From Candidatus Scalindua sp. (GTDB lineage Bacteria; Planctomycetota; Brocadiia; Brocadiales; Scalinduaceae), in the NCBI GenBank assembly GCA_030748215.1, contig JASMMK010000012.1, forward strand, positions 1 to 64,000: DNA of 64,000 bases. The letters run 5' to 3'. The notes beneath the pieces are model-generated. The model did not search any database. It was not told the DNA's origin and saw only the letters and a list, made by a program, of their open reading frames with translations. Both the position numbers and the translations under genes were made by a program. Shown one piece after another: positions 1-64,000 of the stretch; positions within the stretch are counted from its first letter, which is position 1; each line of letters opens with the position of its first letter.

Positions 1-191
1 TTTTTTTTTTGATAGTTGCGCCAACCAAACGTGTAGTAGGTAAGAGCAAAAAGCATTGATAAAACAAAATATGTATAAAATTTACTAACGTGATAGTTAT
101 CCAGGTTATCACCTGATCCTAGACATACCATAATATTAAATAAAACAAATGCCCAGATTGCTATTAACTGTCCAATTGTTATTTTGTACAT
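1..191 (-). CDS. Partial small membrane protein (runs off window)
   Basis: On the minus strand an ATG at 191 opens a frame with no stop down to base 1 (63 codons visible). The peptide is hydrophobic, with two probable membrane spans: one directly after the start (through ITIGQLIAIWAFVLF) and one near residues 42-56 (FVLSMLFALTYYTFG). The 3' end lies outside the window. I do not recognise the family. A promoter-like repeat lies about 50 bp upstream, at 239-276, in the right orientation. The frame could be fortuitous because it is short; the hydrophobic pattern and the upstream promoter favour a real gene. Confidence 0.45.
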   Translation of the reverse strand, partial: MYKITIGQLIAIWAFVLFNIMVCLGSGDNLDNYHVSKFYTYFVLSMLFALTYYTFGWRNYQKK

Positions 192-238
192 AAGTTGTGT
201 GGTATGAAAAGTTGTAGATTATAAGAATATTGGGGTTC

Positions 239-276
239 ATAATACTCAGGTACTTATCAAAATCAAGGGGAATTTA
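239..276 (-). promoter_or_regulatory. Promoter-like element, duplicated at 7047-7084
   Basis: Read on the minus strand this segment carries TTGATT, a 16-base spacer and TATTAT, a plausible housekeeping -35/-10 pair, pointing at the partial gene at 1-191. It matches 7047-7084 at 33 of 38 positions, and that copy also lies just upstream of a minus-strand gene. The rest of 192-431 holds no gene that I can support. Confidence 0.4.
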
Positions 277-431
277 CGGGTTTCGAGTTACAAGTTGCGG
301 GTTACGGATTCTGAAGTAAATTCAGAATGACAAATTATCTGTTTCTGTTATTATACCTTCTCTCTTTTGTGACATTTCGTGATATGTCCTCGGCGTTTTT
401 TGTCCGGGGATTTCGTGGGGAGTAGTATTTT

Positions 432-851
432 ATGAATGTTATAACTGATTCTGTAGAGATATCTACACGTGGACACACAGACATAATTGATATTACGCCG
501 CAGGTAGAACAAGTCCTGGAGGAAGCAGAACTCGAACGTGGCAATCTTACTGTTTTTGTTTCGGGGTCTACGGCGGGAATTACGTCTATTGAGTATGAAC
601 CGGGTTTGCTCAAGGATCTGCCGGAAGCCTTTGAAAAGATGGCTCCCACAGGGGTTACGTATCATCATGATGAGGCGTGGGGGGACGGCAATGGTTATGC
701 CCACGTTCGTGCGGCCATGTTGGGTTCTTCATTCACCGTGCCTTTTGATAACGGCAAGCTTCTGCTGGGAACGTGGCAGCAGATAGTGGTGATAGACTTT
801 GATAACCGGCCAAGAAGGCGCAATGTAGTTGTACAAATGATTGGTGAATAG
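432..851 (+). CDS. YjbQ-family (UPF0047) protein
   Basis: This is a 139-residue protein of the YjbQ/UPF0047 family, small beta-rich proteins linked to a side activity of thiamine-phosphate synthesis; their physiological role is poorly defined. The family signature is clear: HHDEAWGDGNGYAH (from about residue 77), then RAAMLGSS, and the C-terminal GTWQQIVVIDFDNRPR. His, Asp and Glu of this signature form the conserved metal or substrate pocket. Length is normal for the family (about 130-140). The start ATG at 432 gives the usual N-terminus. The gene is host DNA immediately left of an integrated element. No operon partner is visible downstream, where the next frame belongs to the element. Confidence 0.88.
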   Translation: MNVITDSVEISTRGHTDIIDITPQVEQVLEEAELERGNLTVFVSGSTAGITSIEYEPGLLKDLPEAFEKMAPTGVTYHHDEAWGDGNGYAHVRAAMLGSSFTVPFDNGKLLLGTWQQIVVIDFDNRPRRRNVVVQMIGE

Positions 852-888
852 TCACTAACCGATGTAATGTGAGATAAGTAGAAAATTG

Positions 889-924
889 TAATAATCTCTT
901 TATGATAGATATACATACACACAT
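889..924 (+). repeat. attL: left end of integrated element
   Basis: Bases 900-924 are identical to 9314-9338 (25 bp, containing ATGATAGATATACATACAC), and similarity extends leftwards to 889 (33 of 36 identical with 9303-9338). The core encodes the start Met-Ile-Asp-Ile-His-Thr-His of the PHP phosphatase whose body lies at 9316-10038. The repeat is the expected footprint of site-specific integration by the adjacent tyrosine recombinase. Confidence 0.82.
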
Positions 925-952
925 GGTGTTCAATGTTTTTCTATCATATTGA
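902..952 (+). pseudogene. Displaced 5' stub of PHP phosphatase gene
   Basis: ATG at 902 begins MIDIHTH, the same as the phosphatase at 9316, then diverges into element sequence (MVFNVFLSY) and stops at 950-952. This is the original 5' end of the host gene, with its native upstream region at about 853-901, now separated from the gene body by the inserted element. Confidence 0.65.
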
Positions 953-975
953 TGAGCAACAACTTGCAATTCCGC

Positions 976-2022
976 TCACATGACATTTTCTTTGACCGTA
1001 GTCATATCGTAGTCAGACTCTAACGCTTCTACTCCAATTCTTAAACTTTCGGGAGAGTGATGGGCATAACGTTGAGTCATTTTGATATCCATATGCCCTA
1101 ATAATTTTGATATTTTATAGATATCAATCCCTCTCTGTGCCATGCGAGTTGCAAAACAATGTCTCAGGTCGTGGAATCTGAAGTCAGTGATTTTTGTTTT
1201 TTCCAGTGACTTGCGAAAAGAGTATCCTAGACTAATAGGATTAATTTTTCCACCATCTCTGTTCAAAAAAACATAGTCATTTTCTAAATTCCTTACCTTT
1301 GACTTTTTTACGACTACATCTAATGCATTTTTGTTTAGTGGTACTGTTCTTTGCTCTCCATTCTTTGCCTCAGTGATAAGGATGGTTTTTCTGAAAACAT
1401 TGACTCTTGACCATTCTAGCGAAATCAATTCACCCTGCCTTAGGCCAGTATTTAGGCTAAAGACTATTATTTCACTAAGCCACTCAGGGCTATTCTCAAT
1501 GAGTCGTCTTTCTTCATCTTCGCTAAGCCACCTATCTCTCTTGTTTCTCTCTTTCTCTTTTGATACTTTTGAGACAGGATTATCACTGAGCCACTCCCAC
1601 TCCTTAATCGCTACATTAAATGCCACTGAAAGCATTGACAACGCACGATTTACGGTAGCAGGCTTAACACCATCTCCTTTTCTTGACATCTTATAACGTG
1701 AAATCATTTTTGGAGAGATAGACATTAAATTCGCATTTCCAAAGAAAAGCATAAGGCTTTTTAAGGAGTTTTCATAACTCTTTTGCATATTCTCAGATAC
1801 TGTTGGAGAATGCTCCATCATAAATTTCTCCATCATTTCTTTAAGAGTCTTATTATTGCCAATAGGTTTCTGGAAATAGCTCCCCTCAATAATTTCGACC
1901 CTTACCTTTGCTTCAATTGCCTTTGCAAGTCTCTTGTCAGCCGTTCCAAGGCTCTTCTGAATCCTTCTCCCATTATGACGAATAGACATCCACCACAGGC
2001 CACTATCTTTCCTCTTAAACAT
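976..2022 (-). CDS. Tyrosine recombinase (phage-type integrase)
   Basis: Site-specific recombinase that would catalyse integration and excision of the surrounding element. The C-terminal catalytic domain has all the expected signatures: Arg in NTGLRQGELISLEW, HDLRHCFATRMA (HxxR), LGHMDIKMTQRYAHH (His and the nucleophilic Tyr). The N-terminal part has the Arm-binding type start (LWWMSIRHNGRRIQKSLGT) and a SAM-like core-binding domain in the middle. A longer frame opens at 2064, but ATG 2022 follows AGAGGAGG at ideal spacing, so I chose it (348 aa). The gene lies about 50 bp from attL with its 3' end facing the att site. Its last codons overlap one pair of putative arm-binding sites (998-1015). 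Confidence 0.93.
   Translation of the reverse strand: MFKRKDSGLWWMSIRHNGRRIQKSLGTADKRLAKAIEAKVRVEIIEGSYFQKPIGNNKTLKEMMEKFMMEHSPTVSENMQKSYENSLKSLMLFFGNANLMSISPKMISRYKMSRKGDGVKPATVNRALSMLSVAFNVAIKEWEWLSDNPVSKVSKEKERNKRDRWLSEDEERRLIENSPEWLSEIIVFSLNTGLRQGELISLEWSRVNVFRKTILITEAKNGEQRTVPLNKNALDVVVKKSKVRNLENDYVFLNRDGGKINPISLGYSFRKSLEKTKITDFRFHDLRHCFATRMAQRGIDIYKISKLLGHMDIKMTQRYAHHSPESLRIGVEALESDYDMTTVKENVM
998..1015 (+). repeat. Putative integrase arm sites, left pair
   Basis: GTAGTCA occurs at 998-1004 and 1009-1015, one helical turn (11 bp) apart. The same paired heptamer with the same 11-bp period occurs near the other end at 9162-9179, in the same orientation. Such paired short direct repeats close to both att cores are what lambda-type integrases bind with their N-terminal domain. 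Function is inferred. Confidence 0.45.
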
Positions 2023-2075
2023 ACTCGCCTCCTCTCTTGAGGTCTGACCGTGCCTGTATGTCACTATGGGATGTA

Positions 2076-2339
2076 TTATATACCATTACTATGAAAGCCT
2101 CCAATTATTTTATTAGCAATATCCTCACATTGATTATAGCTGCGTTTCAACCCTGCCATTACTTTGTCTATATCATGAAGATCAAAGAGAACTCTACGGC
2201 CAATCTTAATGGAGGGGATTCTGCCTGTTGAACTCCACTCATATAATGTTTTGACTGGCAAAGAAGTATAAATAGAAAGCTCCTTAACTGCCACATAGCG
2301 TTTTACAGGATTGCTTTTAATTAAGTTTGGGTTATCCAT
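2076..2339 (-). CDS. Excisionase/AlpA-type HTH protein
   Basis: An 87-residue DNA-binding protein with a MerR-like winged helix of the HTH_17/excisionase kind: VAVKELSIYTSLPVKTLYEWSSTGRIPSIKIGRRVLF, spanning about residues 16-55, followed by DLHDIDKVM. Such proteins serve as recombination directionality factors or as transcriptional activators of the integrase. It lies directly upstream of the integrase on the same strand with a gap of about 50 bp, so the two are probably co-transcribed. Whether it drives excision or only regulates cannot be told from sequence. Confidence 0.82.
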   Translation of the reverse strand: MDNPNLIKSNPVKRYVAVKELSIYTSLPVKTLYEWSSTGRIPSIKIGRRVLFDLHDIDKVMAGLKRSYNQCEDIANKIIGGFHSNGI

Positions 2340-2510
2340 AATTGTCTAAATAGAAAATACAAGTTTCCAAAAAGTAATAGATACTTGATACATTTTTACA
2401 TCTAATACATTTTCATGTTTAAATACATGTCTTGTTGCGGCTTAGGTAATGCACTAAAATATGTACTTAATTTATTTCTGCATATCATTCGGCATTTAGT
2501 ACATAAAATC

Positions 2511-4871
2511 TCATAACATTCCTACTAGGCATTCTGTTTCTTTCTCACATAACGAATCGACAGGTTTTTTATATAACGAATTAAAATTATCATCCTTCTC
2601 AAATGTAATCGGATATCCAGCCATGTTTCTAGCACCTATCTCAAATGTTATTCCTCCTATATCCATAAGGTTAGGTTTAATTTTTTCAAGTTGATTTCTT
2701 AATGTCCTACTTGCTTTAGGGAAACTCGAATCTTTTTTTTCTGGATTTGCAATTTCTCTTAGTTCTTTCCATGCCTCTTTAATCGTTCCACTCCAAGTGT
2801 CCTTGTCGTTCATGAAGGCCACCACGGCTAGAGCAAGTGTATTATGCTGTATTACCTCCTCATTCTGTCTTTCTACATTCTGCTGATATGCTTTTATAAA
2901 CTCAGAGCCTTTATGCCCCAAGGCTTCCGCTATAGCATATCCCCATTTTGCAAAATCGGCCATTCTAGGCAATTGTATTAGGTTTACATTCGGGTAAATA
3001 TCCATCGCTTTAGCAAGTGTATCAAAAATACCCCCTATGATTTCTGGCTTTTCTCTTTCAAAAAGTTTCCATAGTTCTTTCTCATCTACTCTTTTATTTT
3101 GCGCTATCCTCTCTAAATGCAAGAGAATAGTTCGATCCATCAAGTCTGGCTTAGAGACGAGAAGATTAATGCCATTCAAACCAATGCACCGCTTAACTTG
3201 GTAGATGACATCCTCATCATCAGTATAAAGCTGCCGCTTACTAAACCCTCCTCCTGTGCAGGCTTGAGCTAATAGGTCAGACATCCAAGTCGGCAAATCA
3301 CTCATATTATCAAACAAACACACGTGATGATGCGAAATGACTTGAGTTAATTGTGTTATCTCCTTTGGAGTGATTAATGTTTCAATACTGGAAGGATCAC
3401 ATATTTTTTTTATAACCTTACAGAGTGTTGTCTTTCCGGCACCCTGAGAACCATGTGGGTGAAATATCGGATGAGGAATGTCAGGAATGAAACAAGAGAT
3501 AATATAAACTAAAACTAGTAGCTGATTTTCCTTATCTACATTTAAAGAATTAAATATTTTCCACGGATTACTACCACCCACAGGAGTAGACTGCGCTTGC
3601 TGATGTGAATACCTTCTAAAAAGAATCGGTGAATTTTCTATATTCCAACCCGCCTTAGTTATCTTCACGGCTTTCCCATCACCGAGATCATACCATATAG
3701 CACCATTCAATTGTGCGACTCGATTGAATAATTCTTTTTTTGAGTTTTCATAGATCGCTTTGCCCTCCAACGTTGTAATTGTTTGGTTTAAGCTGTCACT
3801 ATTAGGTGTCATACCTTTAGTTTTATACATTTTATAAGAAAGGTACTGTTTGATCTTTCTAGATCGTAAAGAAACAACTTCATTATTAAGAAAAGCGTAT
3901 GCCTCTTTATTTTCATCATGAAACAAAGGAAGTGCTGAAGCTATTTCTAAGAGATTTACACATTGTGAGGTCTTCTTATCCGGCTTTGCTATCTCTAATC
4001 CCGCTTTTTTTGCATAATTGAAAAATGTGGCAATAGTGATTCTCTTTTCACTTCTATATTCCCTGATGCACTGGTCGTATTGTTTATCACAAGCGACAGG
4101 ATCATATTTATTGCTAACCGAACTTATTCTATGAAAATACTTTCTTCCCTTTTCTTGTAGTTCACTCGCAATGGCAAATCCTACTCTAAGCCATTCATTA
4201 TAGGAGTCGTCACCCAAGACCACCCGTTTTTTTTCAACCTGACTCACTACATGTTCTATATGGCAGATCATTTTCTCAACATCTTCAATACACGTTTGAT
4301 TGTTTTCATGTCTCTTTCCATTACTTTCTATGTAATTCTTAAAAACTTCTGCCTCCCTATTAAAATATAAATCAGCATCCCAAGAGATATAGCGTAACCG
4401 GCAAATATCCTTACATTGTGAGTCAACTTTAAGACCATATTTTTCTAGATGATGTTTCTCCAAAGCTTTAAAGGCACTGTAATGTTTAGCTGGATCAGCT
4501 TCAATACGTACAATGACTGCTAAGCCTTGATCAGACACAGAGGTAAACATTGCATACACGTAGGGGTCTTGTTTTAGTTTAAGCTTCACTCTTTCAACAT
4601 CCTCCAAATGATCCAAATCGAGTGATATAAAGCCACTGTGTCTGATTAAATTGTCACTTTTACGATAATGAAAGGTTCCTGAAGTAGTAAAACCGGGCAG
4701 AATAGTCTTTTTGATCTTACTTCTTTTCTCTACATCTTTTGTATTTCTGAATCGCTCAACCTTATCTTTCCACTTGCCAGTTTTAATCATATCCAATATT
4801 TTATTAATATCGGCAGTGCAGAAAGGGTTGGCTTTGTCAGCAGATTTAAAACAACTTACTTCTGTTTTCAT
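2511..4871 (-). CDS. Element primase-helicase (VirE_N/PriCT/ATPase)
   Basis: A 786-residue replication protein of mobile elements. The N-terminal part (about 45-175) matches the BT4734/VirE_N type domain: GFISLDLDHL, then AMFTSVSDQGLAVIVRIE and CRLRYISWDADLYFN, with acidic residues suited to a primase-polymerase active site. A PriCT-like linker follows (about 205-295, YNEWLRVGFAIASEL). The C-terminal half is a D5-like helicase ATPase with Walker A GSQGAGKTT near residue 474 and Walker B-type LFDN. Length and order fit primase-helicases of satellites and small islands. The start ATG follows AAGGAGGTATT-type sequence upstream. The gene is flanked upstream by a structured noncoding region that may be its replication origin. 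Confidence 0.82.
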   Translation of the reverse strand: MKTEVSCFKSADKANPFCTADINKILDMIKTGKWKDKVERFRNTKDVEKRSKIKKTILPGFTTSGTFHYRKSDNLIRHSGFISLDLDHLEDVERVKLKLKQDPYVYAMFTSVSDQGLAVIVRIEADPAKHYSAFKALEKHHLEKYGLKVDSQCKDICRLRYISWDADLYFNREAEVFKNYIESNGKRHENNQTCIEDVEKMICHIEHVVSQVEKKRVVLGDDSYNEWLRVGFAIASELQEKGRKYFHRISSVSNKYDPVACDKQYDQCIREYRSEKRITIATFFNYAKKAGLEIAKPDKKTSQCVNLLEIASALPLFHDENKEAYAFLNNEVVSLRSRKIKQYLSYKMYKTKGMTPNSDSLNQTITTLEGKAIYENSKKELFNRVAQLNGAIWYDLGDGKAVKITKAGWNIENSPILFRRYSHQQAQSTPVGGSNPWKIFNSLNVDKENQLLVLVYIISCFIPDIPHPIFHPHGSQGAGKTTLCKVIKKICDPSSIETLITPKEITQLTQVISHHHVCLFDNMSDLPTWMSDLLAQACTGGGFSKRQLYTDDEDVIYQVKRCIGLNGINLLVSKPDLMDRTILLHLERIAQNKRVDEKELWKLFEREKPEIIGGIFDTLAKAMDIYPNVNLIQLPRMADFAKWGYAIAEALGHKGSEFIKAYQQNVERQNEEVIQHNTLALAVVAFMNDKDTWSGTIKEAWKELREIANPEKKDSSFPKASRTLRNQLEKIKPNLMDIGGITFEIGARNMAGYPITFEKDDNFNSLYKKPVDSLCEKETECLVGML

Positions 4872-4946
4872 TTAAGTTTAATACCTCCTTTTCTTTGCTC
4901 ACACTTGTATGTGCGAGTAATTAAAAAATTAGAAATGCTCTTATAC

Positions 4947-5098
4947 ATAACACCTCACAGCCTACCAGCCTGACAGGCATACGCTAATGTTTATAAGTTA
5001 AAAACTTGTCTCTATGTTAGTAGTATCTGCTTTCAGATGAGATGGAAGATTTTCCTACTTTCATCTTTAGAAGTTTCTGTAAGGCTGTGAGGTGTTAT
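4947..5098. repeat. 17-bp inverted repeat; possible replication origin
   Basis: ATAACACCTCACAGCCT (4947-4963) is exactly complementary to 5082-5098, leaving 118 bp between. A second, shorter inverted pair lies just beyond each arm (GACAGGCAT 4972-4980 and ATGCCTGTC 5113-5121). The arms sit in the 564-bp gene-free stretch 4872-5435, right upstream of the primase-helicase. This could be an element origin, a structured RNA or a recombination site. Confidence 0.5.
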
Positions 5099-5304
5099 TT
5101 ACACCCCACCTCAAAGAATGCCTGTCTGGTTTTGATTAAATCACTCTGCCAATAAATCCTGTGACCATTCTGCAAAGTAAAAAAACTTCCTTTCTTAGTT
5201 TTCTACTTTCAAATAAATAATCCAAATGCCTCTCTGATCGACAAAAATTCTTTTTTCATACCTACTTCTTTTCAAAGAAATCTTCATACTTTTTCCGCAT
5301 TATA

Positions 5305-5423
5305 CTAGAAAATAATGAATTATCAATTTAGTGGTTCTAGGGTGCTTCTAGTCTGTAGAAATGGCTTAAAACGGCTTTAGAGGCAAGAAATAATGAGGTA
5401 CTACGTAATTCTAGTCTTTCTAG
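5305..5423. repeat. Cluster of TTCTAG hexamers
   Basis: Five TTCTAG copies (5305-5310 inverted, 5335-5340, 5346-5351, 5409-5414, 5418-5423) lie in 120 bp of the same noncoding block, downstream of the gene at 5436-6386. They could be binding sites of an element regulator or iterons. No other evidence supports a function. Confidence 0.3.
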
Positions 5424-5435
5424 TGTGTGTTTAGA

Positions 5436-6386
5436 CTAGCTGTTATTGATAATGTCAAAGTGTTCAGGTTCACTAGGGGGAGGGTATTTTCCATCAGCAC
5501 ATTGAGGCATGTTAACTTTTATATCTTCGAGAACTTTTCTTATATTTGACATGTTGTCATATACATGCGTTGGTGTTTTCTTAGTTGGGTCAATTCCAAA
5601 TTCACCTAATGAACATGGTTTTCCATTCCTCCACCACTTCATAAGTTTTTCTGCCATAGTTCTCACTTTCGCTCTAGAGGTTGGTGAAACAGCTATTGAC
5701 TCTAGGTTTCCAAATGTAAATTTACCTGTGGTTTTATCATAGGATAGTAATGTTTCTATAGGTATTATTCCTTGCCCTTCCGTTTCTGGGATTTTCTCAA
5801 CAGGCGCAATAACTGCTTCCTTACTATCAAGAAAAATTGTTTTAAATTGTTCTTTAAAATATTGTGACATACCATCTAGACTTTCTGTGTAAACAACTAA
5901 CCAATTATAACAGGCATTTCCACTTTCAATAGCGGTTGCCAGTTTATGATAGATTAGTTTATTTTCATCATTACACAACAAATTGTCTAGAAAAAGCATT
6001 CCTTTGCATGCATAGAAATACCCTTCATCATAATATGACATTTCACCAAGCCAATGAGGATCATCTTGCTCATAAGTAAGTATGTCATAAATATAAGCAC
6101 TATCATGCCATGCAAGGTTAACATAATCCCATGTTCGTACGGTATTCCTGCCAAATGAGAATTCTCCGTCGTCTTTGTCAAACTCCTGACGTTGGTCTAA
6201 TCCCCCATTCGCTTTGTGGATTTTTAGTAATAAGTCCTTCCTACCAACTTTATCCTCACCATAAAGCAAAACAGGTTGGTGCTTCTTGTAACATTCCAAA
6301 AGATCCGACTCAATAGAAGATAATTTTTGTTTTTCTTTATTCATATTAGTAGTAGTGGCTTTCCTCGTTTGCCCATATGTAGCCAC
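5436..6386 (-). CDS. Degenerate sigma54-activator-like AAA protein
   Basis: A 316-residue protein whose middle resembles the AAA+ domain of sigma54 activators. QPVLLYGEDKVGRKDLLLKIH (residues 37-57) lines up with the Walker A region (GETGTGKE...AxAIH), and GMLFLDNLL (129-137) with the Walker B region (GTLFLDEI). The key residues are altered: the P-loop reads GEDKVGRKD, Walker B ends Asp-Asn instead of Asp-Glu, and the GAFTGA loop is replaced by an aromatic-rich stretch (MSYYDEGYFYACKG). ATPase activity and sigma54 contact are therefore doubtful. A C-terminal section (about 240-290) may be DNA-binding. The frame starts with GTG 6386; ATG at 6344 (MNKEKQ) is an alternative. Homology is judged by eye and is only moderately certain. 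Confidence 0.6.
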   Translation of the reverse strand: MATYGQTRKATTTNMNKEKQKLSSIESDLLECYKKHQPVLLYGEDKVGRKDLLLKIHKANGGLDQRQEFDKDDGEFSFGRNTVRTWDYVNLAWHDSAYIYDILTYEQDDPHWLGEMSYYDEGYFYACKGMLFLDNLLCNDENKLIYHKLATAIESGNACYNWLVVYTESLDGMSQYFKEQFKTIFLDSKEAVIAPVEKIPETEGQGIIPIETLLSYDKTTGKFTFGNLESIAVSPTSRAKVRTMAEKLMKWWRNGKPCSLGEFGIDPTKKTPTHVYDNMSNIRKVLEDIKVNMPQCADGKYPPPSEPEHFDIINNS

Positions 6387-6395
6387 TTACTAGGC

Positions 6396-6983
6396 TTATT
6401 TTTTATACCTAGTGTCAATACTCGTAGTAGCTTTGTAGTTAGTGCCAAAAACATTTAAAAGACTTTTGAGTATAGCGTTTGGATAAGCCGTATATTCTTC
6501 AGATCCGGCACCAATACAACCCTCCCAAACAGTCATGTACTTTTTATTTGTAACATCTTGGGTTGAATATAAATCTAAATATATTTTCTTAACTGTGTAG
6601 TTATAACTATATGGTATTGCCGCTGTTGTTGTTGAAGTATCACTATAGTAAGTACTACCCACATAACCGGATGAGCTTGTTGTAGTTGGCATAAATAATG
6701 TTGAGTTCATTTTCGATGTTTTAGACCCAGTCTGGAAGGATAATATATAAGACGATGACAGCAGGTCTTCAACTATGTTAAACCCATTATCTACCATTTC
6801 TTGTTTCAGAAATGAGTAAAACTGCCTGTCGGCAATACTTGCCTTGTCTGAAAATAAAATAAATATTGCGTCTAGTTTATTTAGAGAATATCTAGGGTCG
6901 GTCTGAGATGAAATATATACAGTCTTAGATGCGCATGCAGAAATTAAAGTTATTAATAAAAAACATATGAATATTATTTTCAT
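6396..6983 (-). CDS. Predicted lipoprotein
   Basis: An exported lipoprotein of about 195 residues. ATG 6983 follows GGAAG at good spacing and gives a signal peptide MKIIFICFLLITLISAC with lipobox I-S-A-C; the longer frame from 7028 would bury this signal, so it is rejected. The mature part is Ser/Thr/Tyr-rich with a flexible stretch (about residues 90-130, TTTSSSGYVGSTYYSDTSTT) and ends in a domain with WEGCIGAGSEEY. This resembles DUF4136-type lipoproteins in general layout, but I cannot assign it. It ends 10 bp before the AAA-like gene on the same strand, so the two probably form an operon transcribed from the promoter at 7047-7084. Confidence 0.72.
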   Translation of the reverse strand: MKIIFICFLLITLISACASKTVYISSQTDPRYSLNKLDAIFILFSDKASIADRQFYSFLKQEMVDNGFNIVEDLLSSSYILSFQTGSKTSKMNSTLFMPTTTSSSGYVGSTYYSDTSTTTAAIPYSYNYTVKKIYLDLYSTQDVTNKKYMTVWEGCIGAGSEEYTAYPNAILKSLLNVFGTNYKATTSIDTRYKK

Positions 6984-7046
6984 GATGTCTTCCGACTTTG
7001 AGATCCCAACAGTGAAATCTTTTAGCATGTAGAAATACTAGAGTTT

Positions 7047-7084
7047 ATAATACTCAGGCAAGCATCAAAATCAAGAGGAATTTA
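7047..7084 (-). promoter_or_regulatory. Promoter-like element, copy of 239-276
   Basis: On the minus strand it reads TTGATT, 16 bases, TATTAT, placed about 65 bp upstream of the lipoprotein start at 6983. It agrees at 33 of 38 positions with 239-276, which lies outside the element. The conserved part extends beyond the two hexamers. Confidence 0.45.
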
Positions 7085-7249
7085 AACACCTGAATTCAAA
7101 GGGATATAAGCCATTTCGCACTATTGCCAACTCCAAGTTGATAAGTAAAGTATTGTAAGGTATAATGAGTGAGAAATAAAAATAATAACAATAAAAAGCT
7201 ACAAACTAAAGACATACCATTTTTGTAATACTTACATGAGAGTGAACAA

Positions 7250-7567
7250 TTGAAAGAAGAACTATCTGAATCGAAGATTAAGCACAAAAGCAGAGAGAGC
7301 CCTATGTCAGCTAACGGTGACGTTACCCAAAGAGCCAGATTTTCTAGGTTTGCATCTTATAAGCATCAGGTTCATAACTTATCAGACATCTCGCATAAGA
7401 AGTTCTGGTCGGCTGAGGAACTTGCTGAGAGACTGAACGTAAATATAACTACGATTTACCGGTATATTAAAACTGGTAAGGTTCTGGCAAACAAAGTCGG
7501 TAGAGAGTTTCAAATTACTGATTCTGAGTTTCATAAGTTTGAAAGCAAATGTAGTAAGTGGAGTTAG
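7250..7567 (+). CDS. HTH_17/excisionase-type DNA-binding protein
   Basis: A 105-residue protein with a C-terminal excisionase-family helix-turn-helix: WSAEELAERLNVNITTIYRY (from about residue 50), then IKTGKVLANKVGREFQITDSEF. The N-terminal 45 residues are polar and probably disordered. The start is uncertain: TTG at 7250 opens the frame, and ATG at 7304 (MSANGDV) is a good alternative. It is divergent from the lipoprotein/AAA operon, and with the HTH protein at 2076-2339 it gives the element two AlpA-like regulators, one for each transcription direction. Confidence 0.72.
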   Translation: MKEELSESKIKHKSRESPMSANGDVTQRARFSRFASYKHQVHNLSDISHKKFWSAEELAERLNVNITTIYRYIKTGKVLANKVGREFQITDSEFHKFESKCSKWS

Positions 7568-7719
7568 GACACTATATATGAAACTGAATAGCAAATATAC
7601 TTTCAATTGACAATTTTCCAAGTACCATTGAATCGATATTGAGACAGCACCTATTTATTTAATATAGGATTTTGATACATCAAGTGTAACTTATACTTAC
7701 TGCTATGGAGCCAAATAAA

Positions 7720-8406
7720 ATGAATAATAAAATAACTGTAATAATAATTTTTGCAGTTATTTTATTTTGTAAAATGCCAACTGTGCATTCTGAAGAAAGC
7801 AAATTATATACTGACGAATTTTTGTTTGTTAGTACGTATTTTAATTGCTTATCAAATTTCGTTGATGTCGATGATCTATTATTGTTTGCAAATATTTGTA
7901 TAAATAAGCTTGAAAAGGATTACTATTATTCAGAGCAAGAGGTAGTAGACAGTGATTTTATGAAAAAGCTAAAATATGAGCAAGCATATATCTCCAAGAT
8001 GTTAAGAAAAATGAAAGAATACAAAAATTCAACAAATCTACAGATAAAGAAAGCTGCAAATAAAATTTTAAATATTTTTGAACTAAAGAAAGATATTAAT
8101 ATCCGTGCACAAGAATCATTTTATTATGTAAAACTCCGTAAATTTAAAGCAGGTATTGCTGAAGGAACTGAGTTGGCTGATGAACATGGCAGTGATTTAG
8201 ATCATTATTCTGACATTAGTGTTTTAATATGTGATGTTATTTTCCCTGATTATAAGGCGTTAAGAATAACATACAAAGAAAGAGCACATTTAAAGCAACA
8301 AATAGAAGAATTAAAAAAAATAGAATGGAGTTTTAAATTGTCATTGGGTTTTATAGAAAAACAGTTATCTATTAAACATAGTTGGCTACCTAACATTAAC
8401 CCTTAA
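7720..8406 (+). CDS. Exported protein of unknown function
   Basis: About 228 residues with a signal peptide (MNNKITVIIIFAVILFCKMP, cleavage near TVHS). ATG 7720 gives a cleaner signal than ATG 7705. The mature protein is Lys/Asp-rich and mostly helical, without recognisable catalytic motifs; two Cys near NCLSNF and ICINKL could pair in the periplasm. AT content is very high even for this window, as expected of element cargo. I do not recognise the family. It ends just before a strong hairpin and faces the DUF5681 gene. Confidence 0.6.
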   Translation: MNNKITVIIIFAVILFCKMPTVHSEESKLYTDEFLFVSTYFNCLSNFVDVDDLLLFANICINKLEKDYYYSEQEVVDSDFMKKLKYEQAYISKMLRKMKEYKNSTNLQIKKAANKILNIFELKKDINIRAQESFYYVKLRKFKAGIAEGTELADEHGSDLDHYSDISVLICDVIFPDYKALRITYKERAHLKQQIEELKKIEWSFKLSLGFIEKQLSIKHSWLPNINP

Positions 8407-8414
8407 CCCTTAAC

Positions 8415-8448
8415 AACTATAATACTTTCTTAAGCAAGTATTATAGTT
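8415..8448. terminator. Perfect 13-bp hairpin between convergent genes
   Basis: AACTATAATACTT (8415-8427) pairs perfectly with 8436-8448 around an 8-base loop. The stem is AT-rich and lacks a long T run, so it may be a weak bidirectional terminator or an mRNA 3' stabiliser for the genes ending at 8406 and 8500. Confidence 0.45.
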
Positions 8449-8499
8449 TAAAATACTCCTAAATTGCACATGCTTATTTAATGAGGTGCAGTATACGTT

Positions 8500-8850
8500 T
8501 TACAAATAATTTTCCGTGTAGTTCACTTCTACAGATTCTATTTCTTTTTCATTTTCTTGTTTAGCTAACACGCCCAGATAATCAACATATGTTATCCCTA
8601 AATTGACATTCTCAGTATATTGCGGAGCTTTCCCCCACCCACGATCAAGAAGGGCATTACACGCTTGGACTTTTGCTGTATCAGACGCTTTTGGATTCTT
8701 AATAATTGTTGATAATGTTTTTAACGCATCTTCCGTATGAATACGAGCTAAATCGCGAATTGTTTTATCTGATTTAGGTCTTCCTAATGGATTCCCAGAT
8801 TGTCCCGGCTTAAACATACCGGCATGTCTCTTTATGTTTTTATCTTCCAT
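8500..8850 (-). CDS. DUF5681 protein (phage packaging-associated)
   Basis: A 116-residue protein opening with the hallmark MFKPGQSGNPLGRPKSDKT (residues 11-29) of DUF5681. Members are common in prophages and often lie next to terminase genes. A helical segment follows (ARIHTEDALKTLSTIIKNP) and then QACNALLDRGWGKAPQ, which resembles small-terminase-like DNA-binding helices. Role is inferred: possible DNA recognition for packaging, which would suit a satellite that hijacks helper-phage capsids. AACAGGGAGGTAACAG upstream of the ATG is a strong ribosome binding site. It is the last gene before attR. Confidence 0.75.
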   Translation of the reverse strand: MEDKNIKRHAGMFKPGQSGNPLGRPKSDKTIRDLARIHTEDALKTLSTIIKNPKASDTAKVQACNALLDRGWGKAPQYTENVNLGITYVDYLGVLAKQENEKEIESVEVNYTENYL

Positions 8851-9161
8851 AACACTGTTACCTCCCTGTTCTCAGATATTATTTTTTGCCTATCTGCTTA
8901 TTTAATGTGCTAAAATTAAGTCAAAATGTAGATAATAATTTAATACCTTATTTACAACATTTGATGTGTTTTGTTCTGTAAGGACTTAAACCCAAAAATG
9001 TATTTATGTGTTAAATGTAGCAATTTCTCCTTACTCTTGGAAACCATTCTATATGTTTTTTATATTTGTATTTCTTAATACACAACCATGAGACTCATAC
9101 ACCACCATTCCCAGCCCCCCTCTTGGGATGCTATGGGGTCAAAAAAAAAGGGGGAGGGGGT

Positions 9162-9179
9162 GTAGTCAAAACGTAGTCA
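9162..9179 (+). repeat. Putative integrase arm sites, right pair
   Basis: GTAGTCA at 9162-9168 and 9173-9179, 11 bp apart, mirrors the pair at 998-1015. It lies in the gene-free stretch 8851-9313, which also contains a C-run/G-run segment (about 9114-9160) but no ORF that I can support. Distance to the core is about 135 bp, against about 75 bp on the left. Confidence 0.45.
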
Positions 9180-9313
9180 AATCTAGCGCAATCAGCAGAA
9201 CTCCACAGGAATCAATAGAATTAAGTTGTAAATACATCTCATTGTGCTAAAAAAGGATAGCGACATAACAGGCACAAAATTAACCTCTTACGAAAAATAT
9301 TATAATAACTTCC

Positions 9314-9338
9314 TTATGATAGATATACATACACACAT
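9314..9338 (+). repeat. attR: right end of integrated element
   Basis: Exact 25-bp copy of 900-924. It contains the ATG (9316) and codons for Ile-Asp-Ile-His-Thr-His of the host PHP gene, so the element's own end restores a complete coding sequence. Upstream bases 9303-9313 belong to the element, yet resemble the host leader at 889-899 (8 of 11). Confidence 0.82.
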
Positions 9339-10038
9339 ACTTCCTTCCATAGATGATGGGCCGGAAACAATAGAGGAATCTATTGAACTTTGCAAAGTCG
9401 CCGCAAGTGATGGAATTAAGAAGATTGTTGCAACACCGCATTCGAATAACGGAGTATACGAACCGAAGAGTTCTGAGATAATTAAAGCGGTTGATGCACT
9501 TAATACGCAGTTGGTGGTGCAACAAATTGACATTGATATATTCCCCGGTGCGGAGATACACATTAGTGAGGGATTGGTAGAGAGTGTAAAAAACGGGGAT
9601 GTACTTACGATCAACAATGGCGGGAAGTTCATCCTTCTTGAGTTTCCTTTTGTCTTCATCCCTCCCGGTAGTGATAAATTTGTATTCAACCTCAAGGCCA
9701 ACGGTATCATTCCAATTATTGCACATGCGGAAAGAATATCGGCATTTCAAAGAAAACCGGAACTTGTGGAGCAGATGGTTACAATTGGTGCTCGTGTGCA
9801 GATTAATGCGAATTGTTTGTCAAAAAGGGCAGACCGTGGAGAAAGAAAATGCGCTGAGTGGCTGTTGAAGAAGAAATTGGTGCATTTTATTGCTTCCGAT
9901 ACACATTCACTTCGTGGAAGGCCTCCGATTTTGTCTGAAGCTGTTGGATGTGCTTCCCGCATTGTAGGGAAAGAAGAGGCCAGGGCTCTTGTCTGTCGTA
10001 ACCCCGAGCAGATTATAAATGGTCTCGACATTTGCTGA
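9316..10038 (+). CDS. PHP-family tyrosine phosphatase (CpsB/YwqE type)
   Basis: A manganese-dependent protein-tyrosine phosphatase of the PHP fold, usually dephosphorylating the tyrosine kinase that controls polysaccharide export. Metal-binding motifs are all present: MIDIHTHILPSIDDGP at the N-terminus, ATPHSNN, FPGAEIHI, ILLEFPF, IAHAER, and FIASDTHS near the C-terminus. At 240 aa from ATG 9316 the length is typical. The frame stays open back to GTG 9244 in element DNA, but the conserved family start is MIDIHTH. The element insertion has replaced everything upstream of the core, so expression now depends on element sequence. No capsule export genes lie nearby. Confidence 0.9.
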   Translation: MIDIHTHILPSIDDGPETIEESIELCKVAASDGIKKIVATPHSNNGVYEPKSSEIIKAVDALNTQLVVQQIDIDIFPGAEIHISEGLVESVKNGDVLTINNGGKFILLEFPFVFIPPGSDKFVFNLKANGIIPIIAHAERISAFQRKPELVEQMVTIGARVQINANCLSKRADRGERKCAEWLLKKKLVHFIASDTHSLRGRPPILSEAVGCASRIVGKEEARALVCRNPEQIINGLDIC

Positions 10039-10075
10039 TTTGAAGTATAACTTATTTGAATGTTTATGAATATAC

Positions 10076-10091
10076 AACGAACACGTTCGTT
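10076..10091. promoter_or_regulatory. Dyad symmetry between convergent genes
   Basis: AACGAAC (10076-10082), two bases, GTTCGTT (10085-10091). It sits between the phosphatase end and the convergent gene at 10101-10784. It may be a weak terminator or an operator. Confidence 0.3.
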
Positions 10092-10100
10092 TATTAAAGG

Positions 10101-10784
10101 CTAATTCTTTGTTGACTGGATGTGCCTGATCTTGGATGGACAGGTCATTCTGCTGAACTGTCGTAAATCACGCAGGCGGTCTTCCTGTGGGAGACGGTCG
10201 ATATATTCTGTATACATCATTCCGAATTTTCCGGCAACTTCATATCTTTTTTTTTCTAATGTGTCCTCAACATCAAATTTCCGTTTGTAAAAGAGATGAT
10301 GCCTTATATATTCTCTGTCAAATTCACTCAACTTCAATGATCTGTTCTGTAATGCAACGAAATATTTTAACACCAGGTATTTAGTTACATTTGCCTGTAG
10401 TTCCAGTTCGAGCAGGCTGAAAGGGCGATTTGATTTATAGTTCTGAGCTATAAATAAAAAATGATCCAGCTCTTCAACAAAGCTTGCACACAGATCAATG
10501 TTCTCATCATGTATGCCGAGTCTCGGGTCGTTATCTTCCAATTCTCTGATTAATGCATCCGGGTAATAAATGCTTACTTTAAGCGTATCTCCAGCATCCC
10601 TTATTAAGACCCTTGCTCCAGAACGACTATTAACAACTGTTCTGATCTCTTCCTTTGCATAGAACTCTTCGTAACCTTTGTCACCAATAATATACTGTTC
10701 TATATTGGTAATTCCTGTATCCAGTGCATAAGTCTTCTCTATCTTCTTTTGTAACTCGTTTATCAAAGGGTGTCTGATTCGCAT
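10101..10784 (-). CDS. Hypothetical protein, pair with next gene
   Basis: A 227-residue soluble protein that I do not recognise. Visible traits: an acidic middle with a helical ENIDLCASFVEELDHFLFIAQ stretch (about residues 94-114), a long charged helix (YIRHHLFYKRKFDVEDTLEKK, near 159-179), and a basic C-terminus with one Cys. No signal peptide or membrane segment. It is preceded by the 268-aa gene on the same strand with a 33-bp gap, so they are almost surely one operon and probably function together. The ATG lies after GAGGTAAC, a fair ribosome binding site. Confidence 0.65.
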   Translation of the reverse strand: MRIRHPLINELQKKIEKTYALDTGITNIEQYIIGDKGYEEFYAKEEIRTVVNSRSGARVLIRDAGDTLKVSIYYPDALIRELEDNDPRLGIHDENIDLCASFVEELDHFLFIAQNYKSNRPFSLLELELQANVTKYLVLKYFVALQNRSLKLSEFDREYIRHHLFYKRKFDVEDTLEKKRYEVAGKFGMMYTEYIDRLPQEDRLRDLRQFSRMTCPSKIRHIQSTKN

Positions 10785-10817
10785 TGTTACCTCTGGTATC
10801 GAATAGTTAGCAGATTA

Positions 10818-11624
10818 TTATGCAAGCACAGGTTTTTCAGGATGAAAATACTCTTTGTTCATAAAACTCAAAACCTGTGCAACTGCCTCAAAACCTTCTG
10901 ATAATTGTGATAGTGTGCCTGTAAGTCTGTTTTTTCTTGCATTGGTATGTCCTGATGCAAGACCGTAATATGTTTTTCCGTAACCTACGTAATACTGCTT
11001 ATCAACAGGTCTTCGTTTATGTTCATATCTGTACTTAATATATTCCGGAATCATTCCCGTCAGAAAGAGCGAATAATTACCGATATGACAGTAAATGTGA
11101 AACTTTTCAAGATTATCAGAATGTAGAGAATCTGTAATCATATCTACTATATATTGATGTGTTATTTTCTCATCATCTCCCATACCGAACAATTTTGAAC
11201 TCTCTATAAATTGTGCCAGCATGTTTGCAATATAGTTTGAAACATGAGTGTCTTCAAGCAGACTCATGAGCCTGTTTTGATCCCACGGAATAACCGGCTC
11301 CATGCTGTTTAAAACATCTACCGTCTTTTCAATAAACTTTACATCTTTTCTTTTTTCCTTAAATGCCCTTCTCAAAAGCAACGAAAACAGAAAATAGGGA
11401 GATATAGACAGAATACTCTCTGTACAGCTCATCACTTTGTTGAATACTCTGTCACTGTCGATCATTTTAGCTATTACATCTTCATCTCCGTTTATCAAAC
11501 TTGCTATATTCTTATAATCATTCCGTTTGGTCACATAGCTTTCAATAAGAAAAAGGAGATCTTTGTCTGATAGCCCTTGTAAGCTCTCTTTTTGAAGTTC
11601 ATTAACAGCTTCGTCTTTCTCCAT
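10818..11624 (-). CDS. Hypothetical protein, first gene of pair
   Basis: About 268 residues. I chose ATG 11624 (MEKDEAVNELQKES) because TAGGGAG stands 6 bases upstream; the frame continues to 11657 without a better signal. The protein is helical, with segments such as SILSISPYFLFSLLLRRAFK (about 93-112) and a C-terminal stretch rich in Tyr/His (KQYYVGYGKTYYGLASGHTN). This hydrophobic stretch looks buried rather than membrane-spanning. No known motif was recognised. It is followed by the 227-aa gene. Its promoter should lie in 11625-12072. Confidence 0.65.
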   Translation of the reverse strand: MEKDEAVNELQKESLQGLSDKDLLFLIESYVTKRNDYKNIASLINGDEDVIAKMIDSDRVFNKVMSCTESILSISPYFLFSLLLRRAFKEKRKDVKFIEKTVDVLNSMEPVIPWDQNRLMSLLEDTHVSNYIANMLAQFIESSKLFGMGDDEKITHQYIVDMITDSLHSDNLEKFHIYCHIGNYSLFLTGMIPEYIKYRYEHKRRPVDKQYYVGYGKTYYGLASGHTNARKNRLTGTLSQLSEGFEAVAQVLSFMNKEYFHPEKPVLA

Positions 11625-12072
11625 TGTTTTCTCCCTAATAAATTGAAATGTATACATTCAGGAAAATCGAACTTTACCAAATCCTTCAAAACACGGATAA
11701 TATTCGCTTATTCGAACATGTTACATGAAAATAGTTTGAGTTTTGCGATGTTAGAATCGCAACAATTGTACCAAAAGAGCGCTGTAATCTGCTTTTTGTA
11801 ACCTGTCATAAATTCACAAGTTACGTTGTTTGTATGTTTATACACTTGCTTTTGAGAAAATTTTGGTAAGTAATTTTTGCACTAAAGAGGTCATTTTTAG
11901 TAACAATACGTCTTAATTCGGCAAATCTTAAGAAAATGGTTGAATATTTAAAGCCTTTTACTATATGATGCAACGTTCCATTTAAAAAAACAAATTTTCA
12001 GTTTGTCGTTCAAACTCGACAACTACTCTTTTATTAAACACTTATTTGTAACTTTTCATAAAGGAATATGAT
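11625..12072. other. Divergent intergenic region
   Basis: 448 bp of AT-rich DNA between the hypothetical operon (leftwards) and ahcY (rightwards). It must hold both promoters. I see no SAH-type riboswitch, tRNA or ORF. AAGGA (12061-12065) is the ribosome binding site of ahcY. Confidence 0.5.
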
Positions 12073-13446
12073 ATGACTACCCTTACGTTAGATTACAAGG
12101 TTGCCGACATAAACCTGGCGGATTGGGGACGTCGTGAAACTACCCTCGCCGAAGGTGAAATGCCCGGTTTAATGAGCCTTAGAAAAAAATATGAGAATGA
12201 GCAACCTCTTAAGGGTGCTAAAATTATCGGCTGTATTCACATGACAATACAGACCGCTGTATTGATTGAAACACTTGTTGCCCTGGGTGCGGAAGTCCGT
12301 TGGTCTTCATGTAACATTTTTTCTACACAAGACCACGCCGCCGCTGCTATGGCTGCTGCCGGTGTTGCTGTTTATGCGTGGAAGGGTCAGACTGAGGAAG
12401 AAGGGTCATGGTGTATAGAACAGACTATTCTGAAGGATGGCAAGCCGTGGGATGCAAATGTGTTACTTGATGATGGTGGCGACCTCACTGCCATGGTGCA
12501 CGAGAAGTATCCACAGATGCTTGATATAATCCATGGTATAACGGAAGAGACTACAACAGGTGTTCACAGACTGTTCGACATGATGGAAAAAGGAGAGTTA
12601 AAGGTTCCTGCCATCAACGTTAACGATTCAGTTACTAAATCAAAAAATGATAACAAGTACGGGTGCCGTCACAGTTTGAATGATGCCATTAAACGTGGAA
12701 CAGATGCTCTTCTTTCCGGTAAAAAAGCTTTGGTTGTTGGTTATGGTGATGTTGGTAAAGGATCAGCACAGAGTTTGAGCCAGGAAGGGATGATCGTAAA
12801 GATATCCGAGATTGATCCTATCTGTGGTATGCAGGCATGTATGGACGGATACGAAGTTGTTTCACCTTATATAGATGGAAACAACAACGGCTCTCCTGAG
12901 TGCATTGATAAACATTTGTTGGAAAAAACAGACCTGATCGTAACAACTACAGGCAATGTGAACGTATGTGATCGTCACATGCTTGCTTCCGTAAAACGGG
13001 GAGCTATCGTTTGTAATATCGGTCATTTTGATCATGAGATAGACACTCAATTCATGCGTGACAACTGGAGATGGGAAGAGGTGAAACCACAAGTCCATAA
13101 GGTTTACCGATCTGACGATACAGAAGATTACATTATTCTTCTTTCTGAAGGTCGCCTTGTGAATCTTGGCAACGCAACCGGCCATCCGTCACGCATTATG
13201 GATGGTTCATTTACAAACCAGGTACTTGCACAGATATTTCTCTACAAGGAAGCGTGGGCAGACAAACCTGAGTCTGAACGTGAGCCTGTTTACGTGAAGG
13301 TTCTTCCAAAGAAACTGGATGAAGAGGTTGCTGCAGAGATGGTTAAAGGTTTTTCAGGTGTCATTACCGTCATGACACAAGAGCAGTCTGAGTACATCAG
13401 TACTCCAATTGAAGGTCCATTTAAGCCTGAAACTTATAGGTATTAA
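12073..13446 (+). CDS. ahcY: Adenosylhomocysteinase
   Basis: Hydrolyses S-adenosyl-L-homocysteine to adenosine and homocysteine, removing the product inhibitor of methyltransferases. The 457-residue protein carries the family signatures: [37 protein letters not shown], then the NAD-binding [15 protein letters not shown] and [11 protein letters not shown], ending in the usual KPETYRY. NAD-dependent cytosolic tetramer in the family. It stands near metK (14308-15477, opposite strand), so the two ends of the SAM cycle are clustered. It is followed by a strong bidirectional terminator. Confidence 0.97.
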
Positions 13447-13474
13447 TAGGTTCTTTTAAGGGTAGGGTTACCAT

Positions 13475-13513
13475 AAAAAAAGCACAGGAAATTAATGTTC
13501 CTGTGCTTTTTTT
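13475..13513. terminator. Strong bidirectional terminator
   Basis: A run of seven A, GCACAGGAA, a 7-base loop, TTCCTGTGC and a run of seven T. It can terminate ahcY on the plus strand, and by symmetry transcripts from the right. Confidence 0.88.
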
Positions 13514-13538
13514 ACTTAGAGGCCTTAAATATGGAGTG

Positions 13539-13583
13539 CATCATCCGTGATGATGTGTCTTAAAGCAGTGACACGGTCACTGC
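13539..13583. repeat. Two consecutive perfect short hairpins
   Basis: CATCATC CGT GATGATG (13539-13555) and GCAGTGAC ACG GTCACTGC (13565-13583). Both have 3-base loops containing CG and lie between ahcY and the TPR gene. They look like a REP/BIME-type intergenic repeat pair. Confidence 0.5.
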
Positions 13584-13608
13584 ACTACAAAAAAATATTT
13601 CTGCATGA

Positions 13609-14166
13609 TTACTCTGTCCATTCGTCTTTACCAACCTTTTTGTAAAGGGCCCTCATATTTTCCCGTGTAATAGCAACTTCCGGGTGATCAGGTCCAAGGG
13701 TCTGTTTCAGTATTTTCAAGGCGTGCCTGTAAAGAGGTTCTGCTTCTTTATATCTTCCCTGGTTATAATAGAGTTCCGCCAGATTGTTCAGGGATATTGC
13801 AACATCAGGGTGGTCTTCCCCAAGAGCCTCTTCATTTATTCTCAATGCCCGTTTATACAGTGGCTCAATTTCTGCATATGTACCTTTCATTACGTAAAGC
13901 TCGGCGATATAGTTCAATGATATTGCTACTTTTGGATCGTCAGGGCCAAATGTATCTTCTGCAACCTTTAATGCCTCTTCGGCGACACTTAATGCATCCG
14001 GATACCGCTTCTGCTTAAATAGTGTTTTGGCTTTGCCGTTCAATTTTTCCCACAGTACCTCCTGAGCATATACTGATGAGGAAAATGATAATATCAGGAT
14101 CATTGTAAAAATAATTTTAGATCTGGAGGAAGTCTGGAGTCTTAAAATATTTACTAATGTCGTCAT
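13609..14166 (-). CDS. Exported TPR-repeat protein
   Basis: A 185-residue protein with an N-terminal signal segment (SKIIFTMILILSFSSSVYA, about residues 16-34), followed by three or four tetratricopeptide repeats of the 42-residue kinesin-light-chain type: DALSVAEEALKVAEDTFGPD, EPLYKRALRINEEALGEDHP and EPLYRHALKILKQTLGPDHP. Such repeats form a scaffold for protein binding, here probably in the periplasm or paryphoplasm. No catalytic domain. It lies between ahcY and metK but on the metK strand, with a hairpin between it and metK. Its role is unknown. Confidence 0.8.
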   Translation of the reverse strand: MTTLVNILRLQTSSRSKIIFTMILILSFSSSVYAQEVLWEKLNGKAKTLFKQKRYPDALSVAEEALKVAEDTFGPDDPKVAISLNYIAELYVMKGTYAEIEPLYKRALRINEEALGEDHPDVAISLNNLAELYYNQGRYKEAEPLYRHALKILKQTLGPDHPEVAITRENMRALYKKVGKDEWTE

Positions 14167-14202
14167 TGGAATAATCCCGTTGATGTGCGAACTTGTGAAA
14201 AA

Positions 14203-14244
14203 AAGAGGGAGTGGGGTGTTATGACTTCCACTCCACTCCCTCTT
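14203..14244. terminator. Long-stem hairpin between metK and TPR gene
   Basis: AAGAGGGAGTGGGGTG (14203-14218) pairs with 14229-14244 over 16 bp with one G-T pair. On the minus strand a T run follows the stem, so it should terminate metK transcription. A second small hairpin, CCCCGC TGA GCGGGG (14263-14277), lies just before it, directly after metK. Confidence 0.75.
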
Positions 14245-14307
14245 GAAATTGTGTATACAAAGCCCCGCTGAGCGGGGTAAAGGGTAAACTTTAAATTTGG
14301 CCAGTGA

Positions 14308-15477
14308 TTATAGCCCTGCCTCTTTTCTTAATATATCAGCTTTATCAGTCTTTTCCCATGTGAAAGAATCTTCAGATCTTCCGAAATGACCGTGCCTGGC
14401 CGTAACCTGGTAAATAGGTCTTCTCAACTGCAGACCATCAATGATGCCTTTTGGAGTAAGATCAAAATGCTTCTCGACCAGTTCTTCTATCTTTGCTTCA
14501 GGGATCTTGGCTGTATTTTCTGTTAAGATCAGAACTGACATTGGCTTTGCAACTCCAATTGCATACGACAATTGAACCTCGCAGGCATCTGCAAGACCGG
14601 CAGCCACTACATTCTTGGCGACGTAACGTGCAGCGTAAGCAGCACTGCGGTCAACCTTGGACGGATCTTTTCCGGAAAATGCTCCGCCACCATGCCTTGC
14701 TCTACCACCATACGTATCAACAATGATCTTCCTGCCGGTTAGACCACAGTCTCCCTGCGGCCCGCCTATTACAAAACGACCTGTTGGATTTATGTAGTAT
14801 TTGGTTTGATCATCCAGCATGTCCGCAGGAATAACCTTCTTTACTACCTTTTCAATTATGTCACTTTTCAGCTGTTCATGAGAAATGTCCGGAGCGTGTT
14901 GTGATGAAATAACAACTGCGTCCACTCTTACAGGTTTGCTGCCGTCATATTCAACAGTTACCTGTGATTTACCATCAGGCCTGAGATAGCCAAGCTCTCC
15001 GGTCTGTCTCTCCTCTGCCAGTTTCTTGACTAAACGGTGAGACATGCAGATTGGAAGTGGCATTAATTCTTCTGTTTCGTTGCAGGCAAAGCCGAACATC
15101 ATACCCTGGTCTCCGGCGCCATGTTCACTGTGCAGCCCCTCACCTTCTGAAACGCCCTGTGCAATATCCGGGGACTGTTTATCAAGTGTTGTCATAACAG
15201 CGCATGTTTCATAGTCAAATCCCATTGATGAGTCAGTGTAACCTATATCCTTAATAGTCTGTCTGACTATTTGTTGTATATCGATAGTCGCTGTTGTTGT
15301 TATTTCACCTGCGACCATTGCCATTCCGGTTGTTACCAGTGTTTCGCACGCGACACGTGACATTGGGTCCTGTGCCAGAATTGCATCTAACACGGCATCG
15401 GATACCTGATCGGCTATCTTATCAGGGTGTCCCATAGAAACTGATTCGGAAGTAAATAAATGATTTCCTTTTTTCAT
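14308..15477 (-). CDS. metK: S-adenosylmethionine synthetase
   Basis: Makes SAM from methionine and ATP. At 389 residues it has normal length and all signatures: [20 protein letters not shown] at the start (ATP and Mg site), [13 protein letters not shown] (methionine/ATP loop), and [20 protein letters not shown] with the catalytic Lys and Asp. The C-terminus [10 protein letters not shown] is typical. No SAM riboswitch is visible in the 141 bp upstream. With ahcY nearby it supports the activated-methyl cycle, relevant to a methyltransferase- and radical-SAM-rich organism. Confidence 0.97.
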
Positions 15478-15554
15478 TTGATCCTCTTTTCCTTTCCAAA
15501 ATCCTCGTTTTAATTCAATCTATTTTGATGAATTGACATAATAAAATATAAGAT

Positions 15555-15572
15555 GGCAGTTTGAAAACTGCC
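15555..15572 (-). terminator. Terminator after kdtA
   Basis: GGCAGTTTGAAAACTGCC forms a 7-bp stem. On the minus strand it is followed by a T-rich stretch (ATCTTATATTTTATT), right after the kdtA stop and before metK. Confidence 0.65.
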
Positions 15573-15618
15573 TTAAATCTTCTGTTACTTTTTTTGCCTT
15601 ACAAGTTAAAACCAGTAG

Positions 15619-16917
15619 TTAATTCTTTATAATATCTCTTATTATCTCTATGCTTCTATCTGTTGCACCTCTTTTTCCATTAACCACCTGTTGCGCTTTA
15701 AACCCCATCTCCTTTGCCACATCAGGATTTTTGATAAAAAATTCAATTGTTTCAAAGAGCTCCTCTTCTGTTTTTATCACTTTGGCTGCACTGTTTTTGA
15801 GAAGAAGATCTACTTCTTCCTTAAAGTTAAATGTATGCGGACCAAAGATTACCGGTCTTCCCAATCCTGCCGGTTCCATCATGTTTTGGCCTCCGGAAGG
15901 CACAAGGCTCTTTCCGATAAAAACAAAATCTGATATGGAATATACCCTTTCCAAATCACCGACAGTATCAATTAATATAATCTCTCTATTTGTATTTTGC
16001 CATTTGTAACGGGAGCGTTCAACCTCGGTTTTCCGTACCGGAATAAAGCCCGTTTTTTCTATCAACCTGGCAACATCTCTGGTTCTTTCAACATGCCTAG
16101 GTACTAAGATTAATTTCAGATTCGGAAAGGTTTTATTCAATCTTTCAAAAACCCTGATTAAGATCTCTTCCTCGCCCGCATGTGTACTTCCACCTACAAG
16201 TACTAAATCATTATCTTTAATACGGAATAGTTCCGCCAGTTCCTTACTGATATTTTCATCAATATGGGTTGGAATATTGTCATATTTCATTGTGCCGGTA
16301 ACAAAGATTCGTTTACCGGGAATTCCTAAATCTCGAAAACGTTGCGCGTCAAGCTCAGTCCTGGCACAAAAAACATTCTTTTCATTGATCAGGCTATTAC
16401 GAAAATCCTTCGAAATTCGACTAATAGCACGGTACGCCTTAACAGATTTATTGGATATCCTTCCGTTAACTACAATGACGGGGATGTTATTCTTAAAAGC
16501 TGATATTAAAAAATTCGGCCATACTTCAAGTTCGATCAGAAGGATAAAGTTTGGACTTTTTTTCAGAATGACTCTTTCTGTTATCCAGCTTAAATCGAGA
16601 GGAAAATAAAAAACATTTTTGTTTGAGAAATTTCTCTCAGCGACAGAGAAGCCTGTATTTGTTGTTGCCGATATAAACGTTTCCCATTCAGGGAATTCTT
16701 CATTAATCCTTTCAATAATACTTTTCGCAGTAATGATTTCACCCACAGATGCTCCATGCACCCAGATTCCCGGTTTGCTGCTTAGCCTTTCCGATATTAT
16801 CCCAAATCTTTGATCCAACCCGGAACGATAACGTTTGCTTGTTAATATTTTGAATAATAAATACGGTGAGCCTAATAAAGATGCGGTTAGATAAAGTGAA
16901 TCAAAGATTAATGGCAT
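15619..16917 (-). CDS. waaA: 3-deoxy-D-manno-octulosonic acid transferase
   Basis: KdtA/WaaA transfers Kdo from CMP-Kdo to lipid A precursor at the inner membrane, so the cell makes a lipopolysaccharide core. The GT30 fold is evident: N-terminal membrane anchor (MPLIFDSLYLTASLLGSPYL), WVHGASVGE, and in the C-terminal donor domain VGGSTHAGEEEI, LVPRHVERT and GGQNMMEPAGLGRPVIFGPH. The frame is open to 17076, but that would overlap the secA 3' end; the family N-terminus starts at ATG 16917 (432 aa). It follows secA at 76 bp on the same strand, probably in one transcript. Confidence 0.92.
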   Translation of the reverse strand: MPLIFDSLYLTASLLGSPYLLFKILTSKRYRSGLDQRFGIISERLSSKPGIWVHGASVGEIITAKSIIERINEEFPEWETFISATTNTGFSVAERNFSNKNVFYFPLDLSWITERVILKKSPNFILLIELEVWPNFLISAFKNNIPVIVVNGRISNKSVKAYRAISRISKDFRNSLINEKNVFCARTELDAQRFRDLGIPGKRIFVTGTMKYDNIPTHIDENISKELAELFRIKDNDLVLVGGSTHAGEEEILIRVFERLNKTFPNLKLILVPRHVERTRDVARLIEKTGFIPVRKTEVERSRYKWQNTNREIILIDTVGDLERVYSISDFVFIGKSLVPSGGQNMMEPAGLGRPVIFGPHTFNFKEEVDLLLKNSAAKVIKTEEELFETIEFFIKNPDVAKEMGFKAQQVVNGKRGATDRSIEIIRDIIKN

Positions 16918-16993
16918 CTTGTCGCATTCATTGATATTTGAATAATTATTAACGTATAAATTTTTATACTGTGTTGATGTCTTTATCAGCTCA

Positions 16994-19606
16994 TCAGTTT
17001 TTGCCACAGCATTGTTTATATTTTTTGCCACTCCCACATGGACAAGGCTGATTCCTGCCGACTTTAGCAGCAGCACGAATTGGTGCGGGTTTCTGCTCAG
17101 CCTGACCGCTATTTGTTGTCATCGTCTCATCTCTTCTCATTTGCGGGACTTGAGCTGGAGCTTCAGGCGTGGTATTTTCAGAGTCCTGGTAGACAAAGTT
17201 GTCAGCGTTCCATACGTTCTTACTATCTAACGTTTCCGTTCTGACCCGTAGCTTAAATATAAGATCCGTAACTTCTTCCCTGATAGATGACATCATACTT
17301 TCGAACATTATCAGCGCCTCACGTTTGTATTCTATCTTCGGGTCAACCTGTGCATAGCCTCTCAGCCCTATACCTGATTTCAAATGGTCCATTGCATAGA
17401 GATGGTCTTTCCATTTAGTGTCAACTTTCTCAAGTAGGAGAATTTGCTCAATTTTCCTGAGCTCTTCTGCGCTGATCTCCTTCTCTTTCTCTTCATAAGC
17501 TTCACAGGCAGTATCAAGTAACAGGTCTTCAATATTATCCTTTGTTTCTATATTGCATTCCTTTAAGTCAATTATTATACCAAATTTCTGTTTATACCAG
17601 TCAAGCAGGCTGTCCATTTCCCACTCATCAGTGTGTAACTTCGGATCGATATAATAATCTACTGTCTCCACGATACTCTCTTCAATCATTTTAATCAGAT
17701 CTTCCCGGAGAGCTTCTTGTGCGAGAACCCTTTGCCGCCATGTGTAAATAGTTTTTCTCTGTTCGTCCATCACTTCGTCATACTCAAGAAGGTTCTTTCG
17801 TATTTCGAAATTATGCTGTTCAACCTTTTTTTGTGCCCTTTCGATTGATTTGGATACCATGGAGTGCTCTATTGCCATGCCGTCAGTCATACCGAATTTC
17901 TTTAGTATGCCTCCTACTCTTTCTGGTGCAAAAATGCGCATTAAATCATCATCAAGCGAGACATAGAAACGTGAAGAACCGGGATCTCCCTGGCGTCCTG
18001 TACGACCCCTCAATTGGTTGTCAATACGCCGCGCCTCGTGTCTTTCTGTTCCTATTACGTGAAGACCTCCCAACTCTTTCACTCCTTCGCCAAGTACAAT
18101 GTCTGTTCCTCTTCCGGCCATGTTTGTAGCGATAGTAACATTCCCTCTTTGCCCAGCTTTTGCAATGATTGCGGCTTCCCGTTCATGATTTTTTGCATTG
18201 AGAACTTCGTGCTCTATGCCACGTCGCCTGAGCGCATTACTGAACATTTCAGACTTCTCTATTGAAATAGTTCCGACCAGTATCGGTTGACCCTTTTCAT
18301 GCACTTCAGCTATCTCTTCAACTGTGGCATTTTCTTTCTCTTTTGATGTTCCGTAGATTCTATCCGGATAGTGTTGGCGTTGTAGGGGTTTGTTTGTTGG
18401 TATTACATCTACTCCCAGTCCGTAGATTTTGGCAAATTCAGCCGCTTCGGTAAAAGCCGTACCAGTCATTCCTGCAAGTTTATTATAGAGACGGTAAAAA
18501 TTCTGAAGTGTAATTGTGGCAAGTGTCTGGCTCTCTTCTTTTATTTTTAGATGCTCTTTTGCCTGTATGGCCTGGTGAAGTCCGTCGCTCCACATTCTGC
18601 CTTCCATCAATCTTCCTGTAAATTCGTCTACGATTATTACATCTTTTCCCTGAACAACGTAATCTGTATCTTTTAGAAACAGCGAGTGAGCACGCAGAGC
18701 TTGTTCAATATAGTGAGGCCAGTCCATATGGATGTTAGAATATATACTGTCAACGCCAAGTTCTTTTTCTACAACACTAATTCCTTCATCAGTTATATTT
18801 GTACTCTTTTCCTTCTCTTTTACTTCGTAATGTTTACCAGGCTTCATCTTCCTGGCAATTTTGTCAGCAGTAAAGTATTTTTCTGTTGATTCATCAGATG
18901 GCCCTGAGATTATGAGGGGTGTCCTTGCCTCGTCGATCAGGATACTGTCAACCTCGTCAACAATGGCGTAGTTTAATGTTCCCTGTACCTGTTCTTCAAG
19001 GTGCACTCTCATATTGTCCCGCAGGTAATCAAAACCAAACTCATTATTGGTACCATAAGTGATATCCGCTTTATAGGCGGCTTTCTTATCTTCGTAGCTC
19101 TGATTGCCTTGTATCGCGCCTGCTGTAAGACCGAGAAACTCATACATTGGCAACATCCAATTCATATCTCTATTGGCAAGGTAATCGTTTACGGTAACGA
19201 CGTGAACTCCTTTGCCCCCAAGGGCATTGAGATAAGCCGGTAATGTTGCAACAAGTGTTTTACCTTCACCTGTTGTCATCTCCGAGATGTTTCCTCTGTG
19301 TAATACAATTCCTCCAATCAGCTGGACATCAAAATGCCTCATGGTCTTGTCCGGGCTATCTGCATTGGGCACTAAAAGTACCCTTCTGCTACCCTCTCTG
19401 GCAACGGCAAAAGCTTCCGGCAGAAGGTCATCCAGCGTCTCTCCGGCAGCAAGCCTTTGCCTGAAAGTGTCAGTCTTTTGCCTGATCTCAGCATCTGTTA
19501 ACGCTTGTAAACCGCTTTCAAGCGAATTTATATGTTCTATTGTCGGCTTCAGGCTTTTTAAAACCCGGTCACTGGCCGTACCAAACATTTTTGTAAATAT
19601 ACTCAT
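16994..19606 (-). CDS. secA: Preprotein translocase ATPase SecA
   Basis: The motor of the general secretion pathway, feeding unfolded proteins through SecYEG. The 870-residue sequence shows the DEAD-type helicase motor: [19 protein letters not shown] (Walker A), [20 protein letters not shown] (Walker B), [12 protein letters not shown], and [19 protein letters not shown]. The preprotein crosslinking and scaffold domains follow, and the C-terminus has the zinc-binding SEC-C motif [16 protein letters not shown]. It is complete and of typical length. An upstream gap of about 200 bp to carB holds its promoter. Confidence 0.98.
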
Positions 19607-19807
19607 TATTATGGTTTATGTCCGAAAAATTGCAAAATTACATTAAACCAGATTTAAAAAATGGTGTCAACTCAAATCAGAAGCCTGCTTATTTAGTCTG
19701 GTTGAATGTAATTACAGGTATGGATAAACTTGGGCAAACCTGGGTAAACTCTTGTAGATAAAGGATATGGGGTCATTTTTTCTTATTCAATATGTAGAAA
19801 AAATACT

Positions 19808-22800
19808 TCATTCCATATAGTATTCTTGAATTGGCTTAACGTCGAGTTCGCCACTTAAAACTGACCTGATAGCGCTCTCTGCGGCTATCGCTCCGGGAAC
19901 AGTTGTGAAGTAAGGAATGCCTGACACAATTGCATTCCGTCGAATATTATAAGAGCTCTCTTGTGAGATTTTTCCCTCGGCTGTATTAATTACCATCTGG
20001 ATATCATTATTTTTCAGGTGGTCAATTACGTTAGGACGTCCCTCAAACTCTTTAAGGACAGTGGTAACTGGAGTGCCTTTCTCTGCGATAGCCTTTGCAG
20101 TTCCTCCCGTAGCAGAAATTTTAAAACCTAAATTGTGAAGTTTATGTGCGATGTCTACTAAAGAGGTCTTGTCTCTGTCCCTGACACTAATGAAAACTGT
20201 ACCGGAGAGAGGAATCCCTCCTTCTATTGCCATCTGCGCCTTTGCAAACGCCTTTCCGAAATCAGTATCAATTCCCATAACTTCACCTGTTGATTTCATT
20301 TCCGGGCCGAGGATGGTATCTGTACCATGAAATCTGACAAATGGAAAAACAGCTTCTTTAACGGCAACATGATTATTCTTTCCATTATTTTTTATATTCA
20401 ACTCCTTCAGTTTGCGTCCTGCAATAACCTGAGATGCTATTTTCGCAAGAGGAATACCAATCGCCTTGCTGACAAAAGGTATTGTCCTTGATCCACGCGG
20501 ATTTACTTCCAGGATATAGACAACATCATCTTTCACGGCAAATTGAATATTGATAATACCAAGGACTTTCATCTCCAGGGCCAGGGCTTTCGTCTGGGAT
20601 TTTATCTCTTCAATGATTTTCTCTTTTATGGAATAAGGAGGCAATGAACATGCGCTATCTCCTGAATGTACACCTGCCTCTTCTATATGCTCCATGACTC
20701 CGCCAATGAAGACATCTTCACCATCACACACGGCGTCTACGTCTATCTCGATTGCACCTTCCAGAAATTTATCTATCAAGACCGGATGTTCAGGGGAAAC
20801 GTCAACAGCGTGTGTCATATACTCTTCAAGTTCGCTTTCATCAAAAACGACTCTCATAGCCCTGCCACCCAGAACATATGAAGGCCTTATCATCACAGGA
20901 TAACCGATTGAAACTGCAATTTTTTTGGCTTCTGTGAATGATCTTGCATTTCCGTTCTCAGGCTGCAGAAGATCGAGCCTGGACAGAAGCTCCGCAAACC
21001 TTTCACGATTTTCCGCCATGTCGATACTATCCGGTGACGTACCAAGAATTTTAACTCCTGCATTGAACAAAGGCACTGCCAGTTTCAACGGGGTCTGTCC
21101 TCCAAATTGTACAATAACGCCTTCCGGTTTCTCTTTCTCAACTATTTCAATTACGTCCTCAAAAGTTAGAGGCTCGAAATACAATCTATCAGATATATCG
21201 TAATCGGTACTTACGGTTTCCGGATTACAATTAACCATGATAGTTTCAAATCCCATCTCTTTTAAGGCCAGTACTCCATGCACACAACAATAGTCAAATT
21301 CGATACCCTGTCCAATACGGTTAGGACCGCTGCCCAGGATAATTATTTTCTTCTTTGATGTGGGGTTTGCCTCACATTCAGCCTCGTATGAAGAGTACAA
21401 ATAAGGAGTGAAAGCCTGGAATTCTGCAGCACAGGTATCCACTACCTTAAAGACTGGTCGTATATTATTCTGCCAACGACAATTTTGAATATCAAGTTCA
21501 CTTACATTTAACAAGTCTGCCAGTCGAACGTCGGAGAAGCCATGTTCCTTTGCTCTCTTTAAAAGAACAGGATCTATCAAGGATCCATTATTACTTGCTG
21601 CAGTATTATCCACTGAAGTGGTTGACAATTCTCCCGGTTTATGTTGGCTTTTTATCTCTTCTTCCAGTTCAAGGACCTGTTTGAAATTACAAAGAAACCA
21701 TTTGTCGATCCTGGTAATTTCATGAATCTCATCAATGGTCATTCCCATACGTAAGCCATCAACAACAGACCATATTCTATCCCACGAAGGACTTAACAGG
21801 TGCTCCTTTATGAACTCTTTTTTCTCTGAATCGTTCAGAACTGTTTTACTATGATGCTCGCTTAATCCGTAGCGATTGATTTCCAGAGATCTTATTGCTT
21901 TGCCCAGTGACTCTTTAAACGTACGTCCTATGGCCATCACTTCTCCAACCGATTTCATGTGAGTAGTGAGTGTCTGGTCTGCATCAGGGAATTTCTCGAA
22001 GTTGAATTTTGGAATTTTTACTACACAATAATCAATCGAAGGTTCAAAAGAGGCCGGTGTATAACGTGTAATATCATTGGGTATCTCATCAAGCGTATAA
22101 CCGACCGCAAGTTTCGCAGCTATCTTTGCGATCGGGAAACCTGTCGCCTTGGATGCCAGGGCAGAACTCCTTGACACTCTCGGGTTCATTTCGATTGCTA
22201 TTAATTCACCGTCAGCCGGATTTATTGCAAATTGAACATTAGACCCCCCTGTTTCAACTCCTATCTCGCGGATTATTTTGATCGCGGCATCTCTCATTAT
22301 CTGATATTCCTTATCAGTAAGTGTTTGTGCCGGTGCTACGGTTATGCTGTCGCCGGTATGGACGCCCATAGGGTCAAGATTTTCAATAGAACAGATTATT
22401 ACAACATTGTCTTTGCGGTCTCTCATTACCTCCAGTTCGTACTCTTTCCATCTCAGGACAGATCTCTCAATAAGTACTTCGTGAACGGGGCTGGCTTCCA
22501 GGGCGAAGTTAGCGTACTCTTCTAACTCCTCTATGTTGTAAGCTACATTGCCGCCTATCCCCCCCATCGTAAAAGACGGTCGGATGATTACCGGAAACTT
22601 TACCTCTTTCGCGATCTCCTTTGCGTCTTCAAGGGATTTAGCATTGCCGCTTGCCGGTACCTGAATGCCTATATTGCTCATAGCTTCTTTAAACTGCTTT
22701 CTATTTTCAGCTTTGTTTATAGCATCCAGATTAGCTCCTATCAGTTCTACATTATATTTGTCCAGAACGCCTTCATCGGCAAGAGAAACAGAAAGGTTAA

Positions 22801-23086
22801 GCCCCGTTTGTCCTCCCAGTGTCGGAAGCAACGCATCAGGTCTCTCCTTCTCTATGATCTTTGTCAACATTCCAGTAGTCATCGGTTCGATGTACGTACT
22901 GTCTGCAACTTCCGGATCGGTCATGATCGTGGCCGGGTTACTGTTTACAAGTACGATTTTATAACCCTCTTCTCTCAGTGCCCTGCATGCCTGGGTACCG
23001 GAGTAATCAAATTCACACGCTTGTCCTATTACGATTGGACCTGACCCAATTATGAGTATTTTATTAATATCAGTTCTTTTCGGCAT
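19808..23086 (-). CDS. carB: Carbamoyl-phosphate synthase large chain
   Basis: Makes carbamoyl phosphate from bicarbonate, ATP and the ammonia tunnelled from CarA, for pyrimidines and arginine. The 1092 residues contain the two duplicated ATP-grasp halves: [20 protein letters not shown] at the start and [19 protein letters not shown] at about 580. Each half has its [13 protein letters not shown] or [13 protein letters not shown] loop. The C-terminal MGS-like allosteric domain ([20 protein letters not shown]) is intact. It begins 1 bp after the carA stop, a tightly coupled operon. Confidence 0.98.
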
Positions 23087-23087
23087 A

Positions 23088-24248
23088 TTATTTAAAGTTT
23101 TCTATCATTTCGATGAATTCATCAAAGATATAACTTGAATCATGAGGCCCTGGTGATGCTTCAGGATGATACTGGACGGAAAATGCTGGTACGTCTATGC
23201 ATCTCAATCCCTCTATAGATTTATCATTAAGATTTATGTGAGTGATTTCTACCTTACCAAATTCGCTACTCTCTCCATTGTTTAACGATTCTCCATCAAC
23301 TGCAAAACAGTGATTCTGAGATGTGATTGCCACTTTTTTTGTCCTTAAATCCATGACAGGCTGGTTGCCTCCATGGTGTCCGAATTTTAACCTGAATGTT
23401 TTGTATCCTAATGCCTGGGCTATAATCTGATTACCCAGGCATATGCCCATAACGGGTTTTTTGCCTATCAGTCCGGTTACATTTTCAACCATATACGGTA
23501 CTGCAGCCGGGTCACCGGGTCCGTTTGAGACAACTATACCGTCAGGTTTCATTGACAGTACTTCCTTTGCGCTGGTGCTGGCCGGTACCACGGTTACATC
23601 ACAATTGTGATTTCTCAATTTTCTCAGAATGTTATATTTAACACCACAATCGTAGACTACTACTTTATACTGTTTACTATGTTCCGTTTGATCATGGTTG
23701 CTTCCACCTGCCGTCTTAATCTCTATTTCGGCTTCTTCCCAGCCGTAGGCTTTTTGACACGAAACCTCTTTGACCAGGTCTTTTCCCTCAAGTCCGGGCA
23801 ATCCGTTTGCTTTTGAAATAAGACTTTGATGGTCTGTTACTTCAGTAGATATTATGCCCACCTGCTCACCATTGTCCCTTATGTGCCTTGTCAAGGCTCT
23901 TGTGTCTGTCCCCTGAATACCCATAATCCCCTTGTTTTTCATGAATTCGTCCAGGCTCATGTTTGCGCGCCAATTGCTGGGGAGTGGGCTAAGTTCTTTA
24001 ATGATAAACCCTTCCACATGTGGCTGGACAGACTCATGGTCTTCTTCGGAGATGCCATAGTTGCCTATCAATGGATATGTCATATTTACAATCTGGCCCT
24101 TGTAAGATGGATCTGTAAGTATCTCCTGATATCCGGTGATACTGGTGTTAAATACAATTTCACCAGATGTTTCCCCTTCGGCACCAAAGGAAATACCTTC
24201 AAATACCTTTCCATCAGAGAGGGCTAAAATGGCCTTTGTTGTCTTCAT
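23088..24248 (-). CDS. carA: Carbamoyl-phosphate synthase small chain
   Basis: Glutamine amidotransferase subunit that delivers ammonia to CarB. The N-terminal CPSase domain ([40 protein letters not shown]) is followed by a class I glutaminase: [14 protein letters not shown] holds the nucleophile Cys, and [13 protein letters not shown] holds the His-Glu pair. 386 residues, complete. First gene of carAB; the promoter should be in 24249-24442, where no regulator site is obvious. Confidence 0.97.
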
Positions 24249-24475
24249 CGTTATGATAATTACGTTATATATAAGGTCAGAAAATGCGAATTTTTTAAAT
24301 AGTACTCGTTAGCAACATAACTGTCAAGGTGGAGTATTTTTTAGCTTGACAGCAACTATGCGTCTGTTATCATAACTTGGTACGTAGAAAAGTACTTAGG
24401 ATAAAAGTTGCTGCATTATTATTGATGTAAGTTGAAAAAAGAGTGCATAGTCTACGAAAAATAGGGAGAATTTCT

Positions 24476-25045
24476 ATGCACGCAGTAAACAAATGCCTGA
24501 CATTGCCAAATTTGATCAGTTTTGCAAGAATATGTTTTATCCCCCCTTTTGTAATCTGCTTAATTCAGGTACAGCATCATAACTTCTACAGATACATCGC
24601 GTTAGGTGTGTTACTCATAATTGGCTTAAGTGATGTTTTGGATGGACATCTTGCACGGAAAAGAGGAGAAATAACAACTTTTGGTAAATATCTTGATCCC
24701 GCTGCGGACAAGCTGCTTCTTTTAATTGCCTGTTTTCTGCTCTCTTCTGACAAACTATGGACCGGGCCCATATTTCCTGTCTGGGTACTGGCGGTGATTG
24801 TAAGCAGAGAAATTCTTTTTTCGTTCGGGATGTTAGCGGTTTTTGTTACGATAAAACGTAAAATCAAATGGCAGCCCAATAAACTGGGTAAGCTGACGAC
24901 GTTTTTGCAGATCTCGGCAATTATTGCTGTACTGCTTGGAAACCACATATCTCTGCATACCCTTGCAATTCTGTGGTGCGTGGTTGCAGCTGTTACTTTA
25001 CTCTCAGCGGTTAACTATACCTATTTGGGCGTCAGACAATTATAA
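24476..25045 (+). CDS. pgsA: CDP-diacylglycerol-glycerol-3-P phosphatidyltransferase
   Basis: Integral membrane enzyme that makes phosphatidylglycerol phosphate, the first step of anionic phospholipid synthesis. The CDP-alcohol phosphotransferase signature DVLDGHLARKRGEITTFGKYLDPAADK (about residues 53-79 from this start) is perfect, and four or five hydrophobic spans follow. ATG 24476 (MHAVNKCLTLPNLISFARI) follows ATAGGGAGA and matches the family start; the frame opens earlier with GTG 24443, which I reject. 189 residues. It stands 25 bp before ribBA and is probably co-transcribed. A related CDP-alcohol substrate is possible. Confidence 0.9.
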   Translation: MHAVNKCLTLPNLISFARICFIPPFVICLIQVQHHNFYRYIALGVLLIIGLSDVLDGHLARKRGEITTFGKYLDPAADKLLLLIACFLLSSDKLWTGPIFPVWVLAVIVSREILFSFGMLAVFVTIKRKIKWQPNKLGKLTTFLQISAIIAVLLGNHISLHTLAILWCVVAAVTLLSAVNYTYLGVRQL

Positions 25046-25070
25046 ATAATTATTATGGAAGGTTTGGGTT

Positions 25071-26297
25071 ATGTTTAACACAATTACAGAGGTTATTGAA
25101 GATCTGAAACAGGGCAAGATGGTTATCGTTGTTGACGATGAGAGTCGTGAAAACGAGGGTGACCTGACTATTATCGCAGAAACAATTACACCTGACACTA
25201 TTAACTTTATGTTATCGCATGCGAGAGGGATAATCTGTTTGACGATAACAGAAGAACATGCAAAGCAAATCGGCTTAACACACATGGTTACTGAAAACAC
25301 ATCAAGCTTTCAGACTCCGTTTACTATAACGATAGATGCGAAAGAGGGTATAACAACGGGTGTATCTACAAAGGATAGAGCAACGACCATATTAAAGGCT
25401 ATAAGTGATGACTGTATCCCATCTGATCTAGACAGGCCGGGACACGTTTTTCCGCTCATGGCTAAAAAGGGTGGGGTTTTAGCACGTGCAGGTCATACTG
25501 AAGGAGCTGTTGATTTAGCACGTCTGGCAGGTATGCACCCTTCGGCTGTAATATGCGAACTCATGAATGAAGACGGGACGATGTCAAAACTTCCGGAGCT
25601 TTTAAAGTTTGCGGAAAAGCACGATCTTAAGATGTGCACTATTGCGGACATTATTAAGCACCGCCACGAACAGGAACGTTTGATAGAGAAACGTGTTTCC
25701 GTTAACTTGCCTACAAAATACGGAAAATTTGTTTTACATCTTTATCGTTCATTTACTGATGAATATCTTCATCTGGCATTATGCCTTGGTGATATTGGCA
25801 GTATTGATAATGAGCCTTCTCCAATACAGACAGATCCTGTCTTAATACGTGTACACGATGAATGTTTGACCGGTGATATCTTGGGATCTTTGAGGTGTGA
25901 TTGCGGTGATCAGCTTCACAGCGCGTTGAGTATGATTCAAAAAGAGGGTAAGGGTGTTTTGCTCTACATGCGACAGGAAGGCAGGGGGATTGGGCTTGAA
26001 AACAAATTGCACGCTTACGCACTACAGGAAAATGGCATGGATACTGTTGAGGCAAATAAGGAGCTAGGCTTTGGTGCGGACAAGCGTGATTACGGAATAG
26101 GCGCACAGATACTCAGAGATTTGGGAATTACAAAGATGAAGCTTTTATCAAACAATCCCAAAAAGTTTGCTGCCCTGGCCGGATATGGTTTGGAAATTAC
26201 AGATCGTGTTCCTATCGAAATTGAGCCGCATGAAGACAATGAACAGTATCTGCGTACAAAGAAAGAGAAGCTCGGACATCTCCTTGAAGGGATTTGA
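25071..26297 (+). CDS. ribBA: DHBP synthase / GTP cyclohydrolase II
   Basis: Bifunctional riboflavin enzyme. The N-terminal half (1-205) is 3,4-dihydroxy-2-butanone-4-phosphate synthase: [18 protein letters not shown] and [13 protein letters not shown]. The C-terminal half is GTP cyclohydrolase [22 protein letters not shown] with the zinc Cys residues, [19 protein letters not shown] and [19 protein letters not shown]. 408 residues, complete. There is no room for an FMN riboswitch between it and pgsA, so control must come from elsewhere. Confidence 0.97.
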
Positions 26298-26455
26298 TTG
26301 TTTGTGACCGTTCGACTTGAAGGATGTTTCATATCATTCGATGTCTGTGGTCTAATAAACTACGCAACCTAAAGGGTGAGGCTATACAAATCGCACAATT
26401 CAGGTAACAGATAAAACCTTCTACAAAATTTCAATTTCAATTCATAAAACCAAAT

Positions 26456-26484
26456 CTTTGTGTTCTCTATGTCTTTGTGTGAGA
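26456..26484 (+). repeat. CTTTGTGT-type repeat in aquaporin leader
   Basis: The segment beginning CTTTGTGTTCTCTATGTC and ending TTTGTGTGAGA contains two near-copies of CTTTGTGTk. Similar sequences are, from memory, scattered through many environmental bacterial genomes upstream of genes. The rest of the gene-free stretch 26298-26508 shows nothing else. Confidence 0.3.
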
Positions 26485-26508
26485 ATTAGCGATTTAATAA
26501 AATCATAA

Positions 26509-27219
26509 ATGAACAAGTACAGTAAATATATAGCTGAAATATTAGGTACACTTTTGATAGTCTTCATTGGGGCCGGTGCAGTATGCGCTGGACACTCCGT
26601 AAAGATGGCAGGCGATCAGGGAGTGCCTGTGTGGGCGATAACCGTGTTTGGTGTTGTGATTGTGGCTGTTGTATACGCGACAAGTTACATTTCCGGTTCT
26701 CATATAAACCCGGCAGTAACTATCTCTTACTGGGCCACCGGCAGGATGTATGCAGGTACTGCACTTTATTATATTATTTCTCAATTGGCAGGAGCGGTAT
26801 TAGCTGCGTACTTCTTGAGTTTACTATTTCCCGGTGCGATTTCTACTGTCTTCTTAGGCACGTGTACTCTGGGAGAGGGAGTCGGGTCCTGGAAGGCCGC
26901 ATCTATAGAATGTCTGGTAACATTTCTGTTTGTATTTACCATATTTGCAACTGCTGTTGATAAGCGAACATCAAAGCTCCTTGCCGGAGTCGCGATCGGT
27001 TTGGTATACCTGTTTGGTGTGTCGATCAGCATAACGTTCAGTGGAGGTGCACTTAACCCGGCACGTGTCTTTGGCCCAGCAATAGTATCCGGCCACTTCG
27101 ATTACTATTATGTCTGGTGGCTGGGGCCAGTAATTGGTGCGATTGCAGCCGGATTCCTCTATGGCAAGGTCTTTAAGCAGAAGGCTGAAGGAAAAGAGAT
27201 AAATAGTGCCTGTTCCTAA
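26509..27219 (+). CDS. Aquaporin (MIP family)
   Basis: A 236-residue channel for water or small neutral solutes. Six hydrophobic spans and both half-helix signatures are present: SHINPAVTISYW (first NPA, about residue 69) and SGGALNPARVFGPAI (second NPA, about 184), with Arg after the second NPA as in the selectivity filter. Composition near the filter suggests an AqpZ/AqpM-like channel rather than a glycerol facilitator; the loop spacing is that of the shorter water channels. Whether it passes water, ammonia or CO2 cannot be decided. Monocistronic, with no ribosome binding site of strength. Confidence 0.92.
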   Translation: MNKYSKYIAEILGTLLIVFIGAGAVCAGHSVKMAGDQGVPVWAITVFGVVIVAVVYATSYISGSHINPAVTISYWATGRMYAGTALYYIISQLAGAVLAAYFLSLLFPGAISTVFLGTCTLGEGVGSWKAASIECLVTFLFVFTIFATAVDKRTSKLLAGVAIGLVYLFGVSISITFSGGALNPARVFGPAIVSGHFDYYYVWWLGPVIGAIAAGFLYGKVFKQKAEGKEINSACS

Positions 27220-27262
27220 TTTTCTCTAATTTCAGTCTATGATTTAATTCATGCAGTAGTTA

Positions 27263-28897
27263 CTACCGATTGGGATACGACCCCATTAATATCATTGTTC
27301 GCTTTAATTCTTGCTGATTTTTTTTCTCAGCTTCGATTTTTTTTCTAAGTGTAAACGGATTTCTGTCTAAATACAAAGATAAAAGAGTTTCCTGATGAGG
27401 GTGAAATGTTGACTCAAACATTGCAACCCAGGATTCTCCAGTTTCCATATAAGATTTGATTTTATCTCTATATTTTGAATGCAATAGTAGCGTTTTTGGC
27501 AACATATTAAGAGCTGCCAAAAATTCGAAGTTATCGAGATGCTTATCTATTTTGTCAACTATTCCTACCTCTTGATAACTAACCGATTTTTTAGCAGCTT
27601 CTCTGATTAGAGTTCTAATATATATCTGTATAGATTTTAATCTCTCGGCAAACAGAAAAACATCAGAATCCCAAACTAATAAACGGTGTGTATAGAGATA
27701 GCGGAAAACATTCTTTTTTTTTGTCTTTTCCTTTTCGCCAATATGAAGCAGCGGAATTAGTTCCCCAGACCAACTAAAACTTGTTTTCTCCGGAATAGCT
27801 TCTACCTTCAAAAAAGACCGCTGAACAGTAACTCCAGTCCCAATAAAAGTAACCAAATTTTCAGTATTAATTTCTGAATGGTGCTTCATATATACCCAAT
27901 AGGAATGATAAAGTGTTATACGTGATTTTTGCGTTATTTCAGACCATCTTTTTGTATGTTTTGGTGCTAGTGCAATTTTAATTTTTTTGGAAATGTATGG
28001 TTTATAAATGAAAATAAAATAACTTCTTGATATCTCTTCTTGATTGGTTTTATTTAACATACCCTCAAGGATCGAAAATAGCACTGCTTTCATTGCTTCA
28101 AGGAGGATATTGCCGGTGAATGATAAACGAAATCCAACCGCTTTCTTTGCTAATCCTTTTAATCGTTGTCCTCTTCCTACTGAGTTTTTTTTAGTTTTAG
28201 GTCCATCAAGAAAATCACCCTCAGCTTCAGAAGTACCTCGATTTTTTAAAGAGGTTGATTTACCCTTTACACCACGACTATCCTCTGGTAATTCAGAGCT
28301 ATGTTGGTATGTCTCACTATAATCAAGATCCATGCTTTTAACAGGAGTTTTTGAGAGCAATGCTGTTGTGGACACTGTCTTAGATGTAACAGGTCTTTTT
28401 GGCAGAGGATCTGTGGGCAATTGTCGGGATGGTAAATAAACCTTTAACTCATTGGCACGAATTTTTCTTGCAAATTTTTCTAGCTTTTCCCTACAGGATG
28501 GACAGGGTGTTTTTTCAACAGTTACTTGGATTGTACACCCTGCAAATCTAGAATCTTTTTGCTTTAGAAGTGTTCGTATAGCTTTATCCTCAGCATGCAA
28601 ATCTCCTCCGCCAAAAAAAGTCCCTTTTGCTGTTGTAACTTGGTGTCCATTTGAATCGATAATCTGTATCGACCCAAGTGTATTGACGCCCGTACCATGT
28701 TTTGCTCCAATCGTACCGCGTTTTGAAAGTTTTGGTTCTTTCCCTTTAGGTTTTGATAGACTGTCCAACCTCTCTTTTGAAGCAGACGCATCTTGTGCCC
28801 ATGTTATTGGTTGCTCAAAACCGCGGATTGACTCAACTGTCATTTTCCACTGTTTTAAAGGTGTGAGTGCTGGTAAATTTTCTATTGATTTACCCAT
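27263..28897 (-). CDS. Deaminase-fold domain protein, unknown target
   Basis: A 544-residue protein. Residues about 60-160 form a cytidine-deaminase-like domain: HAEDKAIRTLL (His101, Glu103) and VEKTPCPSCREKLE (Cys132, Cys135) are the zinc ligands and proton shuttle. This version resembles deaminases of the bacterial toxin superfamily more than housekeeping CDA. A Ser/Lys/Thr-rich linker (about 165-245) follows. The C-terminal 300 residues, which I do not recognise, are helical with aromatic-rich parts (YWVYMKHHSEIN, RYLYTHRLLVWDSDVFLFAE). In polymorphic toxins the deaminase is usually C-terminal; here it is N-terminal, so toxin function is not established. Last gene of the minus-strand cluster at 27-33 kb. 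Substrate (free nucleotide, DNA, RNA) is unknown. Confidence 0.68.
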   Translation of the reverse strand: MGKSIENLPALTPLKQWKMTVESIRGFEQPITWAQDASASKERLDSLSKPKGKEPKLSKRGTIGAKHGTGVNTLGSIQIIDSNGHQVTTAKGTFFGGGDLHAEDKAIRTLLKQKDSRFAGCTIQVTVEKTPCPSCREKLEKFARKIRANELKVYLPSRQLPTDPLPKRPVTSKTVSTTALLSKTPVKSMDLDYSETYQHSSELPEDSRGVKGKSTSLKNRGTSEAEGDFLDGPKTKKNSVGRGQRLKGLAKKAVGFRLSFTGNILLEAMKAVLFSILEGMLNKTNQEEISRSYFIFIYKPYISKKIKIALAPKHTKRWSEITQKSRITLYHSYWVYMKHHSEINTENLVTFIGTGVTVQRSFLKVEAIPEKTSFSWSGELIPLLHIGEKEKTKKKNVFRYLYTHRLLVWDSDVFLFAERLKSIQIYIRTLIREAAKKSVSYQEVGIVDKIDKHLDNFEFLAALNMLPKTLLLHSKYRDKIKSYMETGESWVAMFESTFHPHQETLLSLYLDRNPFTLRKKIEAEKKNQQELKRTMILMGSYPNR

Positions 28898-28999
28898 ACT
28901 TGCTTAATATGGAATGCTTGATAGTGGAGAGTTTTCACTCTCAAGATTTGAAATGCATCCCCGCATATTTTTAATACTGAGTCTATAATATAAGATAAG

Positions 29000-29215
29000 T
29001 TATATTTCTTCTTGCAAAGAATAGTTAAATGACGGTTTAATTTCCTCTAAACAGTAGAACGCTTTCTGGTGGAGATCGCGAAAGTGATCGGCAAAAGCTT
29101 CACCATTTTTATTAGACAATGTATTCAAATAATTCTTGTTGAAATTGTTCGCTTCCTCGAATGTTGAAAACCCAATATCGAAGTGCCCAGATATGAATTT
29201 ATTTCTTGTTCTCAT
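29000..29215 (-). CDS. Small hypothetical protein in deaminase cluster
   Basis: 71 residues, hydrophilic, aromatic-rich (SGHFDIGFSTFEEANNFNKN), with no known motif. Its ATG (29213-29215) overlaps the TGA that ends an in-frame extension of the 854-aa gene (ATGA), the arrangement used for translational coupling. It sits between the 854-aa and the deaminase gene. It could be an immunity-like partner or a remnant. Coding status is moderately likely from the overlap and composition. Confidence 0.42.
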   Translation of the reverse strand: MRTRNKFISGHFDIGFSTFEEANNFNKNYLNTLSNKNGEAFADHFRDLHQKAFYCLEEIKPSFNYSLQEEI

Positions 29216-29373
29216 CCTGTTTGCCAGAACTGCATGGAGAAATAGGATGAGCGCGAGCCTAAACTGCGACCCGTTATACCTTGAACGGCATCATCACCGT
29301 TGCCCTCAACAATGATCTTCTTATCAATATCAGGATCATTTTCAATTATTAGCCAAATTATGAATATAGATGT
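29212..29373 (-). pseudogene. In-frame tail after the 854-aa gene, duplicated motif
   Basis: Downstream of the TAA at 29374-29376 the same frame stays open for 53 codons to TGA 29212-29214. It repeats the motif DPDIDKKIIVEG found at the very C-terminus of the 854-aa protein (DPDIDKKIVVEG). A 24-bp segment is identical in both (29314-29337 and 29425-29448), 111 bp or 37 codons apart. It is either a displaced old C-terminus, a partial tandem duplication, or a readthrough extension. Confidence 0.5.
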
Positions 29374-31938
29374 TTACGGGTCATCCGTAGACACAGTAAC
29401 ATTTTGTGTATCTCCCTCTACTACGATCTTCTTATCAATATCAGGATCCTCGTACTCCCCACTTAAAAGTCTTGCAGCCAATCGGAGATTTTCCAGCTCT
29501 TCTCCTCTTACTTCAGCCTGTACCTTCTTCACATCAATTGCCCGATGTAAAAGCTTGAAATTCTCCAGAATTGGATGTTCTCCTGGGAGCGCCTCTATGT
29601 ATAGCGAATCGGTAGGTATAACAGTCTCCTCGGAATCATTGCGGTATGAGTCTTTTAGTGTTTCGTATTGCTCTTTGAGTTTAGACTTGAAATCTTCATC
29701 TTCAAATTTTTCTGGATCGTTCTTCTTCAAACAACACACAAGTTTGGCAAAATCTAATAAATTTCCATTTCCACTTTCATCCGGGTCTCGTAGCTCATAA
29801 AGGGAGTCTTTATAAGGTTCCAGCATGAAGTCTGTCAGGGCATTAGATCCTTTAAGCGGGAAGACCATGTAATTGCACATGAAACCCATCAGGTTATTGA
29901 GATCTGCAACTTCTTCCAGGGTTGTAAATTCAAAATTTGGTTCAATTTCCATATCAACATCAAATGCAAAGACTTCAGGACCCATCTTTTTGCCAAATGT
30001 ATATTTCTTTTTGCCATTGAGCACGGGAACTTTTACGTTACGTAGGCGGCATATCCGTTGATCGGTTGGTTCATGCAGCCAGATGGCCTGCATATAGTAA
30101 AGTATGTTCTGTTTTATGTGTGCGAGCAGCGTACTGATTTGCGTTCTGCGATTGAGATGATCACTGAGTTGCCTGGTATATTTTCCAGCCATAGAAGCCA
30201 AAGAACTCTCTTCGCTTTCTAAGATTCGTCGTAACTCATTTGTCCGTTTAGTTGCTCGATCAGCAGCGTCTCGTGCTATATCTAAAGGATCTCGATCCTT
30301 TTCGTCACCGTTGCCCAATAGGGAGTCACTTAATTTGTATAAATTATAAGCGGGACTAAAGCCTTTAATACTATCAATCGTAGATTCAACCGTATCGCTA
30401 ATTGTGTCTATAAATGAACTAAGTAAGCCCCCACCTCCACTACCCTCGTTCTGAGGCTCTTCAATTAAACCGGCCTTCTGATAAATTGCTAGTTCGAGTG
30501 TGCTATTGAGAAAATCAGACTTCTCTCGAAGGGCAATTAATTGTTCTCTAAGCTCTTCTACAATTCGCCTTTGTTGTTCAATATTCTTTCGTAACTCTTT
30601 CAAGGCTACCTCATCACCTGCAACATTTGATGACAAGTATTTCAGAGCAGGTAGAACAATAGTATCGTCCAGACTAACGCGGCGAATAATCCAACTATGG
30701 ATTGTTAACCATGCCTCATCTAATTGGTCTGGTCTGGGCACCTCCTGTGCCACAAAAATTACAGGCATTGCCCTATGGATTTGTTCAGAAATACGATATC
30801 GTCTTTGGAGTTCATAAAATAAAAATGTAACCGGTATCTCGTCATTGGGGTTCATGATTTCACTGGATTCTGAGGTTTCAAATAGTTCAGATTCTTCTGT
30901 ATTAACTTCCACATTTCTCTCTTGTTTATATTCATGTACAGATTTAACAACCGACTCATGAAAATTCTTTTTCACATCTTTAGATGACTTTTGTGCTTCC
31001 TTGCTGAAGGAGGTCTTAGACGTCATGTTTACAACATCAATTTTAAAGGCTCCCTCTGCCGATTGACTAAAATTGGTTTTTGCTAGCGCTTTATTTATAA
31101 TTTTATCTTCAGCCTTGGATTTTTCAGTGGCATATTCTTTCTGGCTAATGATGCTCTTTTCGACTTCTTTTTTTGATCTTTTCTCTTTGTGTACGATCTT
31201 CTTTGATATTTTCCTTACTTCTTTTGGAGCTAGGGTAATTGTGCTCACTAATTCTCCAACCTGGTAGTTTATAGGATCCCATTTCTGTCGGTAGGTAACC
31301 AAAATGCCAAAATTGACGCTGCGTTCCTTGCAATTAGCGGCAAAAGGCGTAAAAGAATATTTAGATTTTAGCCTATTTTTCAAATCGGTTAGTAACTTAT
31401 GTAAGTGATCATATTCTCCATTTCCAGCTATTAGTTTACTAGTGGCATATCGGATAATTCGTTCACCCTGTTTTTGGAGCATTTTCCGAAGGCTTTCATC
31501 TTGGTGATGAACTAACACTGGCTGGGCTATACTTTCTAAGAGGTCTTTTTGCCCATGATCTAAAGCATTCCATTGTTCCCATGTTATGTCGAAAGCACGG
31601 ATTACTTTGTCCTTAGCCTCTTCCCAAGTTTCAGGGTCTTTAAAATTAGGACATTCACCATCTCCTGATATGGTTTCTTCAGGATCAATCCCAAGTTCTA
31701 CAAGCCGGTGATAAGCGTCCCTGGCTATTTGAATGGCTCCCTGATCAATCGCTTCCTGCCAAGTGGGTTCAAAAGCTACTTGTAAATGATGGAAGTCATG
31801 GAATGAAGGAACATCTGCTGGGCCGCTTCTGAGACTCAGATTATTTATGTTTTGTTGAACAGTGTTCACGTCTGCTCTGTTTTTCTGTTTGCTGATTTCA
31901 AAGGAAACAGGCTCTTCTGGAGAAGTGGTACTTTCCAT
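29374..31938 (-). CDS. Large coiled-coil protein, unknown function
   Basis: 854 residues, acidic and charged; no signal peptide. N-terminal 190 residues are globular and helical. A conserved-looking middle (about 210-235, NFGILVTYRQKWDPINYQVGEL) is followed by a Lys/Ser-rich helical region (240-340), then PVTFLFYELQRRYRISEQIH and a long coiled coil (about 430-480, VALKELRKNIEQQRRIVEEL), a glycine-rich break (SGGGGLL), and a second helical bundle (560-630). The C-terminal third is a beta-containing globular domain. I do not recognise a family. It is preceded by the transthyretin-like gene at 59 bp and followed by the small ORF and the deaminase gene, all on one strand. A structural or delivery role is conceivable, not shown. 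Confidence 0.72.
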   Translation of the reverse strand: MESTTSPEEPVSFEISKQKNRADVNTVQQNINNLSLRSGPADVPSFHDFHHLQVAFEPTWQEAIDQGAIQIARDAYHRLVELGIDPEETISGDGECPNFKDPETWEEAKDKVIRAFDITWEQWNALDHGQKDLLESIAQPVLVHHQDESLRKMLQKQGERIIRYATSKLIAGNGEYDHLHKLLTDLKNRLKSKYSFTPFAANCKERSVNFGILVTYRQKWDPINYQVGELVSTITLAPKEVRKISKKIVHKEKRSKKEVEKSIISQKEYATEKSKAEDKIINKALAKTNFSQSAEGAFKIDVVNMTSKTSFSKEAQKSSKDVKKNFHESVVKSVHEYKQERNVEVNTEESELFETSESSEIMNPNDEIPVTFLFYELQRRYRISEQIHRAMPVIFVAQEVPRPDQLDEAWLTIHSWIIRRVSLDDTIVLPALKYLSSNVAGDEVALKELRKNIEQQRRIVEELREQLIALREKSDFLNSTLELAIYQKAGLIEEPQNEGSGGGGLLSSFIDTISDTVESTIDSIKGFSPAYNLYKLSDSLLGNGDEKDRDPLDIARDAADRATKRTNELRRILESEESSLASMAGKYTRQLSDHLNRRTQISTLLAHIKQNILYYMQAIWLHEPTDQRICRLRNVKVPVLNGKKKYTFGKKMGPEVFAFDVDMEIEPNFEFTTLEEVADLNNLMGFMCNYMVFPLKGSNALTDFMLEPYKDSLYELRDPDESGNGNLLDFAKLVCCLKKNDPEKFEDEDFKSKLKEQYETLKDSYRNDSEETVIPTDSLYIEALPGEHPILENFKLLHRAIDVKKVQAEVRGEELENLRLAARLLSGEYEDPDIDKKIVVEGDTQNVTVSTDDP

Positions 31939-31997
31939 TAACCTGGCAATATAACGGGTAATATCCTCTTCATTGATTGGTTCAATGCCATTCCCTG

Positions 31998-33002
31998 TTA
32001 CATCAGTATTTTCAGAAGTGTTGGTATATTGTCATTATCTTCTTCCTCCTCTGATATTAATCCTAAAGCTTTTTCTGCACACTTTTCCTCATCGCTTTTG
32101 TTTTGACACAAAACTTTTAGCGGATCTTGTCGTCTTAAAACCGTCGGGAATTCCCTTCCTCCCCTGTTCTTAAGAATCTTTTCATTTACTTTGTCACCAG
32201 AAACCTTACCATTACTATCTTCAAATCCTCTTAGTTCAGTTATCTGCTCTTCCGTAAGTCTTATGTGGCCTCTAACCGGTGCGCGTTTATCAGGGGTGTT
32301 GACAATATTCCGGATTCCAGCTTTTACAACCTCAACATTCATTTCTTCTACACTATCTCCAGGACTTACAAAGCTTAGCTTTTTCTTTTGCTCATCTGTA
32401 ATCGTTGAAAGGGATGCATAGAATTTTTCAAGCTTTTTGTCAATTTCCTCATTCATCTCACGCTTTTTTTCAATTTCCTTTTCAGCTATACTTCTATGGG
32501 CATCTGCAATTTTATTTTCCCGTTGATCATCTGCGTTCATTCTTTCAATGATAGTTTCAAACTCTTCTGGTATATCTTCCGGAACCGGTAGTCCCGCTTT
32601 CTTTAGTTGTTCTTCCGCCAAGCGGATTAGATAACTTTCTATTCGACCAGCATTTTGTCTAACTACCGTTGAGAAATAAAGGATCCGTGAGATTAGACCC
32701 TTGCCAGGCTCCTCAGGTGCTAATACAAAGACGAATAAATCCGGGCGTTTTTCACCTTTATTGCGAATTTGAAATTCTTTATCTTCGAACGTAAACTCAA
32801 AAGCACCGTTCACATCGGTCAGTACAGATCCAAGGCGATCACCGGGAATTCCCTGAGAAGGCAAAGCGATACCGGTTAAACCACTACCGCCAAAAATCTC
32901 TTCAGGCTTGGTATCGGGATCGAGATCGTATACGGCAACGAGGAGATTGGGAATACCAATTCCCGTTTCTTTCAGGATAATTCGTCCTAAGATTTTATTC
33001 AT
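31998..33002 (-). CDS. Transthyretin/CarboxypepD_reg-like domain protein
   Basis: About 334 residues. The N-terminal 100 residues form a carboxypeptidase-regulatory-like beta sandwich: GRIILKETGIGIPNLLVAVYD, then SVLTDVNGAFEFTFEDKEF and RPDLFVFVLAPE. The rest is helical, with a Glu/Lys-rich segment (DAHRSIAEKEIEKKREMNEE) and a C-terminus ending in an acidic run. ATG 33002 lies 5 bases after GGAGG; ATG 33014 has no such signal. First gene of a minus-strand operon leading into the 854-aa protein. The domain usually decorates cell-surface or secreted proteins, but no signal peptide is seen here, so it may act in the cytoplasm or be exported another way. Confidence 0.72.
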   Translation of the reverse strand: MNKILGRIILKETGIGIPNLLVAVYDLDPDTKPEEIFGGSGLTGIALPSQGIPGDRLGSVLTDVNGAFEFTFEDKEFQIRNKGEKRPDLFVFVLAPEEPGKGLISRILYFSTVVRQNAGRIESYLIRLAEEQLKKAGLPVPEDIPEEFETIIERMNADDQRENKIADAHRSIAEKEIEKKREMNEEIDKKLEKFYASLSTITDEQKKKLSFVSPGDSVEEMNVEVVKAGIRNIVNTPDKRAPVRGHIRLTEEQITELRGFEDSNGKVSGDKVNEKILKNRGGREFPTVLRRQDPLKVLCQNKSDEEKCAEKALGLISEEEEDNDNIPTLLKILM

Positions 33003-33491
33003 GGCGTCCTCCATTAATTGTTAATGTGTCCAAACGGCACACCAAAAGTATACAAAGGGATTATTGCTTTCTCCTTTTAGTTCTTACTTTATTATCAAGA
33101 AGCTCACCGTATTTTTCAGCTTATGTAAATAGTCACTTTGCTTTCTGTATCATTAAGCAAATATGCAACTATTTCCGTTAGGTCAATTATGCGGAAAACA
33201 TGTTTGTTCTATAAACAATGATAAGGCTTTATTAGAATCCTGTGAAACAAGGATATATTGATTTGAGAATGAGTCTATTTGGCAAAAAGCTCATCGAATT
33301 ACGTTGTTGTAATAGTAAACTTTTATTTAAGATAACTTGTCCACAAAAGTGCTGTGGTATAGTCTTAATGTTTTTTGACGTGAGTAAGTCAGTCTAATAA
33401 TTGTGTAGTTTATGTCAAGGATAAAGTGAGAGAGAAAAAGGGTTCAAATCTTCCCTTGGCTGTAGTGTACTCTTCCTCCTTTGATCAGCCT
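33003..33491. other. Gene-free stretch
   Basis: 489 bp, AT-rich. It must contain the promoter of the cluster at 27-33 kb. A GGTTCAAATC string near 33441 recalls a tRNA T-loop, but no tRNA can be folded around it. Nothing else was seen. Confidence 0.5.
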
Positions 33492-34400
33492 TTAAGCTCC
33501 ATTTCTCTCTTTTTTTGCTGCAAGTTCAATAATCTGCGAAGATGCTATTGAAAGTATACAGTAAGCTAAAAAGAAGTAGAGTCCCACTAGTGTCTTTGCC
33601 TCGGTGTCGATTCCGGAATTCATATTAGAGAATGATAGGTAAGAGAGGAATGTTGCAACGACAAATACATCTGCCATGGACCACTTCCCTATCCTGCCTA
33701 CAGTTTTCTTCACAAATTTACTATCCCTGAAAGGCCGGCTCAGCAATAACAGGACAGAGAGTGTAAGTTTAATAAATGGCACCAGCACACTAAAGCCAAA
33801 GATAGAAACAGCTACCACATAGTTTTTACTTTCCAGAAGAACATTTATCAGATCAATAACCGATTTGCTCTGGAAATAGTAGTACATTCTCCCTTCGAAA
33901 ACCTTGTCGGGAATATCAACCTCCCCTATAAAAGGCACGGAAAATTTCAATGGAATAGTGAGGTTTGTGCTGTATGCGCTGATCTCCAGCATTGGAGTGA
34001 TTACTCCAATTATCAGACAGGCCAGGGCAATGGTGATAATTGCGAACCCTAGTGTTCTGCATAAGTTAGCTCCACCCCAGTAAACAATTAGGACGATTAC
34101 AATGAAGGCTATGGATCCTGCAATAAAACAGTATGAATATTTTTTTTCAACTGCATAATCCATTTCGGAGCTTTTCAATTTCTCCTTAGAAGCAAGCTCC
34201 CTGTCGTCCCATCCGGAGCCTGTGTAGATCCACTCTTCAATATTCAGCAGGCGATCCTCGAAATTCAACACGTCTACATAATCTGATTTATCTGCTCCAT
34301 ATTTCGCGCTCTGGTTATAGATAGCCTGTCCATTAAAGAGTGCACCGATAACATACAGCAGTGTAATTATGGCGAAGTAATATAGAGAGTTTTTCTTCAT
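33492..34400 (-). CDS. PqiA-like membrane protein
   Basis: 302 residues with a paraquat-inducible-protein-A domain. The hallmark GKWSMADVFVVATFLSYLSF (about residues 237-256) matches the PqiA signature W-S-M-x-D-V-F-x-V, and VAVSIFGFSVLVPFIKL fits the following helix. Four to five membrane spans. PqiA partners with MCE proteins (PqiB) in lipid traffic between membranes; none is adjacent here. The N-terminal periplasmic segment (residues 25-70) is unusual compared with the family. No zinc-ribbon Cys pairs are seen. Confidence 0.78.
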   Translation of the reverse strand: MKKNSLYYFAIITLLYVIGALFNGQAIYNQSAKYGADKSDYVDVLNFEDRLLNIEEWIYTGSGWDDRELASKEKLKSSEMDYAVEKKYSYCFIAGSIAFIVIVLIVYWGGANLCRTLGFAIITIALACLIIGVITPMLEISAYSTNLTIPLKFSVPFIGEVDIPDKVFEGRMYYYFQSKSVIDLINVLLESKNYVVAVSIFGFSVLVPFIKLTLSVLLLLSRPFRDSKFVKKTVGRIGKWSMADVFVVATFLSYLSFSNMNSGIDTEAKTLVGLYFFLAYCILSIASSQIIELAAKKERNGA

Positions 34401-34813
34401 ATATTTTATCGTTTTGTGTTTTGTATAAAGTGCTTTTTATGTAACCTCGGAATGATAATATAAAACGCAATTAAATGGTATTATGTTTCTCGAAAATTAT
34501 TTTGTACTCTACGCTCCTTGTCGGCATTGAGTCTTTTGTAAAAGAGTTGCTCATTGTGTAGTGTATTTAAGCATGGTTATTTATTTTGGATAAAGTTTTA
34601 TGTAGCATATTTGCAAACTTTTTATAAAATTATAAGCACTATAAAAATATCGGGACGGTTCAATAAAAGCAGATTCTACAGCAAGTAAATAAAAGAATGC
34701 CGAAACGCACAATATGTTGTATGTTTCGCAGATATAAATACTATATATTGTATTGGCTGCAGTTTTGTATGTTGTTAGGGTTTTTTATTAATAATTTTTT
34801 GGTATGTTTGGTT
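34401..34813. other. Intergenic stretch
   Basis: 413 bp between divergent genes. The frame of the MOSC gene continues upstream to 34697 but encodes a Cys/aromatic-rich stretch without a family match, so I treat it as leader. No RNA or repeat was seen. Confidence 0.4.
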
Positions 34814-35272
34814 ATGGGTAAAATTGTTGCAATCTGCATAAGCACTAAAAAAGGTGTTCAGAAGAGAGATATAAAACAGTGCAAGTTGGTTGAGGGGCAT
34901 GGCTTGGAGGGTGATGCTCATGCCGGTGACTGGCACCGTCAGATTAGCCTGCTTTCTAAGGAAGGCAGAAAGGTGATGGAAGATAAAGGGGCAAAGCTCG
35001 ATTCCGGTGACTTTGGAGAGAATTTACTGACAGAGGGCGTAGATTACTCTGGAATAGAGGTTGGCAATGAGCTGCGGCTTGGAAAGGATGCGTTGGTAAG
35101 GGTTACTCAAATTGGTAAGGAGTGTCACGACAAATGCAACATCTACTATCAAGTGGGTGATTGTATCATGCCCAGAGAAGGAATATTTGCAGAAGTGTTA
35201 AAGGGTGGCGATATAAAGGTTGATGATTATATAGGATTTATTAATGATAAAAGCAGCAGTTCTGACAATTAG
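34814..35272 (+). CDS. MOSC-domain protein
   Basis: 152 residues from ATG 34814 (MGKIVAICISTKKGVQKRDI), the usual start of short MOSC proteins. MOSC domains are thought to move sulfur to molybdenum/tungsten cofactors. Signatures: VEGHGLEGDAHAGDWHRQIS, GDFGENLLTEG and the conserved Cys in QIGKECHDKC. The next gene, mog, starts 29 bases inside it, so translation is coupled and the two act in the same pathway. The frame also extends to 34697, which I reject. Confidence 0.88.
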   Translation: MGKIVAICISTKKGVQKRDIKQCKLVEGHGLEGDAHAGDWHRQISLLSKEGRKVMEDKGAKLDSGDFGENLLTEGVDYSGIEVGNELRLGKDALVRVTQIGKECHDKCNIYYQVGDCIMPREGIFAEVLKGGDIKVDDYIGFINDKSSSSDN

Positions 35273-35759
35273 TGACAAAGGCTCAAGGGGCGAAAGAGAA
35301 GATAAGAGCGGCGATGTGATCAAGGAGAAGCTGGGACTGATAAAAGCGGAAATAGTCACCTATGAGATCGTGCCTGATGAACGAGATATCATATCTGAAA
35401 AACTCAGGGGCTTTGCCGAAAGTGCAAATTTAATACTGACTACCGGTGGAACTGGAGTTAGTCCAAGAGATGTAACACCCGAAGCGACAAGAGACGTAAT
35501 CGAAAGGGAGTTGCCTGGCTTTTCAGAAGCGATGAGGGCGGAAAGTTTTAAGGTCACTCCAAGATCGATTGGATCAAGAGCGGTGTCAGGGATGTATAAA
35601 GATACACTGATAATTAATCTTCCCGGAAGCCCAAAAGCGGTTTCAGAATGTTTGGGGGTTGTATTGGATGCAATACCACATGTTATTGAGGTGGCAAAGG
35701 GCAAGGTCTCTGATTGTGGCAATGATGTACACCACAGACACCACAAACATAGCAGTTAA
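35244..35759 (+). CDS. mog: Molybdopterin adenylyltransferase (Mog/MoaB family)
   Basis: Activates molybdopterin by adenylation before metal insertion. 171 residues: [19 protein letters not shown] at the N-terminus, [18 protein letters not shown] (MPT-binding loop), and [18 protein letters not shown]. The C-terminus is His-rich ([11 protein letters not shown]), which might bind metal. It overlaps the MOSC gene and lies 20 bp before glyQ. MoaB and MogA are hard to separate by motif alone. Confidence 0.9.
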
Positions 35760-35779
35760 ACATTTTATATAGGTACGAG

Positions 35780-36655
35780 ATGACATTTCAGGAAATCATA
35801 CTAAATCTTCAGAAATACTGGTCGGACAAAGGGTGTGTAATAATGCAGCCTTACGATATAGAGGTTGGTGCAGGCACATTTAATCCGTCAACTTTCCTTA
35901 AGGTTCTTGGCGATAAACCATGGAAGTGTGCTTATGTCGAGCCTTCAAGGAGGCCAACTGACGGTCGTTATGGAGAAAACCCAAACAGGCTTCAGCACTA
36001 CTATCAGTTCCAGGTAATCATAAAACCTTCTCCAGAGGACTCAAAAGCTTTATATCTTGACAGTTTGCGTACTCTGGGAGTTGATTTGGCTAAGCATGAT
36101 ATTCGATTTGTAGAAGATGACTGGGAATCACCTACATTAGGGGCTACCGGCTTGGGCTGGGAAGTGTGGCTCGATGGGATGGAAATAACACAATTTACCT
36201 ATTTCCAGCAGGTCGGTGGTATAGAGCTGGACGTAATATCGCTTGAGCTGACTTATGGCCTTGAAAGAATAGCGATGTTTATTCAGGAGAAGGAATCCGT
36301 TTATGATCTAGAGTGGGTAGAGGGGTATACTTACGGCGATGTACATAAGATCGATGAAGTACAGTTCTCCAGATACAATTTTGAGGCTGCAGATACATCC
36401 ATGTTGCTTAAGCAATTCGACATGTACGAACAGGAGTGCAGGAAATTGCTGAAAGATGGTATCGTTATACCCGCATATGATTACGTTCTTAAGTGTTCGC
36501 ACGCATTTAACCTGCTGGACGCGAGAAAATCGATAGGAGTTGCACAGCGTACGAGGTATATTGGGCGGGTCAGGGGTCTGGCAAAGGGCTGTGCAGAGGG
36601 TTATTTGAAATTGATTAGCAGTCCGGAACAAGGCGTTGAAGCGGCAGACGCGTAA
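35780..36655 (+). CDS. glyQ: Glycyl-tRNA synthetase alpha subunit
   Basis: Class II aminoacyl-tRNA synthetase subunit that binds Gly and ATP. 291 residues with [53 protein letters not shown] and [12 protein letters not shown], the family's strongly conserved blocks. The beta subunit glyS, needed for activity, normally follows directly but is absent here: the next gene is parB on the opposite strand. glyS must be elsewhere. The start lies 20 bp after mog, so it may share that transcript. Confidence 0.97.
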
Positions 36656-36669
36656 CTGGCATTGAATAT

Positions 36670-37686
36670 TTAATAGTATTCGCCCTTTTCAAGGCTTCTC
36701 ATCTTTTTCTTTTCTTCTTCTTCTTTTTCACGGCAGGAGGCGCTTTTTTTGACGAGCTTGCTTTTTTTTGGTGAGCTGGCAGCTCTTTTCTGAGGAGCAA
36801 CTGAAGGCGGTTCCATCATCGCCTTTAACTTGCCAACAATATTTTCGAACTGACTATTATCGGCAAATTCAATAGTAATCCTTCCCTTTCCGTTTTTCTC
36901 TACAATAGAGACTTTTGTCCCGACAATCTTTCTTAGTCCATCTTCCAGGTCTAAAATATGTGGAGATTTAGTTGTAAGTGGCTTTGGCCGACTGCCAGAA
37001 GGCTCTTCTATGGAAGGCAAAGGATCTTTTTTGTCTGAAACAATTAGCTCTACATCACGGACAGAGAGGCCGTCTGTGGCTATCCTTTCGCCCAGTTCTA
37101 TCTGTTTCTCCTGGTCTTTAAGAGATAAAAGGGAGCGAGCGTGTCCCATTGAAATTGTTCCACGTGAAACAAGGCCCTGGATCTCTTTAGGCAGATCAAG
37201 CAAGCGGATTGTATTTGCGACAGTTGACCTGTCCTGCCCTACCTTTGCTGCTATCTGCTCTTGTGTCAGGCCAAAATTGATTTTTAATTCAGAGTAAGCT
37301 GTGGCTTTTTCCATTGGGTTCAGGTCTTCTCTCTGGATATTCTCTACCAATGCCAGCTCAATGGTCTTGAGGCTATCGGCCGTCTTAACGATTGTGGGGA
37401 TCTCTTTTAGTCCCAATTGTGTCGCTGCCCTCCAGCGTCGCTCTCCGGCTATTATTTTATATCCCTTGCTTGTAGGCCGAACTATGATTGGCTGTAGTAT
37501 ACCGTGTTCCTGTATAGAGCTTATTAAGGTCTCCATTTGGGACTGGACAAACTCTTTTCGGGGCTGTGCTTCATTTGGTTGAATATCTGCCAGGTTGACT
37601 CGCATAATTTTTTCGCTTGCTTCGATGCCAATTGCATCACCAAGTAAGGATTCCAGACCGCGTCCAAGATTCTCTTTATTAGCCAT
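36670..37686 (-). CDS. parB: Chromosome-partitioning protein ParB
   Basis: CTPase clamp that loads at parS and organises the replication-origin region. 338 residues. The N-terminal part carries the CTPase/ParB box: IQEHGILQPIIV and KIIAGERRWRAATQLGLKE. The central helix-turn-helix LTQEQIAAKVGQDRSTVAN reads parS. The C-terminal dimer domain is followed by a Lys/Glu-rich tail (REKEEEEKKKMRSLEK), longer than in most ParBs. A parS site lies within the gene. parA is not adjacent. The gene's presence suggests nearness to oriC, but dnaA and the gid genes are not in this window. Confidence 0.95.
   Translation of the reverse strand: MANKENLGRGLESLLGDAIGIEASEKIMRVNLADIQPNEAQPRKEFVQSQMETLISSIQEHGILQPIIVRPTSKGYKIIAGERRWRAATQLGLKEIPTIVKTADSLKTIELALVENIQREDLNPMEKATAYSELKINFGLTQEQIAAKVGQDRSTVANTIRLLDLPKEIQGLVSRGTISMGHARSLLSLKDQEKQIELGERIATDGLSVRDVELIVSDKKDPLPSIEEPSGSRPKPLTTKSPHILDLEDGLRKIVGTKVSIVEKNGKGRITIEFADNSQFENIVGKLKAMMEPPSVAPQKRAASSPKKSKLVKKSASCREKEEEEKKKMRSLEKGEYY
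37156..37171. promoter_or_regulatory. parS centromere site inside parB
   Basis: TGTTCCACGTGAAACA fits the bacterial parS consensus TGTTNCACGTGAAACA exactly. It lies within the parB coding sequence, as in Bacillus subtilis spo0J. It is the nucleation site for the ParB encoded here. Confidence 0.93.
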
Positions 37687-37978
37687 TTTTATCTCTTTTA
37701 TTTGGATTCAAGTTAAAATATTTCTGTTTGTATATGCAAGGCTACTTAGTATCAGATTGCGTAATGAAGTTCAAGGGAAATATTGAAAGATCAATAAAAA
37801 GCAGTGGGAACCTGTAAAACACTCGCTGTCTGAGCATGGAAATTTTTTTTCTTGATATATGGAAAGAGGATTGTATGTTCTGTTGTGTAGACGGTTTTGT
37901 TAGGCCCATTGCCCTTCTTGTCTAACTCCGTCGAAATGTCAATGAATCTTGTATCTATTTGATTAAGGTCTATTAATA

Positions 37979-38803
37979 ATGAATCTTCTTGTTCCGTTAG
38001 CTTTTAGCAGCTTCAGGGAAATTGTCAGACAGCCTTTCTATTACATTATTCTTCTTTCAGGCTGTTTTATAATCTTAATGTCTTTTGCATTTGCTTTTTT
38101 CGCGTTTGGAGAGGAGGCAAGGATGATAAGAGATATGGCGATTTCGACTATAACATTTGGCGGGCTACTGACCGGATGTCTGGCTTCTTCAATACTGGTT
38201 GCAGGTGAATTTGAGAGGCAGACGGTGTTGGCGGTTCTATGCAAACCTGTATCAAGAGCACATTTCATTTTGGGAAAATATCTGGGAATTTTAGCAGCAA
38301 CCTGCCTGTTGGTTTTTGCTCAAGGCCTTGTACTGGAAGTGGCATTGATAATTAGAAACTATGGCACTGCCCAGAGTGATGTGACAAATTTTACGGGTAT
38401 TATTGACTACGTCTGTATCCTGGGTGTCTGCTTCTCTATATTACAAATACTGATTCTGACTGCGATCTCTCTTGTCTTGTCGCTCTATCTTAATACTATA
38501 GCAAATTTAACAATATGCCTGTTCTTCTTTCTTCTCTGTAATACTTTCAGTTATATACTACCCATTCATGGTAATAGTTATATCATCGTAAAGGTTGTTG
38601 CAGTAATATGTTATATGATTTTTCCAGATATTCAGAACCTGAATATGACAGTAATCAATGAAGTCGTTCCCGTTGCCTCATCACATTGGCAGGGAAGTAA
38701 TACAACACAATATGTTGTATATAATATAATGTACAGTACTATTTATTGTGCTGTTGTTGTGTGGCTGGCTGTTTTCCTCTTCAAGAGAAAAGAGATTGCC
38801 TGA
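37979..38803 (+). CDS. ABC-2 type permease
   Basis: 274 residues, six membrane spans, with the ABC2 membrane layout typical of planctomycetes: ASSILVAGEFERQTVLAVLC and KPVSRAHFILGKYLGIL after the second span. Substrate unknown. The ATP-binding partner is not adjacent; it would have to be encoded elsewhere. It is preceded by 292 bp without a gene and followed by the htpG leader. A role in exporting polymers or lipids is common for this type, but nothing here settles it. Confidence 0.8.
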   Translation: MNLLVPLAFSSFREIVRQPFYYIILLSGCFIILMSFAFAFFAFGEEARMIRDMAISTITFGGLLTGCLASSILVAGEFERQTVLAVLCKPVSRAHFILGKYLGILAATCLLVFAQGLVLEVALIIRNYGTAQSDVTNFTGIIDYVCILGVCFSILQILILTAISLVLSLYLNTIANLTICLFFFLLCNTFSYILPIHGNSYIIVKVVAVICYMIFPDIQNLNMTVINEVVPVASSHWQGSNTTQYVVYNIMYSTIYCAVVVWLAVFLFKRKEIA

Positions 38804-38914
38804 AAAATACCTTTTTTCTGTAACAGGTATTAAATAAACACGATCTAATTGACATTTATTCAGATTTTGTTTTAATAGAAGTTTGCCGGAAAATTATCAA
38901 TAGTTGAGGGATTA

Positions 38915-38983
38915 CTACCCCATTTCCCCTCTTTACCCTTTCTGAGTGAGTAGTTCAGGAGGGAAGGAGAGGAAATTGGGTAG
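38915..38983 (+). promoter_or_regulatory. Long imperfect hairpin upstream of htpG
   Basis: The pyrimidine-rich arm at 38915-38945 (CTACCCCATTTCCCCTC...) pairs imperfectly with the purine-rich arm 38955-38983 (...GAGAGGAAATTGGGTAG) around a 9-base loop. It starts about 110 bp downstream of the ABC permease stop and ends 89 bp before the htpG ATG. It could terminate the upstream transcript or be a heat-sensing leader; there is no T run. Confidence 0.45.
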
Positions 38984-39072
38984 CAGGAAAACCGATTGAG
39001 TATTCCTTAAGATATGGAGAATTTTGTTTATATTTGCAAACATTTAAGTGGGGTGCAGGAAGGTAAATTATA

Positions 39073-40983
39073 ATGACAGTCGAAAAAATGGAATTTAAGA
39101 CGGAAGTAAAGCAGATCCTGGATTTGATGGTACACTCTCTTTATTCTCACAAAGAGATTTTTTTTAGAGAACTTATCTCAAATGCGTCTGATGCTATTGA
39201 CAAGGCACATTTTGAGTCTTTAACTAACAAAGAAATTCTTGAAGGCGAAGAGGATTGGAAGATCAAGATTATCGCAGACAAAGATGCCGGTACCTTGACA
39301 ATCAGCGACAACGGAATCGGTTTGACTAAAGATGATGCGGTTAGGGAACTTGGAACGATTGCTCACTCAGGCACAAAGGAGTTTCTTGCTGCATTGAAAA
39401 GTAAGGAGGTAGAGGATAATCCGGAACTGATTGGTCAATTTGGTGTAGGATTCTATTCAACCTTTATGGTTGCAGATAAAGTAACCGTCATATCAAGAAA
39501 GGCAGGGGCGGGAGATAAACAAGGCATTAAATGGGAATCCGGAGCAGACGGTTCATTTACTGTGGAAGATGTGGAAAAGGAGAATAAAGGTACTGACGTA
39601 ACCCTGCATCTTAAGGAAGATGAGAAAAATTATCTCGATGAGTGGGAGATCAAGAGCACCGTCAAGAAGTATTCTGACTTTATCGAACATCCGGTTGTAA
39701 TGGATGTTGAGCGGGAAGAGGAGAGTAAATTAGACAAAACCAAAAAAGTTAAAGTCACGGAAGAAGAGACTCTGAATTCGAGAAAGGCTATCTGGCTTAA
39801 GAATAAATCGGATATAACTGAAGTCGAGTACAATGATTTTTACAAGCACGTCTCTCATGACTACACAGATCCGGCAGAGATCGTTCACTACAAAGCAGAG
39901 GGTGCTTCTGAGTTTACCTCACTTCTTTACATTCCATCAATGAGGCCTGTTGATATTTACTATAAAGAGTACAAGGTTGGTCCAACCCTATATGTCAAGA
40001 GAGTGAAAATAATAGATCATTGTGAAGAGTTGATACCGCCGTACCTGAGATTTGTAAAGGGGGTGGTGGACTCTTCAGATTTGCCATTAAATGTTTCAAG
40101 GGAAATACTGCAGAACAACAGGCAGATCGACGTTATAAAAAACAGTATCACAAAAAAAGTGCTTAGTACTTTGAGTGATATGAAAGAGAAAGAGTTTGAT
40201 AAGTACTTGAAATTCTATAAGGAATTCAGCAGGATACTGAAAGAGGGTGTCCATATGGATTTTGATAGACGGGAGACTATTGGAGAGCTTCTTCTTTTTC
40301 CTTCCACAAAAGCGGAGAAAGATAAATACCGATCCATTCCGGAATATGTTAATGATATGAAGGAGGGCCAGGAAGAGATCTATTACGTTACCGGTTCGTC
40401 ACTGGCGGAAACATTGGAGTCACCATACCTTGAAGCATTTAAAGAAAAGGACTACGAAGTCCTGATTATGCTGGAGGACATTGACGATGTTATTATGAGC
40501 AGTTTTGAGTACAAAGGTAAGAAGTTTAAATCTGCTATCAAGGGTGATGTTACTCTGGACAAATCTGAAAAAGAGGAGAAGGAGAAGGCTGGAAAGAAAT
40601 ACAAAAAACTCCTGGATCTTATACAGGATCGCCTTGATGATGTCAAAGAGGTCAGGTTGTCAGGGAGACTGAAAGATTCTGCATGCTGCCTTGTTGGTGA
40701 TGAGGGAGAGATGGATCTACAGATGGAGAATCTCTTGAAATCTATGGGCCAGGCAGTGCCGGAAAGAAAAAGAATTCTCGAAATCAATCCGTCGCATCCG
40801 ATCTTTGAGGCCATGAACAATATATTTAAAGAAGACAGGAAGAGTAATGTTCTGGCAGATTATACGGATCTTCTTTATAACCAGGCGTTGTTGCTGGAAG
40901 GGTCAAAACCAAAAGACTCTGCTGCCTTTGCAAAGACTATTTCCAGGCTTATGGTAGAAAACGTCCAGCATGTAAAGGCCTGA
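39073..40983 (+). CDS. htpG: Molecular chaperone HtpG (Hsp90)
   Basis: ATP-dependent dimeric chaperone. 636 residues: GHKL ATPase domain with HSLYSHKEIFFRELISNASDA, TISDNGIGLTKDDA and LIGQFGVGFYSTFMVADKV; middle domain with Arg/Gln loop (LNVSREILQNNRQIDVI); complete C-terminal dimerisation domain. GGAAGGT precedes the ATG. The spacing from the hairpin at 38915-38983 leaves room for a promoter between. The neighbouring J-domain gene (41151) suggests a small protein-folding group. Confidence 0.98.
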   Translation: MTVEKMEFKTEVKQILDLMVHSLYSHKEIFFRELISNASDAIDKAHFESLTNKEILEGEEDWKIKIIADKDAGTLTISDNGIGLTKDDAVRELGTIAHSGTKEFLAALKSKEVEDNPELIGQFGVGFYSTFMVADKVTVISRKAGAGDKQGIKWESGADGSFTVEDVEKENKGTDVTLHLKEDEKNYLDEWEIKSTVKKYSDFIEHPVVMDVEREEESKLDKTKKVKVTEEETLNSRKAIWLKNKSDITEVEYNDFYKHVSHDYTDPAEIVHYKAEGASEFTSLLYIPSMRPVDIYYKEYKVGPTLYVKRVKIIDHCEELIPPYLRFVKGVVDSSDLPLNVSREILQNNRQIDVIKNSITKKVLSTLSDMKEKEFDKYLKFYKEFSRILKEGVHMDFDRRETIGELLLFPSTKAEKDKYRSIPEYVNDMKEGQEEIYYVTGSSLAETLESPYLEAFKEKDYEVLIMLEDIDDVIMSSFEYKGKKFKSAIKGDVTLDKSEKEEKEKAGKKYKKLLDLIQDRLDDVKEVRLSGRLKDSACCLVGDEGEMDLQMENLLKSMGQAVPERKRILEINPSHPIFEAMNNIFKEDRKSNVLADYTDLLYNQALLLEGSKPKDSAAFAKTISRLMVENVQHVKA

Positions 40984-41150
40984 GGTTGTTAACCTCTTCT
41001 GCAATTTCTTGTGTGCTGGAGAGAAGGCTTTACGCGTGGCGTAGAATCATTCGGGAGGGTGTGTGACAGGAACTACTTCGTTTCTATACAGGGAGAGGTT
41101 TGCAATAGCCTATAGTGAAAATGTAATAAGTTATTAAATTGATCGTCGAT

Positions 41151-41570
41151 TTAACTGTTACCCTTGCATCTTTTAATATTATTGTAGGCTTTATTAATTT
41201 CAAGTGCAAGTTCCTTGGCTTTTTTCTGAAGTTCCTCGCTCAGGTGAGCAACTTTGTCCGGATGAGACTTGGCCATTTTCTCTTTGTATGCTTTCTGTAC
41301 CTCACTCAATGAAGCATCAGAACTGACATTGAGTAGCTTGTATGATTCATCCAGGCTCATAGGCCCATCAGGTCCGGTATTTATATTAGTATGTGACTTA
41401 CTTCTGGAATAATTGTTTTTCTGGCTCTTTTGGTTTTTGAACTTTCGCCAGAAATAGAATAAAAAGCCTGATGCAATAAGGTCATCTAAAACAAATGGGA
41501 AGAAATCCAGCGGGCTTATAATATAAATGATTAATATGATTATTAAGAAGTAGAATTTATATTTATTCAT
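41151..41570 (-). CDS. Membrane J-domain protein with DUF1232-like segment
   Basis: 139 residues. A hydrophobic N-terminus (residues 5-40) contains SPLDFFPFVLDDLIA, which recalls the SPIDLIPD-type motif of DUF1232/YkvA. A polar linker (45-68) follows, then a J-domain at the C-terminus: SLDESYKLLNVSSDASLSEV and HPD at 103-105 before KVAHLSEELQKK. J-domains stimulate Hsp70, so this is probably a membrane-tethered co-chaperone. It lies opposite and beyond htpG. The domain order is unusual but known in some bacteria. Confidence 0.8.
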   Translation of the reverse strand: MNKYKFYFLIIILIIYIISPLDFFPFVLDDLIASGFLFYFWRKFKNQKSQKNNYSRSKSHTNINTGPDGPMSLDESYKLLNVSSDASLSEVQKAYKEKMAKSHPDKVAHLSEELQKKAKELALEINKAYNNIKRCKGNS

Positions 41571-41649
41571 TTTGCTTGTCGATCTTGTATGTGTTCAGGG
41601 TTACGTGTTTTGTGACTCTTCAATGAAAAGGAATAAATATATTTTGTTA

Positions 41650-42006
41650 TCATGCTGTTATATCAAAGAAAAGCCCGTTGCCCTGTTCAATATGGTTTAA
41701 CCAGGTTGTAAATTCCTCGTGAGTAATATTAGTCTTTTTTGTCTCCATAATTGTCAGGCTTTCATCAACGATTACTATATCAATAAAAACCTCTTCTCCC
41801 TCTTGATAAACGCGGAACCTGTAAGGTGACTTATCTCTTTCCAGAGTATCATTAGCCAGCTTAGCGGCTTTAGATAATTGTTGAAAGTGGTCTCCTGCTT
41901 CGTCCTTATGCTTGTGCTCATCCTGCTCTTTTTTCTTACCAGTTTTAAGATGTGGTTTCTGTGGAATTATACGAACAGGTTTATTTACTCTGAATTCGTC
42001 TCCCAT
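41650..42006 (-). CDS. Small hypothetical protein
   Basis: 118 residues, no signal. Basic, Lys/His-rich start (KTGKKKEQDEHKHKDEAG), then a compact domain with RFRVYQEGEEVFIDIVIVDE and FTTWLNHIEQGNGLFFDITA. The beta pattern recalls FlaG-like domains, but the match is too weak to name. ATG follows AAAGGAGAAA. It lies alone, 80 bp from the J-domain gene. Confidence 0.65.
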   Translation of the reverse strand: MGDEFRVNKPVRIIPQKPHLKTGKKKEQDEHKHKDEAGDHFQQLSKAAKLANDTLERDKSPYRFRVYQEGEEVFIDIVIVDESLTIMETKKTNITHEEFTTWLNHIEQGNGLFFDITA

Positions 42007-42284
42007 GATTTTCTCCTTTCACCTTTAATGGTATCCGTATTTTATAAATTCTGTTTTTTATTTTCTTCTATATTTATTGCAGAAAGAATTAAGTATCGAT
42101 ATTGAAACAAAATAAGCCCAGAGATAATATTTTACCTACAAAGGTTTCTGGTTTCTAGGGATTATGAAAGTGCTTCTTAAGATTGTGCTTATGGGTTTGT
42201 ACCTGGAAGCCAGCATGCAGACAGGACTATTTTTTGGTAGAAATAAACATAAAATGTTCATTGGCTTGCTGCTAAATTTAAAAG

Positions 42285-42791
42285 TTATGTGTTTGTTGTA
42301 CTGAAATATTTTTGAATAAAGGTAGCTAAAAACTTTTTATTACCGGAACGCCGGGTAGACTCGTTACAAAATAAAAGAGAGTTATTATTGGTGTCCAGAA
42401 TTACAGGCATTTCGTGAAAACCAAGTTGGCTTTTAGGTTTTTGCTGAATCCATTGCTTCGCGTCATCGTCAACACACGATGATATCAGGAGTGGAAAACT
42501 TGCGGTAATATTGTTCATATGTTTTGGGATATTCTTATAGTTTTTCATTGCGTAACTCAGCGTCATTTTAGAGTAAGCGACAGCGAACTCCAGACTTATT
42601 TTCTCAACAACACCCATAAACACAAAGATGTTTACTTGTGTTGTCCTGAGCCAGGACATATTATACTGTACGCCGGTTGCTAAAAGGACATCAAGGTAAT
42701 CAAATTTTTCTTCTTTAAAATTGAAATCATCCTGTTTAAGTTGTTCGCAAATAGCCGAAACATTTGGATCTTTCATCAGGTCTGTATCCAT
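42285..42791 (-). CDS. Hypothetical protein
   Basis: 168 residues, cytosolic, three or four Cys, with a helical middle (LEFAVAYSKMTLSYAMKNYK). No family recognised. AAAGGAAATG upstream of the ATG is a fair ribosome binding site. Single gene with 278 and 127 bp gaps around it. Confidence 0.6.
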   Translation of the reverse strand: MDTDLMKDPNVSAICEQLKQDDFNFKEEKFDYLDVLLATGVQYNMSWLRTTQVNIFVFMGVVEKISLEFAVAYSKMTLSYAMKNYKNIPKHMNNITASFPLLISSCVDDDAKQWIQQKPKSQLGFHEMPVILDTNNNSLLFCNESTRRSGNKKFLATFIQKYFSTTNT

Positions 42792-42918
42792 AGTTCATTT
42801 CCTTTTTTGGGTTCTGGAAAAAAAGTAAAGTTATTACTCTCCGAACACCTAAGAGCATATCCTTATTTTTATTGAAATCAAGAATTGTTTTTTATTTGTA
42901 GCTTTCAAACCAAACTGA

Positions 42919-43797
42919 TTAAATGTCTGACTGATTTTCGGCTATTGTTGCGTCAAAAAAATCTTCAAAGGTATTGAGGAGGTTCTTTTTATTCATTTTT
43001 TTATGTTCATTTGTGAGAAGAGACGTTACATGCTGTTTGATATTTATTAAATCATCTCTATGTTTATAAATCAATCGGGCTATTTCCTGGAGTTCTAAAT
43101 ACATTTTCAGTGTGTCATCTCCCGGGCTGTTTATAGTTCCACGATTATCCAGCCATTTCCAATTGCAGGCGAGATTAAGCTTTTTCTTAATAAACTTGTT
43201 CAATAATGTTTGAAACCAGATAAGATGGTACTTTCTATCAAAAATAACATAGGCAGGTGTGCCCCAATGACCCTCGCATGACGACCATGTTGATATTCCT
43301 ATTGAAGAGATTGCTTTTGCAAAACGAGCTATAAAGGGTTCCAAATCATATACACGTATTTCCGGCAGATGTACAACTTCTTTGAATTGATTGAATTTAC
43401 CATACCAATCCCGTTTCCAATTCAGACGAAATTCATCAATAGGGATTACATGCGTAAACAGTTCATGCAAATAATTATTATTATCTATATCAAATAGCTG
43501 TGTGTCAATGTCATCATAGTATGCGTGTCGATATTGAGCCGCATCATCTTTGCTATTCTCTTCGATCGAATCAAAATGCGGTTTTTTATAAATATTTTTG
43601 TAGTTAATATTTTGCAAAGCTTCCAGAAACTCACAATCGTCTAAATGTGATTCTTTACTTAAACGTACTATGTCAGAACCACTGTCTCTCTCCAATAGAA
43701 ATCCACGTGCTGAAAAGATTTCGTAAAAGCGGTCTGAGTGTTTGTTTTTTTCGGCAGTCACTTTTTCAACAAACTTTTCTATTATTGCTTCATTCAT
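42919..43797 (-). CDS. Hypothetical protein coupled to hisC
   Basis: 292 residues. Notable: GISTWSSCEGHWGTPAYVIFD (about residues 166-186), a Cys/His/Trp-containing stretch that looks like a conserved site, followed by a Trp/Lys-rich part (LACNWKWLDNRGT). Helical ends. No family recognised. The start lies 5 bp after the hisC stop, so it is translated from the same mRNA; a link to histidine or amino-acid metabolism is possible only from this context. Confidence 0.65.
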   Translation of the reverse strand: MNEAIIEKFVEKVTAEKNKHSDRFYEIFSARGFLLERDSGSDIVRLSKESHLDDCEFLEALQNINYKNIYKKPHFDSIEENSKDDAAQYRHAYYDDIDTQLFDIDNNNYLHELFTHVIPIDEFRLNWKRDWYGKFNQFKEVVHLPEIRVYDLEPFIARFAKAISSIGISTWSSCEGHWGTPAYVIFDRKYHLIWFQTLLNKFIKKKLNLACNWKWLDNRGTINSPGDDTLKMYLELQEIARLIYKHRDDLINIKQHVTSLLTNEHKKMNKKNLLNTFEDFFDATIAENQSDI

Positions 43798-43802
43798 TGT
43801 TT

Positions 43803-44864
43803 TTATTTGAAAGGGAGGGTTTTGAGTTTTTCCAGGAACAGATCATTCTCTTCCTTTTTTCCGATCGTAACCCGGACATAATCAGACAGGCCAGGGATTG
43901 TGTGGAGGCTTCGAATACGGACACCGGATTCTGATAACTGTTGAAAAATGTCGGATGGGCTATTCACCTTAAAGAGGATAAAGTTCCCTTGAGACGGAAT
44001 AAAAGGAATTTCCATTTTTCTGAATTGAATTGCTACACGCTCTCTTTCCGCAATAATAATATCCGCAAACTCTTTAAGATGCGGCTGAATAAGATCAAAG
44101 TGTTTTGCTATTACAAGTTGGAGACAGCTTAAATGATAGGGTGTAGTAAAAGTGGCCTCCATGGCATTGATAATGTCAGGATGTCCTATGCCATATCCCA
44201 GACGAATTCCAGCCATGCAGGACTTTGATGTCGAACGGGCAATAAAGAGATTGGGGTGCTCCTTTAAAAGATGAGACCATGTTTTTTTAGAAAAATCAAC
44301 ATATGATTCATCAACAAATACTAACGAATTTTTGGATAGAGCTGTCTCGATAACTCCTTCTTTCGGGAGAGTTCCGGTTGGATTATTGGGAGCAACAATA
44401 AAGATAATGTGATGTTCTGTCTCGTTGATGTGATCTTTAGTTGGAGTTTCTTCAGCGGCGAGTTGTATTCTGGTCATATTTGTCTGGTTAAATCTGGCAG
44501 CATGGGAAAACATCGGATACGTTGGTTCAAAGATCAGGGCATTCCGATCATGTCCTCCCGCAATAAGATAGGCTCCCTGTATGAGCTGATCACAGCCGAT
44601 AGTGAGTATCAGATTTTCCGGTGGAAAACCAATTGATTTGGCAAAAGCCTTTTTTGCATCGGCATACACCGATGGCTGTGGGTATCGATTCCACTGATTC
44701 TCCTTAAGTCTTTCCAGTAGTATCACCTTTACCTCATTCGGCAGATCGAAAGGAGCTTCGTTTTGATCCAGCTTTGCTTTGTGTGGGAGCTCAGATACGG
44801 TAAACGGAGGCGAATAAGATACATCCTCTCTTAATAAGCATTTTACCGCGATTTCCTGTTTCAT
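43803..44864 (-). CDS. hisC: Histidinol-phosphate aminotransferase
   Basis: PLP-dependent fold-I aminotransferase converting imidazole-acetol phosphate to histidinol phosphate. 353 residues with KLDQNEAPFDLP at the start (family motif LDxNENP-like), NNPTGTLP, LVFVDESYVDF, RSTSKSCMAGIRLGYGIG (the Schiff-base Lys) and VRVTIGKKEEND. No other his gene is nearby. Paralogous aromatic-type aminotransferases of this family are common, so the substrate is likely, not certain. First gene of a two-gene operon. Confidence 0.88.
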   Translation of the reverse strand: MKQEIAVKCLLREDVSYSPPFTVSELPHKAKLDQNEAPFDLPNEVKVILLERLKENQWNRYPQPSVYADAKKAFAKSIGFPPENLILTIGCDQLIQGAYLIAGGHDRNALIFEPTYPMFSHAARFNQTNMTRIQLAAEETPTKDHINETEHHIIFIVAPNNPTGTLPKEGVIETALSKNSLVFVDESYVDFSKKTWSHLLKEHPNLFIARSTSKSCMAGIRLGYGIGHPDIINAMEATFTTPYHLSCLQLVIAKHFDLIQPHLKEFADIIIAERERVAIQFRKMEIPFIPSQGNFILFKVNSPSDIFQQLSESGVRIRSLHTIPGLSDYVRVTIGKKEENDLFLEKLKTLPFK

Positions 44865-45121
44865 TAGTTGATTAGTTGGAATATATATAGATTTGAATAT
44901 TATGTATTTACATGCAAATAAGATGTAGTGCTCTAAACTATTGCATGGTCATTGTCCGACATTTATTACCGAAATCTTGCTTAAAAACAGCAATTTGAGA
45001 TTATATAAAATATGCCCTTAAGGAGTAAATAATAAACTATATTTTCTCTTGCTTTAATAAATAATGTTTGATAGTATTTTTAAGTCTTTAGTACTAGTGT
45101 TCTATATATGTATTGCAACAA

Positions 45122-45218
45122 CATTAATACCATTAATACATTTAATACCATTTACGCAGTTATACCATATATTTCTTAGTTGAGAGGCGGCAAGGTACGT
45201 ACTTTGCCGCCTTTTTTT
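45122..45218 (+). promoter_or_regulatory. Cold-shock gene leader: 9-bp repeats and terminator
   Basis: Three near-identical 9-bp units (CATTAATAC at 45122-45130 and 45131-45139, ATTTAATAC at 45140-45148), then a 13-bp stem GGCGGCAAGGTAC/GTACTTTGCCGCC (45186-45211) followed by seven T (45212-45218). This is an intrinsic terminator placed 24 bases before the csp ribosome binding site: either an attenuator, or the end of a small RNA starting in 44865-45180. The rest of 44865-45121 shows no gene. Confidence 0.62.
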
Positions 45219-45254
45219 ATTGTTTTTTCTATGTAGAGGGAGGTGATTTTCAGT

Positions 45255-45455
45255 ATGCCAAATGGAACAGTGAAGTGGTTTAATGACTCAAAGGGTTTTG
45301 GTTTTATTTCTCAGGAAGACGGTGATGATGTCTTTGTTCATCATACTTCAATTCAGGCTGAGGGTTTTAAGAGTCTTTCAGAAGGGGATAAAGTAGAATT
45401 TGAGATCGTTCAAGATGAAAAGGGCCTCAAGGCCTCAAATGTAGTTAAATTATAA
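45255..45455 (+). CDS. Cold-shock domain protein
   Basis: 66-residue single OB-fold RNA/DNA-binding protein of the CspA family: [20 protein letters not shown] (RNP1), DVFVHHTSI (RNP2) and [25 protein letters not shown] precedes ATG 45255 at good spacing; the frame opens earlier at GTG 45243 inside that signal. Leader structure upstream suggests post-transcriptional control. Ends before a terminator at 45565. Which member (cold-induced or constitutive) is unknown. Confidence 0.95.
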
Positions 45456-45564
45456 ATATATTATAAAGTACGCTCATATATTTTACTGTAAAAGCTGTCG
45501 GGAGAGGGTTGCATATAAAAATATAGAGTAATTGTAAAATATTGTAATAATGAAGACCTAAAAG

Positions 45565-45601
45565 CCTCCAGTATCTGTAAAATGATATTGGAGGTTTTTT
45601 T
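45565..45601 (+). terminator. Intrinsic terminator
   Basis: CCTCCAGTATC (45565-45575) pairs with GATATTGGAGG (45584-45594) with one G-T pair, followed by seven T. It ends the csp transcript 110 bp after its stop, or ends a 3'-derived RNA. Confidence 0.85.
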
Positions 45602-45636
45602 GTAAATCTGCGTAATCAATATTGTGAGGTATTTAA

Positions 45637-46377
45637 ATGTCTGAAAATAATCAGAGAGAGACAGCATACGCTTTCAATAATAGTGACATTATTGCGACGT
45701 ACGATCTTGACATGGATGTCTGGCATCCAAATCGTAAGCACATGGCATTAATTGCCTGTGAAATGCTGCCCTTTGATAGTTCTGAAAATATACGAATTCT
45801 AGACCTTGGTGTGGGTACTGGTTATCTCACTCATAAAATTGTTGAGACATTTTCCAATGCTTCTGTTGTCGCAATAGACGCTGCAGAAATGATGATCGAC
45901 AAGGCAAAGATAAGACTTAAGGAACAATTGGGGCAGATCACCTTCAAAACATCAACATTTCAGGAATTACCTGATAAAGTAAAAGATATTTCCGGGCTGG
46001 ATGCCGTAGTCTCTGCTTTTGCACTCCACCACTTACAGGGGGAGGAGAAGCTAGAACTGTTTCGATATGTTCATTCCATACTCAAGCCAGATGGTTGTTT
46101 TATTAATTGTGATATCTTTAATGCAGTCGATTCGGCGAATGAAGCATTGTATCGACGTTTACATTACAAAGGGACTCAGGAGAGATCTCGAAGCCTGAAG
46201 CATGAGGAGAAATCGTTGGATTACATTGCTTCGGAGTATACATCGAAAGAGAAAAGAGATGGTGACAATCCTCTTTCCATTACAGAAGAGACTCAACTCC
46301 TCACAGAAGCCGGGTTTCGCAGGGTTGACTGTTTCTGGAAAGAGTACCGGGAAACTGTATACGGTGGTACGAAATAG
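45637..46377 (+). CDS. Class I SAM-dependent methyltransferase
   Basis: 246 residues with a Rossmann-type methyltransferase core: ILDLGVGTGYLTHKIVETF (motif I, about residues 53-71), VVAIDAAEMMIDKAK (motif II), and DAVVSAFALHHLQGEEKL (motif IV). The HHL pattern is common in small-molecule methyltransferases such as UbiE-type or Trm-like enzymes. Substrate unknown. It faces the radical SAM gene, ending 36 bp from it. Confidence 0.88.
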   Translation: MSENNQRETAYAFNNSDIIATYDLDMDVWHPNRKHMALIACEMLPFDSSENIRILDLGVGTGYLTHKIVETFSNASVVAIDAAEMMIDKAKIRLKEQLGQITFKTSTFQELPDKVKDISGLDAVVSAFALHHLQGEEKLELFRYVHSILKPDGCFINCDIFNAVDSANEALYRRLHYKGTQERSRSLKHEEKSLDYIASEYTSKEKRDGDNPLSITEETQLLTEAGFRRVDCFWKEYRETVYGGTK

Positions 46378-46414
46378 ATTCTAATTTCGGTGTTCTGTTT
46401 CGTCCTCTTATTTT

Positions 46415-48256
46415 TTACCGAAACCCGAATTGGAGAGATGGAAGCTTGTTAGTTCCATAATGAGCCACGTACAAGAAGAGGTATTCACGGATATAGATTC
46501 TTAAATCCCACCCTCTATGGTGGCTTTGTTCAAATTCTTCAAGTACCTGTCCTGCGTCCTCGATCCCGAGACCGTCCTTCACGGTAAAATAATAATCCAG
46601 TGCTAAATCCCAATCAGAATTTTTGGTGTAAGTTACTCCAAACTTTTCTGCATTTTTCATAACCGGAGAATACTTGGTCAGGTCAAAAGTGCCGAAGCCT
46701 ATAGAGTGCACGTGTTCTCTATTATCTTCTAAAAACTTCATGGAAGATTTTGCGTCTTCGTATGTTTCACCGGGAAATCCGAAGAAACCCATCACGTGGT
46801 TCCATACACCATGGCTGGATGAGAATTCCAGGCTCTGTTGGATTTGCTCAGTTGTGGTTGACTTGCCCATCAATCTGAGTACTCTTTCACTTCCGGTTTC
46901 AAAGCCCATATGCAGGAACCTACACCCAGAACTCCTGGCGTCTTCCCACACCTTGCTGTTCAGTAAGCTCTCTTCAAATCGTAAATGTGTTGACCAAGAA
47001 ATCTGTAGATCAGATTCAATTAGTTTTTTCGTTAGCTTTTTGAATAGTGAAGGGGGGTATGACTCATCTGGAAAGTGAAAATGGTTTACTTGGTACCGAT
47101 TTTTCAGATAATTGATTTCCTCAATAATCTGGTCTATATTCTTGGCCCTATATCCTGCGGTGTAGCCCTCTCCATGGTCACAAAACGCACACTTTCCCCA
47201 ATAGCATCCTCTGGTGGAAAGATAAGAGAGAATTTTATCAGGCACAAAATATTTATCAAGAGGGAGACCATCAAAATCTGGCGGTGGCAGGGTTGACATG
47301 TCCTCTGCAGTAACAACCGTAGATGTGTGAATTCCGGCAGAATCTTTATATATGAGGTTGGGTATTGTTGAAAGATCCCTGTCTTTCCCTATTGCATTGA
47401 TTAGTTGTAAAAATGCAGTCTCTCCTTCATACATGATAACAGAATCAAAAAGAGAGAAGAGACTGGGGGTTTCTGGTAATACATCGCGTAATCGTGTAAC
47501 CGTGTTTCCACCGATGGTGATATGAATGTCGGGAAACTGTTCCTTTATCATCGAACAAAATGTCATGGAAGAGAAGAGTTGCTGGCTCAGGGCAATGGAG
47601 ATTCCAATTACATCAGGCTTTTCCTCTTCGATAAAGGGTCTGAGTATGTGATTGTACACATCTCTATACACATTGACTTGAGAGTCATCAACTGCCGCAA
47701 GAATTTCGGATGATATAAACAGTTTATAGGTTAAGTCTGTTTCCATAGGGGGCATACAGATTCTTGCCGGAGCATAAACAAGGGATATAGTACACATCAC
47801 TTCATGAAAAACGTTCATGGCGTATTCTAACTTATCCACATTATAAAATTCCTGTAAACGTACTATGTCTTTGGCGGACTCTGCCTTTTTAGCAAGATTG
47901 GTAATGTAAGGCTGAGTGCACTCACGAAGAGCTTGCCGTAGTTTTTTTACTTCATCAGTAAGGCGTTGTTCCCCCGATAACTTATTCAGTCTGTCCAGTT
48001 GTTTGGGGACTTTCTCTAAAATAAATTGGAGGCAATTCTCGCTGAAGAACCAATCGTACATTTCGAGGTTTACGTCCTTTTGGACAACACTATGTCCGGC
48101 TCTCCTTAAAAAAGCGGTTAGAGTCGGCAGGCTCAAATATGGTTTGGACGGGTACCAGTCAGGGGGAAAGATCAGCATCACCTTCTTGCCGGATTCCTGG
48201 GAAGAACAATGTGTATGCGGTTGAATATTTTGTCCTTTTGAGTAGTCAGTTCTCAT
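46415..48256 (-). CDS. B12-binding-domain radical SAM protein
   Basis: 613 residues. N-terminal cobalamin-binding-like domain (MLIFPPDWYPSKPYLSLPTL, then EKPDVIGISIALSQQLFSS and IHITIGGNTVTRL) and a radical SAM TIM barrel with the cluster motif RGCYWGKCAFCDHG near residue 352. HxxGxE of the first domain is FHMGFETG-like only in the second. Such proteins (class B or bacteriocin/hopanoid-type families) methylate or rearrange unreactive carbons in lipids, cofactors or peptides. It stands alone, with a 10-G tract 67 bp upstream of its start. Substrate cannot be told. Confidence 0.88.
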   Translation of the reverse strand: MRTDYSKGQNIQPHTHCSSQESGKKVMLIFPPDWYPSKPYLSLPTLTAFLRRAGHSVVQKDVNLEMYDWFFSENCLQFILEKVPKQLDRLNKLSGEQRLTDEVKKLRQALRECTQPYITNLAKKAESAKDIVRLQEFYNVDKLEYAMNVFHEVMCTISLVYAPARICMPPMETDLTYKLFISSEILAAVDDSQVNVYRDVYNHILRPFIEEEKPDVIGISIALSQQLFSSMTFCSMIKEQFPDIHITIGGNTVTRLRDVLPETPSLFSLFDSVIMYEGETAFLQLINAIGKDRDLSTIPNLIYKDSAGIHTSTVVTAEDMSTLPPPDFDGLPLDKYFVPDKILSYLSTRGCYWGKCAFCDHGEGYTAGYRAKNIDQIIEEINYLKNRYQVNHFHFPDESYPPSLFKKLTKKLIESDLQISWSTHLRFEESLLNSKVWEDARSSGCRFLHMGFETGSERVLRLMGKSTTTEQIQQSLEFSSSHGVWNHVMGFFGFPGETYEDAKSSMKFLEDNREHVHSIGFGTFDLTKYSPVMKNAEKFGVTYTKNSDWDLALDYYFTVKDGLGIEDAGQVLEEFEQSHHRGWDLRIYIREYLFLYVAHYGTNKLPSLQFGFR

Positions 48257-48322
48257 ATGAAGCCCACTTTTCTATTTTTTTACCTCCCCCCTGGTGAATC
48301 AATAAAGTACATTGAAGATTAA

Positions 48323-48332
48323 GGGGGGGGGG
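48323..48332 (-). repeat. Homopolymeric G tract upstream of radical SAM gene
   Basis: Ten consecutive G on the plus strand (C on the coding strand of the gene at 46415-48256), 67 bp before its ATG, in otherwise AT-rich DNA. Such tracts slip during replication and can tune promoter spacing. Confidence 0.4.
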
Positions 48333-48436
48333 CAGTGTTACAGCGTGGATTGGATTTCATTCCGGGAAAATGGATTTTCTAAGATGAATGGAAATGATTT
48401 TGTAAATTTTCCTGGTCGTGCTTATTTTTAAGACTT

Positions 48437-48850
48437 TTAGGATCTGTCCAGGTTTTCATATTCCTCATAGAGAGAATCTTCCTCGTTACATATTCTTTTG
48501 GTAAGGGCTGAGAAAAAATTTTCAAAATCTTCAGAGAGTTTGTCAAGTTCCACACCAGAAAATCCTTCAGAGTATTTTTCAAAGAATTCTCGAACAGTTT
48601 TTGATACGTTCTCCATATCTATTGCAAATAGTTCTAATGTGTCTTTTATGCTATTGCAATGCTCAGCTTCTTTTTTGAGAGCGGGATAAAGTTGATCGTC
48701 CTCCATCCCAAGATGCGCAAGCAGACTCACTTCTAAAGACATGAGCTTATCTTGTCCTTCTTCAGAGAGAATACCAAGCTGCTTTACTTCGTTGAGTGTG
48801 GCAAGGATTTCAGAATGCTCCTTTTTGAGCTCTTCAATCAGTATTGACAT
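48437..48850 (-). CDS. Hemerythrin-like (HHE) domain protein
   Basis: 137-residue four-helix-bundle protein. Ligand-like residues: His12 in LKKEHSEIL, His46 and Glu50 in LLAHLGMEDDQLYPAL, and a C-terminal ICNEEDSLYEEYE where the usual HxxxEE His is replaced by Cys. The site may bind fewer or different metals than a true hemerythrin. Such proteins sense or carry oxygen or nitric oxide, plausible in an anaerobe that meets nitrogen oxides. GGAGAGAAGCA precedes the ATG. Monocistronic. An overlapping frame at 48379-48582 is discounted. Confidence 0.8.
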   Translation of the reverse strand: MSILIEELKKEHSEILATLNEVKQLGILSEEGQDKLMSLEVSLLAHLGMEDDQLYPALKKEAEHCNSIKDTLELFAIDMENVSKTVREFFEKYSEGFSGVELDKLSEDFENFFSALTKRICNEEDSLYEEYENLDRS

Positions 48851-48977
48851 TGCTTCTCTCCTGATCTTTTAGAATTTTGCCTGACTTTAATTCAACCATT
48901 ACAACAGAGGTAGTAATTTGAGTTCACTATTAAAACGACTTCAAATTACTGTATTGTCTTGTCTTGTATGCCAGGGA

Positions 48978-49166
48978 TTATTGGTCCTGAATAACAAAGT
49001 TTGCTCCATCATCTGTCGACGGTATGTAGGCACCGATAGGGCATAGTACCTTACTATCTTTGTCACAGCGTATGACAAGCTTCCATAGCGCATCAAGACT
49101 TTCCTTCTCATGATCGGATTCCGGAATAATTTTTATCCTTGTTTCGCTTTCAATTGAAATTTTCAT
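48978..49166 (-). CDS. Small hypothetical protein
   Basis: 62 residues, acidic, with one Trp and two Cys (LWKLVIRCDKDSKVLCPIGA). GAAAGGAACTG upstream of the ATG is a good ribosome binding site. No family recognised. Possibly a small soluble protein; composition is normal for a coding region. Confidence 0.5.
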   Translation of the reverse strand: MKISIESETRIKIIPESDHEKESLDALWKLVIRCDKDSKVLCPIGAYIPSTDDGANFVIQDQ

Positions 49167-49281
49167 TTACAGTTCCTTTCCGTCTTTATCTCATGCAGAT
49201 TAGTTAGTTTTCGTGTTACACCTACTTACTCCATTGTACTGTAGATAACATCAATTTCAAATAAAATTGTCACCTTACAGA

Positions 49282-49827
49282 CTAACTCTGAGGAATCAGG
49301 GAAAACATAACAGAGTCATATGTCATGTCGTGTACAACATGGCGATTTCTATGGATACCTTCCCTGACAGCACCTACTTTTTCAGCAACACGTTGGCTGG
49401 CTTTGTTCTGTACAGCTGCGACTATCTCAAGGCGAGTGAAACCAAGTGTTTCGAATCCAAACCGGCTGATAAGCTGCACTGTGGCAGTCGCAATGCCTTT
49501 CCCTTCCTGACTTGTCCTTACCCAATAGCCAAGGTTGGCAAAATTATGCTTCCGGTTGATTTGATCGATGGCACAGCCACCAAGAAAGGTATTATCTTTC
49601 GCATCAATAATAACGAAGTCATATTCAATACCCTCTGACCACATCTGGTGCCTGGAGTCAAGCCACAATTTACAGTCTGATATAGAGTAGTCAGGGTGGC
49701 ACCATGGCGCCCATTTTAACATCTCCTGCATTGACTCTTGCACACCTTCGCAGATCACGGTAGCGTCTTCCGGTTGACAGGGACGTATGATAATATTTCC
49801 GTCAGTAAGTTCCACTTTATCACTCAT
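49282..49827 (-). CDS. GNAT acetyltransferase, RimJ/RimL type
   Basis: 181 residues with the GNAT fold: IIIRPCQPEDATVICEGVQE at the N-terminus, ANLGYWVRTSQEGKGIATAT (acetyl-CoA loop Q/RxxGxA), and FGFETLGFTRLEIVAAVQNK followed by ASQRVAEKVGAVREG. This pattern belongs to RimJ/RimL-like enzymes, which acetylate ribosomal-protein N-termini or small molecules. Substrate unknown. Single gene. Confidence 0.88.
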   Translation of the reverse strand: MSDKVELTDGNIIIRPCQPEDATVICEGVQESMQEMLKWAPWCHPDYSISDCKLWLDSRHQMWSEGIEYDFVIIDAKDNTFLGGCAIDQINRKHNFANLGYWVRTSQEGKGIATATVQLISRFGFETLGFTRLEIVAAVQNKASQRVAEKVGAVREGIHRNRHVVHDMTYDSVMFSLIPQS

Positions 49828-49996
49828 TATTTAGTGATAATAAATTGGTACAGTATTTAAGTCAACAAATTTAAGGGGAAAGTTTGTGGGGTAATTCTGA
49901 GTTGATCGAGTATAAGAAATACAGATAAATAATGAAAAGAATCAGAAAGAGTATCGATAGGGCGGAGAGCATTCCGGCAAGGGCCGGAAGCCCATC

Positions 49997-50740
49997 CTAC
50001 ATATCCATTAAGTTACGTATACTACGTGGGATTTTAGAATTGTTTATATGTGCAACTGAAGCAACCTTGTCTTGCGATTCTACTTTTGCTTTTGCTATCA
50101 ATCTTTCAACAATTGGTTTTGTAAGATCTTGTTTAACATTAAGATCTCCTGGGTTTTCCTGTACTAGATTCAGGTAGGTTAATACAAATGCTGCCATGGG
50201 ATCTATCGGCTGTACGAGAGTTGGTTCAGCCTGTTCAGCAGTTTTGAAGAACTTAAACCTCCCTTTTCGCTCTCCGTTTTCATCCGTATATAGCTCAACA
50301 ATTGTATAGCTGCCTTTTACGGTCTTAGACAATACTCCATCAAATAGTTCCAGAATTGCTTCTCTTTGTGTGCTCAGATGCTCGTAGCCTTTTCGATAAT
50401 TACCTTTAGAATCCAGAGCACCTGCTATCCTGAACCATCCATGGAATGATATTTTTTTAAAGAATTTCTTTATCACTCCGCCGTAAACTATTGGTTCTGC
50501 TATCTCATTCTTCACAAGGAAATATAGCTTTGGCATATTTGCAGTGTAGCTGTATGATTTGATATCTGAGTTGTAGATCAGATATTTTATAAATGCTTTG
50601 TCTTTGATAGTGTATCCATTAATTTTATGGCCAAGTTGTCCCCACTGTTCTATTACGTCTGATAATTGACATTCGGGGATTTCCAACATCTTTACCGTAG
50701 TGTATCCGTTTTTCTTGATATTTGTATGTTCTGAAATCAT
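49997..50740 (-). CDS. Hypothetical protein
   Basis: 247 residues, no signal peptide or membrane segment. Basic Tyr-rich middle (IKSYSYTANMPKLYFLVKNE) and a Lys/Asn-rich C-terminus with SKIPRSIRNLMDM. No recognised domain. A 51-residue secreted-peptide frame lies 35 bp upstream on the same strand. Confidence 0.6.
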   Translation of the reverse strand: MISEHTNIKKNGYTTVKMLEIPECQLSDVIEQWGQLGHKINGYTIKDKAFIKYLIYNSDIKSYSYTANMPKLYFLVKNEIAEPIVYGGVIKKFFKKISFHGWFRIAGALDSKGNYRKGYEHLSTQREAILELFDGVLSKTVKGSYTIVELYTDENGERKGRFKFFKTAEQAEPTLVQPIDPMAAFVLTYLNLVQENPGDLNVKQDLTKPIVERLIAKAKVESQDKVASVAHINNSKIPRSIRNLMDM

Positions 50741-50775
50741 GCTACCAGTTTCTGTTTGCCTGTTCTTGATTTCTG

Positions 50776-50931
50776 TTATTGCCGTTTGGTGCTTAGTTGG
50801 TATTGTGTGTGTGTTGCGGCATAAATTTGTGCAGGGCCCATGTTGATTACAGAGGAAAGTGGATTTACCGGACTTATCATAAAGCTTAGTACAATTACGC
50901 TGATGTAAAAAGTATGTTTTATTCTATGCAT
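50776..50931 (-). CDS. Small putative exported peptide
   Basis: 51 residues, too short for a standard ORF cut-off. ATG 50931 is preceded by GGAG at 9 bases. The sequence is basic then hydrophobic (MHRIKHTFYISVIVLSFMIS), with a possible cleavage site at AQIYAA, leaving a peptide of about 10 residues; alternatively a single-span membrane peptide. It stands just before the 247-aa gene on the same strand. Evidence is composition and ribosome binding site only. Confidence 0.35.
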   Translation of the reverse strand: MHRIKHTFYISVIVLSFMISPVNPLSSVINMGPAQIYAATHTQYQLSTKRQ

Positions 50932-51227
50932 AGTACCGATCTCCACACAAAAGTCTGTTTTGTTTATTAAGCAGTAGGTGTAGCACTAATAACACTTATC
51001 GGTATCATGAAAAATAACTTTAGCTTTTTTTTGAATTTTTTTTGTAATGCTGAAAATTATGTGTGGGAAGCCCTCAAAAGCTTGGTGATATGGTAGCCTT
51101 CAAGGGCAAGTTGGATGGAGGAAATGAGGTTGTTTTATATATGCAGATCGTTGTAAGCGCTTATGACCACGTAAGTAACGATAATAGTTTAATAAGATAC
51201 CGGTCAAAAGTCTGGTTTTCTGCCGTA

Positions 51228-53204
51228 TCAGATTCCAAGTTCTTCTCTTTTCTTCTGAATGTGGTTGATCATAGCTTTTGCTGATTCCTTAGGGTCTATT
51301 TCTATTATTAAGGTGCTTCCGGTAATATTTTCCATCTCTTTTGTGAGCATATTGATTACGTATGAAGATCCTCCCAGTTTTGGAGTTACTCCGATATGGG
51401 TAGTTATGCCAAGAGAGATAACGCCCATGTATATGGCCGCTGCTTTCTCAACAACGTGCTCGGCCGCGCTTGCCACGAGTGGAAGTTTGTCTATTGAGGT
51501 GTCCAGATAGTCAGCGATTGCAGAGGCCAGTACCGCACATCTGGAATTATCAACACATGAACCGAAATGGAGGATTGGCGGCATAGATCCGTTCAGGCCT
51601 GCAGCCTTACCAAGGGTTTCAAGAACTCCTCTGAGCGAGTCACCGACCAGGTCCATTGCTTTCCCGTTCAGCAAGCCATGCCTTGCGCAACCCGTTGCTG
51701 CACATCCAGTTGCCAGCACAAGGACGTTGTTTTTAAGAAGTTCTTTTGCCATGGTTACAAAGCTCATGTCAGTTTGTATTTTAGATGACAGGCATCCCGC
51801 AATAACTGCTACGCCCTGAATAGAACCATCAACAATCAAATCGACTAATGGTTTCAGCGGTTCTTCAGGATTTAATTTCTTAAGAACTTGAATCAATGCT
51901 TCTGTAGAAAACCCTCCCATTAATTTGTTCCCTTTTGCTTTTGGCAGGAAGACTCTGTCGGCAGAGCGATCTTTGTAAGCAGCAATGGCCTCTTCAACAA
52001 TCTGAGTAGCAGCCTTGTCAGCATTGTTCGGTGTAAACTCAATGTAGGTCTCATTGTCCATCCTCAGTTCCGGCATGGTTGTAATTAGTCTGGTATGAAG
52101 CGATTTTGTCATGGTTGAGAGAGACGGATACACACACTGCACGTCTACACATACGGCATCGACAACTCCGGTACCAACAACAAGCTCCTGCATGATAGTG
52201 CTGCCAGCCATGGGGATTCCGAGTCGCATCAACACTTCAGTACCTGTACAGCAGGTTCCTACTACATTTATGCCTTTCGCTCCAGCTGCTATAGCTTTTT
52301 CCTCAAGTTTGTTTGCATAATTGATAACCATTTCTGAAAGTACGGGTACATGGCCGTGGACGAGAATGTTGACCTTCTCTTTTTCCAAAACGTCCAATCC
52401 AATCTTACCTTCTTTTGGCGTAGGAACACCGAGTAGAATGTCTTGAAGTTGGGTAGCGATGTAAAGTGCCAGTACGTCCATTGTTCCAAATTTCAAGCAC
52501 GACATAATTAAGTGATCGGTACTGCTCATCATTCCCTGGGCAGTACTGTGGATTCCCTGTACGATTGTTTCTGCTGCTCCTTTTTGAGGGATAAGGTTTG
52601 CCTTGACGAGTTTATCAATATTCTTTGGGGCAAGAGCAAGCGCAAAACTCATTGGCCCTTCACCGGGTCCAACGAGATCTTCCATCGCTTTTTGGCCAAC
52701 TTCCTTTGCGATATCAAGGGTGCTTTTCTCACTGGTGTCTATGCCCAGTTCGCTTGCAACAGCGTTCAGTTTCGCTTCATCCTTTATAGGAAAATTGTCA
52801 GAGCCTTCAGCCGCCTTTACAAAGAGCTTTGCAACGTGAATTGCGTGTCCGATGTGGGAGCTTGTACCACGTAGGACTGTCTGAAGAAACATCCCGGCAA
52901 CCATGTTGTCAGCTGTTTTACCACAGGAGGATCGTTCCAAATTAGGGGCAGCCATTTTTGTATGAAATGATATCTCTTCTCCTCCCAGTCTGCACGGCCC
53001 TAGATTGCAGTTCCGGCAGCAGAGCCCATGACTTCCAAAAGAGCATCTATCCTTAAGTCCAAAGAGACTTGAGTCATATGCCGCCTGTACATCCCAAACC
53101 GTATCTATGCCTTTTTGGCGTAAAAAGGCCACGGTTTCTTCGATTTGCTTGTCAGCGATCCCTTTTCCGCGTAACTCTTTCTCCTTTTTCAACCATTTTT
53201 GCAT
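51228..53204 (-). CDS. cooS: Anaerobic CO dehydrogenase catalytic subunit
   Basis: Ni-Fe-S carbon monoxide dehydrogenase, interconverting CO and CO2. 658 residues. N-terminal B/D-cluster Cys: CSFGSHGLCCRNCNLGPCRL (Cys54, 62, 63, 66, 71). C-cluster region: GHVPVLSEM, GTCCTGTEV, CGCAATGCARHG-type (ATGCAATGCARHGLL) and FGSCVDNSRC. Length fits CooS/AcsA. No acsB, acsCD, cooC or cooF gene is next to it, so whether it feeds the acetyl-CoA pathway or CO oxidation is open. AAGAGG upstream of the ATG. In anammox bacteria CODH belongs to the carbon-fixing acetyl-CoA route. Confidence 0.96.
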   Translation of the reverse strand: MQKWLKKEKELRGKGIADKQIEETVAFLRQKGIDTVWDVQAAYDSSLFGLKDRCSFGSHGLCCRNCNLGPCRLGGEEISFHTKMAAPNLERSSCGKTADNMVAGMFLQTVLRGTSSHIGHAIHVAKLFVKAAEGSDNFPIKDEAKLNAVASELGIDTSEKSTLDIAKEVGQKAMEDLVGPGEGPMSFALALAPKNIDKLVKANLIPQKGAAETIVQGIHSTAQGMMSSTDHLIMSCLKFGTMDVLALYIATQLQDILLGVPTPKEGKIGLDVLEKEKVNILVHGHVPVLSEMVINYANKLEEKAIAAGAKGINVVGTCCTGTEVLMRLGIPMAGSTIMQELVVGTGVVDAVCVDVQCVYPSLSTMTKSLHTRLITTMPELRMDNETYIEFTPNNADKAATQIVEEAIAAYKDRSADRVFLPKAKGNKLMGGFSTEALIQVLKKLNPEEPLKPLVDLIVDGSIQGVAVIAGCLSSKIQTDMSFVTMAKELLKNNVLVLATGCAATGCARHGLLNGKAMDLVGDSLRGVLETLGKAAGLNGSMPPILHFGSCVDNSRCAVLASAIADYLDTSIDKLPLVASAAEHVVEKAAAIYMGVISLGITTHIGVTPKLGGSSYVINMLTKEMENITGSTLIIEIDPKESAKAMINHIQKKREELGI

Positions 53205-53530
53205 TTTCTTTTCCTCTTATCGAAGCCTTAAAAGCCTCATTAATAAATTTATGGGTTACTTTATTACATATGTAATGTGATTTATAGAACATAATTTCAA
53301 GTCATTTGGGATTTTAACAAAACATTTTTTGAAAGTCAATTTTTCGTAATGTTCCAGAGAGTACGTGAATAGACTAAAATTGATGCTTTTAATTTGCAAT
53401 CTATTTTTGCGGTTGATATAAATAAACATACTGCTGATTGCATCTTTTAAGTGGTTGTTAGAGAAGGGGAAAATACCTTTAACTATACGAGATGATGAGG
53501 TTTATATATTTTTTTTAAGTAGAGAAAAGA
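53205..53530. other. Divergent promoter region
   Basis: 326 bp between cooS (leftwards) and the FBPase-like/TPR gene (rightwards). Very AT-rich, with no ORF, RNA or clear repeat. It must carry both promoters. Confidence 0.45.
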
Positions 53531-56197
53531 ATGAGCGAAAGTATTGAAAATGAAAGAGTTGAAGACGACTTAACATTCATAGAGGACAAAAGCTTCAACT
53601 TCGAGGATGTAAATGATCCCTGTCTTCTGGAGGCCTATATTCCTGAAAGATTTAGTTTGGAGGTTTCTTCTGAGAATGGCCTTCAGTTGACGAAAAGAAA
53701 TGAATTAAAACATGCTGTCGGAATTGTTGCTGCCCGGACATTAAGGTATTTCAGTACGAATGGAGAGGGGTTCAATGTATTTCGTGCAAGACGTATGGCA
53801 GTCTGGTGGCTCAGACATATTTATAACAGTTTCAACTGGTGGAAGGCTTATGTAGTAAATGCTGAGGGAGAGCGTAAAGAGATGCCGATGTTGTATATAG
53901 GCGAAAGATTCGGTTCTGAAGCTGTGCGTGAGGATTGCGAGGCAGATATCGTGCTTAGTGCCTTTGAAAACGGTCGTAGTATTGTGGACCCGGAATCTGA
54001 TGGAGGAGCAGTCTTTGCAGTTGGCTATAGCGAAAGGAATGGGTTGTTTAATTCACCGGATATGTATTGTGTGAAGGCTATCATAGGAAACAGATATAAA
54101 GGCGCAGGTGTTAATATAACGCATGGTATTACAAAAAATCTAAAGCTTATGGCTGAGAAAACGTTGAAAGATAAAAATGAGGAGGCCTTTTCACAGAATA
54201 TTGATGATGAAATACGAAAAATGAAGATTGTTGTTCTGGACAGGCGGAGACACAAAAAACTCATAAAAACAATTAAGGATTTTGGAGCAGAAGTAATTCT
54301 TGTTAAAGAAGATGACCTTACTCCCACCTTTGCAATAGAGAGGGATGAAATCGATATGATCATAGGAGTGGGAGGTGTTCCCGAAGCAGTACTGAGTGGA
54401 ATAGTAGTAGCACAATTGGGCGGAGAAATGACGTTGAGGGTTTTACCATATGGGGTGGCAACGGAAGAACGTCTTTTGGGGAAACTAGAGCATTGGGACT
54501 CTTTTAAAAAAGATGAAATTGATATATTAAAGAATTTTAAGATTGTGAGGCCAGGTACAGAAAAAGAGGCGGAAATACCATGGAATAGGGTTTTGACATT
54601 AAAGGATTTGATTAAGGGGAAAGATTTAGTCTTTACTGCAAGTGTCATTAAGAAGACATCGTGGATAAAGTTTCCTGACGGGAAAGAGATTCCCGGAGTA
54701 AATATTAATCCGGAATCAGGAGATGTTAACGTTTACGTTGTTCGTGTTGCAGACAATAAAGTTGAGATTGTTCCCATTATTTATAAGACCATAGTTGGAA
54801 AACATTTAAAACAATATAGAGATAGACAAGGTGTAGATGGTGAAGCGGATGTAAGTTCACTCATTCAATTAGGAAAGGCATATTCGGAGTTCGGTTTATT
54901 TGAAGAGGCAAGAGATTGTATCCAAAAAGCCAAAATATGTAACGGCATTAGCGATAGCATGATACAGAGATGTAATTCGGTGTATGAATACATAGCAGGA
55001 TTAGATTTCCTTACAAAAAAATCGTTGCAGACACCAAAAGAGATAATAGAACATTTTGAAAAGTCAGGCCATTTAGACGAGGAAGAAAAGGAGAGACTTA
55101 GACCAAGGAGAATGGTTAAAAGGTTCTATGAATATCATGGAGACAAGGACTACCAAAACAAACAATACGAAGACGCTATTGAAAATTATAACAAGGCATT
55201 AGAATATAGTCCACACGAGTTGAAACTACATCGCAAAGTGAATTCTGTCCAGATGAGAGACATGATAGAAGAATATTTTAACAGAATTGATAAGATATAT
55301 CAGAGTCTGAGTCATAAAGCCACAAAGGAGCTGGAAAAAAGTAAACTTGGAGTGGCCCTGGAAATTTTTTATGACTATAAAGGGAAACTAAATTTTACCT
55401 GTAGAAATCCATGGCTTATTTTTCTGAGAAGAACGGTTTTACATGGAGAGACTCCCTCATATAAATTGGCTGTCCTAATTAAGTTATTGAAATTGCATAA
55501 AATATTGAACCAGGTGAATGATGAAGAGTTGTCTCTGTTTTTGAATACAGAATTCGGCATCAACAAAGAAGATGTGGGTATTGTTGTAGATTACAGGAAT
55601 AAGCATGTAAAATTTCATTCGGTCAGCGAGCTCTATTTTGTTGAAGGGTTGAGCCTGGAAGGCTTATCGAAATTGTTGTTCCCGAGTGTAAGGATAGAGA
55701 CACAGAATGAACTGGAAGATTCTGAGATTCCACTGAGTATCAGTCTGGTTGAGGCGGTTGAAAGAAGGTACAGAAATATCCTGGAGGAACTTAAAGATGG
55801 TGTTAAAAAGGAGGCACAGGAACATTCATATGCTGTAGCAGAAGCGTATCATTATGTGGGCCTGGCTCTTTATGATGTAGGCGATGATGAAGGGGCAAAA
55901 TTCAACTATGAAATGGCAACAACAAAATTTAATGAAATAATAAATAAGTTTACGGGGATAACACCATTTAACGCACAATGTCGAATTGGCAATCTATACG
56001 AAGAGTTGGCGCTATTATATGATGATGAAAAGGTGACTTATTACAATAAAGCAATGGATGCTTATACCTATATTATAGAGGAGCGGAGATCAAATATAAT
56101 GTTTGGTTACATACGTGACTTGATGGCAATCAAAATATGGCAGACTAAAGAGAGAGTCAATTGTATAAAGAAAGAATTAGACTTGTTTGATTCTTAA
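53531..56197 (+). CDS. Degenerate GlpX (class II FBPase) domain fused to TPR
   Basis: 888 residues. Residues about 50-420 resemble class II fructose-1,6-bisphosphatase: MPMLYIGERFGSE, NSPDMYCVKAIIGN, VVLDRRRHKKLIKTIKDFGA, MIIGVGGVPEAVLSGIVVAQ, DLVFTASV. Catalytic positions are altered: the DPIEGT metal loop reads LSAFENGR (143-150), where only the Glu (146) persists, and the GEGEID motif reads NAEGERKEM. Glu of the PEG motif is kept (282-287, VPEAV). From about 440 the rest is TPR-like: VSSLIQLGKAYSEFGLFEEA, NKQYEDAIENYNKALEYSPH, and a C-terminal pair (AEAYHYVGLALYDVGDDEGA). A pseudo-enzyme scaffold or an altered phosphatase; the TPRs suggest protein partners. Divergent from cooS. Confidence 0.8.
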   Translation: MSESIENERVEDDLTFIEDKSFNFEDVNDPCLLEAYIPERFSLEVSSENGLQLTKRNELKHAVGIVAARTLRYFSTNGEGFNVFRARRMAVWWLRHIYNSFNWWKAYVVNAEGERKEMPMLYIGERFGSEAVREDCEADIVLSAFENGRSIVDPESDGGAVFAVGYSERNGLFNSPDMYCVKAIIGNRYKGAGVNITHGITKNLKLMAEKTLKDKNEEAFSQNIDDEIRKMKIVVLDRRRHKKLIKTIKDFGAEVILVKEDDLTPTFAIERDEIDMIIGVGGVPEAVLSGIVVAQLGGEMTLRVLPYGVATEERLLGKLEHWDSFKKDEIDILKNFKIVRPGTEKEAEIPWNRVLTLKDLIKGKDLVFTASVIKKTSWIKFPDGKEIPGVNINPESGDVNVYVVRVADNKVEIVPIIYKTIVGKHLKQYRDRQGVDGEADVSSLIQLGKAYSEFGLFEEARDCIQKAKICNGISDSMIQRCNSVYEYIAGLDFLTKKSLQTPKEIIEHFEKSGHLDEEEKERLRPRRMVKRFYEYHGDKDYQNKQYEDAIENYNKALEYSPHELKLHRKVNSVQMRDMIEEYFNRIDKIYQSLSHKATKELEKSKLGVALEIFYDYKGKLNFTCRNPWLIFLRRTVLHGETPSYKLAVLIKLLKLHKILNQVNDEELSLFLNTEFGINKEDVGIVVDYRNKHVKFHSVSELYFVEGLSLEGLSKLLFPSVRIETQNELEDSEIPLSISLVEAVERRYRNILEELKDGVKKEAQEHSYAVAEAYHYVGLALYDVGDDEGAKFNYEMATTKFNEIINKFTGITPFNAQCRIGNLYEELALLYDDEKVTYYNKAMDAYTYIIEERRSNIMFGYIRDLMAIKIWQTKERVNCIKKELDLFDS

Positions 56198-56202
56198 AAT
56201 AC

Positions 56203-57501
56203 TCAATCAATATTCATTTCAGTTTTCTTCTTTCTGTAAAAATAAATAGGCAGAGACAATGCTGTCCCTCCAAGTGTTGCAATAATTATAAGCGGTTTTA
56301 CCTGTAATAAAATCCAGAAACAGGTTAAAAGGGCAAGGCAAGGAATTATATATCCTCCTGGTACCGTATAGTTTTTCGAGGTGTCCTCCCGCCTTCTCCT
56401 TAAAACAATAACAGCCAGACACGTCAGTATATATTGTAAGACGCTTACCAATACACTGGCGAAAATTAAGTATTCGAATGTGCCTGTAAGGGATAGTATT
56501 AAAGTCAAAAAGGTGTTTACGCATATTGCAACATAAGGTGTATGGAATTGGGGATGAATTTTTGAAAATATTTCCGGTAAAAGCCTGTCTGCTGACAGGG
56601 CAAAAAGGCTTCTCGGCCCCGTCAAGGCAATACCTGAATTTACACCTGTTATCGCAAGAAGCGCACCAATAGCAATTAATATTCCACCTGTTGGGCCTAA
56701 AAAGCTTGTGGCGGCATCTGCCAGTGGCTTTTCCGATTGTGCCAAACCAGGGAGTGTGCCGGTTGCTACTGTTTGCACAAGTACGTAGATTAAGGTTGTA
56801 CCCAGGATCGCAATAAAAAACGAGAGAGGTATATCTCTTCCGGGCTTTTTCATTTCACCTGCCGGTACTGCCAGATACTCAAATCCTGTATAAGCAAATA
56901 AGCCAATCACGATTGCTGATCCTATATTTTCTACTTTAAAAGCAAAGATTTGACTCAAATTGGATGCTTCGATGTGAAAAACCCCAAATGCAATAAAGAC
57001 AAAGATTGGTATTAATTTGCTTATGGTAAAAAAGTTTATAATTCTTGCGCCGATTTTTACTCCAAGAAAATTAAGAGCTCCTAAACCCAATATAAGGCTG
57101 ACTACTATAATTTCACCAAACCATCCTTCAGAGAGAGATGGAGAAAAGAATCTTAAATAGAGGAGGAGACCTCTTGCCATTGCCGCCCAGCCGATTATGG
57201 CAGAAAGCCACATCATCCAGCCAACCATGAAACCAATCATAGGGCCGAAGGTCTTTCTTGCATAAATATATGCGCCTCCTGTTTCCTGATAAATTCCTCC
57301 CATTTCCGCAAAACAAAGCCCTATTGCAAGGCATAGGAGACCACAAATGACAAATACTAATATTGAGGATTGGCCTGCAACTGCTGCTAGTTTGCCAGGT
57401 AGAAGAAATATTCCTGCCCCGATAATGCCGTTGATTCCCAGGCAGACAATATCAAACAAATTCATAGAATGTGAAAGTTTTTGCCCTGAATTTCTTGTCA
57501 T
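56203..57501 (-). CDS. APC-family amino acid permease
   Basis: 432 residues, twelve membrane spans. The APC helix-1 signature GINGIIGAGIFLLPGKLA and FAYTGFEYLAVPAGEMKKPG (helix 6-7 region) are clear. Imports or exchanges amino acids or polyamines in the inner membrane; the substrate cannot be read from sequence. Convergent with the TPR gene, 5 bp between stop codons. Confidence 0.9.
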   Translation of the reverse strand: MTRNSGQKLSHSMNLFDIVCLGINGIIGAGIFLLPGKLAAVAGQSSILVFVICGLLCLAIGLCFAEMGGIYQETGGAYIYARKTFGPMIGFMVGWMMWLSAIIGWAAMARGLLLYLRFFSPSLSEGWFGEIIVVSLILGLGALNFLGVKIGARIINFFTISKLIPIFVFIAFGVFHIEASNLSQIFAFKVENIGSAIVIGLFAYTGFEYLAVPAGEMKKPGRDIPLSFFIAILGTTLIYVLVQTVATGTLPGLAQSEKPLADAATSFLGPTGGILIAIGALLAITGVNSGIALTGPRSLFALSADRLLPEIFSKIHPQFHTPYVAICVNTFLTLILSLTGTFEYLIFASVLVSVLQYILTCLAVIVLRRRREDTSKNYTVPGGYIIPCLALLTCFWILLQVKPLIIIATLGGTALSLPIYFYRKKKTEMNID

Positions 57502-57601
57502 GGTTAAAGAGCCTTTAATCTATTTATTTTGACACGTATGTTGTTGGCTATATAATAAATTTGTTTTTTGCCTGTGTATACTTCTTTTTAATCAATAGAA
57601 A

Positions 57602-58804
57602 ATGTCGATAGATAATTTAATTCGCTTAAAAGACAAAGAGAGCCGTAATGTTATCGGCTTGATGTCCGGCACATCATGTGACGGTATTGATGCGTGTCTG
57701 GTTAATATAACCGGAAATGGTTTATCGACTAGGGCTGATATTATAGGGTTTGAGACTTACCCTTATGAAAATGAGATAAGGGAGTCGATATTTGAAGCTT
57801 CTTGCAAAGAGACCGGTACAGTTGACAAAATCTGCCAGCTGAATTTTACATTAGGTAAGTTATTTGCCGATGCAGCCGGGCAGATTGCCGGAAAGCTGTC
57901 GATTCCTCTTTCAGAGATAGACATTGTTGGCTCTCATGGGCAGACAATTTATCATGTTTCATCATTGAACGAGAGTAATGATAATGAAGTAAGATCAACA
58001 CTGCAAATAGGTGAACCTTCTATCATTGCCCAAGAGACGGGAGTAACCACTGTCTCCGATTTCAGAACAAGAGATATTGCGGCAGGCGGGGAAGGAGCAC
58101 CCATGGTGCCATATGCTGATTTTGTTTTATTCGGAAGAGATGAGATTGGCAGGGCAATACAAAATATTGGTGGAATTTCTAATGTTACGTTCTTGCCTGC
58201 TGACGGGAACATTAAGGAGATAATTGCTTTTGATAATGGGCCTGGCAATATGATAATTGACCGATTTGCCGAGATCATAACCAATGGGAAATTAAAGTAT
58301 GATAAAAATGGTGAATTGGCTTCAAGAGGCAAACTGAATCAAGACTTATTAGAACGGTTGTGTGCTCATCCTTATTTATCTAAACTTCCACCAAAATCAA
58401 CCGGAAGAGAGGATTTTGGTATTCAGTTTTCTGACAACTTATTTAAGGAATCAAGGCAGGACAACATAGACGTTCATGATGCTATTGCGACAATTACAGC
58501 CTTTACGGCTAAATCTATATCGGATAGCTATGGGAAATATATTCAACTATCTCACAAAATAACTGAGGTGGTTGTGAGTGGTGGTGGCGTGTGTAATCCT
58601 GTCTTGCTTCAATTCTTGAAAGATTATCTTGTCGATATAAGCATAAGAAAGGTTGATGAGTTTGGCATTCCTTCCGGTGCAAAGGAGGCGCTGTCGTTTG
58701 CTATTCTTGCCAATGAGACCGTAAGTGGAAGTCCAGGCAACGTTCCATCCGCTACAGGCGCAAAGGAGAGTGTTGTCCTGGGAAAGATAATTTCCGGCAA
58801 CTAA
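57602..58804 (+). CDS. anmK: Anhydro-N-acetylmuramic acid kinase
   Basis: Phosphorylates and opens 1,6-anhydro-MurNAc to MurNAc-6-P in peptidoglycan recycling. 400 residues with IGLMSGTSCDGIDACLV at the N-terminus, GSHGQTIYHV, DFRTRDIAAGGEGAPMVPYAD, NIGGISNVTFLP, DNGPGNMIID and VVSGGGVCNP, all family blocks. Complete. It implies the organism has, or scavenges, peptidoglycan. It is followed by the ABC-F gene at 98 bp. Confidence 0.96.
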   Translation: MSIDNLIRLKDKESRNVIGLMSGTSCDGIDACLVNITGNGLSTRADIIGFETYPYENEIRESIFEASCKETGTVDKICQLNFTLGKLFADAAGQIAGKLSIPLSEIDIVGSHGQTIYHVSSLNESNDNEVRSTLQIGEPSIIAQETGVTTVSDFRTRDIAAGGEGAPMVPYADFVLFGRDEIGRAIQNIGGISNVTFLPADGNIKEIIAFDNGPGNMIIDRFAEIITNGKLKYDKNGELASRGKLNQDLLERLCAHPYLSKLPPKSTGREDFGIQFSDNLFKESRQDNIDVHDAIATITAFTAKSISDSYGKYIQLSHKITEVVVSGGGVCNPVLLQFLKDYLVDISIRKVDEFGIPSGAKEALSFAILANETVSGSPGNVPSATGAKESVVLGKIISGN

Positions 58805-58902
58805 AATTGAATATAATTTCAAATAGTTCTTAGTATAATAACAGCGAAGAAAATATAAAATTAACATAAAAGTTTATTAACAAAAGAATTGAGGAAAAGT
58901 TA

Positions 58903-60588
58903 ATGAGTAATACATCTGAGAAAATTATCTATTCGTTGATGAAGGTCAGTAAGTCTTACCAGAAAAAGGAAGTGATCAAGGATATATCCCTCTCCTATTA
59001 TTATGGTGCCAAGATCGGTGTTTTGGGTTTGAACGGATCAGGGAAGAGTTCTCTTCTGCGCATTATGGCTGGTGTTGACAAAGAGTACAATGGAGAGGCC
59101 GGGCTCTCTGACGGGTATACAGTAGGGCATCTTGAATAAGAGCCGTTAGTTGATTCAGATAAAACCGTTAAGGCGGTTGTGGAAGAAGGCATGCAGGAGA
59201 TTGTTAATATTGTCAAGGAGTACAATGAAATCAGCGAGAAATTTGCCGAACCAATGTCAGATGATGAAATGAATAAACTTCTGGAACGCCAGGGTGAGCT
59301 CCAGGAAGAGATTGAGAAACAGAACGCCTGGGATATCGAATTACGGCTGGAGATGGCTATGGATGCTCTGCGTTGCCCTCCCGGGGATACAGCTGTTGCA
59401 GTCATCTCAGGTGGTGAAAAAAGGCGTGTGGCATTGTGCAGGCTTTTACTGCAGAAACCGGACATCCTGCTTCTGGACGAACCAACCAATCATCTCGACG
59501 CGGAAACCGTTGCCTGGCTTGAACAGCATCTTCAACAGTATGAAGGTACTGTAATTGCCATTACTCACGATCGTTACTTTCTTGATAATGTCGCCGGCTG
59601 GATTCTTGAGCTTGACCGGGGGATGGGTGTTCCATGAAAGGGGAACTACTCTTCCTGGCTTGAGCAGAAACAGAATCGTCTTAAACAGGAAGAGAAAAGT
59701 GAAACGGAAAGGCAGAAGACCCTTCAGCGAGAATTGGAGTGGATCCGCATGTCTCCCAAGGGACGCCATGCAAAAGCAAAATCACGCATTAGCGCATACG
59801 AAGAACTTCTCAACCAGGACACCGCAAAACAGGAGAAGGATCTTGAGTTGTTTATGCCGGCAGGACCGCGGCTTGGAACAGTAGTTATTGAAGCGGAAGA
59901 TGTGAGTAAAGCGTTTGGAGATCGCATCCTTTTTGAGGGGATGTCATTCTCCCTTCCTGCTGGAGGTATTGTCGGTATTATAGGTCCGAACGGTGCAGGC
60001 AAAACCACACTCTTTAAAATGATAACTGATCTGGAAAAACCTGATTCTGGCACTCTCAAGATTGGCGATACGGTTAAACTTGCTTATGTCGATCAGGGGC
60101 GTGACACTCTTGATCCGGGAAAAACAATATGGGAGATTGTTTCAGGGGGCAGGGATACGATTGAACTTGGAAATGCAGAAGTAAACTCACGTGCCTATGT
60201 TGCCCGTTTTAATTTCTCGGGATCAGACCAGCAGAAAACTGTAGACGTATTCTCCGGTGGTGAACGCAACCGCGTCCATCTTGCGTGCATGCTCAAGGAT
60301 GGTGCCAACGTACTACTCCTGGACGAGCCCACAAATGATCTGGATGTCAATACCATGCGGGCCCTTGAAGAAGCACTGGAACATTTTGGAGGATGTGCGG
60401 TTATTATCTCTCATGATCGCTGGTTTCTTGATCGTATAGCCACGCATATGCTTGCGTTTGAGGGTGACGGTACAGTCAGGTGGTTTGAAGGAAATTATTC
60501 AGAATATGAAGAAGACAGAAAAAAGAGGCTGGGGAAAGCCGCCGATCAGCCGCATCGGATGAAATACCGGCATCTAACAAGAGAGTGA
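58903..60588 (+). pseudogene. ettA: EttA-type ABC-F ATPase gene with two in-frame stops
   Basis: One frame of 562 codons matches energy-dependent translational throttle A almost end to end: GLNGSGKSSLLRIM (Walker A1), [15 protein letters not shown] and [26 protein letters not shown] (Walker A2), and SGGERNRVHLACML with [11 protein letters not shown]. It is broken by TAA at 59137-59139 and TGA at 59635-59637, with no frameshift. In E. coli EttA these positions are the Gln of YLPQEP and the Trp of IPWEGNYSSW, so each stop is one transition away from the expected codon (CAA to TAA, TGG to TGA). Everything around stays conserved. Recent pseudogene, sequence error, or recoding are the options. EttA binds the ribosomal E site and regulates the first peptide bond. 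Confidence 0.85.
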
Positions 60589-60654
60589 AAAGTTAAAAAT
60601 ACCACAACCTTAGTTCACTTAAGATACTTCAAACTTTGAAGAGGAGTTGTCTCA

Positions 60655-61788
60655 CTATGGAGATCTTGCAAGACGGAAGCCTGTAGTACTGAACTTTTTG
60701 CTGGTTGGAAGAAAGCTATTGCGATCAGTCGTACGCAATCCCTTATCCCTGCTGCGCCAACCACCGCCACGTATAACACGGTTATGCCCTTCCGACGGCC
60801 CTTGTGGATCTTTACTGGGACTGATTTCATAATACTCCTTGTCATACCAGTCTGAGCACCATTCCCAAACATTTCCCATCATATCGTAAAGGCCAATTGC
60901 GTTTGGAGTTTTTCCTGCCACTGAATGCGTGTGACCCTTGGCAGTATAACCATACCAGGTATATTCTCCAATTTTTTCTTCGTCGTTGGTTCCTGCCCAC
61001 TGCTCCTTCAAGCCGCCACTCCTTGCTGCGTATTCCCATTCAGCTTCCGTTGGAAGACGGTAATTCATGCCTGTCTTCTCATTCAGTTTTTTTATAAAAT
61101 CCTGAATATTAATCCAGCTCACTCTTTCAACCGGACAATCTTCACATTTAAATTTAGATGGATTGCTGCCTGTTACATCTTTCCATTGTTTCTGGGTCAC
61201 TTCAGTTTTTCCCAGGTAGAAATCACCTATACATACCGTATGGACTGGTTTCTCATCACTGGCTCCGGTGTCGAAGATGTCCCCCATATCGAAACATCCT
61301 CCTTTGATATACACCATTCCATCTTCAGTTTCACTTGCGGCTTCTATCTTCTGCTGTTTTGATTCTGATGTACGACGCGTTTCCTCTTTCTTTTTGTTTT
61401 CAGCATCCACGACCATGGTAATTGCATCTTCGTAATATTCTCCCTCTCGTCCTACTAATGTAAGATAAATGGTAAGACTTGATAACGCGTACTCATAGCT
61501 GCCTGTTTTATAAAGAGATTTACCGTAAAGGAAATGAAATTCTCCGGGCAGGCTGACTCCCAGTTTCATCGCTTCCTCAAAACTCTGCACCGCGTCTTCC
61601 CATCTTCCGGCTTTCATACTCTTTGTTGCAGAATTAACCAATAAATCCAGTTGTACTTCCGGTGCCAAATCCTTCTCCTGTGCAAACACGCCAGGCATAC
61701 CGGCAACCAGTGCCGTTACTATTAACGCCAGTGAAAAAATAGAGCTGATTATGATCTGCCTGATATATCCAGTTCGAAGTGTTTGCAT
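60655..61788 (-). CDS. Exported FGE/SUMF1-domain protein with TPR-like region
   Basis: 377 residues. Signal peptide at the N-terminus (IIISSIFSLALIVTALVAG, cleavage near VFAQ). A short TPR-like segment follows (about 50-115, GRWEDAVQSFEEAMKLGVSL). The C-terminal 225 residues form a formylglycine-generating-enzyme-like fold: VYIKGGCFDMGD, ITQ-like KTEVTQKQWKDVTG, YRLPTEAEWEYAARSG, LYDMMGNVWEWCSDWY, and VIRGGGWRSRDKGLRTT ending TGFRLARSP. The catalytic Cys pair of true FGE is not evident, so it is more likely a structural or ligand-binding variant. Convergent with the ABC-F gene. Confidence 0.85.
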   Translation of the reverse strand: MQTLRTGYIRQIIISSIFSLALIVTALVAGMPGVFAQEKDLAPEVQLDLLVNSATKSMKAGRWEDAVQSFEEAMKLGVSLPGEFHFLYGKSLYKTGSYEYALSSLTIYLTLVGREGEYYEDAITMVVDAENKKKEETRRTSESKQQKIEAASETEDGMVYIKGGCFDMGDIFDTGASDEKPVHTVCIGDFYLGKTEVTQKQWKDVTGSNPSKFKCEDCPVERVSWINIQDFIKKLNEKTGMNYRLPTEAEWEYAARSGGLKEQWAGTNDEEKIGEYTWYGYTAKGHTHSVAGKTPNAIGLYDMMGNVWEWCSDWYDKEYYEISPSKDPQGPSEGHNRVIRGGGWRSRDKGLRTTDRNSFLPTSKKFSTTGFRLARSP

Positions 61789-62051
61789 TATCAGTGAATC
61801 CTCCTTTTAGGTTTCGCAATATGTTTTAGTTATGCGGTAATCTTAATTTTTACAACCCGATTTGTCAATTAAATAGGTACATATTTAAGTGTTCTGACGT
61901 CTCTTTTGCAAGTCTGATAGCTTATGAATATACTTTGTATTTCTAATTGTTGCTGTATGAAGTGTAGTATGGTACTATTTTAGCGGGTACTTCTCATTAA
62001 TTTCCTTCGTTACATCCTTTATTTATCCTGATAAATCCTGTCTGAAATTAT

Positions 62052-64000
62052 ATGCAAGAAAGATTTTTAGTCCTGGGAAAAGCCGGAAGCGGCAAAACGC
62101 ATCTCGTACTTCAGAAGTTTTTCCGTTATGTTGAAGAACACAAAGAAGATAACGTAATCTTTATCCTGCCAACTCACAGCCAGGTTGAGCATCTCAGAGA
62201 CCATATCTTAAGGGACTCAGAGTATAAAGGCTATCTTGACACGGGACTTGTCACCTTCTCCGGACTGGCAAACAGAATACTTGACCGTGTTGATAGCACA
62301 CCTCTTCGGAAACCTCTCAATGAAAGTGAAAAGGACCTGGTCCTGTCAAGCATCTTGAAGGATGCTAATACCGGTTACTTCTCAGAGGTTTCAGATTTTG
62401 TGGGATTTAAAAGTGCATTTCTGGATTTTATAAGAGAGATCAAGGAAAATTCACTTGATCCACCGGCATTTAAGGATGTACTCAAAACAGTTCAAACCGG
62501 TAAGAGACAATCACCTCTTAACCTGAAATGTAGTGAACTGGTAACACTTTATGATCGCTATCAACAGGTACTGAAAAAACACAGGTTTCTTGACAGAGAA
62601 GATCTGTTAGCGCAAGCTCAGTCGCACTTAAATAAAAATACCTTCTCTGAAGTTGAACTTCTATTAGTAGATGGTTTCCACGATTACACACAACTTGAAC
62701 TCAAATTTTTAGCAAAATTGACATCTCTTGTTCCGAATGTTTACATCACACTTCCCCATCAAACTACTGATCCAGTTCCACCCGCCTTCCGGGTTTCTCA
62801 CAAAACGTATGAAAGGCTTACTGGATTAGATCTCCGGGAATTGAGACTTGATGAGAACAAGAGAACGACCAGTCAGATGTTAAGGCATATTGAAGCAAAC
62901 GTATTTTATCAACCTGAAGAGTCGGTTGTACCTGAATCTGATAGCCATGATACGTCATTGCAGATTACAGCTGCTGCCAATATGCAGGATGAGGTGGAAC
63001 AGATCGCCCGAAGGATAAGAAAACTTACTTATGAAGATGGATACGTTTTCAGTCAAATTGCCGTAATATTCAGAAACATTGAAAAGTACCAGGATCTCGT
63101 CGGAGACACATTCACAAGATTCAGCATCCCGTTAAGGATATATGGAAAGAACTCCTTAAAAGAGAATCCTCTGATTAATGCCATAATGAATACATTAAGT
63201 ATCTTTACAAATAAGTGGCACGATGGAACGGTATGGAAGGTTTTAAAATCTAATACCGGCATTGACATAAACCTTATCAATAAATTGGAATTTGAATACT
63301 TAAAAAGAGGTAAAACCGGTGCTTACAATAAATGGCTGAAACTTACTTCGGATCCTGAATTAAAACCTGTCAGTGATTTCCTGAAACAGTTAAAGAGGAT
63401 TTTCGGCAAACTGGAGGGCAGGCAAGTGTACAGTCATTTTTGTGACTGTGTTATTGAAATTGTGAACATATTTTACATACCGGCGTTCGTGCCATCAGGA
63501 GGAAATCATAATCTGGAAATTGCAGATTTAATGAAATCAGATGCAGGGGCATTAAAGGAATTTCGCTCAATTCTTAACAACACTACAATGGAAGAAATTG
63601 CCGGGAGCGCTGAAACTATTATGTTTGAAGAATTTCTGCGCACCCTTGAATCACAGGTGGCCTTAACGTCATATAAAAAAGCAGACAGGAGAAAAGAGGT
63701 AGTTAACGTTATCGATGTTCTGGAAGCCAGGCAGTGGGAAATACCAGTGGTCTTTGTTGGGGGTTTGTTAGAGAAAGAGTTTCCGCGACAGGTGCGCGAA
63801 AATCTTTTCCTGAAGGATTATTACAGGAGCAGGCTTAACGCAACTGAAAAGATAGTTCTCAGAGAAGCCAGTGAGAAGATGGATGAAGAGAGGTACCTGT
63901 TCTACATCGCCATCACGCGTGCCAGGGAGAAGCTTTATCTCTCCTATCCGTCAGCAAACAGTAACGGCAATTTGACACTGCCCTCATTTTTCCTCTCTGA
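62052..64000 (+). CDS. AddB/UvrD-like helicase-nuclease, 5' part
   Basis: The frame is open from ATG 62052 to the window edge (649 codons), so the gene is only partly visible. It starts MQERFLVLGKAGSGKTHLVL with Walker A GKAGSGKT at 9-16. Later parts fit superfamily I helicases and AddB-type proteins: ELLLVDGFHDYTQLELKFL (motif II-like, with Asp-Gly instead of Asp-Glu), IDVLEARQWEIPVVFVGGL (motif V) and YLFYIAITRAREKLYLSYP (motif VI). A PD-(D/E)xK nuclease domain would be expected in the missing C-terminus. Probable role: processing of DNA double-strand breaks for recombination, with an AddA partner encoded beyond. No stop up to 64000. Confidence 0.85.
   Translation, partial: MQERFLVLGKAGSGKTHLVLQKFFRYVEEHKEDNVIFILPTHSQVEHLRDHILRDSEYKGYLDTGLVTFSGLANRILDRVDSTPLRKPLNESEKDLVLSSILKDANTGYFSEVSDFVGFKSAFLDFIREIKENSLDPPAFKDVLKTVQTGKRQSPLNLKCSELVTLYDRYQQVLKKHRFLDREDLLAQAQSHLNKNTFSEVELLLVDGFHDYTQLELKFLAKLTSLVPNVYITLPHQTTDPVPPAFRVSHKTYERLTGLDLRELRLDENKRTTSQMLRHIEANVFYQPEESVVPESDSHDTSLQITAAANMQDEVEQIARRIRKLTYEDGYVFSQIAVIFRNIEKYQDLVGDTFTRFSIPLRIYGKNSLKENPLINAIMNTLSIFTNKWHDGTVWKVLKSNTGIDINLINKLEFEYLKRGKTGAYNKWLKLTSDPELKPVSDFLKQLKRIFGKLEGRQVYSHFCDCVIEIVNIFYIPAFVPSGGNHNLEIADLMKSDAGALKEFRSILNNTTMEEIAGSAETIMFEEFLRTLESQVALTSYKKADRRKEVVNVIDVLEARQWEIPVVFVGGLLEKEFPRQVRENLFLKDYYRSRLNATEKIVLREASEKMDEERYLFYIAITRAREKLYLSYPSANSNGNLTLPSFFLS

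What the first reader, a model, noticed from the sequence alone, without database searches (positions are those of the whole stretch)
900..9338. Complete 8.4 kb integrated element with exact 25-bp att repeats
The ends are marked by an exact direct repeat, a complete tyrosine recombinase lies next to one end, and the contents (integrase, two AlpA/Xis-type regulators, primase-helicase, DUF5681 packaging-type protein, no structural or conjugation genes) match a phage satellite plan. I know of no described satellite of this kind in anammox-type planctomycetes.
Basis: partly seen in the sequence, partly recalled or inferred. Interest (0 to 1): 0.72.

Follow-up and report, generated by a model that had tools for sequence, protein, structure and literature searches.

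The report
Satellite-like mobile element in anammox bacterium
An 8.4-kilobase piece of mobile DNA sits at the start of a phosphatase gene in a marine ammonium-oxidising bacterium; it belongs to a family of small mobile elements in related bacteria, one of which, at the same spot, appears to carry filamentous-phage genes.

Summary
An exact 25-bp direct repeat (900-924, 9314-9338) bounds an 8,414-bp unit with an intact integrase, two excisionase-type regulators and a primase-helicase; no structural or conjugation gene was recognised in its 8 larger ORFs. The right repeat contains the start codon of a CpsB/CapC phosphatase gene, which stays whole. Relatives show mobility: no primase match in 12 of 12 same-genus genomes (some incomplete), one relative (G010) has yjbQ and the phosphatase about 130 bp apart, and a second element in the same genome shares most of this one's right end (88-90% DNA identity) but sits at a tRNA-like sequence with other cargo. 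Seven delimited elements in five other genomes of the order share the integrase-AlpA module and paired GTAGTCA-type sites near both ends. In a sister Scalindua the closest integrase (68%) sits at the same phosphatase site, on a contig with Zot and secretin genes, so probably a filamentous-phage-like prophage. The satellite reading is plausible, not shown: no helper was found with the families searched, DUF5681 is not shown to package DNA, and a plasmid-like element remains a serious rival. I saw no published description in eight literature searches (listings, two papers read in passages).

The parts
900..924 (+). attL copy of the 25-bp repeat; ATG of a 16-codon phosphatase 5' relic starts at 902
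9314..9338 (+). attR copy of the 25-bp repeat; contains ATG (9316) and first seven codons of the intact phosphatase gene
998..1015 (+). left arm-type site GTAGTCA-N4-GTAGTCA inside the 3' end of int, 98 bp from attL start (function inferred)
9162..9179 (+). right arm-type site GTAGTCA-N4-GTAGTCA, 152 bp before attR (function inferred)
9156..9313 (+). conserved element right end; found at E 1.8e-16 by a profile from six elements of other families
976..2064 (-). tyrosine integrase, 362 aa
2076..2339 (-). AlpA/excisionase-type HTH protein, 87 aa, directly upstream of int as in the seven delimited relatives
2511..4871 (-). primase-helicase: BT4734-like_N + PriCT_2, and a C-terminal half with a Walker-A-like GAGKTT motif (motif recalled)
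5436..6386 (-). 316-aa protein; a homologue in G010 (L116) has a Trans_reg_C domain; putative regulator (inferred)
6396..7028 (-). 210-aa lipoprotein-like ORF (lipobox by inspection only), no family
7250..7567 (+). second excisionase-type HTH protein, 105 aa; 85% aa identical copy in the second element of the own genome
7705..8406 (+). 233-aa ORF with signal-like N-terminus (by inspection), no family above cut-off
8500..8850 (-). DUF5681 protein, 116 aa; 89% aa identical copy in the second element of the own genome
9316..10038 (+). target gene: CpsB/CapC-type phosphatase (PF19567, 4e-56), intact
432..851 (+). left host flank: UPF0047 (YjbQ) family gene

Best explanation
It is an integrated, probably still mobile element of a family in the anammox order, defined by a recombination module: integrase, adjacent AlpA, paired GTAGTCA-type sites about 100 bp inside the left end and about 155 bp inside the right end. 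The integrase, directed by the AlpA/Xis proteins, recombines attP with a site at the start codon of the CpsB/CapC phosphatase gene (inferred). The repeat carries MIDIHTH, so the reading frame is kept, while the gene's leader is replaced by the element's right end (seen in the sequence). After excision the primase-helicase would copy the circle (inferred). It has no recognised transfer genes, so it most likely travels in particles of another phage, as a satellite does (inferred, about 0.5), with a putative regulator and lipoprotein- and secretion-like proteins as cargo.
For: Exact repeat and intact integrase. In G010 yjbQ and the phosphatase are about 130 bp apart without an element and the joined window flanks align on both sides. 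No primase match in 12 of 12 same-genus relatives. A right-end profile from six elements of other families finds the window at 1.8e-16, ending 2 bp before attR, and the phosphatase upstream regions of G011 (5.8e-18), G012 (1.9e-14) and G004 (2.9e-11). A second element in the own genome (C31) shares right end and regulator genes at 88-90% DNA identity beside a tRNA-like sequence and carries a GmrSD_N protein. Arm-type sites lie near both ends in 8 of 8 delimited elements. The integrase pairs with that of G004 at the same site, 100/100 support.
Against: No excised form was seen: the attP junction has no exact match in viral contigs. No resident helper recognised: 0 of 13 same-genus genomes match PF03237 or PF05065, no Zot match in the own genome. 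No terS or cos site identified. At G011 only a right end remains, so the family also decays in place. Arm-type sites were not seen next to int in 6 of 26 relative loci. The C-terminal half of the primase also occurs on plasmids.
Confidence: 0.6

Rival explanations
1. A plasmid-like integrative element: a small replicon with its own primase-helicase that integrates through int and moves as a circle by conjugative hitch-hiking, transformation or vesicles, not in phage particles.
For: The C-terminal half of the primase matches proteins on 36 plasmid records, three of the 8 listed being 12-20 kb (about 30% identity); an element with the same integrase family carries a Rep_1 replicase (L075); no packaging gene recognised in the window element.
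Against: The N-terminal half resembles primases of Flavobacterium, Cellulophaga and other phages; L080 in the same integrase family has a terminase small subunit; no relaxase recognised; oriT was not searched.
Confidence: 0.27
2. A recombined filamentous prophage: an inovirus that lost its Zot, secretin and coat genes and took up a primase.
For: The closest integrase (68%), an AlpA and the left end belong to a contig with Zot and secretin genes at the same site in G004, whose phosphatase also has an element right end; 100/100 pairing of the two integrases.
Against: No inovirus gene was found among the 8 window ORFs; the replication module is of another kind; other delimited elements of the family carry different replication genes.
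Confidence: 0.1
3. A fixed, immobile island: an old insertion now part of the chromosome, the repeat being a relic.
For: No second genome of this species was compared; a solo right end in G011 shows that insertions at this site can become fixed remnants.
Against: Exact 25-bp repeat, intact integrase, no same-genus relative with a primase match, 88-90% identity with parts of a second element.
Confidence: 0.1

Closest known systems
Gram-negative PICIs (phage-inducible chromosomal islands; PMC6092414, passages seen)
   Same: int at one end, AlpA, primase-type replication gene, specific att site, no recognised structural genes
   Different: No helper, induction, interference or packaging shown; primase domains BT4734-like_N/PriCT_2; integrated at the 5' end of a phosphatase gene in an anammox planctomycete
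PICMIs (Vibrionaceae minimalist satellites; PMC10803314, passages seen)
   Same: int, alpA and primase as the core; short direct repeats; few other genes
   Different: Hallmark is integration at fis, and the model's primase is DUF3987/DUF5906; neither is seen here
Integrated filamentous phages (inoviruses), as the G004 locus L058 appears to be
   Same: Same site, closest integrase, AlpA, homologous left end; element right end at the G004 phosphatase
   Different: No Zot or secretin in the window element
Small integrative plasmid-like elements with tyrosine integrases (recalled class)
   Same: int plus own replication gene, no structural genes
   Different: Shares its recombination module with elements that carry phage genes (terminase small subunit, Zot)

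Membership tests
PICI | Specific attachment site | tested here: met
   25-bp repeat at the phosphatase start; same site in G004
PICI | int-alpA-pri/rep gene plan | tested here: met
   primase of another domain type
PICI | Exclusive PICI genes (interference, sometimes terS) | tested here: inconclusive
   none recognised in the window element; terS is only sometimes present in the description seen
PICI | Induction by a helper phage and packaging in its particles | not testable with these tools
   needs culture or virion sequencing; 0 of 13 genus genomes match PF03237 or PF05065
PICMI | Integration at fis | tested here: not met
   site is the CpsB/CapC phosphatase gene
PICMI | DUF3987/DUF5906-type primase | tested here: not met
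   only BT4734-like_N and PriCT_2 pass their cut-offs
Inovirus prophage | Zot/pI-type ATPase and secretin | tested here: not met
   none among the 8 larger window ORFs; both on the G004 contig
int-AlpA element family of the order (defined here) | Integrase of the 51-68% group with AlpA directly upstream | tested here: met
int-AlpA element family of the order (defined here) | Paired GTAGTCA-type (L082: GTGACC) sites at +94..119 and -152..-159 | tested here: met
   8 of 8 delimited elements with a relaxed pattern, window +98/-152; site next to int missing in 6 of 26 relative loci
ICE/IME | Relaxase or conjugation genes | tested here: not met
   none in Pfam and PHROGs scans of the 8 larger ORFs

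The most novel reading that the evidence does not exclude
One recombination chassis (int, AlpA, arm sites, conserved right end) is shared in anammox bacteria by filamentous phages, rolling-circle replicons and primase-type elements, and the window element is a satellite of a filamentous phage with which it shares both integrase type and integration site, being exported by that phage's extrusion machinery.
Probability: 0.1. Interest if true: 0.75.

Novelty: new variant of a known kind. Interest (0 to 1): 0.5.

Why it matters
A defined element family with predictable ends (paired arm-type sites, right end of about 160 bp) can be sought in any genome of the anammox order, where I saw no such elements described in the listings of my searches. 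Modules appear to move between tRNA sites and a protein-gene site. The site itself is of interest: integration replaces the leader of a predicted polysaccharide-regulating phosphatase (function by family name), and element right-end sequence lies directly in front of that gene in 4 of 9 same-genus genomes that have it, with a partial fifth, so element ends may have become its leader (inferred). It also gives a direct test of whether filamentous phages and satellite-like elements share an integration system.

Tried and rejected
That the sequence upstream of the phosphatase in sister species is a native promoter which the element copied: rejected for G004, G011 and G012, because the same sequence type occurs beside a tRNA-like sequence in the own genome and a profile from six elements of other families finds it there. 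It is weaker for G002 (1.9e-9, 1.3e-4) and open for G001 (0.083, none) and G008 (none). G001, G002 and G008 do share the last 95-125 bp with each other and in part with the window.

First profile not independent: one search trained on the own genome's second element (L113), so I repeated it without L113 and without any same-genus row. Of four same-family loci of other genera added there (L053-L056), one (L056, G016) gave a partial hit (2.5e-4) about 210-280 bp upstream of its phosphatase; I did not follow it.

That the element is a defence island: of 7 window proteins scanned, PADLOC matched the VirE/PriCT2 and PrimPol models (primase), HTH models mad1, MTase_II and WYL (105-aa protein) and weakly Orf5 (233-aa ORF, 0.0049). 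I take these as shared domains. A GmrSD_N protein lies in the second element (C31), not here.

DUF5681 as a terminase small subunit: weak terS-like hits in L114 (0.0012, on the side of that element away from int) and L116 (3.8e-5, no int seen there) lie near homologues of the 316-aa protein, but pairwise similarity to L114's is one 35-residue match, the best phage match is to a protein annotated hypothetical, and folding could not be run. Undecided.

Papers: 'phage satellite' + 'planctomycet' 0; Scalindua + integrase 4, none on such elements by title; anammox + prophage 78, of which 15 listed; inovir + planctomycet 22, 10 listed; the ten listed of 70 do not contain 'anammox'.
Full report
Observation. 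The window (contig C12 of a 2.44-Mb, 66-contig, 94.9% complete genome) holds an exact 25-bp direct repeat at 900-924 and 9314-9338. It is the only exact 25-mer occurring twice on the + strand; 5.8e-6 pairs are expected by chance. The right copy contains the start codon (9316) and first seven codons of a CpsB/CapC-type phosphatase gene (PF19567, 4e-56). The left copy begins a 16-codon relic. Joining the outer flanks in a script gives the same frame, with 50 bp between the yjbQ stop and the ATG.

Gene content. From left to right: integrase (976-2064, minus; PF00589 1.3e-39, phrog_1 1.5e-81), an AlpA-type protein (2076-2339, minus), primase-helicase (2511-4871, minus; BT4734-like_N 7.2e-25, PriCT_2 8.9e-15), a 316-aa protein (5436-6386, minus), a lipoprotein-like ORF (6396-7028, minus), a second excisionase-type protein (7250-7567, plus), a 233-aa ORF (7705-8406, plus) and DUF5681 (8500-8850, minus; 5.4e-8). 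None of these 8 matched a structural PHROG; smaller ORFs were not scanned. The 316-aa protein has no family of its own; a homologue in G010 carries a Trans_reg_C domain (5.1e-8), so I take it as a possible regulator (inference). It was found in 5 of 62 genomes of the order, mostly as partial matches. Signal and lipobox calls are by inspection only.

Mobility from relatives. The primase was found in 8 of 62 genomes of the order, the own one included, and in none of the 12 other genomes of the genus, which are 77-96% complete. DUF5681 was found in 1 of 62, the own genome, twice. The phosphatase was found in 9 of 13 same-genus genomes, the own one included. In G010 yjbQ and the phosphatase lie about 130 bp apart and the joined window flanks align on both sides. 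In G006 only 122 bp upstream are held; they do not match the right-end profile, so it counts as empty only with that limit. Genus name: G004's contig C47 has the length (29,249) and match position of a record titled Candidatus Scalindua sp. SI037_bin72, so the window is taken to be from that genus.

A family of elements. The integrase search in 39 genomes, the own one included, found matches in 38. I took 26 relative loci plus the window and sought repeats across each; 7 gave an exact repeat of 46-65 bp around units of 7.5-15.7 kb. The other 19 gave none of that kind, several being cut by contig ends. The 7 lie in five genomes, one of them (G011) of the same genus. ARAGORN calls a tRNA over the left repeat in 5 of the 7 (Pro, Gln, Thr, Val, Gln); in L075 and L082 the repeat looks like a tRNA end but none was called. 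In all 8 delimited elements, the window included, the integrase is at the left end with an AlpA gene directly upstream, and a pair of GTAGTCA-type motifs (GTGACC in L082; variants allowed by the pattern) lies 94-119 bp after the start of the left repeat and 152-159 bp before the right one, two elements having a further overlapping pair. In one search a motif pair close to int was seen in 20 of 26 relative loci and not in 6 (L057, L079, L085, L090, L091, L092). The window's pairs, 998-1015 and 9162-9179, are the only exact ones in the window; 5e-4 expected. I read them as integrase arm sites (inference). Cargo differs: a terminase small subunit (phrog_57, 1.9e-27) and DnaB in L080, Rep_1 in L075, a Rep_trans match below its cut-off in L074, a DUF927 primase and a tape-measure-like protein (phrog_8125, 1.2e-23) in L073, a ResIII helicase in L088. 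Only selected proteins of the relatives were scanned, so absence of structural genes there is not claimed.

Second element in the same genome. DUF5681 led to contig C31 (L113), where 781 aligned bp match window 8500-9278 at 88% and 448 bp match window 7212-7659 at 90%. There the right end runs into a tRNA-like 3' end upstream of an ftsH-like gene (both by inspection; ARAGORN calls no tRNA in the piece held), and the neighbouring ORFs include a GmrSD_N protein (PF03235, 3.6e-31). The contig ends inside the element, so its left end was not seen.

The phosphatase site. A right-end profile from 8 elements not at this site, searched in 499,802 bp of same-genus loci (some overlapping), found the window at 9156-9314 (4e-26) and the phosphatase upstream regions of G011 (5.9e-25), G004 (9.1e-23), G012 (3.5e-18), G002 (1.9e-9, partial) and weakly G001 (0.083); G008, G006 and G010 gave none there at E up to 1. 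Because that profile held the own genome's second element, I repeated it with the six elements of other families only: window 9160-9312 at 1.8e-16, G011 5.8e-18, G012 1.9e-14, G004 2.9e-11, G002 1.3e-4, none at G001, G008, G006, G010. So right-end sequence is clear at 4 of 9 loci, with G002 a partial fifth. In G011, 39 kb beyond the right end holds no match to the window's or the family's element proteins and chromosome-like genes by inspection: a solo right end. In G012 only 1.8 kb is held, with a sensor-like ORF, so an element further out is not excluded. In G004 the left side is on another contig (L058): yjbQ, further ORFs, a remnant with a Zot C-terminus (87% identical to the Zot ORF beyond int) and a right end (8.3e-9; 7.3e-4), then the att copy, integrase (67-68% identical), AlpA, and 5-6 kb further Zot (PF05707, 1.2e-10) and a secretin C-terminus (PF00263, 1.7e-20), where the contig ends. 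The left ends of G004 and the window align over about 160 bp. I read this as tandem filamentous-phage-like prophages at the same site; that zot and secretin lie inside the element is inferred, since its right end falls in an assembly gap. The two integrases pair with 100/100 support among 28 rows.

How it probably works. Integration at the start codon keeps the coding frame and swaps the leader; excision would need the Xis-type proteins; the primase-helicase would copy the circle. These steps are inferred from families and anatomy. Transfer is unknown. PICIs and PICMIs move with helper phages on a similar gene set (PMC6092414 and PMC10803314, passages seen). Here no helper was recognised: 0 of 13 same-genus genomes match PF03237 or PF05065 (other terminase and capsid families were not searched). 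Zot is in 6 of 39 genomes at E up to 1e-3 (5 over the cut-off), not in the own one. The N-terminal half of the primase resembles phage primases (44 phage records, none covering 80% of the query), the C-terminal half plasmid proteins (36 plasmid records, none covering 80%), so the replication gene does not decide.

Known or new. In eight literature searches (listings, often a part of the papers found, plus passages of two papers) I saw no description of such an element in anammox bacteria; that is no proof that none exists. It is not a PICMI (site and primase type not met) and not an inovirus (Zot and secretin not met); PICI membership cannot be decided. I file it as a new variant of a known kind: a satellite-like integrative element.

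Noticed in passing
L113 (G000:C31:8000-22250), right end about 9195-10010, regulator 10604-10921, GmrSD_N protein 12354-14150: Second related element in the same genome, at a tRNA-like site upstream of an ftsH-like gene, with a GmrSD-type restriction protein nearby; contig ends inside it.
   Followed up: partly
L058 (G004:C47) 7332-8068: Remnant of a second, probably older element (Zot C-terminus plus right end) directly beside the attL copy of the present one: tandem integration at the phosphatase site.
   Followed up: partly
L056 (G016) 9070-9142: Partial right-end profile hit about 210-280 bp upstream of the phosphatase of another genus of the family (2.5e-4).
   Followed up: no
window 205-276 and 7013-7084; G000:C45:44521-44593, C11:14888-14961: Dispersed repeat of about 72 bp (76-78% identity), four places in the own genome, one inside the element and one near its left flank.
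   Followed up: partly
L075, L077, L081, L083, L089 (G011) and L078 (G008): Six nearly identical integrases (tree end branches 0.016-0.045), five in one genome: a recent burst of one element type in G011.
   Followed up: no
window 29314-29337 and 29425-29448: Exact direct repeat of 24 bp, 111 bp apart.
   Followed up: no
L114 (G050:C1) 7946-17518: Distant element-like run: weak terS-like protein, homologue of the window's 316-aa protein, BT4734-like_N/D5 primase, methylase-like ORF (by inspection) and an integrase.
   Followed up: partly
L152 and L158: Integrases 60% and 56% identical in MAGs labelled Deltaproteobacteria and Alphaproteobacteria, from an isolate series (OFTM) that also holds a Scalindua MAG: transfer or binning error.
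   Followed up: no
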